DNA from: Myxococcaceae bacterium
Lineage (GTDB): Bacteria > Myxococcota > Myxococcia > Myxococcales > Myxococcaceae
Direction of reading: 5' to 3'
Assembly: GCA_019694575.1 (NCBI GenBank)
Contig: JAIBBR010000016.1
Location: 1-54,293 of the forward strand
Length of the DNA stretch: 54,293 nucleotides
This document shows positions 1 through 54,293 of this stretch, one piece after another; position 1 is the stretch's first letter, and the number at the start of each line of letters is the position of its first letter. The position numbers and the translations under genes were made by a program. The notes beneath the pieces were generated by a model. It did not search any database. It saw only the letters and a program-made list of their open reading frames with translations, and had not been told where the DNA came from.

Positions 1-2
1 AA

Positions 3-78
3 TGGCTCCCTGACGTGGACTCGAACCACGGACATGGTGATTAACAGTCACCCGCTCTACCAGCTGAGCTATCAGGGA
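3..78 (-). tRNA. tRNA-Asn (anticodon GTT)
   Basis: On the minus strand a complete cloverleaf can be folded. The acceptor arm TCCCTGA pairs with TCAGGGA, the D arm is GCTC/GAGC, the anticodon stem GGTGA/TCACC carries loop CTGTTAA (anticodon GTT, asparagine), and the T arm is CGTGG-TTCGAGT-CCACG. The discriminator base is G and the CCA end is encoded at positions 3-5. It lies at the window edge, so a downstream tRNA partner could be out of view. Confidence 0.96.
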
Positions 79-107
79 ATATGCCGTACCGCTTAAAAGA
101 CGGGCGC

Positions 108-136
108 TAGATAGGGCCTCGCCACTCCCAAGTCAA
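108..136 (-). promoter_or_regulatory. probable sigma70-type promoter of the tRNA-Asn gene
   Basis: Upstream of the tRNA on the minus strand there is a -35 box TTGACT (131-136), a 17-nt spacer and a -10 box TATCTA (108-113). The tRNA 5' end would follow after a short leader of about 20-25 nt. The -35 matches the consensus at 5 of 6 positions but the -10 is weak (3 of 6), so this is a spacing-supported inference. Confidence 0.45.
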
Positions 137-243
137 CCAACTGATGCAGCCGTTTTCGGTATTTGGCGTGCCTCTCAATCGCTCCCGCTCACCCCATACC
201 CGTCATTGATCTCCATGTAGGTCTATGACACACAGCGCGAGCC

Positions 244-1290
244 ATGAAATCACTGCTCCTCTCTTTCTGCGCCGTTGCCCTTTTCGCGTGCGGTACCATC
301 TCCGCTCCCACCGACGCCGAGCTCGAGAACGACACCGCGTCGAACGAGAGCGCGCTGGCCACCCACCGCGCGAACGTGTGGTTCCCCATGCAGGAAAACA
401 ACACCTGGACCCTGCAAGCCCCGTGGGGCGAGACGCGCACCATCACCTTGCGCGATGTCAACAACGGCGTCGGTTACCTCACCGGCCTAGACCGCTGGGT
501 AGGCATCTTCTCTTCAGCGCCAAACTCGCTCTACCTGCTCGATGAAAACACCGACACGTGGAACGCGTTCATTCGCTTCGGTTACGCCGTCACTCCGTGG
601 ACCTGGGGCCAAGGCGCGTGCAACGCCTACACCGTGAGACGCGCGCCCAACGCCGGCCCGGTCGTCACGCCCGCGGGCACTTTCTCAGACACGCGCACCA
701 TCGAATTCGAGCGTCTGCCGTCGCCCACCGCGCGCTGCCTGCCTCCGCTCTTCACCGCGCTCACCTTCGCCCCGCACGTCGGCTTGGTCGCCATCGACAA
801 CGACGACGGCCGCTTCTTGCTCACCTCGGCCACTGTCAACGGCAAGTCATACCCCGTGTCCACCGGCATCAAAGCCACGCTGCGCCTCGACAAGACAATC
901 TACTTCAACCAACCCAACACCATTCGTTGTGTCACCACGCCGTGCCCGACCAACGAAGTCACCGCGGTGGCCAAGGCGACGTACACCGTCACCAACCAAG
1001 GCCCGGGCAGCCAGACGTTTCACTTCAACACCGGCTGCCAATTCGACGTGGCAATTTTCGACACCACTGGCAACACCGTGAAGTCGCTCTCGCAACTGCG
1101 TTTTTGCACCCAAGCGTTGACCGCGTTCACGTTGGCCAAGGGGCAATCGAAGACCTTCACTGACACGTTGTCGCTCGATGGCCCCGAAGGGCAGCTCTTC
1201 GGCAATTTCACCGCCACCGCCAAGCTGCTGGCGCGCAACAACGCCGATTGGGCTGACGCCACGACTCGCTTCACCGTCAGCGAGCCGTAA
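244..1290 (+). CDS. lipoprotein with C-terminal BsuPI-like domain
   Basis: 348 residues. The first 16 residues form a short lipoprotein signal ending in LFAC, so Cys16 is the likely lipidated residue. The middle part (about residues 45-200) is a beta-rich domain with no family I recognise. The last 120 residues resemble the BsuPI intracellular proteinase inhibitor fold as found in envelope proteins: a TYTVTNQG strand, then FDVAIFDTTGN and the conserved FTLAKGQSKTF segment. That module is a beta-sandwich and does not prove protease inhibition. Four or more cysteines in the domain suggest disulfides. The gene stands alone, 45 bases before the rRNA methyltransferase gene. Role unknown, probably envelope structural or ligand binding. 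Confidence 0.8.
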   Translation: MKSLLLSFCAVALFACGTISAPTDAELENDTASNESALATHRANVWFPMQENNTWTLQAPWGETRTITLRDVNNGVGYLTGLDRWVGIFSSAPNSLYLLDENTDTWNAFIRFGYAVTPWTWGQGACNAYTVRRAPNAGPVVTPAGTFSDTRTIEFERLPSPTARCLPPLFTALTFAPHVGLVAIDNDDGRFLLTSATVNGKSYPVSTGIKATLRLDKTIYFNQPNTIRCVTTPCPTNEVTAVAKATYTVTNQGPGSQTFHFNTGCQFDVAIFDTTGNTVKSLSQLRFCTQALTAFTLAKGQSKTFTDTLSLDGPEGQLFGNFTATAKLLARNNADWADATTRFTVSEP

Positions 1291-1335
1291 GTGACCGCCG
1301 AAGTTGACCTTTGTGCTGTGAAAAGAGGGTAGCGA

Positions 1336-2583
1336 ATGAGCGAGCGGGCAGTCGAGCGCCTGCACACCTTGCCGTGGGCGGCGGTGGTCGACGTTATTCC
1401 CCAACTCAGCGCGGCGCTGGGGCCAATGCTCGAGGGCATGCCGGCCGAAAAAGCGCTCGACCGTTTACTGCGTGAGCTGCCCGACCTCACCTCGCTACAG
1501 CGCAAAGCGGTCGCCGAATCGGTGTTTGGTGTGGGCCTGTGGCGCCGCCGTCTGCAAGCCGAGCTGGGGCTACCCGCGCCGACGCCGATGCAGTTACTCG
1601 CTTCGCTCCTGCGCGACTTGGGAGGCCTGCACGACGTCGAGCCGCTCTTCGGTTGGGAAAAGGGCGTCTTGCCGCGTGCAACGACGAAGCCCGCTTCATT
1701 GGCCGACCGCTATTCGCTGCCTGACTGGCTCGCCGAAACCTTGCAGCATGAAGTGGGCCCTGAGGCGCCCGCGCTCGCCGACGCGCTCAACCTGCCAGGG
1801 CCCATTTGCATTCGCGCCAACCACGCCCGCATGCACCGCGACGCGCTCGCCCGAAGGCTCATTGCGCTGAACCTCGAAGTGCGGCCCACCCGGTACGCGG
1901 CGCACGGCCTGGTCATCACCAGCCCGCGGCCCAATATTTACGGGCTGCGGCCGTTTCAAGAAGGCCTCTTCGAAGTGCAAGACGAAGGCAGCCAACTGCT
2001 CGCCGAAATGGTGTCGCCTCAAACCGGTGAATCAGTGCTCGATTTTTGCGCCGGCGCGGGTGGCAAAACCTTGGCCCTCGCCGCGATGCTCGGCAAAGAC
2101 GGCAAAGTGCACGCGTACGACGTCGATAGCGCCGCGATAGAACGCCTGCGCCGCCGTGTCGAGCGCGCCCAGGCCGACAATGTGTCGATTCACCACACCC
2201 TGCCTCAAGGCCGCACGTTCGACGCGGTGCTGGTCGACGCGCCGTGCTCTGAGCTGGGAGCCCTGCGCCGAGGCCCCGACAAACGCTTTCTCATCGACCC
2301 GGCGTCGCTCGCCCAGTGGCCGCGCAAGCAGCTCGCCATTCTCGAAACCGCCAAAGCGTACGTACGCCCCGGAGGCCGGCTCATCTACGCCACCTGCACC
2401 TTCGCCACCGCCGAGAACGAGCAAGTGGCGCGCGCTTTCGAAGCAGAAAACCGCTTTTTCGTGCGTCAGCGGCCGCGTCTTTCAGTCGAGCTGCTCACCC
2501 TCGAAGGCTTTCTGCGCACTTACCCGCATCGCCACCAGACCGACGGTTTCTTCGCGGCCATGTGGTTCAGCTCCCGCGCGTAA
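1336..2583 (+). CDS. RsmB/RsmF-family RNA (cytosine-5-)-methyltransferase
   Basis: 415 residues. This is a NOL1/NOP2/Sun-type m5C methyltransferase that uses S-adenosylmethionine, most likely acting on 16S rRNA. The N-terminal third is helical, as in the NusB-like or RNA-binding part of RsmB. The catalytic half shows FEVQDEGSQL, the SAM-binding motif VLDFCAGAGGKTL, the acidic YDVDS loop, the first catalytic segment VDAPCS and the second cysteine in YATCTF, the two-cysteine signature of the family. ATG start, followed 42 bases later by the LD-carboxypeptidase gene on the same strand. Which cytosine is modified (C967 as RsmB or C1407 as RsmF) cannot be told from motifs. Confidence 0.88.
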   Translation: MSERAVERLHTLPWAAVVDVIPQLSAALGPMLEGMPAEKALDRLLRELPDLTSLQRKAVAESVFGVGLWRRRLQAELGLPAPTPMQLLASLLRDLGGLHDVEPLFGWEKGVLPRATTKPASLADRYSLPDWLAETLQHEVGPEAPALADALNLPGPICIRANHARMHRDALARRLIALNLEVRPTRYAAHGLVITSPRPNIYGLRPFQEGLFEVQDEGSQLLAEMVSPQTGESVLDFCAGAGGKTLALAAMLGKDGKVHAYDVDSAAIERLRRRVERAQADNVSIHHTLPQGRTFDAVLVDAPCSELGALRRGPDKRFLIDPASLAQWPRKQLAILETAKAYVRPGGRLIYATCTFATAENEQVARAFEAENRFFVRQRPRLSVELLTLEGFLRTYPHRHQTDGFFAAMWFSSRA

Positions 2584-2625
2584 GTTTGAAGCCCACCCTG
2601 CGCGAAGTGATAGAAACTTCGCCGC

Positions 2626-3525
2626 GTGCCATTGACAAAACCGCCTGCGCTCAAGCCGTTTGACACCGTGGCCGTGGTCGCTCCCTCAGGGCCTTTTGAC
2701 CGAGAGAGTTTCGATGCTGGCCTCGCAGTGCTGCGCTCACGTTACGACGTGCGTTTGGGCGAGGGCCTTTTCGAAACTGCCCGCTACCTCGCAGGCAGTG
2801 ACGAGCGTCGCACTGCAGAGCTCGTCGACGCGCTGAACAACCCTGAAGTGAAAGCGGTGTTTGCCGCGCGTGGAGGCTACGGCGCAATGCGCGTGCTCGA
2901 GCACGTGTCACTGCCCCGCTTGCCGCATAAAGCGCTGGTGGGGTTTTCAGACCTCACCGCTCTTCATGCTGCGTTGCAAACCGCCGGCAGGGTGAGCATT
3001 CACGGCCCCGTCGTCACCCAGTTGGGCAAACAATCGGCAGCCGTTGCGCAGCAGCTCTTCGCTTTGTTGGAGAATCCCTCGCCGCCGCCTGTCCTCCACG
3101 GTCAGCCGGGCCAGGTGCCAGGGCAAGTGCAGGGGCCGTTGCTGGGCGGCAACCTTTCAGTCTTCACACGGCTGCTCGGTACGCCATTCATGCCGGCCCT
3201 CACGGGGGGCATTTTACTTCTCGAAGACGTGGGCGAACGCCCCTACCGGTTAGACCGCATGTGGACTCACCTGAAGCTCGCGGGTGTTTTCAAGCAAATC
3301 GCCGGCATCGTGTTGGGTGACTTCACCCTCTGCGAAGAAAAAGACGCTTCGTATACCAGCGCCGACGTGCTCGCTTCGCTGGTGCAAGAAACCGGGCTGC
3401 CCTGTGCGGGTGGCTTTTCTATTGGCCATGGCGAGGTGAATGTCGCGGTGCCGCTCGGCACGCGCGTGCAGCTCGATGCCACGCAAGGCACGCTGACCTT
3501 CCTCGAAGGCGCGGTGTCGGCGTGA
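2626..3525 (+). CDS. LD-carboxypeptidase (peptidase family S66)
   Basis: 299 residues with a GTG start. Family S66 enzymes such as LdcA remove the terminal D-Ala from tetrapeptide muropeptides in the cytoplasm during murein recycling. Visible signature: the N-terminal VAVVAPSGP strand, AARGGYGAMR, and the nucleophile elbow GFSDLTALH with Ser108. The C-terminal half has LLLEDVGERPYRLDRM supplying the catalytic Glu and SIGHGEVN supplying the His, so the Ser-His-Glu triad looks complete. Length is typical for the family. The stop codon overlaps the GTG of the next gene by 4 bases, indicating translational coupling. With Mpl encoded about 1.1 kb downstream, a recycling role is well supported. Confidence 0.9.
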   Translation: MPLTKPPALKPFDTVAVVAPSGPFDRESFDAGLAVLRSRYDVRLGEGLFETARYLAGSDERRTAELVDALNNPEVKAVFAARGGYGAMRVLEHVSLPRLPHKALVGFSDLTALHAALQTAGRVSIHGPVVTQLGKQSAAVAQQLFALLENPSPPPVLHGQPGQVPGQVQGPLLGGNLSVFTRLLGTPFMPALTGGILLLEDVGERPYRLDRMWTHLKLAGVFKQIAGIVLGDFTLCEEKDASYTSADVLASLVQETGLPCAGGFSIGHGEVNVAVPLGTRVQLDATQGTLTFLEGAVSA

Positions 3526-4619
3526 AAGCGTTAGACGGGCTGCTCTTCGACGGTGTGGCGCAGCAGGTTTTTCTCCTCGCACGGGCGGTGGTGTTTTACC
3601 AGGGTCAGCGCGTTTACGACGGAGGCAATGCCAGCGAAGACACGCTCTTCGACCTCGCCTCGCTTACCAAGGTGATGAGTACCACCGCGTTGACGCTGCG
3701 GCTCAACGAGCAAAAGAAGCTCTCACTGACTGACCGCGTGTCAGACTTTTTTCCCAACGCGCGGTTAGACACAGACGCCACGGTCGAAGACTTGCTCTAC
3801 CACCGTTCAGGCTACCCGCCGTTTCTCTGCTACTTCGAGCAGACAATGAAAGAGCACCCCGAGCTCTTTGACCTCGATTGCCTGGTGAATCGCCGAGAGC
3901 TCGCTCGGAGCGAAGTGATGGCGCGAGCGTTGGAGACGCCTCCCAGCTACCCGCGGGGCACTCAGGCTGTCTATTCAGACATTGGCTTCATGGTGCTGGG
4001 CGAAATGTGCGCCCAAGCCGGCGGACAACGGTTAGACGCGCTCTTCGAAAGTGAAGTGGTGCGGCCGTTGGGTTTGAGCGCGGGCTACCGCAGGCTTTCG
4101 GTGCCACAGAGCGGAACGCGGCCCATCGCTCCCACGGGTTTCACTCGCCCACGTGAACATGCGCCGGGGCAAGAGACGCTGTGGAACCTGCCAAAGCGCC
4201 CAGCCCGCGACGGCGAAGTCGACGACGACAACGCCTGGTGCATGGACGGCGTGTCGGGTCACGCGGGGCTGTTTTCAACCGCGACTGACGTGGCGCGCTT
4301 CGGTCAGGCGGTGCTCGACGGCTTTCTCAAAGTGCCGTACCCGTGGCGCAAAGACAGGGCGACGCCAGCCAGCACCCGCGCGCTCGGCTTCGACACGCCG
4401 TCAGCTGAAGGCGCGTCGTGTGGCCAGTTCATTGGTAATCGGCCTCCGGGGGCCATTGGGCACCTCGGTTTCACCGGTACCAGCCTATGGGTTGATTTGG
4501 CGCGCAAGCTGGTGGTGGTGTTGCTCACCAACCGCACTGCGTTGGGCCGCGCCAACCTGCGCATTCGCGAGTTTCGTTCACGCTTTCACGACGCGGTCGT
4601 CACCGCGCTCAACGCCTAG
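3522..4619 (+). CDS. serine hydrolase, class C beta-lactamase/penicillin-binding-like
   Basis: 365 residues with a GTG start inside the stop of the upstream LD-carboxypeptidase gene (GTGA overlap). The fold is the beta-lactamase-related family. The nucleophile motif SxxK is SLTK with Ser47 and Lys50 (context LFDLASLTKVMST), the Tyr motif is YSDIGF, and the third motif is in HLGFTGTS. No signal peptide is evident, so the protein is probably cytoplasmic, unlike secreted AmpC. Placement between ldcA and mpl suggests a peptide or D-amino-acid amidase/esterase acting on recycled muropeptides rather than antibiotic resistance. Substrate unknown. Confidence 0.82.
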   Translation: MKALDGLLFDGVAQQVFLLARAVVFYQGQRVYDGGNASEDTLFDLASLTKVMSTTALTLRLNEQKKLSLTDRVSDFFPNARLDTDATVEDLLYHRSGYPPFLCYFEQTMKEHPELFDLDCLVNRRELARSEVMARALETPPSYPRGTQAVYSDIGFMVLGEMCAQAGGQRLDALFESEVVRPLGLSAGYRRLSVPQSGTRPIAPTGFTRPREHAPGQETLWNLPKRPARDGEVDDDNAWCMDGVSGHAGLFSTATDVARFGQAVLDGFLKVPYPWRKDRATPASTRALGFDTPSAEGASCGQFIGNRPPGAIGHLGFTGTSLWVDLARKLVVVLLTNRTALGRANLRIREFRSRFHDAVVTALNA

Positions 4620-4628
4620 AAAGAAAAT

Positions 4629-6083
4629 ATGTCTGCCCTCGATGACCCGAAACCTGCGCTCGACGCGTTGGCCGCTGCCCGGCCCGCGCGCATTCACTTG
4701 GTTGGCGTGGCTGGCACTGGCATGGGCTCGTTTGCGGGCATGCTCAAAGCCGCGGGCTACGAAGTGACAGGCAGCGACCAAAACGTCTACCCGCCGATGA
4801 GCGACATGCTCAAAGCGTGGGGCATCGAAACGATGACGCCGTACGCGGCCCAGAACGTGGAACGTGCCCGCCCCACCGCGGTGGTGATTGGCAACGTCAT
4901 TCGCCGTGAAAACCCCGAAGCGACGGCGGTGCGCGAGCAGAATATTCCGGCCCTGAGCTTTCCCGCGGCGTTGGGTGCGCTGTTTTTGAAGCCGCGCCAT
5001 TCCATCGTTATTGCCGGCACGCATGGCAAGACGACGACCTCTGCCTTGATGGGCCACGTGCTGGTCTCGGCGGGTAAAGACCCCAGCTTTCTCGTCGGTG
5101 GAGTGACGCTGAATTACGCCGGCAATTACCGCTACGGCCAGGGCCCGCACTTCGTGGTTGAAGGCGACGAGTACGACACCGCTTATTTCGACAAAGGGCC
5201 CAAGTTTTTACACTACCAGCCGCGCACCGCCATTTTGACCAGCGTTGAATTTGACCACGCCGACATTTACCGAGACATGGCGCATTACACGCAGTCGTTC
5301 GAACGCTTCGTTGCGCTCATTCCCCCCGATGGGAACCTGGTCGCCTGCGCGAGCTACCCCAACGTGAAGCAGTTGGCGAAGGCGTGCCGGGGCAAAGTCA
5401 CTACTTATTCTGCGCAGCAAGGCGTTGAAGCAGACCTCAGGCCGGCAAACGTACGCTTCGCCTCTGAAGGCGCGCGTTTCACGGTGATGGAAAATGCACA
5501 GTCGCTGGGCGAATTGCTCTTGCCCATGGGCGGGGCGCACAACGTCGAGAACGCGCTCGGAGTCTTCGCCGCCGGTCGCGCGGTGGGGCTTTCTTTCGAA
5601 GCGCTTCGTCAGGGGTTCGCCAGCTTCAAGGGCGTCAAACGCCGCCAAGAGGTGAGGGGAGCGCCGCGTGGCATTTTGGTCATCGACGACTTCGCGCATC
5701 ACCCCACCGCGGTGAAAGAAACGTTGGCCGCGGTGAAAGGCCGCTACGCCGGGCGCCGGTTGTGGGCAATTTTCGAGCCGCGGTCAAACACCAGCCGTCG
5801 CAACATTCACCAAGCCGAGTACGCCAAGAGCTTCACCGGTGCTGACCTGGCGAGCATCAAGGTGCCTGACCCGCACGATAAAATTCCTTTTGGTGAAGGG
5901 TTAGACGTGCCGTTGTTGGCGAAGGTCCTCACGGCGCAAGGCATTGCCGCCACGGCCGCGCCTTCGGTCGATGCGCTGCTCGACGAGGTGGCGGGCGGAG
6001 CCCAGCCCGGCGATGTGCTCTTGGTGATGAGCAACGGCAGTTTCGGCGGCTTTATCGACAAGCTGTTGGCGCGGTTAGGGTAA
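4629..6083 (+). CDS. mpl: UDP-N-acetylmuramate:L-alanyl-gamma-D-glutamyl-meso-diaminopimelate ligase
   Basis: 484 residues. Mpl reattaches recovered murein tripeptide to UDP-MurNAc using ATP, the last step of peptidoglycan recycling. Mur-ligase features in order: N-terminal Rossmann segment IHLVGVAGTGMGSFAG, SDQNVYPPMSDML, ATP P-loop AGTHGKTTTSALMG, the Mpl-typical GGVTLNYAGNYR and VVEGDEYDTAYFD, then SVEFDHADIY, the DDFAHHPTAVKETL segment and the EPRSNTSRRN motif. EGDEYDTAYFD and the long spacing identify Mpl rather than MurC. It follows the serine hydrolase by 9 bases and precedes a TlpA-like gene by 8 bases, so it sits in an operon. Confidence 0.94.
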   Translation: MSALDDPKPALDALAAARPARIHLVGVAGTGMGSFAGMLKAAGYEVTGSDQNVYPPMSDMLKAWGIETMTPYAAQNVERARPTAVVIGNVIRRENPEATAVREQNIPALSFPAALGALFLKPRHSIVIAGTHGKTTTSALMGHVLVSAGKDPSFLVGGVTLNYAGNYRYGQGPHFVVEGDEYDTAYFDKGPKFLHYQPRTAILTSVEFDHADIYRDMAHYTQSFERFVALIPPDGNLVACASYPNVKQLAKACRGKVTTYSAQQGVEADLRPANVRFASEGARFTVMENAQSLGELLLPMGGAHNVENALGVFAAGRAVGLSFEALRQGFASFKGVKRRQEVRGAPRGILVIDDFAHHPTAVKETLAAVKGRYAGRRLWAIFEPRSNTSRRNIHQAEYAKSFTGADLASIKVPDPHDKIPFGEGLDVPLLAKVLTAQGIAATAAPSVDALLDEVAGGAQPGDVLLVMSNGSFGGFIDKLLARLG

Positions 6084-6091
6084 AAAGTCTC

Positions 6092-6610
6092 ATGGCTCGC
6101 TTTCTTTTCGCGCTGTGTCTGTTGTTGAGCGTTTCGTGCACCAAAAAAGTGCCTGGGCCGCTCGAGCCCGAGCCCAGCTACCCCGAAGGCGCCTTCGCGC
6201 TCACCCTCAAGCGTTACACGGAGCAGACCGACTGGAGCCTGAAAGAAGAGCTCGGCAACGTGGTGGTGCTCGACGTTTGGGCCACTTGGTGTGACCCGTG
6301 TCGAGAATCACTGCCGCGCTACCAAGCGCTGCTCAAGAAGTACGCCGACCGGGGGTTGAAAGTGTACGCGGTGAACGTCGACGCCGACGCGACGCAGGTG
6401 CCCAAGTTCTTGATGGAAACGCAAATCAGCGTGCCGGTGCTGCTCGACGTCAACGCGCAGGCCGCCGAATCGACGCTGCGGGTGAAAGTGATGCCCACCG
6501 CGTTCTTCATCGATAGAAAAGGCCATATTCGCCACGTGCACGAAGGGTTCGCTGAAGAGCTCTTCCCCAAGTACGTGTCAGAGCTTGAAGCGTTATTGGC
6601 TGAACCATGA
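6092..6610 (+). CDS. TlpA/ResA-like thioredoxin-fold lipoprotein
   Basis: 172 residues. A short hydrophobic signal ends at Cys16 (LLSVSC), an imperfect lipobox, so the protein is probably anchored facing the periplasm. The thioredoxin fold has the active site WCDPC with Cys67 and Cys70 in the context LDVWATWCDPCRESLP, a cis-Pro region VMPTAFFIDRKG, and the TlpA-type insert. Such proteins reduce or isomerise disulfides, often for cytochrome c maturation or envelope proteins. Its ATGA junction overlaps the downstream inositol phosphatase gene by 4 bases. The substrate cannot be named from the context. Confidence 0.87.
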   Translation: MARFLFALCLLLSVSCTKKVPGPLEPEPSYPEGAFALTLKRYTEQTDWSLKEELGNVVVLDVWATWCDPCRESLPRYQALLKKYADRGLKVYAVNVDADATQVPKFLMETQISVPVLLDVNAQAAESTLRVKVMPTAFFIDRKGHIRHVHEGFAEELFPKYVSELEALLAEP

Positions 6611-7437
6611 GCGCGAAAACACCCGCGGTGTTGCTCCCAGTCGCCGTCGAGGCTGCGCGGCGCGCCGGCGAGGTGTTGAAAAAACGCTTTCATTCTACCC
6701 GCACCATCGACTTCAAAGGCCAAGGCCGGCACAACCTCGTCACTGACGCCGACCGGGCAAGCGAAGAGGTGTTGCTCGAAGTGCTGCGCCGCGAAGTTCC
6801 CGCCCATGGCATCGTGGCTGAAGAGAGCGGGGCGCTCGGTGCGCAAACCGGCATTCGCTGGTACGTCGACCCGCTCGATGGCACCACCAACTATGCGCAC
6901 CGTGTGCCGCACTTTTCGGTCAGCATCGCCGCGGCCGACGACACCGGGCCGCTCGTCGGCGTGGTGTTAGACCCCTTGCGCGAAGAGCTCTTTGCCGCCG
7001 CGCGGGGAGCCGGCGCCACGCTCAATGGCCAACGCATGTCGGTCAGCGCCACGGCCGAGCTCGACACCGCGCTGTTGTGCACGGGTTTCCCCTATGACTT
7101 GCAGCAAAACCCACTGGCGCCGCTGGGCCTCTTCAACCGGCTGGTGAAGCGCGCCCAAGGTATTCGGCGCATGGGCAGCGCCGCGCTCGACTTGGCGTAC
7201 GTCGCCAGCGGCCGTTACGACGGCTACTTCGAGTTTGGCCTGAAAAGTTGGGACACCGCGGCCGGCGCCCTGCTGGTGATGGAATCAGGCGGGGTGATGA
7301 CCCGCATCGACGGGCTGCCGTACCAGGTGCGCTACGGCGACATATTGTGCGCCACGGTGGCCATTGCCACGGCGTTGCAGGCCGAATGCACCGCGTTTCT
7401 TGCCGAAGTGGGTTGGCAGCCGAAGCCGGGCCCTTAA
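6607..7437 (+). CDS. inositol monophosphatase family protein (SuhB-like)
   Basis: 276 residues. Mg2+-dependent phosphatase of the IMPase/SuhB family. Motifs: [16 protein letters not shown], the metal site AEESG, the signature [20 protein letters not shown], the metal or substrate segment [22 protein letters not shown], and the C-terminal [12 protein letters not shown]. All metal ligands expected (Glu, Asp, Asp, Asp) are present. The probable substrate is inositol-1-phosphate or a related sugar phosphate. SuhB also affects rRNA antitermination in enterobacteria, which is not testable here. The start overlaps the TlpA-like gene by 4 bases. The stop overlaps the stop of the convergent OPX gene by 4 bases (7434-7437). 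Confidence 0.92.
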
Positions 7438-8054
7438 AAAATGCTTTCAGGCACGAAGACGATGTCACCCGGCTGGAGCAGAAAGTTCTTCTCGCGGCCG
7501 ATGCCAATGTCTTCGACGGGTACGCGAATTTTCTTCTCGGTGCCGCCCAACTGACGGGTGACATTGATGCTGTTCTTCGCGGCCTGTCGGGTGAAGCCGC
7601 CCGCCAGGGTCACCGCTTGAATAATGTTCATGCTCTCTTCGAAGGGAAAAGTGCCAGGCTTCTGCACTTCTCCGAAGACGAATACTTTCTTCGAATTGTA
7701 CTCGCGAATCAGCACCGTCACGTTGGGTGCCTTGAAGAAACCGTTTTTCAAACAGGTGGTAATCGCATCGGCCGCCTGGCTCGACGTCATTTTGCTGACG
7801 TTGACCTTGCCGCACAGCGGGTAATCGATGGTGCCTTCAACCGAGACGCGAAACGGGCCCGACAAGTCAGTCTCTTGAAACACGCGCACTTCAACCAAGT
7901 CGCCCGCGCCCAAGGTGCTGGCAATGGGAACAGCCGCTCCATTGGCCGCGACAGAGGCTTCTTCCATCGAGACAGAATCAGCCCCGTTACCGGCCTTGGG
8001 TGTCTTGCAACCCAACACGAGAGCGCTAACGAGCAAAAAAGAGATGAGCTTCAT
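7434..8054 (-). CDS. short polysaccharide export (OPX/Wza-like) outer-membrane lipoprotein
   Basis: 206 residues. The lipoprotein signal is [16 protein letters not shown] with Cys16 lipidated. A poly_export domain follows ([24 protein letters not shown] through VLIREYNS), then one SLBB-type repeat ([18 protein letters not shown] to [13 protein letters not shown]). The protein stops soon after that. There is no C-terminal amphipathic helix to build the Wza alpha-barrel, so it belongs to the short OPX class thought to need a separate beta-barrel porin. The next gene upstream on the same strand, 27 bases away, encodes such a barrel. In M. xanthus the pair WzaB/WzpB (biosurfactant polysaccharide export, MXAN_1915/1916 from memory) lies close to mglBA as here, so orthology is likely. 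Confidence 0.88.
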
Positions 8055-8081
8055 GGCCGACGTCTCTAGAGCGCCACGGCC

Positions 8082-9332
8082 CTAGTAAGCAACCGTCAGG
8101 CGTAAGAAAGCTTCGTGACGGGTGAACTGCGAGGCCAAAGAATTGGCGGTCGAAGTGCGCCATTGGAAATTGTAGCCCACCGCGACTGAGAAGAAGGTGG
8201 TGATGGCGTATTGAGGGCTGAGGCTTGCCGAGACGACCATGTCTTTGCGGCCCTGCGTGCCGTAGAACGTCAAGTAGTCGAAGGTGCCAGAGCCAATCAG
8301 CTTGAAGCGCCCAGTCTCAAATTGCCCTTCAAGGTAGCCGCGGTCGTCGCCATTGGTGCCGTAGACGGGTACCGGCTGCACGGTGCGCAAGTAACCCGCG
8401 CGCACCGAAAAGTTAGAGTGAAGATAGGCAAGCTCGGCCTGCGCCAACAACGTGCTGGCGCCGCTGTTTGAAAAGTCGTGCGCCCAACCCAGCTTGGCGG
8501 TGACTGAAATGTGCGACGAAATAAGGCCGACCATGCCGGCAGTGCCCGAGAGCAACCGGGCCGCCGCGGTGCCCGAGGCGCCCGAGAAATAGGTACGCCA
8601 GTCATAGCCGACGTCGACGGTGAGCGCCGTTTTGGGGAAGAAGCGCCAACGGGTATTAAAGTTGGCGTTCAAGTTGCTGTAATTCATTTGCGAAACAATG
8701 CCGCTGTTGCAGCTCGCGTCAGTCGGGTCGCAATTGCCTTGGGTAATGTCACCTTGGGCCAGCGGATCAAACAATTCGACGCCCCAGGTGAGCGACGGCG
8801 TGAATTCGAGTGCCCGGCCGCCGGGGTGAATGGGCAACGCCGCGCGCAGGCTGTTGTAAAGCGACAGCACGCCAATAGAGAGCGCTGCGTTTTGCGTGCG
8901 GTCGCTGCGGGTGAGGTTGTCGCCGACTTGAAACTCAACGGCTCCGTCTTGGTTGAAGGCGGTGTCTAAGCCCACGGCTGCTTCAACGTGAGAAGCAGCG
9001 CGCGAATTAGAGCTCAAGAGGCCCGTGTAAAGAGCGTAACCTACGTTGCCGTTGAAGTTGACACGGGTCGACGGGGTGGCCAGCTCGTACCGTGTGCCGG
9101 GGCGAAAGTAGGCGACCAGCTCAGGGCTCACCACCAGCGGGTTTTGGCTGTCGAAGAACCCGGCCGCTGAATTGAAGTGCCCTTCGAGCTCGAGGTACAG
9201 GTGTAGCCTGCCTTCACCCACCTTGAAGCCGTTGCTGTTGGTGATGCCGGCGGTAACAGGGGCTGGCTGCGCGACGGCCAGAGCCGAAAGCGTCAGCAAA
9301 GCGAGACAAAGAATCCGGGTAGGCGTCTCCAT
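8082..9332 (-). CDS. outer-membrane beta-barrel protein, putative polysaccharide porin (Wzp-like)
   Basis: 416 residues. Signal peptide MEPT-type with cleavage after ALAVAQ (about residue 22). The mature part is a run of alternating amphipathic strands (for example YELATPSTRVNFNGNVGYAL and FSVRAGYLRTVQPVPV) ending in an aromatic last strand, EAFLRLTVAY, as expected for a BAM substrate. The count of strands is compatible with the 18-stranded Wzp/EpsX-type porins of myxobacteria. It is first in a two-gene unit with the short OPX lipoprotein. Inference: it forms the outer-membrane pore for the polymer exported through that OPX protein. No other wzx, wzy, wzc or glycosyltransferase genes are in the window. 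Confidence 0.8.
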   Translation of the reverse strand: METPTRILCLALLTLSALAVAQPAPVTAGITNSNGFKVGEGRLHLYLELEGHFNSAAGFFDSQNPLVVSPELVAYFRPGTRYELATPSTRVNFNGNVGYALYTGLLSSNSRAASHVEAAVGLDTAFNQDGAVEFQVGDNLTRSDRTQNAALSIGVLSLYNSLRAALPIHPGGRALEFTPSLTWGVELFDPLAQGDITQGNCDPTDASCNSGIVSQMNYSNLNANFNTRWRFFPKTALTVDVGYDWRTYFSGASGTAAARLLSGTAGMVGLISSHISVTAKLGWAHDFSNSGASTLLAQAELAYLHSNFSVRAGYLRTVQPVPVYGTNGDDRGYLEGQFETGRFKLIGSGTFDYLTFYGTQGRKDMVVSASLSPQYAITTFFSVAVGYNFQWRTSTANSLASQFTRHEAFLRLTVAY

Positions 9333-9385
9333 CTTTCAATCGGGCGGCGATGTTTTCACCATCGCGCGCTCCAACTCCCTCTCCC

Positions 9386-9411
9386 AAAAAAAATCAGTGA
9401 ACGAGCCGTTC
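9386..9411 (-). terminator. probable rho-independent terminator of the mgl-linked cluster
   Basis: Reading the minus strand, a perfect 5-bp stem GAACG/CGTTC with a 3-nt loop (9399-9411) is followed after 5 nt by eight T residues (9386-9393). It lies between the last gene of the long minus-strand cluster (stop at 9457) and the start of the barrel/OPX pair (9332), where a transcription boundary is expected. The stem is short and the T run slightly displaced, so termination may be partial. Confidence 0.4.
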
Positions 9412-9456
9412 TCCTAGCACAACCCAATTGTGCCACTTCAATTATTTCCCGCGACG

Positions 9457-10002
9457 TTACAGCGTGGGGCTCGCCGGAGGCGGTCGCGATTCGACGTTCG
9501 GAGGTGCAACAGGACGCGTAGGGTCAGTCTTGGGCAGGTCGCTCGGCTCTTCGACGTCGACCAGCAAATTTTCGTCGGTGCGAAAGGCCAATTGGCCAAT
9601 GCATTCTTCGGCTTGTGAGCGCAGCTGCAAAACCTTGGCTTCGGCAATGCTTAGCTTGGTGAATTCATGTTCGGCGGTGGGCGTGTCTTTATTCGCCACG
9701 GCTTCTTGCAGCGATACGTCAGCCAATTCAGAGATGCGCAACAAACCTTTAATTTGAGACAGCTTCTCGTTGACACAGTTGAGTTTCACCACGTCTTTGC
9801 TGTTGCGCGCTTCTTCGAGCTTGCCGATGACATCTTTCAAGGTGTCGCGCATTTTGCCGAGCGCGTTGGCGCTGCGCTGAAGCTTTTCAGGGTCGGGCAC
9901 CTTGGAGGCGTCGACCACTGCTTCGCTCGTCTTCGGCGCGTCGGCCGCGAACGCAAGTCCGCTGATCAGCGCCGCCGCCAAAAACAATCGTGAAAACTGC
10001 AC
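9457..10002 (-). CDS. exported coiled-coil protein of unknown function
   Basis: 181 residues with a GTG start preceded by a GGAAGGGG ribosome-binding sequence. The signal peptide MQFSRLFLAAALISGLAFA is cleaved before ADAPKTS, so the protein is periplasmic. Residues 35-140 are almost entirely helical and probably coiled coil (heptad-like runs such as LQRSANALGKMRDTLKDVIG), with two cysteines at LNCVNEK and AEECIGQ that could form a disulfide. The last 40 residues are Pro-rich and unstructured. No family recognised. It is the last gene of the minus-strand cluster that begins with mglB, 112 bases after the cyclic-nucleotide-binding gene. Confidence 0.72.
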   Translation of the reverse strand: MQFSRLFLAAALISGLAFAADAPKTSEAVVDASKVPDPEKLQRSANALGKMRDTLKDVIGKLEEARNSKDVVKLNCVNEKLSQIKGLLRISELADVSLQEAVANKDTPTAEHEFTKLSIAEAKVLQLRSQAEECIGQLAFRTDENLLVDVEEPSDLPKTDPTRPVAPPNVESRPPPASPTL

Positions 10003-10114
10003 GGGTACACCCCTTCCCAGAACGCTAAACTCTAGAAACGCCTATCTAACGTGTCAACGTACTTGGCGAAAGCTTCCTTTACGTCTTTTTTGTCATCGTT
10101 CGAGTGGTTGACAT

Positions 10115-10561
10115 TCAAATGCGTGCCGCAAGACGTGTGTTCGCTTCACGCAGACGTGACGACAGCACCCGCGCAATATTGATGACTACAAAAGTAAAGC
10201 CATCGCGGTGTTGTTTTCTAAAAGTCGTGAGGTTCTCGGCGGTTAGTTGAAGCAACTCACAATCAGTGCGGGCCCGCACCGAGGCAGAACGGTACTCTTT
10301 GTCGATCAGGCTCATTTCGCCAAAAAACGCGTTGGGCCCGAGCACGGCAATCACCTTGAGCGCGCCACCGGCGTCTTTGCGCACCACTTCGACTTCGCCC
10401 AACGCGATGACGTACAGGCTGTCGCCCAGCTCGCCTTCTTCGAACACCACTTGACCTGACGAGAAACGCTTGGGGCGCGTCAAATCGGTCACATATTCAA
10501 GCTCCTGGTTCGAAAGCATTTCGAACAGGGGAGAGCGCGACAGAATTGGCAGCTTGTCCAT
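10115..10561 (-). CDS. stand-alone cyclic-nucleotide-binding domain protein
   Basis: 148 residues, a Crp-type effector domain with no DNA-binding helix-turn-helix. The start LPILSRSPLFEML is typical of the CAP_ED family. The beta-roll holds GELGDSLYVIALGEVEV, and the phosphate-binding cassette FGEMSLIDKEYRSASVRA keeps the GE pair and the Arg that contact cyclic nucleotide phosphate. The C-terminal helix ends at residue 148 without an output domain, so signalling must be by protein contact. It starts 16 bases after the coiled-coil gene, a likely co-transcribed pair, in the cluster containing mglBA. cAMP versus cGMP or c-di-GMP binding cannot be decided by eye. Confidence 0.87.
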   Translation of the reverse strand: MDKLPILSRSPLFEMLSNQELEYVTDLTRPKRFSSGQVVFEEGELGDSLYVIALGEVEVVRKDAGGALKVIAVLGPNAFFGEMSLIDKEYRSASVRARTDCELLQLTAENLTTFRKQHRDGFTFVVINIARVLSSRLREANTRLAARI

Positions 10562-10577
10562 TTGGTTTTCCCCCTCG

Positions 10578-11540
10578 TCAGTGGACCGTGGCGTCTGGTG
10601 CCGAATGACCTTTGCGGCCCTTCAAGAAATATTCTTCGAAGCGTTGATCACCCTCTTCGGGAGGTGGAACGTGCGCGCGCGCGGGTTCTAAGAAAGAAAC
10701 ACCTCGTTGCCTATCGACCATGTACACCGCCAGCGGTCTTACCTCGAGGTTGTAATTCTCGGCGTCGTCAACCAACGAAATGACGTGCGCCAACTTGTGG
10801 TCGTCTTTCTGCCGAAAGTACAAAAAGTCGCTGCCTGGCATGCAGCCAAACCGCTCTTTCGCCACGTGCAGCCAGGTGGCTTGAGCGGTGCGCGCGTCTT
10901 CGAGCGCTTTGCCAACACGCTCGACTTCAGCGCGCAAGTCTTTAGAGCGCCTCTTTCGGTCTGCTGCCAAGCCGAACAAACTCTCAGCTTCTTTGCGGCC
11001 CTTGCGGCTTTGGGTGCGCTTTTCAGCCACCAAGAGGCTCACCTCGGCGCTCTTGGCCCACAGCCTTTCGACTTCGTCCCACAGGCGAGCTTTGCGCGCC
11101 ATTTCGCGTTCGTATTCATTCGCGGCCATGCGGTGCGCGCGCTCGATGTCTTGCAGCGGCTCGGTGGGCCACTTGTCTTCAATCGCCTCGTCGCGCTCTT
11201 TTTCGACCGCGCCCAGGCGGTACCAGAGCTCTGACACTTTGTAGCGTTGCTCTTCGAAGTCAGAGACGCCACGAAAGCTGCGATTCTCGAGCTCGTCGGC
11301 TTCGACCAGCATGGTAGCCGCGGCGTCTTCGGCTTCGCCCGCGCGGTAGAGCATGTCGATGGCGTTTTTCTGCGTCAGCTCGGCGCGAAATTCCATCAAG
11401 GTGCTCTGTGCGAGCAATTCGTCATATTTGGCTTCGGCCTCGGCGAGCGCGTTGCGCCCATTGAGCCACTGCTGCCACCATTGTTGAAAATCTTCTGAAG
11501 CGATGAGCGAGCGCACTTCACTCAGGCGTTTCTGCATCAT
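10578..11540 (-). CDS. cytoplasmic coiled-coil protein of unknown function
   Basis: 320 residues, no signal peptide or membrane segment. Residues 1-230 are charged, Ala/Glu/Arg-rich helices with coiled-coil character (for example EAEAKYDELLAQ and AHRMAANEYEREMARKA). Residues about 235-290 look globular, with GSDFLYFRQKDDHKLAHVI and YNLEVRPLAVYMVDRQRGVSF, and the last 30 residues are Pro- and charge-rich. I recognise no family. Two tryptophans in QQWWQQW near residue 20 are conspicuous. It lies 16 bases upstream of the cyclic-nucleotide-binding protein and 138 bases downstream of the AgmX-type gene. A cytosolic scaffold role between them is a guess from context. Confidence 0.72.
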   Translation of the reverse strand: MMQKRLSEVRSLIASEDFQQWWQQWLNGRNALAEAEAKYDELLAQSTLMEFRAELTQKNAIDMLYRAGEAEDAAATMLVEADELENRSFRGVSDFEEQRYKVSELWYRLGAVEKERDEAIEDKWPTEPLQDIERAHRMAANEYEREMARKARLWDEVERLWAKSAEVSLLVAEKRTQSRKGRKEAESLFGLAADRKRRSKDLRAEVERVGKALEDARTAQATWLHVAKERFGCMPGSDFLYFRQKDDHKLAHVISLVDDAENYNLEVRPLAVYMVDRQRGVSFLEPARAHVPPPEEGDQRFEEYFLKGRKGHSAPDATVH

Positions 11541-11591
11541 GGCGAGCCGCAGTTTGCCACGGTGTTTCGAATTGATCAGCGCTTTTGATGC

Positions 11592-11678
11592 TCACCCGCC
11601 ATCGGTCCCGTTGGCGAAGGCCATCGGGTAGGTGACGTTGATTGGCCCGTTGAGCGGTGGCTCAGCAGAGCCCATGGC
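11592..11678 (-). other. in-frame relic of an AgmX-type C-terminal tail beyond the stop codon
   Basis: Directly after the TGA stop of the AgmX-type gene (11679-11681) the same frame stays open for 28 codons up to a second TGA (11592-11594). It reads AMGSAEPPLNGPINVTYPMA followed by FANGTDGG. The piece GPINVTYPMAF repeats the pattern of the protein's own last strand, EATVAYPFVF. It looks like the left-over 3' end of a paralogous AgmX-domain gene, or an old tail cut off by a new stop. It could be reached only by stop readthrough. Confidence 0.4.
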
Positions 11679-13004
11679 TCAAGACGCGGGTGAGAAGACG
11701 AACGGGTACGCCACTGTCGCTTCAGAGTCTGGCTTGAAGGGGAACACCCAGCCGCGAATCACCGAGCGAATGCAGCTGCCCACCGCTTCGTTGCCCAGCG
11801 TGTTCTCTTCAATGTCGATTTCAGTCACCCGGCCATTGGTGCCGATGGTGAAACGCACCACCACTTTGCCTTTCAGGCTGGGGTTGCGCTTCAACTCTTT
11901 TTCGTAGCAGCCGGTGATGGCGGCCTTGCGCTGCTTCACGTAACGCGCGAGCGCTTCACGGTCGACGTCAGAGCTTTCGACGTCGGGCGCGGCGTCTTGC
12001 ACGCGACCCCGAATTTGCGCGTCGCCCTTGCTGCCCAGGTTGACGTTACCGCCACCCGAGGTGCCCAAGTCGCCGATGGTGGCTGCCGAACCCGCTGCGC
12101 CGCCTTTTTGACCGCCCGCCACCGCGTCAGAGGTGGCTACGCCGACGCCTGAAGCGCCGCTCAACGCATTGGCGATGTCTGCACCGCCCGTTGAACCTCC
12201 GAGCACGTCTTCGAAAGCGCCGCCTCCAGCGCCCGCGGTGCCCAAAATTTTGAGCAGACCCTTCGAAGCGACCTTGGCCTTCATTTCTTCTTTCGAAGGT
12301 GCCGCCGCGACCGGCTTCTCTGACGCTTCTTTCTTCTCGTCAGTCTTCTTTTCTTCTTTCTTCTCTTCTTTGTCAGAGCCCTTTTCGACCTTCTTCTCGG
12401 GCTTCTTGATTTCGACCGGAATCAGCGCCTTGGCGAAGCGGTCTTGCACCAAGTCTTCGAGCGTCAGCTCACGCTCGGGAGGCAATGGCTGGCAGGCGAG
12501 CACCGTGGCGCCCGTCATGTGCAAAAACACTGACGAGGCGAGCACGATGAAGAACAGCTGGTCTAACCCCGAGAAGAACGAGCCCTTGATGTTGGGCGGC
12601 AGCTCTGCCTTGGGCGGCTCGGGCGGAGGCGTGACGAATTGAAAGAGAATCGACACTTCACCGACCGCGACGCGGCCTTTGGAGGTGTCGTTGAGCGGCA
12701 GCACGTAAACGTTGCCGCGCTTCTTGGCCATGCCCTGTTCACGCAGCGCCTGAAACGACAAGTCGGCGTCGCCCACTTTGACCTTGCCGTCCATCGTCTC
12801 GGTAAAGACGAGGGCGTACTGGTCTTTCACGTACTCGAAGAGCGTGAAGGTGGTGGGCAGGTTGCTGACCGGAACGATGAAGGTGTTGCGCGAATCTTGC
12901 CCAATGGTCACTGGACCGCGCCGTTTGAGCGGGCGGTCTTCGGTAATCTTGTTGCCCTGAATGAGGGCCACACGAAGAACTTTGCCGGTGGTGGCGGTTG
13001 CCAT
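11679..13004 (-). CDS. AgmX/PglI-family protein: FHA-like domain, membrane segment, TonB-like C-terminus
   Basis: 441 residues from the ATG at 13004, which has an AAGGAAAG ribosome-binding sequence; an upstream start at 13052 would add 16 residues. Residues 1-125 resemble the degenerate FHA-like domain of myxobacterial gliding proteins such as GltG (LRVALIQGNKI, RRGPVTIGQDSRNTFIVP). One transmembrane helix follows at about 145-170 (FFIVLASSVFLHMTGATVLA). Then comes a Lys/Glu-rich and Gly-rich periplasmic linker. About 345-441 is the AgmX/PglI TonB_C-like domain with ITGCYEKELKRNPSLKGKVV, FTIGTNGRV and VGSCIRSVIRGWVFP; the paired cysteines are typical. It is probably a trans-envelope force or signal transducer. 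It is co-directional with mglBA and the TPR genes. Confidence 0.86.
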   Translation of the reverse strand: MATATTGKVLRVALIQGNKITEDRPLKRRGPVTIGQDSRNTFIVPVSNLPTTFTLFEYVKDQYALVFTETMDGKVKVGDADLSFQALREQGMAKKRGNVYVLPLNDTSKGRVAVGEVSILFQFVTPPPEPPKAELPPNIKGSFFSGLDQLFFIVLASSVFLHMTGATVLACQPLPPERELTLEDLVQDRFAKALIPVEIKKPEKKVEKGSDKEEKKEEKKTDEKKEASEKPVAAAPSKEEMKAKVASKGLLKILGTAGAGGGAFEDVLGGSTGGADIANALSGASGVGVATSDAVAGGQKGGAAGSAATIGDLGTSGGGNVNLGSKGDAQIRGRVQDAAPDVESSDVDREALARYVKQRKAAITGCYEKELKRNPSLKGKVVVRFTIGTNGRVTEIDIEENTLGNEAVGSCIRSVIRGWVFPFKPDSEATVAYPFVFSPAS

Positions 13005-13122
13005 GTCTTTCCTTAGACCATAACCCGTGCGCCGAAGTTCCCGTACAGGCAAAAGCGCTTAACCATTGAGGACGACGTAAGACTTAGCCCGCGATGAGCA
13101 GCTGCTCAAGAATGCTGATGGA

Positions 13123-13365
13123 TCAGAAAGCGTCTTTTTCGATGCTTTTTTCGACCTTGGGCAAAAAGCTCTCTGCCCGCGACAGCTCGTCAAAGTTCAA
13201 ATTCGAACGCTGAAGAATGTAAAACGCCTGCGGTTTCTGAATGCGGCCTTCGACGGTAATGGCGTCGAGGCGAATGACTTTCTTTTTCTTGGGTGCGCCC
13301 GAAGCGTCTTGGGCGAGGGCGCCCGCCGAGAGCATCACCAGCACTGCGCATAAGCATCGAACCAT
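13123..13365 (-). CDS. small exported protein (80 aa), unknown
   Basis: 80 residues. The signal peptide MVRCLCAVLVMLSAGALAQ leaves a mature peptide of about 61 residues, starting with a basic KKKK stretch. The mature part has VIRLDAITVEGRIQKPQAFYIL, similar in style to short exported proteins found beside AgmX/TonB-like genes in myxobacteria, where the phrase TVEGRIQKPQ recurs. It ends in a helix with charged residues. The gene sits between the TPR lipoprotein gene (23-base gap) and the AgmX-type gene, so it may be a small partner of that assembly. The family link is an impression, not a search result. Confidence 0.65.
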   Translation of the reverse strand: MVRCLCAVLVMLSAGALAQDASGAPKKKKVIRLDAITVEGRIQKPQAFYILQRSNLNFDELSRAESFLPKVEKSIEKDAF

Positions 13366-13388
13366 GGTGTCTCTTCACCCTTCGCTGG

Positions 13389-14891
13389 CTACTTATCGTT
13401 GTCCGACAGCTTACCCTTGGTGGCCGGAGCTGGGGCGGAGTCGTCAGACAACTTCGCACCGGGCTTCTTCTTGGCGTCAGCGGCGGCTTTTTTCTTCGCC
13501 TCTTCGGCCTTCTTCTTTTCTTCAGCCGCTTGGTCGTCAGCCGCCTTCTGCGCGTTGGCTGCTTTGTCGGCTTCGGCCTTCTTGTCTTTTTCAGCTTTCT
13601 CGGCCTTCTTCAACGCGTCACGCTTCTCGCGCTCTTTGCGGCGTTCTTCTTTCTCGATGCCTTTGTTCGCGTCTTTAACGTATTGCTCGACCCGGTCGTC
13701 TTTGCCGCCCTTGTCTTGGTACTGGGCGAAGTAACTGAGCGACGTCTTGAGCCGCTCGGTGGTGTCCATGCCGGGAATCTCGGAGTCGAGGTGCAGAATG
13801 GCCAAGTTGAAATAAGGGTCGGCATTGCCGGGCGATAACCGCATGACTTCTTTGTACTGCGTCATCGCCTTGCTGAAGTCTTGCTTGCCCCGGTAAGCGT
13901 TGCCCAAATTCATGCGTGCCGCAGTGAAGTCAGGCGCGCTGGTAACCGCGCCCTCGAGCTCTTTTACTGCTGCGTCGTAGTCTTGTGCTTCATTGAGCAT
14001 GACACCGTAGTTGTTCTTGGCTTCGGCAAAGTCGGGGCGCAAGGTGACGGCTTGTTTGAATGATTCGAGCGCCTGCGGCTTTTGCTTGAGCGCCAGGTAC
14101 GTCAACCCGAGCGCGTTGTGCACTCCCGCGTTCGAGCCGTCGACGGCGCGCGCGTTCTCGAGCACCATTTTCGCCAGCTCGTGCTTGCCTTCACGGGCGT
14201 ACACCTTGGCAAGCAATTGCATGGCGCGCACGTTGCGCTCGTCGGCCTTGAGCACCTTCTTGGCTTCGGTGGCTGCGGCGTCATACTTGGCCTGCGCCGA
14301 CAGCGTGTACACCAGCGCGTTGCGCAGCCCGAGCGAAGCGGGCATCTCGGCAATCTTGTTGCGCACCTCGCTCTCAATCTGCGGGCAGCGGCGGGTGCGG
14401 CAGTACAGACGGGCCAGAGAGTCCCACGCCATGTCTTGGTCGGGCTTAAGACTGATGGCCTTGCGGTACGCTTTTTCGGCGCCGCTGTCGTCGCCTTGGC
14501 GCTCGCGCACCATGCCCAGGTTGGTCCACGCGTAGTCGGCCTTGGCGTCGGCGTCGGCCGCTTCTTCGAAAGCTTTTTGCGCCGCGGCGACGTCTCCCCG
14601 AGAAGCCGCTTCGACGCCGCGTTGAAAGGCCGACTGGGCCGACGCACTGTACACATATTTCGGTACTTCAGGCGGTGGGGCAGGGGCGGGCGCCGGTTGC
14701 GGCGCGGCGGCTTCTGCACTGGGTGGCGACGCTTGGCCCTGCGCGGACGGGTTGGTCTGCACCACCGTCTTGGGCGTGTACGGCACCTCAGGCGTAGCGC
14801 CGGTGGCCGTGGCGCTGTTCTTGGTGGCGCTTTCTTGCGTGGCGCAACCGAACGAAAACGCCAGTACCGCTGAGGCGACAAGGCGTTTCAT
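13389..14891 (-). CDS. TPR lipoprotein with charged C-terminal coiled coil
   Basis: 500 residues. The lipoprotein signal is MKRLVASAVLAFSFGC with Cys16. A Pro/Ala-rich linker follows to about residue 85. Tetratricopeptide repeats fill about 88-390 (for example AYRKAISLKPDQDMAWDSLA, NALGLTYLALKQKPQALESF, AMTQYKEVMRLSPGNADPYF), roughly seven to nine units. The last 100 residues are extremely Lys/Glu/Ala-rich and probably form a single long helix. It is likely an outer-membrane-anchored periplasmic scaffold. The start overlaps the stop of the 1160-residue TPR gene by 4 bases, so synthesis of the two is coupled. This resembles the TPR lipoproteins of gliding and sporulation (Glt/Nfs) machines, but no ortholog is claimed. 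Confidence 0.85.
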   Translation of the reverse strand: MKRLVASAVLAFSFGCATQESATKNSATATGATPEVPYTPKTVVQTNPSAQGQASPPSAEAAAPQPAPAPAPPPEVPKYVYSASAQSAFQRGVEAASRGDVAAAQKAFEEAADADAKADYAWTNLGMVRERQGDDSGAEKAYRKAISLKPDQDMAWDSLARLYCRTRRCPQIESEVRNKIAEMPASLGLRNALVYTLSAQAKYDAAATEAKKVLKADERNVRAMQLLAKVYAREGKHELAKMVLENARAVDGSNAGVHNALGLTYLALKQKPQALESFKQAVTLRPDFAEAKNNYGVMLNEAQDYDAAVKELEGAVTSAPDFTAARMNLGNAYRGKQDFSKAMTQYKEVMRLSPGNADPYFNLAILHLDSEIPGMDTTERLKTSLSYFAQYQDKGGKDDRVEQYVKDANKGIEKEERRKEREKRDALKKAEKAEKDKKAEADKAANAQKAADDQAAEEKKKAEEAKKKAAADAKKKPGAKLSDDSAPAPATKGKLSDNDK

Positions 14892-17800
14892 TTGTCGTCT
14901 CCCTTTAGCTTCTGCGGTGAAGCGGCGGGTTTGGCGGGCCCGTCGAGGCTGCCCACCACGCCTTCAGTGTATTGCGCGTCAGCCGAGAATTGGCCCTTCG
15001 GCTCTTTGAGCACTGGGTATTCTTTGGGGCGAAAACGGTTGAGCGACTCGAGGGTCTTCTTGGTCCACTCGTTGGAGATGCGGTTCTTGCGCGCCTCGGC
15101 GAGCGTGGCGGCGTAGTTTTCGACGGCCTTGTCTTCGAGCGCCACGGTCTGCTGCGCCAAAGCGTCTTGGTATGTCACGACCGCGTCTTCACCCAGCCGC
15201 TTCACTTCAGGAGGAATGGGCGTCTCGACAATGGTTTGCGCGAAACGCTCGAGGGCGAAGCCGCGGCGGTACAGCGCCGCCAAAGTCCACTCTAAGCGCT
15301 TGTACTTGAAGACCTCGCCGTAAATGTCGTTCACCTTTTTGAGGTAATTTTTCTTGGCGGTGAAGCTGTCAGCGAGCTTTTTGCCCGACCCGCCGATTTT
15401 GAGACGCTCGAATTCTTTGAACACATATTCGGCCAACTCGAAGCGGCAGTACGCCGCGGCCTCAGCAGCGAGCGGGCTGGTTTCAGCCTTCAACCCACGG
15501 CGGTCAAAGTCGTCGGCGGCGGCTTGGTACGCTTTGCGCGCTTCGCTCTCTTTACCGAGCTTGGCGAAGTCATCACCGATGCGCTTCTTGGCGTCGATAA
15601 TTAATTCGGCCTGCGCGGGCTGCTTCGAAAATTTCTGCACAAATTCGTTCAAGGCGCCAATCGCCTTGTTGTAGTCGTTTTGCTTTTCGTAAATCAGCGC
15701 GGCGCGGAACTGGTTTTTGGGCGCGTCTTCTGAATTCGGGTACAGGTCGGCATAACGCAAGTACGCGCTCGCCGCGTCGTTGTAGCGCTGCAGACCTTCG
15801 AGCAGGCGGGCGGTATTGAAGAGCGCGGCTTCACGGTCTTTCGAAGCCGGGTAGTCTTTCACCAGCTTCTGGTAGCTCTCGACGGCTTTGTCGAAGTCGT
15901 AGCTGTTCTCGGCGTTCACCGCGACGCGAAACATCGCCGCGTCGGCCAGCTTACTGTTCGGGTACTCGCGGAAAATGCGCTCGTAAAGCTTGAGCGCTGA
16001 ATCAAAGCGACGAGCATTTTCGTAACAAACGGCGGCATTGTTGAGCGCCTTGTCGGCGAACTCGTGCTTCGGTTCTTCGTCGACGAGCTGAATGTATTTC
16101 TGCGCGGCTTGCTCGTAATCGCCCTTGCTCATCAGCTCGTCGGCCAACTTGAAGCGGCCGGCCAGCTTGAACTTGACCAAGTCTTTGTAGAGCTCGCTCT
16201 TGGGGTCGATGACGTCTTTGTTCGCCGCCAAACGCGCCGACACTTCTTCAACCTTCGCCCAGTTCTTGTCGACCAGGTAGGTCTCGATAATCAGGTTGGT
16301 GGCGTACTTGGCCACTTCGGCCTTCGGGTAAAGCACCACGATTTCTTCGAAGCGTCGGCGCGCCTCGTTGAAGTCATTGTGCATGTAATAGAGCTCGGCC
16401 GCCTTGTAGGCGATGCCCGGCATCTTCTCGTCGCCCTTTTTGCCCTTGACGATGTACGCGTCAGAAGCGGTGACCAATTCTTTTTCGGTGGCTGACAGCG
16501 GGGTGGCGACAATTTTTTCGCCGTCTTTGCGGTCGGTACTTTTGAGCACTTTCAGCTCGGGTACCAGCTTGTTGCGAATGTCGAGCTCGAGCTGCTTTTG
16601 CCACGAAAGCACCGCCGAAAACGACGCGTCTTGCAGGTACTTCACGTCTTGCGACGAGTCGCGCACCGACGTGTACTCTTTGGCGGCCTTGGCGAACTGA
16701 AACGAGTTGTAGAGACATTCGGCGTAATAGAACTGCATCTCGTACGCGTTCTTGCTGCGGGGGAAGCGCTCCAAATAAGCACCATAGGCCTTGGCCGCGG
16801 TCTCGAAGGTGGTCTTCGCCAGCTCGAGCTTGCCGTCTTTCTTGTAAACGAGCGCTTGCTGGTGGTGGTAAATCGCCGACGAATAGAGGCTCTTTTCAGC
16901 CAGCTCTCCCGCCGCGGTAATCAGGTCGGGGTCTCGTTTCCACTTCTCGTGCCAGGGAGTGCCGGGCCCAAACATGGTGGACAGCTTCGAAGATTCGGCG
17001 AACGCTTCTTCGAGCCGCCGGTCTCGCTCATACGCCTGCACGATGCGCTGTTGAATTTGCGGAGCGTCGCGGGTGAGCGGGTCTTTCTGCAGCACCAGCC
17101 GGTATGCCTCGATGGCTTCGGGGTGCTTGGTTTGGTCGAAGTACACATCGGCCATGCGCCGGTAAATTTCGGCTTCGTAGGGGCGGCCGCCCAGCTTCTG
17201 AAATTTTTCTTGGGCCTTGGCGATAGAGCCCCACTTCTCGTCGACGAAGCTAATGGCGGTGTACTGCAGCGCTTCGGCCCGCAGGTCGCCGCCCACTTCT
17301 TCGTCGCCCTTTTCTTTCGCCTTTGCCTGGTAATAGTCGGTCAGCGCCAAGAAACGATCGACGGCGTCGTCGAACCGGTCCATTCGGTAATAGGTCCACC
17401 CGAGCTTGTAGAGCGCCTTGTCGTAGAGCGGGTGGTCTTTGTCTTCGACAGCGTGCTCGTAAGCTTCGGCCGCCAACTCGAGCGCCCGGTCGACTTGGTA
17501 TGCGTCGAAGTAGTATTCGCCGATGCGCACCCACGCTTCTGTCGAGAACTTCGACTTCGGGTATTTCGCAATCAGCGCTTGGTATGAGACGCGGCCCTTC
17601 TCGAATTCTTCCTGCTTCTCTTGGCAGTAGCCGAGCAGGTAATACGAGGCGTCGTTCAGCTTGTAGTCGGGAAACTGCGTAATCAGCTTTTGGTAGAGCG
17701 CAATCGACTTGCTGAAGTCGACTTTCGGCTCGGGCGGCGGGGTGGGGTTCTTCTCGGGGTCGAGCTTCTTTACCCCTTCTTCCCATTCGCGCATGGCCAC

Positions 17801-18370
17801 CAGGTGATCATCGCTCGAACGCTCGTAATAGAGCTCGGCCAAGCGAAACATCACGTCGGGTGTGTGCTTGGGCTCATTGGGAAAGCGGGTGAGAAACTCT
17901 TCGAAACGCGCGATGGCGTCGAGGCGCTCTTTACGCTCTTGCACCTCCATGTCGCGAATCTGCTTCTCGTAGTTGTTGGCGAGAAAGTTACGCTTCTCTT
18001 CGTATTTCTTTTCGACGAGCAGCTGCACTTCGCGTTTGAACTCGCGCGATTCGTCTTCGTATTCTTTGAGCGCGCTCGTCAGCTCTTCGAGCATTTTCAC
18101 TTCTTCGGGCGTGCGGCCCATGCCCTCGAAGTAGCGCGTCTTGGGGGCGGTGGCTGGCCCCACGTCTTTTTTCTCTTCTTCTTTCGCCGCCGGCTGGCCT
18201 GAAGGCGAAGGCACTGCGCCGGGGCCTTTGGGTGCATCGGCGGCAGGTGTTTGCGCGGCCTTGCCCTTCTTGGTTGTCTTGGCGGGAGCCGCAGGCGCGT
18301 TGGGCACCGCTTGGGCCCACGCGACGTGCGAAGAGAGCACTGCGAGAGTGACGGCGCGCTTCAAGCTCAT
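14888..18370 (-). CDS. large periplasmic TPR protein (1160 aa)
   Basis: 1160 residues. The signal peptide MSLKRAVTLAVLSSHVAWAQ is followed by a Pro/Ala/Lys-rich linker to about residue 75. A helical segment rich in Glu/Lys (80-155) comes next, then many TPR or YfgC/Tol-Pal YbgF-like repeats over most of the length (for example SIALYQKLITQFPDYKLNDA, RRFEEIVVLYPKAEVAKYAT, YERIFREYPNSKLADAAMFR). The xxYPxSxxAxxAxF pattern is typical of outer-membrane assembly TPRs. No enzyme motif is seen. It is translationally coupled on both sides by 4-base overlaps with the 783-residue and 500-residue genes. Probably a large solenoid scaffold spanning the periplasm. Partners are likely the other products of the cluster. 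Confidence 0.86.
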   Translation of the reverse strand: MSLKRAVTLAVLSSHVAWAQAVPNAPAAPAKTTKKGKAAQTPAADAPKGPGAVPSPSGQPAAKEEEKKDVGPATAPKTRYFEGMGRTPEEVKMLEELTSALKEYEDESREFKREVQLLVEKKYEEKRNFLANNYEKQIRDMEVQERKERLDAIARFEEFLTRFPNEPKHTPDVMFRLAELYYERSSDDHLVAMREWEEGVKKLDPEKNPTPPPEPKVDFSKSIALYQKLITQFPDYKLNDASYYLLGYCQEKQEEFEKGRVSYQALIAKYPKSKFSTEAWVRIGEYYFDAYQVDRALELAAEAYEHAVEDKDHPLYDKALYKLGWTYYRMDRFDDAVDRFLALTDYYQAKAKEKGDEEVGGDLRAEALQYTAISFVDEKWGSIAKAQEKFQKLGGRPYEAEIYRRMADVYFDQTKHPEAIEAYRLVLQKDPLTRDAPQIQQRIVQAYERDRRLEEAFAESSKLSTMFGPGTPWHEKWKRDPDLITAAGELAEKSLYSSAIYHHQQALVYKKDGKLELAKTTFETAAKAYGAYLERFPRSKNAYEMQFYYAECLYNSFQFAKAAKEYTSVRDSSQDVKYLQDASFSAVLSWQKQLELDIRNKLVPELKVLKSTDRKDGEKIVATPLSATEKELVTASDAYIVKGKKGDEKMPGIAYKAAELYYMHNDFNEARRRFEEIVVLYPKAEVAKYATNLIIETYLVDKNWAKVEEVSARLAANKDVIDPKSELYKDLVKFKLAGRFKLADELMSKGDYEQAAQKYIQLVDEEPKHEFADKALNNAAVCYENARRFDSALKLYERIFREYPNSKLADAAMFRVAVNAENSYDFDKAVESYQKLVKDYPASKDREAALFNTARLLEGLQRYNDAASAYLRYADLYPNSEDAPKNQFRAALIYEKQNDYNKAIGALNEFVQKFSKQPAQAELIIDAKKRIGDDFAKLGKESEARKAYQAAADDFDRRGLKAETSPLAAEAAAYCRFELAEYVFKEFERLKIGGSGKKLADSFTAKKNYLKKVNDIYGEVFKYKRLEWTLAALYRRGFALERFAQTIVETPIPPEVKRLGEDAVVTYQDALAQQTVALEDKAVENYAATLAEARKNRISNEWTKKTLESLNRFRPKEYPVLKEPKGQFSADAQYTEGVVGSLDGPAKPAASPQKLKGDDK

Positions 18371-20718
18371 TCGACGTCCTTCAAGACTTCTTTGAATTCC
18401 TCATCGAGCTGCCTCAGCTCACGGTCTTTTTCGGTGGCCAATTTCTGAATGGCAAAGGTGACGTCTTGCTTGCGGGTGAACGCCACGTCGACCAAGCCTA
18501 CGTTCGCCTTGAGCATTAAATCGTAAAAGCTTTGGCGCACCCGGCGAAAGCTTTCAAAGGCGATGCGGCCCACCAGGTAGCGGGCGTTGTTCGCCACCGA
18601 AGCCACTTCTTTTTGGTAACCCGCAATCAACGTCTGTTCGGCCAGCACCATTTCGCGCAGCCGCTCTGAGCGGCGGGCCACCCGGTCACGCAGAGTGATT
18701 TTGGCCTGGTTGACGCGCTCGCGTACGGCCGAGGCGTCGGTGCGAATCACGTCGGCGCGCAACAGCAACTTCTGGGTATCGGCTGGCGCTGCACCCCGCG
18801 CCTGTTGGTACAAAAGGCGCTGCACTTCGAGCGCGTTGACGTACTCGGCGCGCAGCTTGTCGTCGCCAGACACCGCGTTCTCGGCGTTGTTGCGCTCGTC
18901 GGCGAACTGTTGGCGCACGGCCTGCACTTCGGCAAGCAGCTCGTCGAGCCCACGGCGTTCGCTCATCACTTTTTCGAGAAACGCTTTCTCGTCTTCGGGG
19001 GCCGTTTTGCGCGTGGGGCGGGTGTCGTCGACGTACTTCGAAATCGCCGTCAGCTGTGCGTAGTTCGACTGAATCTGAATCGAAATTTTATATGCCTCGC
19101 GATCGAGCGCGTCGACCTTGGCCTGAATGCGCGCCTTACGCGCCTTCAATTCGTCTTCGGTGGCAGGCAGGGTGTCGACCCGGGCCTTGAGCGCGGTGAC
19201 CGTTTTTTCGGCTTCGGCCAAGTCGGCGCGTTGCTTGTCATTCAAGAATGGTTTCACCAGCTCACCTTCGATGGTGGTGAGGCTTTCTTGAGCGCGGGTG
19301 ACCGAAGTTTCCACCGCGTCGGCGCGAACATAGCCTTCTTGCATCACAGGAAAAGTTTCAAGGCCGCGCTCGTCGAGCGCCTTCAAAATGCGCCCGGCAA
19401 TGGTGTTGGCCTCTTCGGCGCCATGCTTGCCTGCTTCAATGGCTCCGACGATTTCGACCGCGTCGCTGACTTCGCGGCGGGTGGTGGCCCACTTGAGCGC
19501 CACCGGAGGCAACAGCGCCGTCACGTCGAGGTTGCGGTCATTTTTTGCCAGCAGGCTGTCGAAGAAGAGCACCGGGTCTTGCTCGGTGGTCAACAGCGCG
19601 TCGATTTCGTCGTACACCGCGCTGTACTTGTTGGCCACGCGCTCGTACTCGTCATAGGCCTCGTCGTACTTTTGCAGCTTGAGCTGCAGCGTGCCGGCAA
19701 GAATGTCGGCTTCGGGCTCGAGCACCGTGCCTTCGGCCACCAACTTGAGCAGCTCGGTGGCGTTGCGTGCGCGCACGTAGTCTTTTTTGCGAATCTGGGC
19801 CCACGCCGTTTCGTAGAGCGAGTCAGGGTAGTTGGGGTTTCGCGGCTCGGGCGTAATTTCGCGATACGACAAAATTGCTTCGTCGAATTGGCCGAGCTCG
19901 AACTGCACGCGCCCCAAGCTGAGCCACGCCAGCTCCTTCACTTGGTTCTCGCGCTCGTCACGCGCTGGCCGGGTGGTAATGCCCCTGAACGCGTTGATGG
20001 CTTCGTCGAGCTTCTTCAGCTTCACGTAGCCCACGCCCACGAAGTAAGCGGAGGCGAGTGAGAAGTTTCCTCCTGCGGCGGCGAGTGAATTGAAAATCGT
20101 CTGGGCGCGGGCGATGCGGTCTTCGGGCGTCAAGTCTTCGCGGCGAAAGAGCCACTTGGCGTACACGTACGAAAGCTCGGGAGGCAGGTTGCCGCCCGTC
20201 AGGCCACGGGCTTGCGTCACATAGTCTTCAATGCCGGCGAACTCGTTGAGACGCCCGGCGATTTCGAGGTAGCGCGCCAGCGCCTCTTTGTAGTGGCCAG
20301 CGCGCAAGTTGAGCAGCTGCCGCAAGTAGAGCCGGCTGCCGAGAAAGTTCTTCTGCTGGTAGAGCGCGTCGGCCAGGTAAAACAGCGCGTCGGCGTAGCG
20401 TGCATTGGCCTGAAAATCTTTGTTCGCCACCAGGTCGTAAAAGAGCACCGAGGCTGTCGAATAATCACCCAGCAGGTACTGAATTTCGCCGTCAGAAAAA
20501 CGGGCTGCGCGCGCCGCTTCGTCGGTGGGCTCGTCGCGCTGTGAGTACTGGCGCTCGACGATTTGAATGTTGTCACGCGCATTTTTGACCTGCGCGCTGA
20601 TGGCTTCTAAATCGCCGGCCGGGTCAGCCAGCGAGGGGGCGCTCAATGACAGCGCGAGGGCCGCCAGCGCGTTCGACCATGCCTGAGCGTATCTCTTGGC
20701 CATGACCTTCTTCTTCAA
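18367..20718 (-). CDS. exported TPR/coiled-coil protein (783 aa)
   Basis: 783 residues. Signal peptide MKKKVMAKRYAQAWSNALAALALSLSAPSLA. The N-terminal half has TPR-like repeats (SDGEIQYLLGDYSTASVLFY, ARYADALFYLADALYQQKNF, LSLGRVQFELGQFDEAILSY). From about residue 440 it becomes long coiled coil, with VTALKARVDTLPATEDELKA and YAQLTAISKYVDDTRPTRKT, running to the end. The combination suggests a periplasmic rod joined to a solenoid. It begins 21 bases after the Ala/Pro-linker gene and overlaps the next TPR gene by 4 bases. The function is not known; context in the mglBA cluster suggests part of a trans-envelope assembly. Confidence 0.84.
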   Translation of the reverse strand: MKKKVMAKRYAQAWSNALAALALSLSAPSLADPAGDLEAISAQVKNARDNIQIVERQYSQRDEPTDEAARAARFSDGEIQYLLGDYSTASVLFYDLVANKDFQANARYADALFYLADALYQQKNFLGSRLYLRQLLNLRAGHYKEALARYLEIAGRLNEFAGIEDYVTQARGLTGGNLPPELSYVYAKWLFRREDLTPEDRIARAQTIFNSLAAAGGNFSLASAYFVGVGYVKLKKLDEAINAFRGITTRPARDERENQVKELAWLSLGRVQFELGQFDEAILSYREITPEPRNPNYPDSLYETAWAQIRKKDYVRARNATELLKLVAEGTVLEPEADILAGTLQLKLQKYDEAYDEYERVANKYSAVYDEIDALLTTEQDPVLFFDSLLAKNDRNLDVTALLPPVALKWATTRREVSDAVEIVGAIEAGKHGAEEANTIAGRILKALDERGLETFPVMQEGYVRADAVETSVTRAQESLTTIEGELVKPFLNDKQRADLAEAEKTVTALKARVDTLPATEDELKARKARIQAKVDALDREAYKISIQIQSNYAQLTAISKYVDDTRPTRKTAPEDEKAFLEKVMSERRGLDELLAEVQAVRQQFADERNNAENAVSGDDKLRAEYVNALEVQRLLYQQARGAAPADTQKLLLRADVIRTDASAVRERVNQAKITLRDRVARRSERLREMVLAEQTLIAGYQKEVASVANNARYLVGRIAFESFRRVRQSFYDLMLKANVGLVDVAFTRKQDVTFAIQKLATEKDRELRQLDEEFKEVLKDVE

Positions 20719-20739
20719 AGAGGCAAAAAACGACAGCGG

Positions 20740-21450
20740 TTAAGGCTTGGCTGCGGGAGCTGGCGCGGCCTGGTTTTCTTTCGCCTGATTGAGCGCCGCG
20801 TCTTTGGTGGTGGTGATGTCGTAACGAATGCCGGCCTTGTCGTTCATGTTCGCGGTGATGCCGCCTTTTTCGTAGCCGACGACTTTCACCGTGGTGACCT
20901 TGCCTCCCTCGGCATTGAAGGTTTGGTTCGACTGCAGCTTGACCTTGTACCCTTCCATGTAGCTGAACACGCCGAAGCCGTGCCCGCGGTAGACCATGCG
21001 CACGGCGATGGTGTGGTTGCCCGGCACGATGCGGCCGTTAAACACTTCGAACTCTTCGGCTTTGTCGAGCTCACCGTTGGTGTCGACCATCGTTTTAATC
21101 GGCGCGCCGTCGAGCGCGTAGGCAATTGACTCGAGCACGAATGAAGAGCCCATTTCGTTGCGGTGAAAAATCACCGCCCGGGCGCCGGTCGACAAGTCAC
21201 CACCGAGCACTGTTTCTTGTAGCAGCTGCAAACGGGCCTTGGTGCGAAAGATTTTTTCTTTCAGGTCAATGACCTGCTCTTCGAGCGTCTTCACCCGGGT
21301 GGCGAAGGCTTCGTCAGCAGTCTGGGCTTGGGGTTGCGCCGGTGCGGGTGGCGCGGCCGCGGGGGCTGGGGCGGGAGCCGCGTCTTGGGCCAGGGCTGAA
21401 GAGGCGGCCACCACCGCCGCCATGAGAAACAAACAAGTCGACTTAACCAC
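20740..21450 (-). CDS. periplasmic coiled-coil plus beta-domain protein next to mglA
   Basis: 236 residues with a GTG start placed directly after the mglA TAA, so the two genes touch without a gap. Signal peptide MVKSTCLFLMAAVVAASSALA, then an Ala/Pro-rich linker, a short coiled coil (EAFATRVKTLEEQVIDLKEK), and a beta-rich domain from about residue 85 with VIFHRNEMGSSFVLESIAYA and IVPGNHTIAVRMVYRGHGFG, ending in another Ala/Pro tail. The PGNHTIAV phrase is reminiscent of PEGA-like surface domains. The Ala/Pro linkers can mislead annotation into dihydrolipoamide acyltransferase, but there is no lipoyl or acyltransferase motif. Translational coupling to mglA suggests a linked role. Confidence 0.82.
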   Translation of the reverse strand: MVKSTCLFLMAAVVAASSALAQDAAPAPAPAAAPPAPAQPQAQTADEAFATRVKTLEEQVIDLKEKIFRTKARLQLLQETVLGGDLSTGARAVIFHRNEMGSSFVLESIAYALDGAPIKTMVDTNGELDKAEEFEVFNGRIVPGNHTIAVRMVYRGHGFGVFSYMEGYKVKLQSNQTFNAEGGKVTTVKVVGYEKGGITANMNDKAGIRYDITTTKDAALNQAKENQAAPAPAAKP

Positions 21451-22041
21451 TTATTGGCCGCCTTTCTTGAGCTCGGTCAGCACCAGCTTGGCCACGGCCT
21501 TCAAGGTGTCGAACACTCCCACGCCCGTGGGAGCCACCGCTTGCCAGTCGGGAATGTTGCGCGGGTTGAGCACGTTGCGCAGCTCTTCTACCGAGACGGC
21601 GTTGGGTAAGTCGCGTTTGTTGTACTGAATAACGAAGGGAACCTTGTTCAAATCGTAGCCCTGCTCGTGCAAATTGATGCGCAGGTTGTCCATCGACTCG
21701 ATGTTCGCCTCCATGCGCTCCATTTGGCTGTCGGCGACGAAGACCACGCCATCGACGCCTTTCAAAATGAGCTTGCGTGACGCGTCGTAAAAGACCTGAC
21801 CTGGCACGGTGTAGAGGTGAAAGCGGGTTTTGAAGCCGCGAATCTCACCCAGCGACAGGGGCAAGAAGTCGAAGAAAAGCGTGCGGTCGGTCTCGGTAGA
21901 GAGCGAGATCAGCTTGCCCTTCGTTTCGGGGTTGGTCTTGTTGTAGATGTACTGCAAGTTCGTCGTCTTCCCGCATAGTCCCGGGCCGTAATAGACGATC
22001 TTGCAGTTGATCTCGCGGCTTGAGTAATTGATGAAGGACAT
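21451..22041 (-). CDS. mglA: Ras-like polarity GTPase MglA
   Basis: 196 residues, closely matching M. xanthus MglA over the whole length. P-loop GPGLCGKT at 19-26, switch I residue Arg53 (TETDRT), PM3 motif TVPGQ with Thr78 in place of the usual Asp and catalytic Gln82, and the base motif NKRD. Arg53 and Gln82 are the residues used for MglB-stimulated hydrolysis in MglA proteins. The GTP form marks the leading pole and recruits the gliding (Agl-Glt) and type IV pili machinery; MglB sets the lagging pole. The gene is downstream of mglB with a 13-base gap, as in Myxococcus. It is followed directly by the coiled-coil periplasmic gene. Confidence 0.98.
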
Positions 22042-22054
22042 GACGAAGCTTTAG

Positions 22055-22534
22055 TTACTCTGAGAAAAGGTTATCGATATCGCTATCGGAGATTTCGGCA
22101 AAGGGCGAACCTGCTCCCGGAACCGTGGCGCGCTGGGCTAAGGCATCGAAGACGTGCTGCAAATCAGCGGAGGCTTTTTGCAGCCGCAACCGCACCAAGC
22201 CTTCAGAAGTGCGATTGTCGTAAATCACCACCAAGACGACCCGCCCCCCGATCAGCGTCAGGCACAGTGAATACGTCGTGCCTTTCAAAAATTGTTGGGG
22301 AAACTCGTTCTCGCCGATCAACTTGGCCATGCCGCTCATCGCCGCCACGTTGCCGGCGGTCAATGACGCAAGCGAAGTGGTGTCGACGTTTTGGGTGTGA
22401 CCCGCAGCAGAAATTAATTGACCGTTGCGGTCGACCAAAAACACCACCTTGGCGTTGGCGTCTTTGGTCAAGCGATCACACACCGCGTTGATTCGGTGGA
22501 ATTCCTCTTCGTACATCACCAAGTTTGCGGCCAT
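22055..22534 (-). CDS. mglB: MglA GTPase-activating protein MglB (Roadblock/LC7 fold)
   Basis: 159 residues, the same length as M. xanthus MglB. It is a Roadblock/LC7 homodimer that activates GTP hydrolysis by MglA. The conserved stretch LTKDANAKVVFLVDRNGQLI and the central NVDTTSLASLTAGNVAAM match the Myxococcus protein, and the acidic C-terminal tail SPFAEISDSDIDNLFSE, which contacts MglA, is kept. First gene of the mgl cluster; the 13-base spacing to mglA indicates co-transcription. A GGGGG-containing ribosome site lies about 14 nt from the ATG, rather far, so expression may be modest. The 173-base region upstream is shared with a divergent gene. Confidence 0.98.
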   Translation of the reverse strand: MAANLVMYEEEFHRINAVCDRLTKDANAKVVFLVDRNGQLISAAGHTQNVDTTSLASLTAGNVAAMSGMAKLIGENEFPQQFLKGTTYSLCLTLIGGRVVLVVIYDNRTSEGLVRLRLQKASADLQHVFDALAQRATVPGAGSPFAEISDSDIDNLFSE

Positions 22535-22691
22535 GGGTTTTTAAGCAGCCCCCTTCACGCTGAAGCTTAGGGTTCCTAGCAGAGCCGTAAGTACCTTTCA
22601 CGAAATGAGTCGCGATTCACTTCAAACCTAGGCCAAAGCCTTTTGTTTGTGTGAGCGCAAAAGCTTTTTGGGTTACTTGTGCCGGCGTCCC

Positions 22692-22697
22692 TATAAT
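22692..22697 (+). promoter_or_regulatory. candidate -10 box (TATAAT) for the divergent plus-strand operon
   Basis: A perfect TATAAT lies in the 173-base mglB/barrel-protein intergenic region, which is otherwise GC-rich. No convincing -35 is found at 16-18 nt, where TTGGGT is the best match. If used, transcription would start near 22704, too close to the GTG at 22708 for a normal leader, and would favour the ATG at 22738 as the start. This is a lone motif. Confidence 0.3.
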
Positions 22698-22707
22698 TGC
22701 CGGCACG

Positions 22708-24261
22708 GTGCTCAAAGGCTCTTTTTACCTATTTCGCATGGTCAGCTGCGTGACGTTGTTGACGGCACAGGCTGCACTGGCGCAACCCGAGGTAACGGCC
22801 GAAAGCCCGACTGACGACCCTGTCGGCGAGCTGTGGGGCCTTCGCTTGCGCTACGGAGCGGCCCTGCGTTCGGGTTCTCAAGCCGACACCGGGCCCGGCA
22901 TGAGCTATTTTGGCCTCACCCCCAATGATTTGGCGCTGGGCGCTTCGATTTTCGGGCGCGGCCACGTAGGTGGCGTGCTCCAGCTTCAACGTGAAGGGTT
23001 CGGGCTGTACGATCAAATGAACCGAGTCACCGCCGGAGCGCTGTTGCGCTTTCACGCCGCCGCCGCCGCCCGGTGGACTTTCGGCCCCCTGCGCCTCGAG
23101 CCGCAGGTCGGCTATGCCTTTCATCAGCTGCCTACTTTCACCAGCACACTCACGCCCAGCCCTGTGCTCACCGCTGGGGCACGGCACGCTGTACTATTGG
23201 CGGGCCGCGTGGCCGTCGACGCGGGGCCCGTCACCATCGAAGCGCGCGGAGAAGTGCCGATTGCCCTGGCCACCATGGGAGGCGACAGCCGGCCGGCGCG
23301 TTCTTCTGGTTTCGCGGTCGGAGGCGCGGTGCGTTTTCCCCTGTTCAGCCAAGGCACCTTGAATTTCGGTGGCGTCGTCGATGGCTATTTTTTGCGCGAT
23401 ACCTTGAGCGTGGCGGCCGACCCTGCGCTCGAAGCAAGCCAGCAGGTGATTCGCTTCGGTGGCGGCCTCGATTTTCAATGGCGTGAAGAGCCGCGCAAGC
23501 CGTACGCGTCGGTGTTGGTGCGAGTGATTGACGCTGACACCCGGGGGCCGTTGCCGGCCGCCGCGCTGACGTTGGAAATCGACGGGCGCGCCCAGCCGCT
23601 CACGCTCGATGGCGAGGGCCGAGGCCGGTTGAGTGACTTGGGCAACAGCACCCTGGTCGCCAAGGCTTCGCTCGGTGGCTACGTGCCTGGCCAGCAAGAA
23701 GGCACCGCGCGGGTGGGCTCGCAAACGGTGCTCGAGGTGTTGCTCAAGAAAGAGGCTCCCCACGTGGGCACGCTGTCAGTGACGGTGGCCGAAAAAGAGA
23801 CCCAGACGCCACTGCCGGGCGCAGTGGTGGTGGTGAATGGCGCGCAAACGGTGACCACCGACGCGCAAGGCCAAGCGTTGGTGAAAGACGTGAAGCCGGG
23901 CCCCGCGTCGCTCTCGGTGACACTCGATGGTTATCAACCGGGTGAAGAAGCGGCCTCGGTGGCGGCGGGCCGTACCAGTGACGTCAAGGTGGCGCTGCTG
24001 CCGGTGAAAAAGCGGGTACCGGCGACGATTACCGGTCTGGTGCGCAGCACCAAGGGGGGCAAGCCCATTGCGGCTGACCTCGCCATACCCCAAGCGAAAA
24101 TTCGCACCAAAGCCACCGCGCAAGGCGCCTTTGCCTTTCGTCTCGAAGGCGGCACGTACACCGTCACCATTTCGGCGCCGGGCTACGTCACCCAAATAAA
24201 AAACGTGACGGTGAAAGATGGTGACCAAGCCATCTTCAACGTCGACTTGCACCCCAAGTGA
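22708..24261 (+). CDS. outer-membrane-barrel-like protein with carboxypeptidase-regulatory/PEGA-type repeats
   Basis: 517 residues from the GTG at 22708, chosen because it gives a normal signal peptide (LKGSFYLFRMVSCVTLLTAQ, cleaved after ALA). Other starts are the GTG at 22651 and the ATG at 22738. The first half of the mature protein has alternating strands like a small outer-membrane barrel (LGASIFGRGHVGGVLQLQRE, VTAGALLRFHAAAAARWTFG). The second half holds three beta-sandwich modules of the carboxypeptidase-regulatory/PEGA type (TQTPLPGAVVVVNGAQTVTT, GPASLSVTLDGYQPGEEAAS, EGGTYTVTISAPGYVTQIKN). Such proteins are usually surface-exposed. The TGA overlaps the next GTG by 3 bases. Function unknown. 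Confidence 0.75.
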   Translation: MLKGSFYLFRMVSCVTLLTAQAALAQPEVTAESPTDDPVGELWGLRLRYGAALRSGSQADTGPGMSYFGLTPNDLALGASIFGRGHVGGVLQLQREGFGLYDQMNRVTAGALLRFHAAAAARWTFGPLRLEPQVGYAFHQLPTFTSTLTPSPVLTAGARHAVLLAGRVAVDAGPVTIEARGEVPIALATMGGDSRPARSSGFAVGGAVRFPLFSQGTLNFGGVVDGYFLRDTLSVAADPALEASQQVIRFGGGLDFQWREEPRKPYASVLVRVIDADTRGPLPAAALTLEIDGRAQPLTLDGEGRGRLSDLGNSTLVAKASLGGYVPGQQEGTARVGSQTVLEVLLKKEAPHVGTLSVTVAEKETQTPLPGAVVVVNGAQTVTTDAQGQALVKDVKPGPASLSVTLDGYQPGEEAASVAAGRTSDVKVALLPVKKRVPATITGLVRSTKGGKPIAADLAIPQAKIRTKATAQGAFAFRLEGGTYTVTISAPGYVTQIKNVTVKDGDQAIFNVDLHPK

Positions 24262-26189
24262 GCCCGGTGACGTCGAAAGCACTCTTTCAACGTGGGCTGG
24301 CCCTGACGGTGGTGGTGATGGCCGCGGGCTGCCCTGACATCGAGCACCGGCTCGACGCGGGCGGCAAAATCGCGCCTTCACCGACGGCCGCGGCGCACGT
24401 GGTGCGCGTCGATGGGCAGGTCTTCTATGAGCACCAGGGGCAGCGCTTTGACGCCAAGCCGGCTCCGTTTTTTCTCGGCGACGCCCTCGAGACTGGCGAG
24501 AACGGGTCGGCGACGGTACGGCTCGCCATGGGGCGTGAAATCGAAATCAGCGCCAACGCCCGTTTCGTGCTCGACGAAACCAACGAAGGTCTGGTGCTCA
24601 ACGTGGCGCGCGGGTTGGTGATTTCGCGTCTCGAAGGCACCAGCGTGCCCGACGGGGCGGTGACGCTGTCGATTTTGACGCCCTTCGGCCTTACCCGGCT
24701 GAGCGGTGAAGACGTGACTGTCGAAGTGACGCTCAACGGGGCCACGGTGGGAGTGAAGGTGGGCTCGATTCAGTGGATTTCACGCAACGGCAAAGCCGTC
24801 ACGGTCACCGAAACGGTAGAGCTCGACGCGCTGGGTTTTCCCAAAGAGAAGGCGCTCACCCCCGCCGAGCTGAAGGTGTCGGCCCTGCGCGGCCGCACCG
24901 AAGTGAAGAAGAACGGTGCCAAAAACTGGTCGCCGGTTGCAGCCAAGAGCCCCGCTCCGGTCGACAGTGGCGACGGCGTGCGGGTGCGCGGCGGCCGCGC
25001 CGCCATCGACGCCGAAGGGGCGGGCTCGACGTTTGGGCTCAGCCGCGACGGTGAAGCCGTCATCGGTGAGGCGCTGGTTTCGAAGACCCGTGAAGACACC
25101 GAGGTTGACTTGAAGAAGGGCGAGTTGTCGGCGGTGCTGCCGATGAAGAAAAAAAGCCGGCTCAAAGTGGGCGACGTGGTGCTGGTGAGTGACTTGGGCG
25201 GTCAGCTCACCATCGTGAAGACGCGCAACGGTTTCGAGCTCAACGCTCTCGCGGGAGACATTCGCATCGAGCGGCCGGGTGCGCCGGCGGCCGAAGTTCC
25301 CGGCGGCAAGGTGGCGCAAATCACCCCTGACGGCGTGAAAGTCGATGACGCGCTACGTGAAGTGGTGACCTTGCCCTCGAAGCAGGGGCTGCGCGTCTTT
25401 CACCCTGGGGTACCTCGGGTGGCGCTCACGTGGGAAGGGCAAGACAAGGCCTATCAAGTCACTGTTTCGCAAGAGCCGGGGCTGACCGCGCCGCTTTTGC
25501 AGGGCATCGTTCACCAACGCTATGTGAACGTCGACGCACCGGCCAAAGGCGCGCTGTTTTGGAAAATCGAAGACGAGGCGGGCAACCCGGTTGATTCGGG
25601 CAGCGCCAGTTTTTCTCCCGAAATTCGCCGCACCGACTTAGAGCGTCAGCGCAACGTGGTGAGCGACGGCTCTGAGAAGACCACCATTTTTTTTCAAGAC
25701 AAGCCGCCTTCAGTGACCTTCACTTACGACCCTGACACCGAAGCCGGCCAATACCGGTTGTCGGTTTACAAAGAAGGGCAGCTTGGCTCTCCACTGGTAG
25801 AACGGCTGTCGAAAGACGAGCAAGTGGTGTTGCCTGAAGGAGCGCTGGGCGAAGGCAGCTATGTGTGGTCAGTCACTCCGCTGGGTAAAAACAATGAAGC
25901 GCTGCGCGGGGGGCGCATGAATAAGCTGCAAATCGTTTACGACAACGCGGTGCTTCGCCTGCTCATCACCACGCCTCAAAATGGAGCCGCCGGCGGCCGC
26001 AGCGTGCCGGTAAAAGGCGTGGCGCCAATAGGCAGCCGGGTGGTGCTCAACGGAAAAACCATCGAGCTGGGCGAAAAATCTCGTTTCGATACTGTGGCAG
26101 CCCCCGTCGGCCGTGGTGTATTGGTCTTCAGGCTCTTTCAAGGAGCCGCAGAGTCCATCACCGTACGAACGGTTCGCCGAGGGAATTGA
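24258..26189 (+). CDS. FecR-domain-like lipoprotein
   Basis: 643 residues with a GTG start overlapping the previous stop; a GTG at 24267 is an alternative. The lipoprotein signal ends in VVVMAAGC. Residues about 45-135 form a FecR-like domain: HVVRVDGQVFYEHQGQRFDA, FLGDALETGENGSATVRLAM, IEISANARFVLDETNEGLVL. A second FecR-like stretch follows (VDSGDGVRVRGGRAAIDAEG). The C-terminal half is beta-rich with YQVTVSQEPGLTAPLLQGIV and VKGVAPIGSRVVLNGKTIEL, resembling Ig or Big-like modules. FecR domains sense or restrain signalling partners and are common beside membrane kinases in myxobacteria. The next gene is a Ser/Thr kinase coupled by TGATG. Confidence 0.8.
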   Translation: MSPVTSKALFQRGLALTVVVMAAGCPDIEHRLDAGGKIAPSPTAAAHVVRVDGQVFYEHQGQRFDAKPAPFFLGDALETGENGSATVRLAMGREIEISANARFVLDETNEGLVLNVARGLVISRLEGTSVPDGAVTLSILTPFGLTRLSGEDVTVEVTLNGATVGVKVGSIQWISRNGKAVTVTETVELDALGFPKEKALTPAELKVSALRGRTEVKKNGAKNWSPVAAKSPAPVDSGDGVRVRGGRAAIDAEGAGSTFGLSRDGEAVIGEALVSKTREDTEVDLKKGELSAVLPMKKKSRLKVGDVVLVSDLGGQLTIVKTRNGFELNALAGDIRIERPGAPAAEVPGGKVAQITPDGVKVDDALREVVTLPSKQGLRVFHPGVPRVALTWEGQDKAYQVTVSQEPGLTAPLLQGIVHQRYVNVDAPAKGALFWKIEDEAGNPVDSGSASFSPEIRRTDLERQRNVVSDGSEKTTIFFQDKPPSVTFTYDPDTEAGQYRLSVYKEGQLGSPLVERLSKDEQVVLPEGALGEGSYVWSVTPLGKNNEALRGGRMNKLQIVYDNAVLRLLITTPQNGAAGGRSVPVKGVAPIGSRVVLNGKTIELGEKSRFDTVAAPVGRGVLVFRLFQGAAESITVRTVRRGN

Positions 26190-27886
26190 TGACCACAGGT
26201 TCTTCTGGCGGCGACTTCCCTCCACGGGAGCCAGTGGGGCAAGTCGCGGTCAGACCTTTCGGTGCGTACTTCTTGGTACGCAAGCTGGCCGAAGGCGGCA
26301 TGGCCGAAATCTTTCTCGCCAAGCAAATGGGCGTCGAAGGCTTCGAGCGCAACGTGGTCATCAAGCGCATGCTGCAGCACTTGTCGAACGTGCCTGACTT
26401 CGTGAGCATGTTTCTCGACGAAGCCCGCTTGGCGTCGCGCCTGGCGCACCCCAACATCGTTCAAATCAACGACTTGGGTTTCGCAGACGGTTGCTACTTC
26501 ATCAGCATGGAATACCTGCCCGGCGAAGACTTTTCGACGGTGCTGCGCACCTCGGCCCGGCGCCGCGAGTACGTGCCGTACCACGTGAGCCTGCGCGTCA
26601 TTGCCGAAGCCGCGCGCGGGCTGCATTACGCGCACGAATTCACTGACGCCAAGGGCAAGCCGCTGAACATCGTTCACCGCGACATTTCGCCTTCGAATAT
26701 TTTCGTCAGCTACACCGGCCAGGTGAAGGTGCTCGACTTCGGCATCGCCAAGGCCGAGTCGCGCGTCACCAACACCACTGCAGGTGTGGTGAAGGGCAAG
26801 TACATGTACATGTCTCCCGAGCAAGCGAGCTCGGGGGCGGTCGACCGACGGGCCGACATTTTTTCGTTGGGCGTCAGCATGTACGAAGCGCTGACCAACA
26901 CCCGGCCGTTCGCTCGTGACAGCGACTTGGCCATTTTGAACGCGGTGCTGCGCTGCGATTTCAAAGTGCCGCGCGCGGTGCGCCCCGACTTGCCTGTCGA
27001 GCTCGAGCAAATCGCCCTCAAGGCGATGTCGCACCACCCTGAAGACCGTTACCAGACGGCCGAAGAAATGGCGGCTGACCTCGAGCGCTTCTTGGCGGCC
27101 ACCACGTCAGGTTCAGGCGGCGCTACCTTGTCGTCGTTCATGGCCAGCTTCTTTGGGCCTGAGCGGTTGGCGTCGAAGACACGCATCGAAAGCCTGAACG
27201 AGCTGGCAGCGAAGGGCGTCGATGTGCCGGGTTTTTCTAACCCGTTGTCGCCGAAAACCGACCCCGACCACACCCAGGCCGGAGTGGTGCCGCAAAGCTT
27301 GAAGCAGGGCACCCCGGCGCTGGGGCCTAAACCTCTGCCGGGGCGTCAAGACAGCAAAGGCCGGGGCGCGGTGCTGATGGCCATTGTCGCTGCGTTGGTG
27401 GCGGCGGCCATGGCGGGCGCATTTTGGGTCGGTGGGTTGGTGCGCAATAACGAGCTGCAAGACGCGGGTGGGGTGAACACGTCGTTCGATTCAGGCGCCG
27501 TGGTGGCCACCCCCGACGCCGGCCCTGAAGCCGCGGTCGATGCCGGCGCCATAGCGACTGACGCCGGCAAGCGCGTCGAGGTGCCGGTTCCGGCGTGTGT
27601 GACATTGACAGAGCGCATTATTCTGGGGGTGGCCCGCAACCACTTTGGTGCGGTGCAGCGCTGCTTTCAAGACAACAAAGACGACTTGCCAGCCAATGCA
27701 GGTCAGCTGTCGGTTGAATTCACCATTGCGCCCAACGGCCGCGTCTCGCGCGCCAAGCCCGAGCTTGGCAACACCGGTGTGGGCAAGTGCATGGAGCGGG
27801 TGGTGAAAGGCATGGTGTTCCCCTGCCAGAAAGAGAAGCAGCCCGCGGTGTTGACGCTGCCGTTCCAATACGAAGTGAAGCGGTAG
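26189..27886 (+). CDS. membrane Ser/Thr protein kinase with periplasmic AgmX-type domain
   Basis: 565 residues from the ATG at 26189, which overlaps the FecR-gene stop by one base. Hanks-type kinase domain about 24-290: glycine loop KLAEGGMAEIFLA, catalytic Lys59 in VVIKRM, loop HRDISPSN with His163 and Asp165, DFG at 183-185, activation segment end MYMSPEQASSG. A single transmembrane helix lies at about 392-417 (VLMAIVAALVAAAMAGAFWV). The periplasmic part starts with an Asp/Ala linker, then a TonB_C/AgmX-type domain (GAVQRCFQDNKDDLPANAGQ, FTIAPNGRVSRAK, VGKCMERVVKGMVFPC). The kinase output side is cytosolic, so the AgmX domain is probably the sensor or envelope anchor. Ends 7 bases before the methyltransferase gene. 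Confidence 0.92.
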   Translation: MTTGSSGGDFPPREPVGQVAVRPFGAYFLVRKLAEGGMAEIFLAKQMGVEGFERNVVIKRMLQHLSNVPDFVSMFLDEARLASRLAHPNIVQINDLGFADGCYFISMEYLPGEDFSTVLRTSARRREYVPYHVSLRVIAEAARGLHYAHEFTDAKGKPLNIVHRDISPSNIFVSYTGQVKVLDFGIAKAESRVTNTTAGVVKGKYMYMSPEQASSGAVDRRADIFSLGVSMYEALTNTRPFARDSDLAILNAVLRCDFKVPRAVRPDLPVELEQIALKAMSHHPEDRYQTAEEMAADLERFLAATTSGSGGATLSSFMASFFGPERLASKTRIESLNELAAKGVDVPGFSNPLSPKTDPDHTQAGVVPQSLKQGTPALGPKPLPGRQDSKGRGAVLMAIVAALVAAAMAGAFWVGGLVRNNELQDAGGVNTSFDSGAVVATPDAGPEAAVDAGAIATDAGKRVEVPVPACVTLTERIILGVARNHFGAVQRCFQDNKDDLPANAGQLSVEFTIAPNGRVSRAKPELGNTGVGKCMERVVKGMVFPCQKEKQPAVLTLPFQYEVKR

Positions 27887-27893
27887 CACGGGC

Positions 27894-28403
27894 ATGGGCG
27901 AGCGTGCTCCTCAGGTCGATGGTGCGCCGCTTCGCCGCTCGCAGTGGCTTCAGGTTCCTCCGCCTTTGTTGTTCGTCACCTCGTTCATGGCCGGTCTGTC
28001 GCTGGGTAAGTGGGTGGCGCCTCACCCATTGTTGCCCGACGCATTGCACGGCACTGCTCGAGCGGTGGGTTGGGGTTTGGTGGCGCTGGCGCTGGTGTTT
28101 ATCGCTCCGGCGGTGCTGCTGTTTTTGCGTCACCGCACCACCTTGATGCCTCACTCGCGCGACGCGCGGGTGCTGGTGGCCAGTGGGCCTTTTCGCTTCA
28201 CCCGAAACCCGATGTACCTGGGTTTCACCGCTGCTTACGTGGGAGCGGCGTTGATAATAAATGCCGTGTGGCCGCTGTTGCTGCTCGCCTTGCCGCTGTG
28301 GGTTTTGAATGCGAAGGTGATTCCCTACGAAGAAGACAATTTGGTGCGCAATTTTGGCGGTTCGTACCGTGCGTACCAAGAGCGCGTGCGGCGCTGGTTG
28401 TAG
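27894..28403 (+). CDS. ICMT/PEMT-family membrane methyltransferase-like protein
   Basis: 169 residues with four hydrophobic helices (PPLLFVTSFMAGLSL, AVGWGLVALALVFIAPAVLL, YLGFTAAYVGAALIINAV, PLLLLALPLWVLNAKV). The family signature of isoprenylcysteine carboxyl methyltransferase or phospholipid N-methyltransferase-like proteins is present: SGPFRFTRNPMYLG, then the EEDNLVRNFGGSYRAYQERV SAM-binding tail with the two Glu and the Arg-Arg-Trp end. The bacterial substrate is unknown. It starts 7 bases after the kinase, so may be co-transcribed. The stop is immediately adjacent to the stop of convergent recR with no bases between. Confidence 0.85.
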   Translation: MGERAPQVDGAPLRRSQWLQVPPPLLFVTSFMAGLSLGKWVAPHPLLPDALHGTARAVGWGLVALALVFIAPAVLLFLRHRTTLMPHSRDARVLVASGPFRFTRNPMYLGFTAAYVGAALIINAVWPLLLLALPLWVLNAKVIPYEEDNLVRNFGGSYRAYQERVRRWL

Positions 28404-29003
28404 CTAAATATCGCGCCGGGCGCTCAAGGCGCGAGCCAGCGTGGCCTGGTCGGCGAATTCCAAATCGCCTCCCATCGGTATGCCCTGGGCCAAGCGTGTT
28501 ACCTTGATGCCCATTGGCTTGAGCAGTCGCGTCAAGTACAGCGCTGTCGCTTCGCCTTCGACGTCGGGGTTGGTGGCGAGAATGACTTCTTCGACGTCGG
28601 TGTCTTGCAAGCGGGTGAGCAACTCGCGAATGCGCAGTTGGTCGGGCCCCACGCCTTCGAGCGGAGACAGCACGCCGTGCAACACGTGGTAGCGCCCCTT
28701 GAATTCGCGGGTGCGCTCGAGGGCCAGTTCATCGGCGATGCCTTCGACCACGCAGAGCAGTTTGTCGTCGCGGCGGGTATCGCTGCAGAAGCCGCACTGG
28801 GGGTGCGCTTTGTCGCAGAGGCTAAAGCACTTGGGGCACAGCGAGACGTGGTCAACCACGTCAAGCAGCGCGGCCGACAACCCCCGCGCGTATTCAGCGG
28901 GGGCACGCAACACGTGAAACGCCAAACGCTGTGCTGTTTTCTCGCCGATGCCCGGCAGCTTGGCGAGTTGTGCCACCAATCGATTGAGTGCGTCGGGCGT
29001 CAC
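28404..29003 (-). CDS. recR: recombination mediator protein RecR
   Basis: 199 residues with a GTG start. RecR works with RecF and RecO to load RecA at gaps. Helix-hairpin-helix LAKLPGIGEKTAQRLAFHVL, a zinc finger with CPKCFSLCDKAHPQCGFC (C-x2-C then C-x2-C), the Toprim domain with LLCVVEGIADELALER and ILATNPDVEGEATALYL, and the C-terminal Walker-B-like region with RLAQGIPMGGDLEFAD. All expected pieces are present and length is normal. It is the last gene of a dnaX-ybaB-recR operon, a classic bacterial grouping. The 123 bases separating it from ybaB hold a long perfect inverted repeat. Confidence 0.96.
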   Translation of the reverse strand: MTPDALNRLVAQLAKLPGIGEKTAQRLAFHVLRAPAEYARGLSAALLDVVDHVSLCPKCFSLCDKAHPQCGFCSDTRRDDKLLCVVEGIADELALERTREFKGRYHVLHGVLSPLEGVGPDQLRIRELLTRLQDTDVEEVILATNPDVEGEATALYLTRLLKPMGIKVTRLAQGIPMGGDLEFADQATLARALSARRDI

Positions 29004-29032
29004 GGTGAAAGGGCCTTAAGCTGGGTCAGCTT

Positions 29033-29110
29033 GGTGTCAGACTTTACATATGGTCGTTCGCGCTTCCCCGTCTCGGTCGGGGCGAACGACCATATGTAAA
29101 GTCTGACACC
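29033..29110. repeat. long perfect inverted repeat (REP/MITE-like palindrome)
   Basis: Two 29-base arms, 29033-29061 and 29082-29110, are perfectly reverse-complementary (arm begins GGTGTCAGACTTTACATATG and ends GTCGTTCGC), separated by 20 bases. Inside the spacer CCCG (29067-29070) can pair with CGGG (29078-29081), extending the hairpin with a 5-base bulge. The arms are richer in A/T than the flanking DNA. The element sits in the ybaB-recR gap of an otherwise tight operon. The 5' TGTCAGAC motif is like ends of REP-type elements mobilised by RAYT (Y1) transposases, which is an inference. No other full copy was seen by eye in the window. Confidence 0.85.
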
Positions 29111-29126
29111 GGTTTTCCGGTTTCGT

Positions 29127-29447
29127 TTAGCGGGTCACTCCGGGAATCGGAATGCCGTTGGAAATTTTGCTCAGCTCTTTTTGCATGTGGTCGCGGCTGG
29201 CGGCCAACGCCGCGTTCACCGCCGCCGTCACCAAGTCTTCGAGCATCGCGGTGTCGTTGGGGTCAATGGCTTTGGGGTCGATTTTGAGGCTCTTGAGCTC
29301 TTGCACGCCGTTGGCGGTGGCCACTACCAAACCGTCACCGGCTTTGCCTTCGACCGTCTCGTCGGCGAGCGACGCCTTGCGCTTTTCGATTTGCGCGGTC
29401 AGCTTGTTCGCTTGCTTGATGAAGTGGTTGAGGTCGATGCCGGGCAT
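29127..29447 (-). CDS. YbaB/EbfC-family nucleoid-associated protein
   Basis: 106 residues from the ATG at 29447 (MPGIDLNHFIKQANKLT); an upstream start at 29513 would add a basic 22-residue leader that overlaps the dnaX end and is not family-like. The alpha-beta-alpha EbfC fold is visible: an N-terminal helix ending ETVEGKAGDGLVVATANG, the strand ELKSLKIDPKAIDPNDTAML, and a C-terminal helix. YbaB dimers bind DNA and commonly sit between dnaX and recR, as here. The gap to the dnaX end is 28 bases. Confidence 0.93.
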   Translation of the reverse strand: MPGIDLNHFIKQANKLTAQIEKRKASLADETVEGKAGDGLVVATANGVQELKSLKIDPKAIDPNDTAMLEDLVTAAVNAALAASRDHMQKELSKISNGIPIPGVTR

Positions 29448-29475
29448 GCGTTTCGCGCTCCTAAACGTGCGGGGG

Positions 29476-30267
29476 TTACGTCTCTTCCTCGGGCACTCCC
29501 GTGCCACTGTCAAGCGGCAAGGCGGGGGCCGGTTCGAGCACCTGAATGTGCTCGAGCGAGCCTCCGAGCAGGCGCAGCACCGAGCGCACCGCGGGGTGCT
29601 CTTTCACCTTGGCTTCAATGTCTTTTTCGCGCACCAAGCGGTCGCCGGCGACGATCTCGGCCACGCTCTTCGGCGCCTGGGCGATGAGCTGCGGTGAGCT
29701 TTCTTCAACCAGCTTGAAGGGCCGGCCAAAGTGCGCGGTGAGCGTCTGCTCGAGCGTGGCTTTCGAATTGCCGAAAATCGCCGCCCGGTGAAACGCGGCG
29801 TCTGACGGGTAGCCCAAGCGAATTTCGCCTTCGCTCATCGCAATCACCCGGCCGAAGCTGAGCGACTTGCCGTGGCGGGGTGACGACGCTTTCACCGCTT
29901 CAATGGCTTCTCGCCAACGCGCGTCGTGCGAGCTGGCTGCCGGCGCCACAGCGGCGGTGGCGGCGGCTTTTATCGGGGCAGACGACGAAGCAGGTGGTGC
30001 GCTGGGCACGGGAGGTGCTGAAGGCTTCGCAGCCACCGGCGCTTCTTCAGGCAAGCACTCGCCCGAAGCACACCCTTCGGCACTGCCTTCAGGCGCGAAT
30101 AGACGCGTGTCTGCTTCCGCCTCCGCAGAAGTGGAGACGGGCGGGGCCGGTTTCGAAGGAGGAGCAGGCGCGAGCCGCGGCGGCTCAGGCGCGAAAGGTC
30201 GAGGGCGGGGAGCGACCTCCGGACGCTCCCACGTTGGGCCGAGGCGCTTCGGCTTGCCCGCCGCCCA
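29476..30267 (-). CDS. dnaX: dnaX, tau-specific C-terminal part in a shifted frame
   Basis: Open frame from 30267 to the stop at 29476, offset by +1 from the upstream dnaX frame and lacking its own plausible start. It reads a Pro/Ala-rich linker (RPEVAPRPRPFAPEPPRLAP) and then a folded C-terminal domain (ARWREAIEAVKASSPRHGKS, LSFGRVIAMSEGEIRLGYPS, AAIFGNSKATLEQTLTAHFG) typical of the DnaX tau end in myxobacteria, where it binds polymerase alpha and helicase. The two frames overlap over 30185-30267. Either a one-base insertion (sequencing, assembly or mutation; the four-base G run at 30207-30210 on the plus strand is a candidate) or a programmed shift joins them. Together the parts give about 639 residues, a normal DnaX length. 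Confidence 0.82.
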   Translation of the reverse strand, partial: WAAGKPKRLGPTWERPEVAPRPRPFAPEPPRLAPAPPSKPAPPVSTSAEAEADTRLFAPEGSAEGCASGECLPEEAPVAAKPSAPPVPSAPPASSSAPIKAAATAAVAPAASSHDARWREAIEAVKASSPRHGKSLSFGRVIAMSEGEIRLGYPSDAAFHRAAIFGNSKATLEQTLTAHFGRPFKLVEESSPQLIAQAPKSVAEIVAGDRLVREKDIEAKVKEHPAVRSVLRLLGGSLEHIQVLEPAPALPLDSGTGVPEEET

Positions 30268-31393
30268 TCAGCCGTTCGACTTTGGTAATCAAATCGGGAA
30301 TCGACGCCGCCGGAGCCAGCTCGACGGCTTTGAGCAGCGTCATCTCGAAGGCGAGCCGAGGTTGCGGCGCGCGGCCGATGTCCCAACCGGCTTGGTGCAC
30401 CACGTCGAACATGCGGGCCAGTTGCGCTGCGTCAGCTTCACGCGAGAGTGCCAACACCGCGTCGCGGTCGGTCTCGCCCAATTCAGTGGGAGCGGCGCCA
30501 GTCGCCTTGGCCACGAAAAGATGGCGCAACTGAAAGCTGAGCTCTTCGGCCACGCGGCGTAAGTCGAGCCCGCGGTTCCACACTTCTTCGGTGCGGCTAA
30601 GCAGCGTCTTGGCGTCGCGGCGCACCAGGGCTTCGGCGAACGCCTGCACCAGCGTTCTGTCGATGGTGCCGAGCGCTTCGGCCACCGCTTCATCGGTCGG
30701 TTTTTCACCGCAGGCCGACAGCACTTGATCAACCAGCGACACCGCGTCACGCATGCCGCCTTCAGACTGGCGAACCACCATCGACAAGGCGCTGTCTGAG
30801 AGGGCGACTTTCTCTTCGGCGCAAATGTCTTTCAAGCGCTTCAACATCGCGGCGGCAGAAATGCGGCGAAAGTTGTGACGCTGGCAGCGTGACAAAATGG
30901 TGTCAGGCAGCTTTTGCGGCTCGGTGGTGGCGAAAATGAACTTCACGTGGCCGGGTGGCTCTTCGAGCGTCTTCAAAAGCGCGTTGAACGCCGCGCCCGA
31001 GAGCATGTGCACCTCGTCGATGATGTAAATCTTGTGGCGGTCGCGCTGGGGCAGGTACTTCGCGTTCTCGCGAATTTCGCGCACGTTCTCGACGCCGTTG
31101 TTCGACGCGCCGTCGATTTCAGCCACGTCGACGCTCGAGCCGTCGCGAATTTCAGTGCAGGCGCGGCAGGTGCCACACGGTTTGGCGGTGGGGCCTTTTT
31201 CGCAGTTGAGCGCGCGCGCGAGCAGCCGGGCCGCGGTGGTTTTGCCCACGCCGCGAGGGCCGCAAAAGAGGTAAGCGTGCGCCACCCGCCCCAGCTTGAT
31301 GGCGTTCTCAAGCGTACGCACCACGTGCTCTTGGCCGGTGACGTCGTCGAAGGTTTGAGGCCGGTATTTCCGGGCCAGAACCGTGTAGCTCAT
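30185..31393 (-). CDS. dnaX: DNA polymerase III subunit gamma (DnaX N-terminal part)
   Basis: 402 residues. Clamp-loader ATPase: MSYTVLARKYRPQTFDDVTG, P-loop GPRGVGKT (45-52), the zinc module NCEKGPTAKPCGTCRAC, Walker B IIDEVHMLSGAAFNALLKTL, and the sensor or arginine-finger SRC in ILSRCQRHNF. Domains I-III are complete; the frame ends at 30185 in the linker, just after IPDLITKVERLMGGGQAEAP, which is where the E. coli gamma form also ends. The continuation is in another frame. The product as read would be a gamma-like protein without the polymerase- and helicase-binding tail. First gene of the dnaX-ybaB-recR operon. Confidence 0.93.
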   Translation of the reverse strand: MSYTVLARKYRPQTFDDVTGQEHVVRTLENAIKLGRVAHAYLFCGPRGVGKTTAARLLARALNCEKGPTAKPCGTCRACTEIRDGSSVDVAEIDGASNNGVENVREIRENAKYLPQRDRHKIYIIDEVHMLSGAAFNALLKTLEEPPGHVKFIFATTEPQKLPDTILSRCQRHNFRRISAAAMLKRLKDICAEEKVALSDSALSMVVRQSEGGMRDAVSLVDQVLSACGEKPTDEAVAEALGTIDRTLVQAFAEALVRRDAKTLLSRTEEVWNRGLDLRRVAEELSFQLRHLFVAKATGAAPTELGETDRDAVLALSREADAAQLARMFDVVHQAGWDIGRAPQPRLAFEMTLLKAVELAPAASIPDLITKVERLMGGGQAEAPRPNVGASGGRSPPSTFRA

Positions 31394-31533
31394 AGCGAGG
31401 CTTGTACCCTATTCGAGGGGGAGCAGAAGAGGTTTCAGGGAAATCGAATAACCGGAGATTTCCCTCTCGGCACACCTTTCAAGCCTGTTCCACAGGTAGA
31501 CGGGCGGCCGGGTTTGAGGGCATACCGCCGCGA

Positions 31534-32508
31534 ATGTTGAAACGTCTCTTCGGTGCAGTGGTGACTCTGGGGCTGTTGGTCTTGGCGCTGGTGGCTTGGG
31601 TGGTTCAGCCCATGACAGGCAAAGAGCGCTTTGGCCCGCCCGTCGCCATCGATGCGCACCAATTAGAAGCGCACGTGCGCAAATTGTCTCAAGGTTTTCA
31701 CCCCCGCGGTTACCAGCAGCCCGAAAACCTAGACCGCGCGGCGGCGTACATCGCCGAGCAATTCAAGCAGTACGGCCTGCAACCCACCGAGCAAACGTGG
31801 GACGTGGGCGGCAAGACGTACCGTAACGTGGTGGCTCGGGTGGGCAAGGCCTCACCAGGTCTGGTGGTGCTCGGAGCGCACTATGACACCGAAGGCGGCA
31901 AGCCCGGAGCTGACGACAACGGCAGTGGCGTGGCGGCGCTGCTCGAGTTGGCGCGGGTGTTGGGAGCGGCGCCTCCGCCGTTCAGCGTTGAATTGGTGGC
32001 GTACTCGCTCGAAGAACCTCCGTTTTTTCGCAAGCCGCAAATGGGCAGCGCGCACCATGCTGATGCGCTGGCGAAAGAAGGGGTGAAAGTGAAGGGCATG
32101 TTTTCGCTCGAGACGATGGGGTATTTCCGCGACGCGCCGGGCTCGCAGCATTTTCAGCCGCAGTTTTTAGAATGGCTCTATTCAGACGTGGCCAACTACA
32201 TCGCCATTGTCGGCAAAATGGATCAACCCGGGTTCGTGCGCTTGGTGAAGCGGGCGATGAAGGGCGCCAGTGAATTGCCCGCGCATTCGGCCAATGCCCC
32301 CACTGCGTTGCCAGGCATCGACTATTCAGACCACCTGCATTACTGGCGGCACGGGTGGCCGGCGGTGATGATTACCGACACCGCGTTCAACCGAAACCCG
32401 AACTACCACGAGCCGACTGACTTGCCCGACACGCTCGACTACCGGCGTTTGGCGATGGCCACCGCGGGTGTGTATTCGGCGGTGTACGCGGTGGGTGAAG
32501 CGCCGTAA
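31534..32508 (+). CDS. M28-family zinc aminopeptidase-like membrane or exported protein
   Basis: 324 residues from the ATG at 31534, which gives a signal or anchor MLKRLFGAVVTLGLLVLALV; the frame is open 132 bases further up but that part is not protein-like. Family M28 motifs: HYDTEGGKPGADDNGSG (first His and bridging Asp), AYSLEEPPFF with the catalytic Glu, FSLETMGYF and the late ligand region YSDHLHYWRHGWPAVMITDT with NYHEPTD. The five metal ligands appear present. It probably trims peptides in the periplasm. Divergent from dnaX with 140 bases between starts. The substrate is unknown. Confidence 0.88.
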   Translation: MLKRLFGAVVTLGLLVLALVAWVVQPMTGKERFGPPVAIDAHQLEAHVRKLSQGFHPRGYQQPENLDRAAAYIAEQFKQYGLQPTEQTWDVGGKTYRNVVARVGKASPGLVVLGAHYDTEGGKPGADDNGSGVAALLELARVLGAAPPPFSVELVAYSLEEPPFFRKPQMGSAHHADALAKEGVKVKGMFSLETMGYFRDAPGSQHFQPQFLEWLYSDVANYIAIVGKMDQPGFVRLVKRAMKGASELPAHSANAPTALPGIDYSDHLHYWRHGWPAVMITDTAFNRNPNYHEPTDLPDTLDYRRLAMATAGVYSAVYAVGEAP

Positions 32509-32571
32509 CCGCTCCATGCGGCCAATGAGAACGCGCTCAAGGCATCGGCGGAGTGATACAAGCCCCTCGAG

Positions 32572-34044
32572 ATGAACCGACTTCGTTTCTGTCTCAACGG
32601 GCAGTGGGTTGAAGACACGCAGGTTGCTCCCACCACCACGGTGCTGCGGTATTTACGCGACCAACGTGGGCTGACCGGCACCAAAGAAGGCTGTGCCGAA
32701 GGTGATTGCGGCGCTTGCACGGTGGCGGTGGTTGAAAACGGGCCTGACGGCAAGCCCACGTACCGCGCGGTGAACTCGTGCTTGCTGCTCTTGCCGATGG
32801 TGCAGGGCAAGCACGTGGTGACAGTCGAAGGCTTGAAGCCCACCGCCAGTGCCGCGCCGCACCCGTGCCAGTCGGCGATGGCGAGCGCGTTGGGCAGCCA
32901 GTGCGGTTACTGCACGCCGGGCATCGTGATGTCGCTCTTCGAAGCCACGTACCGCAGCGACATGCAGGAAACCTGGAAGATGGATGATCAGCTGTGCGGC
33001 AACTTGTGCCGTTGCACGGGCTACCGGCCGATTCGTGCGGCAGCGCAGACGGTGGCGGGCACCTGTCCTCCTGATGCTTTCTCCACCGCGCTCGAGGCCT
33101 CAGCGCCCGAATCGATGGCGCTCGCGTACGAGACGAAGACCCAGCGCTTCTTCACCCCCAGCACGATGGATGAATTATTCAAAGTGCTACACCACCATGC
33201 GAACGCGCGCGTGGTGGTGGGTGGCACCGATTTGTCGTTGGAAGTGACCAAGCGCTTCGAGAAGCCACCGTGCCTCGTGTCGCTCGAAGGCATTGCGTCG
33301 CTGAAAACATTGAGTGAATCGGCTGACGGTTTCTCGCTCGGTGCCACTGCCACGCTGTCTGAGCTCGAGGCTTTCGCCGAAAGCCGTTTGCCCGCGGTAG
33401 CACGCATGGCCCGCTATTTCGGAGCGCGCCAAATCAAGCACCGCGCCACGGTGGGTGGAAATCTGTGCAACGCGTCGCCCATCGGTGACTTGGCTCCAGT
33501 GCTGATTTCGCTCGGAGTCACCGCGGTGTTGGCTTCATCAAAAGGTGAGCGCCGCATTCCACTGGAGCTTTTTTTCACCAGCTATCGAAAGACTGCGCTC
33601 GAAGCGGGCGAAGTGTTGGCGCGCGTCGAAGTGCCGCGGCCGTCGGCGTCGGCAAAATCGATGGCGTACAAAGTCTCCAAACGGCGTGAGCTCGATATCA
33701 GCGCTGTGGCGTGCGGTTTGTATTTGCAGCTCAATGAAGCAGGCGTGGTGACGCTGGCCCGCTTTGCTTTTGGAGGCATGGCCGCGACGCCCAAACGCGC
33801 AACTGCCGTGGAGCAGGCGCTGCTTGGTCAGCTGTGGAACGAGCAAACCGTAGAGACCGCGCTGCAATCACTGCCGAGCGATTTTCAGCCCATGAATGAT
33901 CACCGTGGTTCCGCCGCATACCGCATGTCAGTGGCGGAAAATTTAGTGCGCGGGTTTTTCCACGAGACGCGCGGCAGCCATTCTCCACCGTTGTTGCCGC
34001 AACACACGGCGACGGTGCAACCGCCCGCGGCAGGTGAAGCATGA
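32572..34044 (+). CDS. xdhA: xanthine dehydrogenase small subunit (2Fe-2S and FAD)
   Basis: 490 residues. N-terminal ferredoxin-type 2Fe-2S cluster: KEGCAEGDCGACTVAVVE, then the second cluster QCGYCTPGIVM with NLCRCTGYRPI. The FAD domain begins about residue 190: VVVGGTDLSLEVTKRF and the signature ATVGGNLCNASPIGDL. Last part is CO-dehydrogenase flavoprotein C-terminal. XdhA passes electrons from molybdopterin to NAD+ during oxidation of hypoxanthine and xanthine to urate. It overlaps xdhB by 4 bases. No xdhC (molybdenum cofactor insertion) or other purine genes are in the window. Confidence 0.94.
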   Translation: MNRLRFCLNGQWVEDTQVAPTTTVLRYLRDQRGLTGTKEGCAEGDCGACTVAVVENGPDGKPTYRAVNSCLLLLPMVQGKHVVTVEGLKPTASAAPHPCQSAMASALGSQCGYCTPGIVMSLFEATYRSDMQETWKMDDQLCGNLCRCTGYRPIRAAAQTVAGTCPPDAFSTALEASAPESMALAYETKTQRFFTPSTMDELFKVLHHHANARVVVGGTDLSLEVTKRFEKPPCLVSLEGIASLKTLSESADGFSLGATATLSELEAFAESRLPAVARMARYFGARQIKHRATVGGNLCNASPIGDLAPVLISLGVTAVLASSKGERRIPLELFFTSYRKTALEAGEVLARVEVPRPSASAKSMAYKVSKRRELDISAVACGLYLQLNEAGVVTLARFAFGGMAATPKRATAVEQALLGQLWNEQTVETALQSLPSDFQPMNDHRGSAAYRMSVAENLVRGFFHETRGSHSPPLLPQHTATVQPPAAGEA

Positions 34045-36368
34045 ACAAGCCGACTGCGTTGCCGGAAAGTCCGTTGCATCAACGGCTGCAGCACGAAAGC
34101 GGGCTCAAGCACGCCACGGGTGAAGCGCGCTACGTCGATGATTTGCCCGAGCCTCCGGGTACGTTGGTGGCGCAAGTCATCGTGTCTCCGCATGCGCACG
34201 CGAAGGTGGGCAAGCGTGACGCCACCGCGGCATTGGCGATACCCGGCGTGCGCGCGGTGTTTTTTGCCGATGACATTCCCGGTGAGAACAACGTCGGGCC
34301 GGTGGTGCACGACGAAGAGCTCTTCGCCAGCGCCGAAGTGCATTTCGCGGGGCAGAGCGTGGGCTTAGTGGTGGGCGATTCGTACGATGCCTGCCGCGCC
34401 GGAGTGAAAGCGGTGCAAGTGCAGTACACGCCGTTACCCGCGCTCACCACCCTCGATGAAGCCGTCGCCGCGGGAGCCTTTCTTTCAACTCCACACCACC
34501 TGCGCCGGGGAGACGTCGAGGCCGCGCTCAATGCAGCCGACTTGGTGCTCAAGGGAGACGTGAGCACCGGCGGTCAGGACCATTTTTACCTCGAGACGCA
34601 AGCCACGTTGGCGCTGCCTGAAGAAGGGGCGGGCGTGAAGTTGATGTGCTCGACGCAGCACCCCAGTGAAGTGCAGACATTGGTGGCGCACGCGCTCGGC
34701 GTCGGCCGTCACCAAGTGGTGGTCGAAGTGCCGCGCATGGGTGGAGGTTTCGGCGGCAAAGAAACGCAAGCGGCTCCGTTTGCGGCGATGGCAGCTTTGG
34801 CGGCAAAACGGTTGAACGCGCCAGTCAAGGTGTGGCTCAACCGCGACCAAGACATGGCGTGGACCGGTAAGCGCCACCCATTTCAGGGCCGCTACGAAGC
34901 TGGCTTCAACAAAGACGGTTCGCTGCAGGCGTTGAAAGTCAGTTTGGTGTCTGACGGCGGTTTCTCGACCGACCTCTCGCGCGCCATCATGGACCGCGCG
35001 CTCTTTCACTTGGACAACGCGTACTACGTGCCGAATTTGCATTTTGTCGGGCAGGTGGCGAAGACGAATTTGCCCTCCAACACGGCGTTTCGCGGTTTCG
35101 GTGGGCCGCAGGGCATGGCGGTCATCGAGACGATTTTGAGCCGCGCCGCCCAGCGGCTGGGGTTAGACGAAGCCGACATTCGGCGCCGCAACTATTACGG
35201 CGAAGCGCCGCGCAACCTGACACCGTATTACCAAGAGGTGAAAGACAACCGGCTCGAGCGGCTGCACCGCGAGCTGATGCTGTCGTCTGACTATGCGGCG
35301 CGCAAAGCGGCGGTGACGGCATTCAATCTCTCGAGCCGCTTCAACAAGCGCGGGTTGGGGTTTTGCCCGGTGAAATTCGGCATCAGCTTCACCACGTCGT
35401 TCTTGAACCAGGCCGGGGCGTATTTGGTGGTGTACGCCGACGGCACTGCGCAGCTGAACCATGGCGGCACTGAAATGGGGCAGGGGCTGCACACCAAAAT
35501 GTTGGCGGTGTGCGCGCACGAGCTGGGGCTACCGACGAGGTCGATTCGGGTGATGACCACGGCGACTGACAAAGTGCCGAACACGTCAGCGACCGCGGCG
35601 TCGAGTGGCTCTGACTTGAACGGGCAAGCGGTGAAACACGCCTGTGAAGTGATTCGCGAGCGGCTCGCGCCCGTCGCGTTGAAATTGCTCGGTGGAAAAC
35701 CGAAACAGGCCGCTGAGCTGGTTTTTGCACAGGGCCACGTGACGCTGGGCGGAAAATCCATCGCCTTCGAAAAGGTGACGCAGGCTGCGTACTTGGCGCA
35801 GGTGCCGATGTCAGCCACGGGTTATTACCGCACGCCTGACATCACGTACGACCGCGAAGCGGGGCGGGGAAAACCGTTCCACTATTTTGCGTATGGCGTG
35901 GCAGTGAGCGAGGTCGAAGTGAGTTGCTTCACCGGTGAGCACCGCGTGCGCCGGGTCGACATTTTGCACGACACGGGCAACTCGCTCGTGCCCACCATTG
36001 ACGTGGGCCAAATCGAAGGCGGCTTCATTCAGGGCATGGGTTGGCTGACGATGGAAGAGGTGCTCTTCAACCCCCAAGGTGTGCTGCTCACGCATTCGCC
36101 CGACACGTACAAAATTCCCGCGTTTGGTGACACGCCGCGCGACTTTCGGGTGGAATTGCTCGACAACGCGCCGCAACAAGACGTGATTCACGGCAGCAAA
36201 GCGGTGGGTGAGCCTCCGTTGATGTTGGCGCTGTCGGTGGTGACGGCGCTGCGGCAGGCGGTGGCTGCGTTCGGGGCTCCAGGAGTGGACGTGCCGCTCG
36301 CTATCCCCTGTACGCCCGAGGCGATTTTGCGCGCGGTAGAGCACGCCCGAGGCGGAAAACCGCTTTGA
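34041..36368 (+). CDS. xdhB: xanthine dehydrogenase molybdenum-binding subunit
   Basis: 775 residues. Aldehyde oxidase/xanthine dehydrogenase large subunit: ARYVDDLPEPPGTLVAQVI, the molybdopterin segment MGGGFGGKETQAAPFAAMAAL, NTAFRGFGGPQGMAVIE, LNHGGTEMGQGLHTKMLAVC, and the catalytic Glu region GSKAVGEPPLMLALSVV close to the end. Gene order xdhA-xdhB and a 4-base ATGA overlap are the common bacterial arrangement. It hydroxylates the purine ring at the Mo-cofactor. The neighbouring genes do not form a clear purine-catabolic cluster. Confidence 0.94.
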   Translation: MNKPTALPESPLHQRLQHESGLKHATGEARYVDDLPEPPGTLVAQVIVSPHAHAKVGKRDATAALAIPGVRAVFFADDIPGENNVGPVVHDEELFASAEVHFAGQSVGLVVGDSYDACRAGVKAVQVQYTPLPALTTLDEAVAAGAFLSTPHHLRRGDVEAALNAADLVLKGDVSTGGQDHFYLETQATLALPEEGAGVKLMCSTQHPSEVQTLVAHALGVGRHQVVVEVPRMGGGFGGKETQAAPFAAMAALAAKRLNAPVKVWLNRDQDMAWTGKRHPFQGRYEAGFNKDGSLQALKVSLVSDGGFSTDLSRAIMDRALFHLDNAYYVPNLHFVGQVAKTNLPSNTAFRGFGGPQGMAVIETILSRAAQRLGLDEADIRRRNYYGEAPRNLTPYYQEVKDNRLERLHRELMLSSDYAARKAAVTAFNLSSRFNKRGLGFCPVKFGISFTTSFLNQAGAYLVVYADGTAQLNHGGTEMGQGLHTKMLAVCAHELGLPTRSIRVMTTATDKVPNTSATAASSGSDLNGQAVKHACEVIRERLAPVALKLLGGKPKQAAELVFAQGHVTLGGKSIAFEKVTQAAYLAQVPMSATGYYRTPDITYDREAGRGKPFHYFAYGVAVSEVEVSCFTGEHRVRRVDILHDTGNSLVPTIDVGQIEGGFIQGMGWLTMEEVLFNPQGVLLTHSPDTYKIPAFGDTPRDFRVELLDNAPQQDVIHGSKAVGEPPLMLALSVVTALRQAVAAFGAPGVDVPLAIPCTPEAILRAVEHARGGKPL

Positions 36369-36448
36369 CGCGGTGCGCTTCTTGGCTCTTAAAAGGTTGA
36401 GAAACAGCGAGTTGCGCCAAGCGCGATTCGGTTGGTTATGTTTGAGGC

Positions 36449-36802
36449 ATGTCGATCAAAGGCTTCGGAAACATCGGAAACCGAGTTCCTGTTCCTTCCA
36501 ACAGTGCCGGCAATGTGACGCCTCAAGCTCCGTTGTCGAAGGACCCGACGCCCGCCGCCAAGTACAAGGGCCCGGTGGTGTTGTCGGAGGCCGACAAGGC
36601 GGCTCTGCAAGAGCAGACCACCAGCAACACGCTGCAGAGCTTGGTGCAACGGCTTAACAAGGGCACTCCGCTGAGCGCGATGGAGCGCACCTCGATGGAG
36701 TATTTGGTGCGCGCTTTTGAAGTGACGCACCCCAAGCTGGTCGAAGATTCTGGCGTGCGCGGCCTGCTCAAGGCGAAAGACGCGCAGCCCACCGACATCT
36801 AA
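36449..36802 (+). CDS. hypothetical protein (117 aa)
   Basis: 117 residues, no signal peptide. The N-terminal 40 residues are low-complexity Ser/Asn/Pro (RVPVPSNSAGNVTPQAPLSK). Residues 45-110 are predicted helical and polar (LSEADKAALQEQTTSNTLQS, MERTSMEYLVRAFEVTHPKL). No family recognised. It stands alone 80 bases after xdhB and 32 bases before a decayed toxin-antitoxin remnant. Codon use is like that of its neighbours, which supports a real gene over a spurious frame. Confidence 0.65.
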   Translation: MSIKGFGNIGNRVPVPSNSAGNVTPQAPLSKDPTPAAKYKGPVVLSEADKAALQEQTTSNTLQSLVQRLNKGTPLSAMERTSMEYLVRAFEVTHPKLVEDSGVRGLLKAKDAQPTDI

Positions 36803-36834
36803 GCCGTCTGCCCGGTGGTAAGCTTGGCGCAAGC

Positions 36835-36972
36835 ATGAAGCGAGTCGCCTCCATTCGTCTGCTAACCGCCAAGACAAACTCCGAGCGTGCCTACTGGCTC
36901 TCGCGGCCCGTGTCCGAGCGCTTGGCAGGAAGACCAAGGCCGCCTGTTCGCATGACCTGCTTACGGGACTAA
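36835..36972 (+). pseudogene. truncated antitoxin-like gene remnant
   Basis: A 45-codon frame starts MKRVASIRLLTAKTNSERAY and continues WLSRPVSERLA, then breaks into unrelated sequence (GRPRPPVRMTCLRD). The opening segment matches in style the N-terminus of small proteins that precede AbiEii/MNT-type nucleotidyltransferase toxins (a sequence of the form DYWLSRPVEERLAAVE). The rest of the gene, including the helix and Arg-rich tail, is missing. Together with the next remnant it marks a deleted two-gene module. The match is from memory of the family, not a search. Confidence 0.5.
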
Positions 36973-36973
36973 G

Positions 36974-37039
36974 TGGCTTGTGGCAGCGGGTCGACCCAAA
37001 GACTTGTTGGACCTCGTGCTTCTCGACGAAGAAGCGTGA
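36974..37039 (+). pseudogene. C-terminal remnant of a nucleotidyltransferase-like toxin
   Basis: Immediately after the truncated antitoxin frame, a different frame reads WLVAAGRPKDLLDLVLLDEE and then Ala and a stop. The string AAGRPKDLLDL is the usual end of nucleotidyltransferase (AbiEii/AbiGii-like) toxin proteins, where it follows the KRAAGRPKDLADV pattern. Nearly all of the toxin is gone, so a single deletion fused the antitoxin start to the toxin end. The downstream enoyl-CoA hydratase ends 10 bases further on the other strand. Confidence 0.5.
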
Positions 37040-37048
37040 TTTTGAGTT

Positions 37049-37765
37049 TTAGCCGCGCTTCTCGCCGAGCGCTTTCGCCAAAGCGTCGACTTCAGGAGCG
37101 ATGTTCTTCATCGCATGCTCCGCCGAGGGCCCCCGCAACAGCCTCTTCGTCAACGCATAGCCATGCCCAGACAACTCGCCCAATTGCTTGGCGCGGGCCA
37201 ATGCCGCGGGCATCAAACCCGCCGGCTCGTGCAATGACTCGGCGATATCGAGCTTCAGGCACTCTTCAGGGCTGAGCACTCTTCCGTGCATTACCAATTC
37301 AGTCAGCTTGCGCGCGGGAGCCGAGGCCTGCGCCACCACGATGCCGAAGGTGGGCACGAATAAACCCGCCGGCACTTCGTTCAGCCCGAACTTGAAAGGG
37401 CCCTGGGCCAACAAACGCACGTCTGAAGCGAGGGCAAAAATGGCGCCGCCCCCCAGCGCATGGCCGCTGACTGCAGTGATGACTGGTTTGGGAAAGAGAA
37501 AGAGCTGCAGTGTCACTTCGCCAAAGCGGGTGATGAGCTGGCGAATCTCGGCGATTTCCAACGTGGGCAGCACCTTCAAGTTGAGCCCGGCGCTGAAATA
37601 GCCAGCGCGCCCCGTCAGCAGCACTGCCGAGGCATCGCTTTTTTCAATGTCGCGCAACGCCCCGCTCAAGCCTTCGAATTCTGCCATCGTCAGCGCGTTC
37701 GCCTTACCGTCGTCGAGCGAGAGCACCGCCACTGCGTCTTGCCGTTCAATCTTCCACTGCGCCAT
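37049..37765 (-). CDS. enoyl-CoA hydratase/isomerase family protein
   Basis: 238 residues. Crotonase fold: substrate-binding FSAGLNLKVLPTLE, oxyanion-hole helix VITAVSGHALGGGAIFALAS, and FGLNEVPAGLFVPTFG. The residue in the position of the second hydratase Glu (E in GLNEV) is kept, while the first (typically in the SALCAD/GEGKAF region of hydratases) is absent, so isomerase activity is possible. It lies 17 bases downstream of a dienoyl-CoA-reductase-like gene on the same strand; the pair suits handling of unsaturated fatty acyl-CoA in beta-oxidation. ATG at 37765. Confidence 0.88.
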   Translation of the reverse strand: MAQWKIERQDAVAVLSLDDGKANALTMAEFEGLSGALRDIEKSDASAVLLTGRAGYFSAGLNLKVLPTLEIAEIRQLITRFGEVTLQLFLFPKPVITAVSGHALGGGAIFALASDVRLLAQGPFKFGLNEVPAGLFVPTFGIVVAQASAPARKLTELVMHGRVLSPEECLKLDIAESLHEPAGLMPAALARAKQLGELSGHGYALTKRLLRGPSAEHAMKNIAPEVDALAKALGEKRG

Positions 37766-37782
37766 GCGAGAGACACCTTTCG

Positions 37783-38592
37783 TTAGCCGCCTAAAATTGC
37801 CTGCGTAATCACCGCGCCGCCGAGCAGCGACTGGCCACCGTCGACGGGAAAAATGCCTCCCGTGACGTACGACGCCGCGGGTGACGCGAGAAAGAGCGCC
37901 ATTTGCGCCACGTCGTCTTTGGTGCCGAAGCGCTGCAACGGCAACACCTGGGTCAGCTTCTCGCGCGCCTCGGGAGCCCCCGCCAGCCGCTTCATGCCCT
38001 CGGTTTCATCAATGGGCCCGGGGCAAATTGAATTGAGCCGCACGCCCGCGCCGCCCCATTCTAACGCCAGCGAGCGGGTCAGCATGTCTACTCCGGCCTT
38101 CGCCGCGCACACATGCGCTTGCATGGCCATCGGTTGTGAAGCTTGCGGCGCCGAAATGTTCAGCACGCAGGCCCCCGGTTTTCGCAGGTGCTCGAAGGCC
38201 GCGCGGCAGGTGTTGAAAGTGCCCAGCAGGTCGATGTCGACCACCGACTTGAAGGCATTGGCCGACATGCCCACGGCCGGCGAGGGAAAATTGCCGGCGG
38301 CCCCGCACACCAACACGTCGATGGGCCCCCAGCTGTCACGCACCGTTTGTAGCGCTTGCGCCAACCGCTCGTACTCGCGCACGTCGGCGGCATAGCCGGC
38401 CGCGAAAACTCCTTTTTGGTGAAGGTACGCGACAGCGTCGTTAAGTTTGGCGGTGTTGCGACCATTGATGGCCACTTTTGCTCCGGCGGTGCCAAAAGCT
38501 TCGGCCAGCCCCAGGTTGATACCGCTGGACCCGCCGGTAATGAACACCACTTTGTTGGTAAAAAGCCCCTGCCGAAAGACCGATAGCGTCAT
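37783..38592 (-). CDS. SDR-family 2,4-dienoyl-CoA reductase-like protein
   Basis: 269 residues from the ATG at 38592 (MTLSVFRQGLFTNKVVFITG); a longer upstream frame is not SDR-like. Rossmann motif GGSSGINLGLAEA, the DECR-type CGAAGNFPSPAVGMSANA, and the active segment SAPQASQPMAMQAHVCAAKA. The YxxxK motif has His in place of Tyr (HVCAAK), as in peroxisomal/bacterial 2,4-dienoyl-CoA reductases. The C-terminus has VTGGIFPVDGGQSLLGG. It probably reduces 2,4-dienoyl-CoA with NADPH during unsaturated fatty acid oxidation. Together with the crotonase gene 17 bases downstream this forms a small operon. Confidence 0.85.
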   Translation of the reverse strand: MTLSVFRQGLFTNKVVFITGGSSGINLGLAEAFGTAGAKVAINGRNTAKLNDAVAYLHQKGVFAAGYAADVREYERLAQALQTVRDSWGPIDVLVCGAAGNFPSPAVGMSANAFKSVVDIDLLGTFNTCRAAFEHLRKPGACVLNISAPQASQPMAMQAHVCAAKAGVDMLTRSLALEWGGAGVRLNSICPGPIDETEGMKRLAGAPEAREKLTQVLPLQRFGTKDDVAQMALFLASPAASYVTGGIFPVDGGQSLLGGAVITQAILGG

Positions 38593-38622
38593 GACCCGCG
38601 GCAAACTAACAGGCGCTTTCAC

Positions 38623-39357
38623 GTGTGCACGTTGATTCTCGACTTTGAGCCGTCGCGCGACCGCCCTTACGTGGTGGCCGCCAACCGCGATGAGGTGCTG
38701 ACACGCCCATCGACTGGCCCTCAGCGGTGGGAGCACGAGCCTTTCGTAGCGCCGCGCGACGAAGTGGCCGGCGGCTCGTGGTTGGGCCTCAACACCCACA
38801 ATGTCTTCGTTGGCATCACCAACCGCTTCGGAGTCGCCGTCGATCCGCACCGTGATTCTCGCGGGCAGCTGGTGGTTGAAGCGTTGCGCGAGCCGACTGC
38901 TTTCGCGCTGCATCAGTTGATGGCCACCATTTCACCCGAGCGGTTCAACGCGTTTCACTTGCTCTATGTCGATGCGAAGCATGCGTTTGTCACCTGGTCG
39001 AACGGGCAAACGCTGCAGCAGCGAGTGCTCGCGCCAGGGCTGCACGTGGTGACCGAACGCAGCCTGGGCGGCGACGACAAGTCGCGCACTGAGTTGATTC
39101 GCCAGAAGTGGCCAGTGCTGCCGAGGCAAGACGGCGTGGTGACCGCCGAAGCGGCGCAGGGGTTGCTCGCCACGCACGGGCAAAACCCGGGTGAAGGCGT
39201 GTGCATGCACGTGCCCGCGTACAATTTCGGTACCCGCTCGTCGCTGCTGCTGTACGGCTCCAAACAGGCTGCTGCTTCACGCTGGTGGTGGGCCGCGGGC
39301 AGCCCATGCGTCACGCCGTTTCACGAGCACCCTGAATTACCGGCGAGCCTTACGTGA
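38623..39357 (+). CDS. NRDE/TANGO2 family protein
   Basis: 244 residues with a GTG start. After the initiator the sequence begins MCTLILDF, with Cys2 that may become the N-terminal nucleophile. The family motif NRDE is in YVVAANRDEVLTRPS, followed by GGSWLGLNTHNVFVGITNRF and the C-terminal segment YNFGTRSSLLLYGS typical of TANGO2. The human relative is tied to membrane lipid or heme trafficking; the bacterial role is unknown. It overlaps the SEC-C gene by 4 bases (GTGA). Alone on the plus strand, divergent from the SDR gene with 30 bases between starts. Confidence 0.9.
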   Translation: MCTLILDFEPSRDRPYVVAANRDEVLTRPSTGPQRWEHEPFVAPRDEVAGGSWLGLNTHNVFVGITNRFGVAVDPHRDSRGQLVVEALREPTAFALHQLMATISPERFNAFHLLYVDAKHAFVTWSNGQTLQQRVLAPGLHVVTERSLGGDDKSRTELIRQKWPVLPRQDGVVTAEAAQGLLATHGQNPGEGVCMHVPAYNFGTRSSLLLYGSKQAAASRWWWAAGSPCVTPFHEHPELPASLT

Positions 39358-39806
39358 GCGCTTGCCCGTGCGGCGGTGCAGATTACGAAACGTGCTGCGC
39401 TCCTCGGCACAGGGGAGCACGGCCCGCAGAGACCGCGGAGGCGTTGATGCGTTCGCGCTATTGCGCCTTCGCGAAAGGCTTGGGCGAATACCTCGCCGCG
39501 ACCGGCAGCCGTGACGATGCGAAGTCTCTTTCCGACTGGGCGCGCTCGGTGACTTGGTTGGGTTTGCAAGTGTTAGAGACAGAGGCGGGGAGCGCGACGG
39601 ACTCCACCGGCAGAGTGCGTTTCATCGCCCGCTATTTAGAGGTGGGGACATTGTGCGAGCTCGCCGAGTTCTCGAACTTCAGCCGCGTCGACGGCCGCCG
39701 GCACTACGACAACGGTGACACGTCATTTGTCACCCGCCAGGTAGAGCGCAACGAGCCCTGCCCTTGCGGCAGCGGGCAGAAGTTCAAAAAGTGTCACGCT
39801 GCTTAG
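39354..39806 (+). CDS. YchJ-family protein with two SEC-C zinc motifs
   Basis: 150 residues with a GTG start inside the stop of the NRDE gene. The N-terminal SEC-C motif is CPCGGADYETCC, the YchJ core has AEALMRSRYCAFAKGLGEYL, and the FARYLEVG-like strand is FIARYLEVG. A second SEC-C motif at the end is NEPCPCGSGQKFKKCH. Such proteins bind zinc and may act in protein quality control through SecA/ClpX-like interactions, but YchJ has no firm function. Length is right for the family. Confidence 0.9.
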   Translation: MSACPCGGADYETCCAPRHRGARPAETAEALMRSRYCAFAKGLGEYLAATGSRDDAKSLSDWARSVTWLGLQVLETEAGSATDSTGRVRFIARYLEVGTLCELAEFSNFSRVDGRRHYDNGDTSFVTRQVERNEPCPCGSGQKFKKCHAA

Positions 39807-39807
39807 A

Positions 39808-39852
39808 GGTTTGTGAAACCACGCACACCTAATGTGCACCATTTCACGAACC
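39808..39852. terminator. hairpin between convergent ychJ-like and acnA genes
   Basis: Arms GGTTTGTGAAA (39808-39818) and TTTCACGAACC (39842-39852) pair with one G-T wobble. Inside lies a second stem GCACA/TGTGC (39823-39827 and 39833-39837) with a 5-nt loop and a symmetric 4x4 internal loop. It begins right after the ychJ-like stop (39806) and before the acnA stop (39899). There is no T run on either side, so it may be a bidirectional RNA 3' end or simply an inverted repeat. Confidence 0.5.
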
Positions 39853-39898
39853 TTAGAGATTACGGGTGCCCTAAGGCTTTCAACCACCTGCCCGCGGG

Positions 39899-42592
<2,694 letters not shown>

Positions 42593-42665
42593 GAGCGATG
42601 CTTTCCAAATGGCTGGCCCGCACGCAACTGGTTTGACGAAGCGCTGCGCTGGCTGAAACAATGCG

Positions 42666-44189
42666 TTACAGGTCGTTGCTGTAAAGCTCCCAGTCGGCGA
42701 GGCCGCGGCAAGCCTGGTCTTTGCGAGGGAAAAAGCGCTTCACTTCTTCGAACGCTGCCCGGGCCTCGACGTACCGCTTCAGCGCCAACTGTTGCCGGCC
42801 GCCGAGCAAGAGGCGTTGGCACAGCTTGTCGAGCTCGCGTTGGGCTTCGCGCATGCGGTCGCGGGCCTGGCCGTAGAGCTCGGGCTTGGGGTCGGGAGTG
42901 GCTTCGAGCAACAGCCACGCTTCGCGAAAACGCCGGTACGCTTGGTAGGTGTTTTCAGCGCCGATTTCGCGGCGTTCGAAGAGCTCCCGGCCTTTTTCGA
43001 AGCTGGCTGTGGCTTCTTTTTGCAACTGTTCTGCCGGCACCTCGGGAATGGCGGTCATTTCGACCCACACGTTCCAAATGCGCCAAGTGTCTTCACCGGG
43101 CGGGTTCTTCATGTTGTCGAAGATGATTTTGTTGGGCTTGCCCTTCTCGAGGTGCTGAGCGGGAATTTTGATTTCGTACTGCTTTTCTTCTTGGTCAGTG
43201 CCGTCGGCTTTGAGCGCTTCGATGTCGGCGCCGTTGACGGTGAGCATCACCTCTTTGTCGCCGATGTCGCGGCTCTGAAAGCGCACCATCACGATGGCCT
43301 GTTTGGCGGGCGTGTTGAACGCATAGTCGAACGTCTTTTGGTCTTCGTGCTCGTAGGTGACGCCTTCGCCCAGGCCGAATGACTCTTGAATCGGTGTGCT
43401 CGACAGCTCGGTGGGTTCAGGAGGCGGCTTGGGCGCCGAGGGAGGCGACAGCACCCACACCAACACCGCCAGAGCGCCCAACACGAAGAGCCCCCCGCCG
43501 GCCGCCACCAAGGCGCGGGCGGTGGTGCTCGCTTCGGCCCAGAAAATGAGCAGCTTGCCCATTGCTTCGCCTGACTGGCGGCGCAGACGTGCTTTCTCGG
43601 CGGCAGAAAGAGGCCCCACCCTGCGCACGGGCGCCGAGGCGCGGGCCAGCGCCTGCCGCGGCGCCCCGGTGTCAATGTCGTTGGTGTCGGCCAAAGCCAC
43701 CGGCGTGGGCACCGCCTTCATCATGCGGGTGCTCTTGCGCTCGATTTTTTCTAATTCGGTGGCGTCGGCGCCCGCGGGCACCAGGGCCAAGTTGCGGCTC
43801 TTGGGGCGTGCCATGTCGGCGCTCGAGACAATGCGGGTCGACGCGTCGAGGGCCGGTTGGGCCGCGCCATCAGCGAGAAGCTCGTCGTCGTCATTGCCCA
43901 GCACGGCGGTGAAGCTGAACACCACCGCGCCCAGGCTGACTTCATCGCCATTGGCCAGCTCGTGCCGTTTCACTTCGGCGCCGTTGACGCGGGTGCCGTT
44001 GGCCGACTGCATGTCTTCGACGAAGTAGGCGCCTTTTTCAGTGAAAAAACGGCAGTGCTTGCGCGAAATGCCCGGGTCGTACAGCACCACGTCACATTCT
44101 GAGGTGCGGCCAATCAGCACTTCGTGCTGCTCAAAGGTGAATTCCCGACCGGCCTCTTGGCCCTCGGCGATGCGCAATTGAAACGCCAT
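42666..44189 (-). CDS. FHA-domain membrane protein with periplasmic C-terminal module
   Basis: 507 residues. N-terminal FHA domain about 1-100: [46 protein letters not shown], the phosphothreonine-binding set. A cytosolic linker to about 225 contains Arg/Lys patches. One membrane helix ([20 protein letters not shown]) follows. The periplasmic part starts with a Pro-rich link, then a beta-sandwich ([31 protein letters not shown]), then a helical TPR-like end ([40 protein letters not shown]). It begins 6 bases after the second WYL gene. FHA reads Thr phosphorylation, so it may receive kinase signals and link them to the envelope. Function unknown. Confidence 0.85.
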
Positions 44190-44195
44190 GGAGGC

Positions 44196-45149
44196 CTATG
44201 ACTTTACCGAGGCGGCCGCCGCCTGGGCAACGGCCTCTCTTGCGCTGGCGGGTTCGAGCACCTGTGCTTCACCTCCGAATGACATCACCCAGCGCGCCAA
44301 CCACCGGGTCGAATCAAAAGGCACGTTCACTTCGAGCTCGCCGTTGCCGACCCACTGCGCCTGGGTGCCAAACCGCTCATGCACGTACGGCGCGACACTG
44401 GCCGAGAATCGCACCCGAATTTTGCTGCCTTCGGGGTTTGGCGCCGGGGCGGGCCGGGTGCTTAAGCCTTCGGGGGGCGCGAAGCGTTGTTCGGTCGAAA
44501 ACACCTGGTTGATACGGTCGAGCCGAAAGAGCCGGTTTTCTTGGCGAGTAAGACAGTACGCATTGAGGTACCACTGCCCGCGGTGGCTGAACACTTCGTG
44601 CGGTTGCACGCGGCGATGCTCGGTTTCGCCGCGCCCGGCGCTGAAATAGTCGAAGGTCACTTCGCGGTTTTCGATGATGGCGTGCGAGAGCGTCGACAGG
44701 CCTTCAGGCGCCTCTAACGTCAAGTCGAGTTGCCGGCCCATTTGTTGGTAACGGGCCCGGGCCGCTTCGGGCAGCACGCGCTCGAGTTTCTTCAACGCGC
44801 TGGCCAGCGCATCAGCCGCGGCCGGGCGCAACAGCTCGGCGGCGGCCGCCAATGCCACGCCTTCGGCAGCGGTGAGGCGCGGCGGGCGCGAGAGCCGTTG
44901 GTGCAAGTCGACGTACACCTTGCCGTCGTCGACGTAGATGTCGATGTAATCGTCAGGCTGAAACGGAGGCCGCCCCACCATGGTGAGCAGCTCCAACTCT
45001 TGAAGCAAAGACTCTTTGGTGATGCCGAGCGCCTTGGCCACTTCTTCGACGGGCAAGCCGGGGTTCTTGGCCACGTAGGGCACCAAGAAGAGCAGTCGGC
45101 GCAAGCGCTCGTGCACGGCGGGCCGGGTGCCTTCGGGCGTAGCGCTCAT
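44196..45149 (-). CDS. WYL-domain regulator (second of pair)
   Basis: 317 residues from the ATG at 45149, overlapping the stop of the first WYL gene by 4 bases. N-terminal winged helix (HERLRRLLFLVPYVAKNPGL with PVEEVAKALGITKESLLQEL), then WYL core with VTFDYFSAGRGETEHRRVQP, HEVFSHRGQWYLNAYCLTRQ and NRLFRLDRINQV, and a C-terminal WCX extension. WYL proteins bind single-stranded nucleic acid or small ligands; PafC-like members act in the DNA-damage response. The two WYL genes in tandem resemble pafB-pafC, but no proteasome genes are nearby. Confidence 0.86.
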   Translation of the reverse strand: MSATPEGTRPAVHERLRRLLFLVPYVAKNPGLPVEEVAKALGITKESLLQELELLTMVGRPPFQPDDYIDIYVDDGKVYVDLHQRLSRPPRLTAAEGVALAAAAELLRPAAADALASALKKLERVLPEAARARYQQMGRQLDLTLEAPEGLSTLSHAIIENREVTFDYFSAGRGETEHRRVQPHEVFSHRGQWYLNAYCLTRQENRLFRLDRINQVFSTEQRFAPPEGLSTRPAPAPNPEGSKIRVRFSASVAPYVHERFGTQAQWVGNGELEVNVPFDSTRWLARWVMSFGGEAQVLEPASAREAVAQAAAASVKS

Positions 45150-46144
45150 GGCAGAGGGCTCCGGTGGGCGTCGAGCACGCGCTGGGCCATGTTTTTCCAC
45201 TTTGCAACCGCTTCGGCTGGGCCCGCCACCGCCGCGTCGGCGCCCAGCGACAGCACGTACTTGAGCAAACCGTCTAAGTCGGTGGCGATGACGGGAAAAA
45301 CCGCCGTCGGCCCTTTGGCCGGCGCCGTGGGAAAAAGGCTCGACGCAAGCGGCGCGAGCGGCCCGCGTAAAATCAGCGTCACTTCTACCGGAGCGTGAAA
45401 GCGGTGTTGCCAGGGCCAGGCAGGCACGAATTGGTCGAGCCGAAAATGCTTCGGCACCTCGAAGTCGGGCGTCTTCGGTTTCACCGCGTTGAGCGTGAGC
45501 GCGCGAATGCGGTGTACGTGAAAGCTGCGCACGCCTTGGCGCAAGTGGCAGTGGCCGACCAAGGTCCACATGCCGCGGCGCAGGGCCAGCCCGTACGGGT
45601 CGACGCGGCGCTGGGTCACTTTCTGACCGCGCGGCGAGAAATATTCTAAGTCGACTGACTTGCGCGCCGAAATGGCGGCCCACAAAAGCTCCAGCCGTTC
45701 GGGCAGCACAGCGGTGTCAGCCACGTGGCCGAGCTCGAGCCGCACTTTGGGCAGCGGCAGGGGCCCGTCGCTAAAAAAACCGATTTTGCGCAGTGCGTGC
45801 GCCAGCTCTTGCCGGCCGGGGAAAGCGCCGGTGGCCAGCGCCGCCGAACCCGCCGCGTAGAGCACCGCCAGCTCTTCGGGAGTCCAGCTCACTTCGGGCA
45901 GGTAATAGCTTTCTTTGTCGACCACATAGCCGTCGTCGCGGTCTTCGTCGCCTTGCACCCACTTGAGGGGAATGCCCAGCTCGAGCAGCTCGGCTTTGTC
46001 GCGCTCGAACTTGCGTTCAGCGGCTTCGAGACTGCCTGCGCCGTAGTCGTCGAAAAACGCCTCGCGAATCGCCGCCCATGACAGCGGCTTCTGGGCGTCG
46101 AGGAGCAATGCCACCAAATCGAGTAAGCGCTCTGTTCTTTCCAC
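45146..46144 (-). CDS. WYL-domain regulator (first of pair)
   Basis: 332 residues from the GTG at 46144 (VERTERLLDLVALLLDAQKP), chosen because the 15 residues from an upstream GTG at 46189 are not family-like. Winged helix (SWAAIREAFFDDYGAGSLEA, AERKFERDKAELLELGIPLK), WYL core (DLEYFSPRGQKVTQRRVDPY, LALRRGMWTLVGHCHLRQGV with FHVHRIRALTL) and a WCX C-terminus. It resembles PafB in size and layout. It overlaps the second WYL gene by 4 bases and follows the aminotransferase gene by 50 bases. Whether the pair forms a heterodimer like PafBC is untested. Confidence 0.85.
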   Translation of the reverse strand: MERTERLLDLVALLLDAQKPLSWAAIREAFFDDYGAGSLEAAERKFERDKAELLELGIPLKWVQGDEDRDDGYVVDKESYYLPEVSWTPEELAVLYAAGSAALATGAFPGRQELAHALRKIGFFSDGPLPLPKVRLELGHVADTAVLPERLELLWAAISARKSVDLEYFSPRGQKVTQRRVDPYGLALRRGMWTLVGHCHLRQGVRSFHVHRIRALTLNAVKPKTPDFEVPKHFRLDQFVPAWPWQHRFHAPVEVTLILRGPLAPLASSLFPTAPAKGPTAVFPVIATDLDGLLKYVLSLGADAAVAGPAEAVAKWKNMAQRVLDAHRSPLP

Positions 46145-46194
46145 GGCCGAATGGCATTTGCGGCCGAAAGCAGGCGCGCCGTCAAGCACTGCTT

Positions 46195-47376
46195 TTAGAG
46201 AAGAGGCCTTACCGGCAAAGCGTCGAAAGCGGCCATCGCGCGCTCGATGTCTGAAGCGTCGTTGAAGACGTGGGTTGACAGGCGAATGCCTCCGCCGCGG
46301 GGCGTGCAGACCAGGCCGTGGTTGCGCAGCGCAGTGACGATGGCTTGGGGGTCACCTTCTACGCCCACCACGCAAATGCCCGAGCCATATTCGGGTTCGT
46401 CAGGGGTGTTGGGCAGAAACCTACGGCGGCGCAGCTCGGCGCGCAGCAAGGCCTGGAGCGACAAGTTGTGCTCCAAAATGTTTTTCGGGCCCACCGCGTT
46501 CAGCAGCTCGAGCGCAGCCTCGAAGGCGTAGAGCGTTGAGTACGGGCCTCCGCCGGCTTCGAGCGCCGAAGCGCTGTTTTGAAACGCCGCGCCTTGGGCG
46601 GTGAAGCCTTGGGCCGTCGGTGTTGCGAGGGAGGAAGGGAAGGAGCGCCAACGTTGCTCCACCGAGGTGGAAAGCCACCCGGCGAAGGGCAGCCAGCCTG
46701 CCGTGTGCCACTTGCGTTGCGCGACGAAGAAACCGGTGCCGTAGCCCGCCATCATCCACTTGTGGCTGGTGGCGGCGAGCATGTCGATGCCGAGCGCGTG
46801 CACGTCGATGGGCATTTGCCCGGCGGCCTGTGCCGCGTTGACGACGAAAATGAGCCTCCGTTGTTTGCACAGCTGCCCCAAGGCGGCCAAGTCGACGCGA
46901 AACCCGCTTTGGTACTGCACGGCGCTTACCGCCACTGCGCGCGTTTTGGGGGTGAGTGCGGCTTCGAAGTCTTCTGTAGGGTAGCGGCCGTCAGCGCGTG
47001 GCTTCACCACGTTGAGCAGCAAGCCCTGGTGCAAAAGCGGCAGCGTGGTGGAGGGAAACTCTTGCTCCATGGTCAGCACTTCGTTGACGCCGTGTTGCAA
47101 CAGCACATGGGCGGCGACGTGCATGCCCATTGAAGTCGACGGCAAAAAAGCGACCTCGTCGTCGTGGGCGCCAAGAAACTTTGCCAACTTGCGGCGCACC
47201 TCTTCTTTGAGGGTGAGCCACGTGAGAAAAGCGATGTCGCCGTTCTCTTCGGTGTCGCGCAGGTGGGCGATGGCCGCGTTGGCCACTGGGGTGGCAAGCG
47301 GAGAAGAGGCGGCCGCGTTAAGGTACGCGTACCGTCGGCAAGCGGGAAAGAGCGCGCGAACTTCGGCAGGGGTCAT
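46195..47376 (-). CDS. aminotransferase class V (cysteine desulfurase-like) protein
   Basis: 393 residues from the ATG at 47376 (MTPAEVRALFPACRRYAYLN); the upstream frame is not protein-like. PLP-dependent fold type I: YLNAAASSPLATPVANA, DEVAFLPSTSMGMHVAAHVL, and the PLP-lysine segment AATSHKWMMAGYGTGFFVA with the Schiff-base Lys in SHKW. The segment QAAGQMPIDVHALGIDM before it is typical for class V. A cysteine desulfurase would need a reactive Cys in the C-terminal loop, and CVVGVEGDPQ is the nearest candidate, so the substrate is uncertain (isopenicillin-N-epimerase-like or selenocysteine-lyase-like members also look like this). First gene of the minus-strand run. Confidence 0.85.
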   Translation of the reverse strand: MTPAEVRALFPACRRYAYLNAAASSPLATPVANAAIAHLRDTEENGDIAFLTWLTLKEEVRRKLAKFLGAHDDEVAFLPSTSMGMHVAAHVLLQHGVNEVLTMEQEFPSTTLPLLHQGLLLNVVKPRADGRYPTEDFEAALTPKTRAVAVSAVQYQSGFRVDLAALGQLCKQRRLIFVVNAAQAAGQMPIDVHALGIDMLAATSHKWMMAGYGTGFFVAQRKWHTAGWLPFAGWLSTSVEQRWRSFPSSLATPTAQGFTAQGAAFQNSASALEAGGGPYSTLYAFEAALELLNAVGPKNILEHNLSLQALLRAELRRRRFLPNTPDEPEYGSGICVVGVEGDPQAIVTALRNHGLVCTPRGGGIRLSTHVFNDASDIERAMAAFDALPVRPLL

Positions 47377-47517
47377 CGTCGTACCTGCACATACACCCTT
47401 CGAGGGAGCTTTGGGTTGTAGCGACGTGTCACTTTGTCCATCAAGCGTGGGGGAAAGCCGGCGCAATTGTCACGCTGGGCATTCGTACGGCGGGCCAACC
47501 ACCTGCAAAGAGGTCAA

Positions 47518-47991
47518 ATGAGCTGGGTCTCGACTTTGCTATCGAAGAACGCAATGCGACAAGCGCTATTCCTGTCGATGCTGGTGTGGGGACTGGGTTG
47601 TGAGCGGGCGAGTGCCGAAGCAGCGCCGGCCGGCGAGCGGCTCTATTACGCCATCGAGGTGAAGCAGGCGGGGCAGCCGGTGGCGAACCCCAAGGTGGTG
47701 GGTTTTTCGGGCAAGTCAGTCGCGGTGCAGCACAAGCCGCAAGGCGCGGCGAAGCCTGATTATGAAGTGTGGCTCAAATCAGAAGAAACGGCGGGTGGTT
47801 ACCAACTCGCGTTGCGGCTGCGGCTGCCTTCAGGCTCGCAAGAAGCGCAGATGAAGTTGAAGCACGGTGAAGAGCGCACGCTCAACTTGGGCGAAGCGGT
47901 AGAATTGAAAGTGCTGCTGCTCAAAGTCGACTCGCGGGAGTTTCGGGCGTTGATGGCGCTGGCCGGCAACGAAGGGCCGGGCATCATTTAA
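47518..47991 (+). CDS. exported hypothetical protein (157 aa)
   Basis: 157 residues from the ATG at 47518, which has an AAAGAGG ribosome site; a shorter start at 47554 (MRQALFLSMLVWGLGC) also gives a signal-like N-terminus. The hydrophobic segment LFLSMLVWGLGC is followed by ERASAEA, a likely cleavage site; Cys could instead be lipidated but the lipobox is poor. The mature protein is a small beta-rich domain (RLYYAIEVKQAGQPVANPKV, DYEVWLKSEETAGGYQLALR, LNLGEAVELKVLLLKVDSRE). No family recognised. Divergent from the aminotransferase with 141 bases between starts. Confidence 0.66.
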   Translation: MSWVSTLLSKNAMRQALFLSMLVWGLGCERASAEAAPAGERLYYAIEVKQAGQPVANPKVVGFSGKSVAVQHKPQGAAKPDYEVWLKSEETAGGYQLALRLRLPSGSQEAQMKLKHGEERTLNLGEAVELKVLLLKVDSREFRALMALAGNEGPGII

Positions 47992-48092
47992 GTGGCCGCC
48001 GCAAAATAAACGCTCCATATCAGCGCCGATTCATCCCGGCTGTCCGTGTTGCGCTCCCTGCGACTTACCACGGGTAGGTCTTAGGCCCTGCG

Positions 48093-48111
48093 AAAGCGCC
48101 TCGGGCGCTTT
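48093..48111 (+). terminator. stem-loop (AAAGCGCC-TCG-GGCGCTTT)
   Basis: A perfect 8-bp stem AAAGCGCC (48093-48100) and GGCGCTTT (48104-48111) with a 3-nt loop TCG, about 100 bases after the 157-residue gene and 40 bases before the next start. The T run is only three bases, so rho-independent termination is weak, but the stem is strong and located where a transcript end is expected. Confidence 0.45.
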
Positions 48112-48150
48112 GTGCCTTGCGCGGCCCAGCCCTGCCTATGCTTCACCCGA

Positions 48151-48651
48151 ATGATGCCGCGGTTTCTCTCTCGCCTGACGGCCGTCACCCGCTTTCGGGT
48201 GGCGCAGCCCGCAGCAACAGCCGCCGCCGTGGGCAAGGCCAAGCCCGCGTCGGTAGAGATGCGCGCCCGTGTCGCCACGCGGCTGCGCGAGCTGAGGAGC
48301 ATGAGCGACGCCGGTGTCTATCGTTCATTCGATGAAGCCTTGAAGACGCGTTTGTCGACGCGGGGTTTCGCATGGGGCAAAGACCCCGCCTCGGGCCTGC
48401 GCACCGCTGCCGACTATGTGCGCGACGTGGTGCACAACCAAGGCCGCGAGCTGGCCGATTCTGTTCGCCAAGTCAGGCGTTCGCATGAAGCGATGGCGCT
48501 TTTCTTCGAAGACATTGCCGCGCGCTCTTTCTCTGTGCAGGCTGTCAGTGAGTTCGATGCGTGGCTTCACACCGGGCCGGTGTTGGTAGAGTTTCAGAAG
48601 CGGGTGAGAGCGCGGCCGCAGGTGTTCGTTGAATTGGCGCGAACCCGGTAG
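48151..48651 (+). CDS. hypothetical protein (166 aa)
   Basis: 166 residues from the ATG at 48151 (a second ATG follows at 48154). The basic, hydrophobic start MPRFLSRLTAVTRFRVAQPA could be a leader or targeting helix, but no clear signal cleavage is present. The rest is predicted helical and Arg/Ala-rich (RARVATRLRELRSMSDAGVY, LRTAADYVRDVVHNQGRELA, RRSHEAMALFFEDIAARSFS). No family recognised. It is preceded by the AAAGCGCC hairpin and converges with the OYE-family gene 72 bases downstream. Confidence 0.6.
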   Translation: MMPRFLSRLTAVTRFRVAQPAATAAAVGKAKPASVEMRARVATRLRELRSMSDAGVYRSFDEALKTRLSTRGFAWGKDPASGLRTAADYVRDVVHNQGRELADSVRQVRRSHEAMALFFEDIAARSFSVQAVSEFDAWLHTGPVLVEFQKRVRARPQVFVELARTR

Positions 48652-48723
48652 GGCAACCCCGCATCCAGTGGGCAAAGAGTCGTTGGCTCAAACGGGACCC
48701 AAGGCGGGTTGAATGTCTCGTCG

Positions 48724-50169
48724 TCACATTTTCGGGGCCGTCAATCGGCGGCCGTCTTTGGTGCGTCGTACGCTCGTATCATCAGCGAGCCCTTTCAGCC
48801 GGTCCCACCGTTGGCAGGTCACCGGTTGGTGCGACTGGTCTAACCCTTCGCAGTAATTCGTGAAGAAGCAGCGCCGCACGTGCGCCCCTTGGCCGAGCCG
48901 CATTTTTTCGAACCAGTCAGGGTCGGCCAGCGACTGCCGCGCCGACGCGACGATGTCGGCTTCACCGCGCGAGAGAATTTCTTCGGCTTGCCAAAAGCTG
49001 GCGATGCCTCCGCAGGTGACGATGGGCGTGGTGAACCCTGCCTGCCGTACGGCCGCGCGCACTTGGGCCACGTCACTCACATTGCGGCCAAAGGGCCCTG
49101 GAGGCCCGATGCGGGGTGTCGGCATGCACTCGTGCCCCGACGGCCCGGTGTACGGGTACGCGGCGTGCCCCACCTTGGGCTGCTTGGCGTCTTCGAATTT
49201 TCCCCCGCGTGAAAGCGACAAAAAATTCATTCCCGCGCGCGCGAATTGCACCGCGTTGAAGCAGGCGTCGCTCACGCGGCCTCCGCCGGCGAAAATTTCG
49301 TCGGTGAGAAAACGGCAACCGACAACCGCGGTAGGCCCGAGCTCGCGCCGCACCGCGTGATACACCTCGAGCGGCAAACGCACCCGGGCCTCGAGAGAAC
49401 CTCCGTACCCGTCGGTACGGTCATTGGTGGGTGAGAGAAAGCTCGCCAGGGTGTACGCATGCGCACAGTGCAGTTCGACACCGTCGAAACCCGCTTCAAT
49501 GCACCGGCGCGCCGCTTCAGCAAAAAGCCCCGGCAGCACCTGCGGCAATTCGGCGATGTGCGGCAAATGCGTGTCGGTCACCCGCTCACGTAAACCAAAG
49601 CGATAGGCCTCGAGCTCGCGGGCAGGCAACACCGCCGCCAAGCCTTCTTCATCAAGCGTCATTAAATGAGCCCGAATGGCAGCCTCGTCTCGCCCATGCC
49701 AGGCGGCTCCCAAGCGCTCGCTCAGTGCCGCATTTACCGGCAAGTGACGTTCGAGAAATTTCTCGCGTCGAGGCCGCCGCTTGATGCTCAAAAAGTCAAT
49801 CAGCTGAATGAACAACCGGCTCTCGCCACCGCTTTGTTCTCTCACCCGTTGTACCAATTGTTTCAGCCCCGGTATGAAGCGGTCGTCACTGGCGCGAAGC
49901 AATGGGCCGCTTTTCACGTCGCGCACCCCGGTGGCTTCGACCACGATGGCGCCAGGCTTGCCCTGGGCGAAGCGGCCGTACCAGTCTAAAACGTCAGTCG
50001 TCACCAAGCCTTCTTCGGTCGCTCGCCAAGGCACCATCGCGGGCACCCAAGTGCGGCGCGCGAGTGACAGGTTGCCTTCAGCGAGGGGCGAAAACCACCG
50101 CCCAGCAGCTGCTTCTTGGGCAGAGGGCCAGCGGTCGACGGGCAACAAGGAAAGAAGTCGGCGGTCCAC
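48724..50169 (-). CDS. Old Yellow Enzyme-family NADH:flavin oxidoreductase
   Basis: 481 residues. TIM-barrel OYE fold with FMN: VPAMVPWRATEEG, FIQLIDFLSIKRRPR, the substrate-binding pair in VELHCAHAYTLASFLSPTND (His-Cys-Ala-His in place of HGAH) and RTDGYGGSLEARVRL, then VTCGGIASFWQAEEILSRGE with the FMN phosphate site. The C-terminal end has a cysteine set CFFTNYCEGLDQSHQPVTC like the 4Fe-4S motif of 2,4-dienoyl-CoA/2-enoate reductases but with one Cys replaced (CxxT) and a one-residue deletion. Substrate unknown; ene-reduction is likely. Divergent from the large lipoprotein gene with 134 bases between starts. Confidence 0.87.
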   Translation of the reverse strand: MDRRLLSLLPVDRWPSAQEAAAGRWFSPLAEGNLSLARRTWVPAMVPWRATEEGLVTTDVLDWYGRFAQGKPGAIVVEATGVRDVKSGPLLRASDDRFIPGLKQLVQRVREQSGGESRLFIQLIDFLSIKRRPRREKFLERHLPVNAALSERLGAAWHGRDEAAIRAHLMTLDEEGLAAVLPARELEAYRFGLRERVTDTHLPHIAELPQVLPGLFAEAARRCIEAGFDGVELHCAHAYTLASFLSPTNDRTDGYGGSLEARVRLPLEVYHAVRRELGPTAVVGCRFLTDEIFAGGGRVSDACFNAVQFARAGMNFLSLSRGGKFEDAKQPKVGHAAYPYTGPSGHECMPTPRIGPPGPFGRNVSDVAQVRAAVRQAGFTTPIVTCGGIASFWQAEEILSRGEADIVASARQSLADPDWFEKMRLGQGAHVRRCFFTNYCEGLDQSHQPVTCQRWDRLKGLADDTSVRRTKDGRRLTAPKM

Positions 50170-50303
50170 TTTGAAGTCAAACGCTCCTTACTCTGTACCA
50201 ACGCGCTTAAGGCCGTTGCGATTAACAGGGAGGACGACCTAAGGAGACACATCTCGTCGTCTCGTTTTCCCCTTCGGCTGCTCCACTTCGCGAAAAACAA
50301 CTT

Positions 50304-53300
50304 ATGACGATTCATCGTTTGGGCCTTCTGTTGGTCACGCTTTTCGTTTGCTCGGGTTGCCCCGGCCGACATGACCCTGTTTGTGGCGACGGCAAGGTGG
50401 CAGGCAGCGAAGCCTGCGACGACGGTAACCAGATAAATGGCGATGGCTGCGAAAACGACTGCACGGTGACTGGTACCAGCGCCCGTTGTGGCGACATGCA
50501 CGTCGACGCCAGCGAAGCCTGCGACGACGGCAACCAGATAAATGGCGATGGCTGCGAAAACGACTGCACGGTGACTGGTACCAGCGCCCGTTGTGGCGAC
50601 ATGCACGTCGACGCCAACGAAGCGTGCGACGACGGCAACCAGGTCAATGGAGACGGCTGCGAAAACAATTGCACCGTCACCCACGCGCAAGTGGTGACGT
50701 GCCCCCACGCCAACATGCCTGCGCCTGCGATGGGCACGTGCAACGTCACCCCGGGTGGAACAGAAAAGCTCTTTACCGGCGTGGTGCTCGCTCCTTCGCA
50801 GGTGCTTTTGGGCGGGCAAGTGTTGGTCGACGCCAATGGCAAAATCACCTGCGTGGCCTGCGACTGCTCGCAAGCCGAGGGTGCAGCGGCGGCGACCCAA
50901 GTGCAGTGCCCCAAGGGGGTCATTTCGCCGGGGCTCATCAACAGTCACGATCACATCAGCTTTCAAAGCGCTCCCCAACCGCGCACTGACGAGCGCTACG
51001 AGCACCGGCACGACTGGCGCGTACGAGACCATGACGGCCACACCCAAATCAGCAGCGGTGGCAGCTCCTCGGCGGCGATGATTCACTGGGGAGAGCTGCG
51101 CCAAGTCATGGCGGGCACCACGTCGATTGTGGGCGCCACTTACGGCGCCAATTCAAATGCGGGCCTCTTACGCAACCTCGACTCGTCGGGCGGGCAAGAG
51201 GGCTTGAACGAAGGCGCCAAGGGCGTGCTCTCTGAAACGTTCCCGCTGTCTGACCAGTCAGGCGCAGAAATCGTCTCGGGTTGTGGCTACCCGAGCGTCG
51301 ACACGCCGTCAGTCATTCCCCCTGACTCGGCGTACCTGCCGCACATCGCTGAAGGCATTGAAGCGTCGGCGCTCAACGAGTTTCGCTGCCTTTCGTCGAC
51401 CATGGGGGGCGGGCAAGACGTGATGACGCCGCGCACCGGCGTGGTGCACGGCATCGCGCTGCGGGCGGCTGACGTGGGCACCATGGCCACCCATCAGGCT
51501 TCGCTGGTGTGGTCGCCCCGCTCGAACGTTTCGCTCTATGGCGACACCGCCGCGGTTCCGCTTTACCAGCGGCTGGGAGTGAAAGTGGCGCTGGGCACCG
51601 ACTGGACCATCAGCGGCTCGATGAACTTGTTGCGCGAGCTCAAATGCGCCGACAGCTTGAACCAAACCCGGTTCGCCGCGGTGATGAGCGACGAAGCCTT
51701 GTGGAAAACAGTCACTGCTTCGGCCGCCGACGTGACGCAAACCGCTGAAAAAATCGGCCGGCTCGAAGTGGGCAAAGTGGCTGACTTGGCCATTTTCAAG
51801 CAGCAAGGCACCACCACCCACCGCTCGGTCATCGACGCCAACGCCGAAGACGTGGTGCTCACCCTGCGTGGCGGCAAGGCGCTTTATGGCGACGTGAATG
51901 TGGTCAACGCGCTGGCGGCGGGCTGCGACGCGCTCGACGTGTGCGGCAGCGCCAAAGCGGCCTGCGTGCAGAGCGAGCTCAACACCACCCTGGCTGCGCT
52001 CGACACCGCCAGTGCCAATGCCCGCCGCTACCCGCTCTTTTTCTGCGGAGCCCCCACCAACGAGCCTTCATGCGTGCCCGAGCGCGCGGCGAGCAATGTG
52101 AAGAACGGCTCTACCCCGTACACCGTAGCCACGGCGACGGGCGACGCTGACTTCGACGGTATTGCCGACGCACAAGACAACTGCCCGCACATTTTCAACC
52201 CCATTCGCCCGATGGACAACGGCAAGCAGGCCGACGCCGACACCGACGGCATTGGCGACGTGTGTGACGCCTGCCCGTTCAACATGGGTGAGGGCTGTAC
52301 GCTCTTCAACCCTGACGATTCAGACGGCGACGGCAAGGTGAACGCGCAAGACAACTGCCCTTCTGAAGCAAACCCCTCGCAAACCGACAGCGATATGGAC
52401 GGCACGGGCGACGCGTGTGACAGCTGCGCGGCTCCCAACCCGGGCGGCACGCCGTGCCCGTCGACGATTTACGCGGTGAAGGCGCCTAACAGCCCGTTGC
52501 TCAATCAGCACGTGTCGCTGGGGCAGGTGCTGGTGACTGGAATCACCGACACCGGTTTCTTCGTGCAGGTGCACCCGGGCGAGGGCGGCTTCACCAGCGC
52601 CGAGTACTCGGGCATTTTCGTTTACAAACCGATGCCGGGCGTCGCGGTGGGTGACCGGGTCGACATCGAAGACGCCACCCCCGTCGACTATTTTGGCCAG
52701 CGCGAGCTGTCGAATGTCACCAACGTCACCGTGTCGTCGACGGGCAATGCCGCGCCCGCCCCCGTGGTGGTGACTGCCGCCGAAGTGGTGAATGGCGGCA
52801 GCAAGGCCGTTACCCATGAAGCGGTGGTGGTGCAGGTGAACAATGTGTCGGTCACCAACCTGTCACCTGCACTGGGAGCGGGCGACCGCGCACCGGCCAA
52901 TGAGTTCGAAGTGACGGGCGGTCTGCGCGTCGACGACTTGTTGTTCTTGCTGACGCCGGCTCCAGCGCTGGGGCAAACCTTCGCAGCGTTGAGCGGCATT
53001 CTCACCTACCGCAACAACAACAATAAGCTCGAGCCGAGAAGCGCCGCCGACGTGCTCGAAGGGCCGGCGATTTTGACGGGTTTCTCGCCGTCGCCCGCCT
53101 TCATTTTTCAAGGCCAGACGGGAACCACCGTGCCCACACCACTGTCGGTGACCATTTCGCACCCTGAAACGGCCAATGTCACGGTGAACGTGGTGGCTGA
53201 CAGCGCCGACGTCACGGTGGCCAACGGCGGCATGGTGACGATTCTCGCGGGGGCGACCAGCGCGCCGCTTACGCTGACGGGGGTGAATGCCAACCCGATG

Positions 53301-54251
53301 GTGACGCTCACCGCCACCTTGGGCCCGTCGATGAAGACCGCCACGGTACGCGTGGTGGGGCCGGCCGAGACGCCGAAGTTGGTGTCACTCACTCCGGCCA
53401 CGGGCAGCGTGTTGCCGGGAGGCATGCTCACCTTGACCGCGACGCTCGACTTGCCTGCTCCCACTGACACGGTGGTGACGCTCGCGCTGTCTCCCGCGAC
53501 GGGCTTCGGGGCGGTGCCGGCGATGGTGACCATTCCCGCGAACCAGGTCTCGGCCACGTTCATTTTGGCGGCCGACCCGATGGCGATGGGCATGGGCACC
53601 GTCAGCGCGACGTTGGGCGCTGCCACTTTGACGAGCCAAGTGGGCGTGCAGTTGGTGACCACCCAGCACCTGGTGCTGAGCGAAGTGGCGGTGAAAGGCC
53701 CGGGCGGAGCGAGCGATGAATTCGTCGAGCTCTACAACCCGACAGCCGCGCCCATCGACATCAGCTTGTGGAAGATTCAGTACAAGAGCGCCGCGGGTGC
53801 TTTCTATGCTGACAAGGTGACGCTGCCCATCAACACCGTGGTGCCGCCTCGCTCGTATTTCTTGGTGGTGGGCGCAGGTTATGTGGGCGCGGTGGCGGGC
53901 GACCATGTGTACGGGCAACCGCTGGCCTTCGCGGGTGACTCGGGGCATGTGCGCATCGGTTTTCCCAACATGAGTACTGCCAAGGCCGACACCAATGTCG
54001 TCGACTGGGTGGGCTACGGCACGGCGGCCGACAGCCCAGAAGGCACCAGCAAGGCGCCGGCGGTCGCGGCTGGAAATATCGCCGAGAGCATCGAGCGAAA
54101 AGCGCTGCCCTCGTCGACGTCGATGACCATGGGCCCCATGGGAGCTGATGCCTTTAAGGGCAATGGTTACGATTCAGACAACAGCGGTGAAAACTGGGTG
54201 GTGCGCTCGGTGCGGGAGCCGCAAAACGCTGCCAGCCCAGTTGAGCCGTAA
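50304..54251 (+). CDS. chimeric surface lipoprotein: DUF4215 repeats, amidohydrolase, TSP3-like repeats, lamin-tail domain
   Basis: 1315 residues. Signal MTIHRLGLLLVTLFVCSGC with probable lipidation. DUF4215 Cys-rich repeats at about 27-131 (three units, CGDMHVDASEACDDGNQING type). An amidohydrolase domain at about 140-540 has the metal motif HDH (215-217), further His382 and His397, and GTDW with Asp433, so the TIM-barrel metal site seems intact. Thrombospondin type 3-like calcium repeats at about 610-710 (DFDGIADAQDNCPH, DSDGDGKVNAQDNC). Then beta-sandwich modules. A lamin-tail (LTD) domain at about 1122-1270 has LVLSEVAVKGPGGASDEFVE and ISLWKIQYK. It is likely outer-membrane or surface-exposed. 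The reaction is unknown; imidazolonepropionase-like enzymes are the nearest style. Confidence 0.88.
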   Translation: MTIHRLGLLLVTLFVCSGCPGRHDPVCGDGKVAGSEACDDGNQINGDGCENDCTVTGTSARCGDMHVDASEACDDGNQINGDGCENDCTVTGTSARCGDMHVDANEACDDGNQVNGDGCENNCTVTHAQVVTCPHANMPAPAMGTCNVTPGGTEKLFTGVVLAPSQVLLGGQVLVDANGKITCVACDCSQAEGAAAATQVQCPKGVISPGLINSHDHISFQSAPQPRTDERYEHRHDWRVRDHDGHTQISSGGSSSAAMIHWGELRQVMAGTTSIVGATYGANSNAGLLRNLDSSGGQEGLNEGAKGVLSETFPLSDQSGAEIVSGCGYPSVDTPSVIPPDSAYLPHIAEGIEASALNEFRCLSSTMGGGQDVMTPRTGVVHGIALRAADVGTMATHQASLVWSPRSNVSLYGDTAAVPLYQRLGVKVALGTDWTISGSMNLLRELKCADSLNQTRFAAVMSDEALWKTVTASAADVTQTAEKIGRLEVGKVADLAIFKQQGTTTHRSVIDANAEDVVLTLRGGKALYGDVNVVNALAAGCDALDVCGSAKAACVQSELNTTLAALDTASANARRYPLFFCGAPTNEPSCVPERAASNVKNGSTPYTVATATGDADFDGIADAQDNCPHIFNPIRPMDNGKQADADTDGIGDVCDACPFNMGEGCTLFNPDDSDGDGKVNAQDNCPSEANPSQTDSDMDGTGDACDSCAAPNPGGTPCPSTIYAVKAPNSPLLNQHVSLGQVLVTGITDTGFFVQVHPGEGGFTSAEYSGIFVYKPMPGVAVGDRVDIEDATPVDYFGQRELSNVTNVTVSSTGNAAPAPVVVTAAEVVNGGSKAVTHEAVVVQVNNVSVTNLSPALGAGDRAPANEFEVTGGLRVDDLLFLLTPAPALGQTFAALSGILTYRNNNNKLEPRSAADVLEGPAILTGFSPSPAFIFQGQTGTTVPTPLSVTISHPETANVTVNVVADSADVTVANGGMVTILAGATSAPLTLTGVNANPMVTLTATLGPSMKTATVRVVGPAETPKLVSLTPATGSVLPGGMLTLTATLDLPAPTDTVVTLALSPATGFGAVPAMVTIPANQVSATFILAADPMAMGMGTVSATLGAATLTSQVGVQLVTTQHLVLSEVAVKGPGGASDEFVELYNPTAAPIDISLWKIQYKSAAGAFYADKVTLPINTVVPPRSYFLVVGAGYVGAVAGDHVYGQPLAFAGDSGHVRIGFPNMSTAKADTNVVDWVGYGTAADSPEGTSKAPAVAAGNIAESIERKALPSSTSMTMGPMGADAFKGNGYDSDNSGENWVVRSVREPQNAASPVEP
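50382..50696 (+). repeat. three tandem 105-base repeats encoding DUF4215 modules
   Basis: Units at 50382, 50487 and 50592, each 105 bases (35 codons), starting at TGTGGCGAC. Copies 1 and 2 are almost identical in DNA from the EACDDGN codons to the following CGD, including the run AACCAGATAAATGGCGATGG; copy 3 has mostly synonymous differences. The exact codon phase shows these were copied as DNA. Confidence 0.9.
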
Positions 54252-54293
54252 GTCTTTGAATTTAGGTTTGAAATAAGGGGTAAGCAGCGGCGC

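Follow-up and report, generated by a model that had tools for sequence, protein, structure and literature searches.

The masABK operon next to mglBA in a Myxococcaceae bacterium is predicted to encode an outer-membrane barrel, a FecR-domain lipoprotein and a kinase with a TonB/TolA-like periplasmic tail

Gene organization and relation to the Myxococcus xanthus masABK operon

In the window, that is, the 54,293-nt stretch of contig JAIBBR010000016.1 to which all coordinates without a locus label refer, three plus-strand open reading frames at positions 22708–24261, 24258–26189 and 26186–27886 overlap by 1 to 4 bases, confirming the coupled operon of the initial annotation. The overlap between the first two genes comprises 4 bases (GTGA). 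The third gene starts either with the ATG at 26189 or with the TTG at 26186, and is accordingly overlapped by the preceding stop codon TGA (26187–26189) by 1 or 4 bases, while the start of the first gene is uncertain between the GTG codons at 22651 and 22708. Open reading frames and family searches, complemented by an AlphaFold2 model for the first protein and a lipobox for the second, assign the gene products to a protein with signal peptide, predicted outer-membrane barrel and three Ig-like domains, a FecR-domain lipoprotein, and a Hanks-type kinase with a predicted periplasmic tail. On one side, the operon is divergent from mglB (22055–22534, minus strand) and mglA (21451–22041, minus strand), and on the other it is flanked by recR (28404–29003, minus strand). 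A phospholipid/isoprenylcysteine methyltransferase-like gene (PF04191; 27894–28403, plus strand) lies 8 bases past the kinase gene and before recR, without a counterpart at the same place in the other loci read. A promoter scan did not reveal a sigma-70-like site, a result of little weight for this group of bacteria. Beyond mglBA follows a minus-strand cluster of GltG-like, GltE-like and TPR genes (11682–20718), and the mglA-adjacent genes p236, TPR783 and TPR1160 keep their place in several other families not having masABK.

With the gene order masA-masB-masK, the divergent orientation to mglBA and the recR flank, the operon is the orthologue of masABK (MXAN_1927–1929) from Myxococcus xanthus, which has already been studied (PMC3546991), and is therefore not new. 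The M. xanthus locus found with the MasB profile (L144) has this gene set in the interval from mglBA to recR, and its MasB of 656 aa with the motif VAGCDDD is identical in both respects to the values printed in that study. In M. xanthus, masABK is divergent from mglBA, the three genes are cotranscribed, and MasK resides in the inner membrane, often at the leading pole (PMC3546991). As far as summarized there from earlier work, masK was discovered via a suppressor of mglA8, a masK allele suppresses this mutation, and MasK contacts MglA in the yeast two-hybrid system (PMC3546991, citing Thomasson 2002). Two-hybrid contacts were also found among MasA, MasB and MasK, and deletion of masABK abolished pilA expression and social motility (PMC3546991). 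However, complementation took the add-back of both pilA and masABK, the latter not being sufficient (PMC3546991), so that this phenotype has to be weighed carefully. The MglA contact and the effect on social motility are documented for M. xanthus only. The cause of cell reversal and the route by which the message reaches MglA are called unclear in the same study. Gene order, the position divergent from mglBA and adjacent to recR, the lipoprotein and the kinase are common to the published operon and the one in the window. In contrast to the barrel and FecR domain predicted here, MasA was described as an inner-membrane protein and MasB as lacking conserved domains (PMC3546991), and AgmX, TonB, FecR and a barrel are all unmentioned in the main text of that paper.

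MasA as a predicted outer-membrane barrel

The AlphaFold2 model of MasA from the window, built with 18 sequences, has a mean pLDDT of 87.5 and shows ten strands, mostly of 15–20 residues, forming a barrel between residues 41 and 259 (22828–23484), followed by the Ig-like domains; with a pTM of 0.51, the placement of barrel and domains relative to each other is not to be trusted. These three carboxypeptidase-regulatory domains (23506–24258) were also recovered by family search, and the last one resembles the transthyretin-like domain of carboxypeptidase D (Z 14). The barrel matches OpcA with a Z of 21.6 (rmsd 2.2 over 196 residues) and OmpT-type barrels with a Z of about 18, in support of the surface barrel proposed from the sequence at first. 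MasA is thus predicted to form a barrel in the outer membrane and to expose three Ig-like domains to the periplasm, as the even number of strands should leave both barrel ends, and with them the attached domains, on this side. Pfam did not reveal a plug domain, and the model has ten and not 22 strands, which is not the architecture of a TonB-dependent receptor.

This prediction departs from the published picture of an inner-membrane MasABK complex, in which two predicted helices anchor MasA and the complex tunes pilAGHI expression by sensing or presenting PilA. The picture is backed by a PhoA fusion and by two-hybrid data with PilA (PMC3546991), yet a secreted barrel would also activate an internal PhoA fusion. 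Moreover, both helices, when mapped by alignment, fall on barrel strands 2–3 and 8, the hydropathy of MasA does not show a recurrent helix beyond the N-terminus, and the published 505-residue MasA, counted from the same stop codon, seems to start with a signal-peptide-like sequence. Considering also the close match of the barrel model to OpcA, we regard the inner-membrane complex as rather unlikely. If the outer-membrane reading is true, MasA moves from the inner to the outer membrane. A ten-stranded barrel with three Ig-like domains has not been reported earlier for MasA in the literature that could be searched, and neither MXAN_1927 nor MXAN_1928 appears in the main text of one paper on M. 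xanthus outer-membrane proteins.

MasB as a FecR-domain lipoprotein

The FecR domain of MasB (residues 76–171; 24483–24770) is detected at an E-value of 1.4e-4, just below the gathering score, and was found in 18 of 19 MasB orthologues, most of which also bear a lipobox. Searching the PDB with the MasB sequence returned no informative match. Anchoring of MasB in the inner membrane has been argued from the Asp following the lipid-bearing Cys (PMC3546991). Among 37 distinct lipobox contexts, collected by a simple pattern and some of them doubtful, only 12 show Asp at this position and the others mostly Ser or Gly, so that the argument fails for the MasB family as a whole. The initial annotation had pointed to FecR as a known signalling-partner fold. 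FecR regulators of sigma factors are marked by a cytoplasmic N-terminal domain and one membrane helix, and MasB does not fit this description, since most orthologues bear a lipobox and Pfam did not detect the N-terminal FecR domain. MasB is therefore not the sigma-factor signalling partner.

Kinase domain, membrane helix and tail of MasK

The catalytic domain of MasK (residues 31–292; 26276–27061) matches Pkinase at an E-value of 8.8e-32. All 17 orthologues compared retain the VxxK-type Lys as well as the HRD, DFG and APE-type motifs, while the Lys of HRDLK is replaced (HRDISPSN). By these motifs, MasK is a Hanks-type protein kinase. Past this domain, each of the 17 orthologues has one clear hydrophobic helix (residues 395–413; 27368–27424), in many cases preceded by basic residues, hence the tail should be periplasmic. 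Two predicted helices are mentioned for MasK in PMC3546991, and one orthologue (L044) shows a borderline second hydropathy peak. On hydropathy, Pkinase and tail profile matches, the topology originally proposed, with cytosolic kinase, one helix and periplasmic domain, can thus be retained as a prediction. In having a cytosolic Hanks kinase, one helix and an extracytoplasmic domain, MasK resembles the PknB-type kinases, the model of which matches the MasK kinase region at 260.8 bits, below the cut-off of 450, but these enzymes bear PASTA domains instead of a TonB-like tail. In one metagenome contig (L052, genome G013; 4447–5380), the masK matches are split across two frames, representing either a sequencing error or a broken gene.

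The tail (27614–27868) scores 53.7 bits against the AgmX/PglI family NF033768 (cut-off 40), and tails of this family are present in 17 of 17 MasK orthologues, with the cysteines C493 and C535 being invariant and possibly forming a disulfide. The tail model is confident (pLDDT 91.7). TolA and TonB chains lead its Foldseek matches, bar one Bacteroides DUF5043 protein, and a second structure aligner gives about 20 TolA/TonB chains at Z 5–7 and all other matches at 3.5 or below. In addition, 10 of 10 PDB sequence-profile matches of the tail are TonB, each of them weak when taken alone. Taken together, the MasK tail is predicted to adopt the TonB/TolA C-terminal fold, and a description of it as such a domain with an invariant Cys pair was not found in the literature that could be searched.

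Conservation and genomic position

Of 24 Myxococcaceae genomes, 19, including the present one, contain MasB-like genes, as opposed to none of 16 genomes from other families of the order. The loci read over a longer distance show masA, masB and masK on one strand in this order. In two sets of loci overlapping in species, the tail is encoded in all loci that extend far enough (16 of 16 and 31 of 31; in L061 recognized by alignment). A divergent mglB is seen in 24 of 24 named-genome loci of sufficient length and in 12 of 15 loci of the other set. Consequently, both the linkage of the three genes and the kinase tail of the initial annotation are borne out across Myxococcaceae, the former with few exceptions and the latter in every MasK with enough sequence. 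Among the exceptions, genome G010 has extra copies, and G001 and G004 bear the operon elsewhere. In G011, a tailed MasK of 511 aa is encoded beside mglB (L161, 6285–7820), while masA and masB were not found, which is possibly a reduced form of the system in which MasK may work alone. One could extend this to all carriers, with MasK acting alone near MglA, the tail being a mere anchor, and MasA and MasB doing something separate. However, the three-gene order is kept in nearly all other genomes and contacts among the three proteins are reported (PMC3546991), which gives this explanation a low probability.

In six loci of other families (L165, L167, L168, L175, L176 and L178) as well as in genomes G020, G023, G001 and G004, recR is directly upstream of mglB. 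In masABK carriers, it is the operon that occupies the gap between both genes, and in G006 and G021 the gap is filled by other genes, including an open reading frame resembling, by inspection, prolyl oligopeptidase. We read this as insertion of masABK into an older recR-mglBA arrangement, the alternative being repeated loss from this slot. The location of masABK in a gap closed in other families was not described before in the literature that could be searched. Outside the family, no tailed kinase was present among the 30 high-scoring kinases read from 16 genomes of other families. The locus L146 (BNCN01000011.1), titled Comamonas sp. KCTC 72670, shows a typical Myxococcaceae mgl-mas region and is probably mislabelled.

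Relation of the MasK tail to GltG and GltJ

The likeness of the kinase tail to the AgmX-type protein encoded 10 kb away, which was pointed out in the initial annotation, is real, amounting to 35% over 77 aa (E 2e-11) with the GltG-like protein (11682–13052), albeit the motifs considered to be shared correspond only approximately (CFQD versus CYEK and FTIAPNGRV versus FTIGTNGRV). As in GltG (PglI) and GltJ (AgmX), the single membrane helix of MasK is followed by an NF033768 domain of TonB-like fold at the C-terminus, but those two proteins are not kinases, and an identity of MasK with GltG or GltJ was rejected at full-length scores of 29.1 bits (cut-off 650) and 39.3 bits (cut-off 450), respectively. 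The annotation had further suggested that, via the tail, MasK is tied to the envelope apparatus to which the GltG-like protein of the mgl-linked cluster belongs. Besides the common domain, this would fit the location of both genes next to mglBA in M. xanthus and relatives. However, NF033768 has matches at 19 places in this genome, 14 of them above the cut-off, and at 5 to 36 in each of the other genomes searched, so that the tie is weak. Moreover, the Glt-like genes remain next to mglBA at loci from which masABK is missing, making a shared apparatus very unlikely. By kinase profile, MasK is the only kinase among the 19 places, and two further genomes with 28 NF033768 matches have one tailed kinase each, both MasK, although the limited flanks covered could miss kinases with very long linkers. 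In G011, one 801-residue open frame encodes two NF033768 tails in tandem (G011:C1:7741520-7742194). Also very unlikely is a role of MasK as TonB- or TolA-like transducer powered by an AglRQS/TolQR-type proton channel, a mechanism put forward for GltG and GltJ. Despite the same fold of the tail and the description of GltG and GltJ as TolA/TonB-like proteins (PMC5349195), the MasK helix is poorly conserved among orthologues, does not show a recurrent polar residue by eye, and channel genes were not seen in the operon.

A proposed chain from the outer membrane to MglA

On balance, we favour with some reserve that the masABK proteins form a chain from the outer to the inner membrane that may relay the envelope state via MasK activity to MglA or to regulators of pilA. 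In this chain, the MasA barrel would lie in the outer membrane with its Ig-like domains in the periplasm, MasB would take the middle position as FecR-domain lipoprotein, and the TonB/TolA-like tail of the inner-membrane kinase MasK might dock on MasB, MasA or both. Changes in the outer membrane or in the pilus apparatus would then alter kinase activity, and the kinase may act on MglA or on the pilA regulators. The sequence itself establishes the gene order, the family membership, the conserved catalytic motifs, the conserved tail with its invariant Cys pair and the recR-mglBA position. Accordingly, the part of the initial annotation suggesting envelope-to-cytosol signalling near MglA can be kept on the basis of linkage, tail, predicted topology and the published MasK-MglA contact and mglA8 suppression, while the apparatus shared with the GltG-like gene product is dropped. 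Against the chain, it has to be considered that MasA and the tail are models and not structures, that the MasA two-hybrid contacts are uncertain because the fragments were cut from the predicted barrel, that masABK was insufficient to complement the published deletion and the PhoA data were read as inner-membrane topology (PMC3546991), and that G011 has a tailed MasK in the absence of masA and masB. Such a chain departs from the published model and would offer envelope signals a path to the MglA polarity switch. MasK, reported to contact MglA and probably reaching toward an outer-membrane barrel, would be a candidate sensor, the parts of which, i.e., tail, cysteine pair and MasA barrel, are separately testable.

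FecA-FecR-TonB type signalling employs an outer-membrane barrel, a FecR domain and a TonB fold in one protein set. The masABK system as predicted here likewise combines these three elements, but it differs in that MasA shows no plug domain, the FecR domain belongs to a lipoprotein and a kinase takes the place of the sigma factor as output. More tentatively, masABK might represent a family of trans-envelope kinases, leading from the MasA barrel via FecR lipoprotein, TonB-like domain and Hanks kinase to MglA, with further such modules in Myxococcaceae and one of them inserted next to mglBA. More distant barrel-FecR modules were found in several genomes, some with tailed kinases, and have not been reported earlier for the family in the literature that could be searched. 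The barrel-FecR-kinase modules L180, L181, L185 and L187 lie away from mglBA and have tailed kinases, in L185 and L187 with about 250–295 residues ahead of the kinase domain. In the MasB tree, most MasB proteins of the distant modules form their own clade (100/100), and the copies from G001 and G004 group among the mgl-linked ones.
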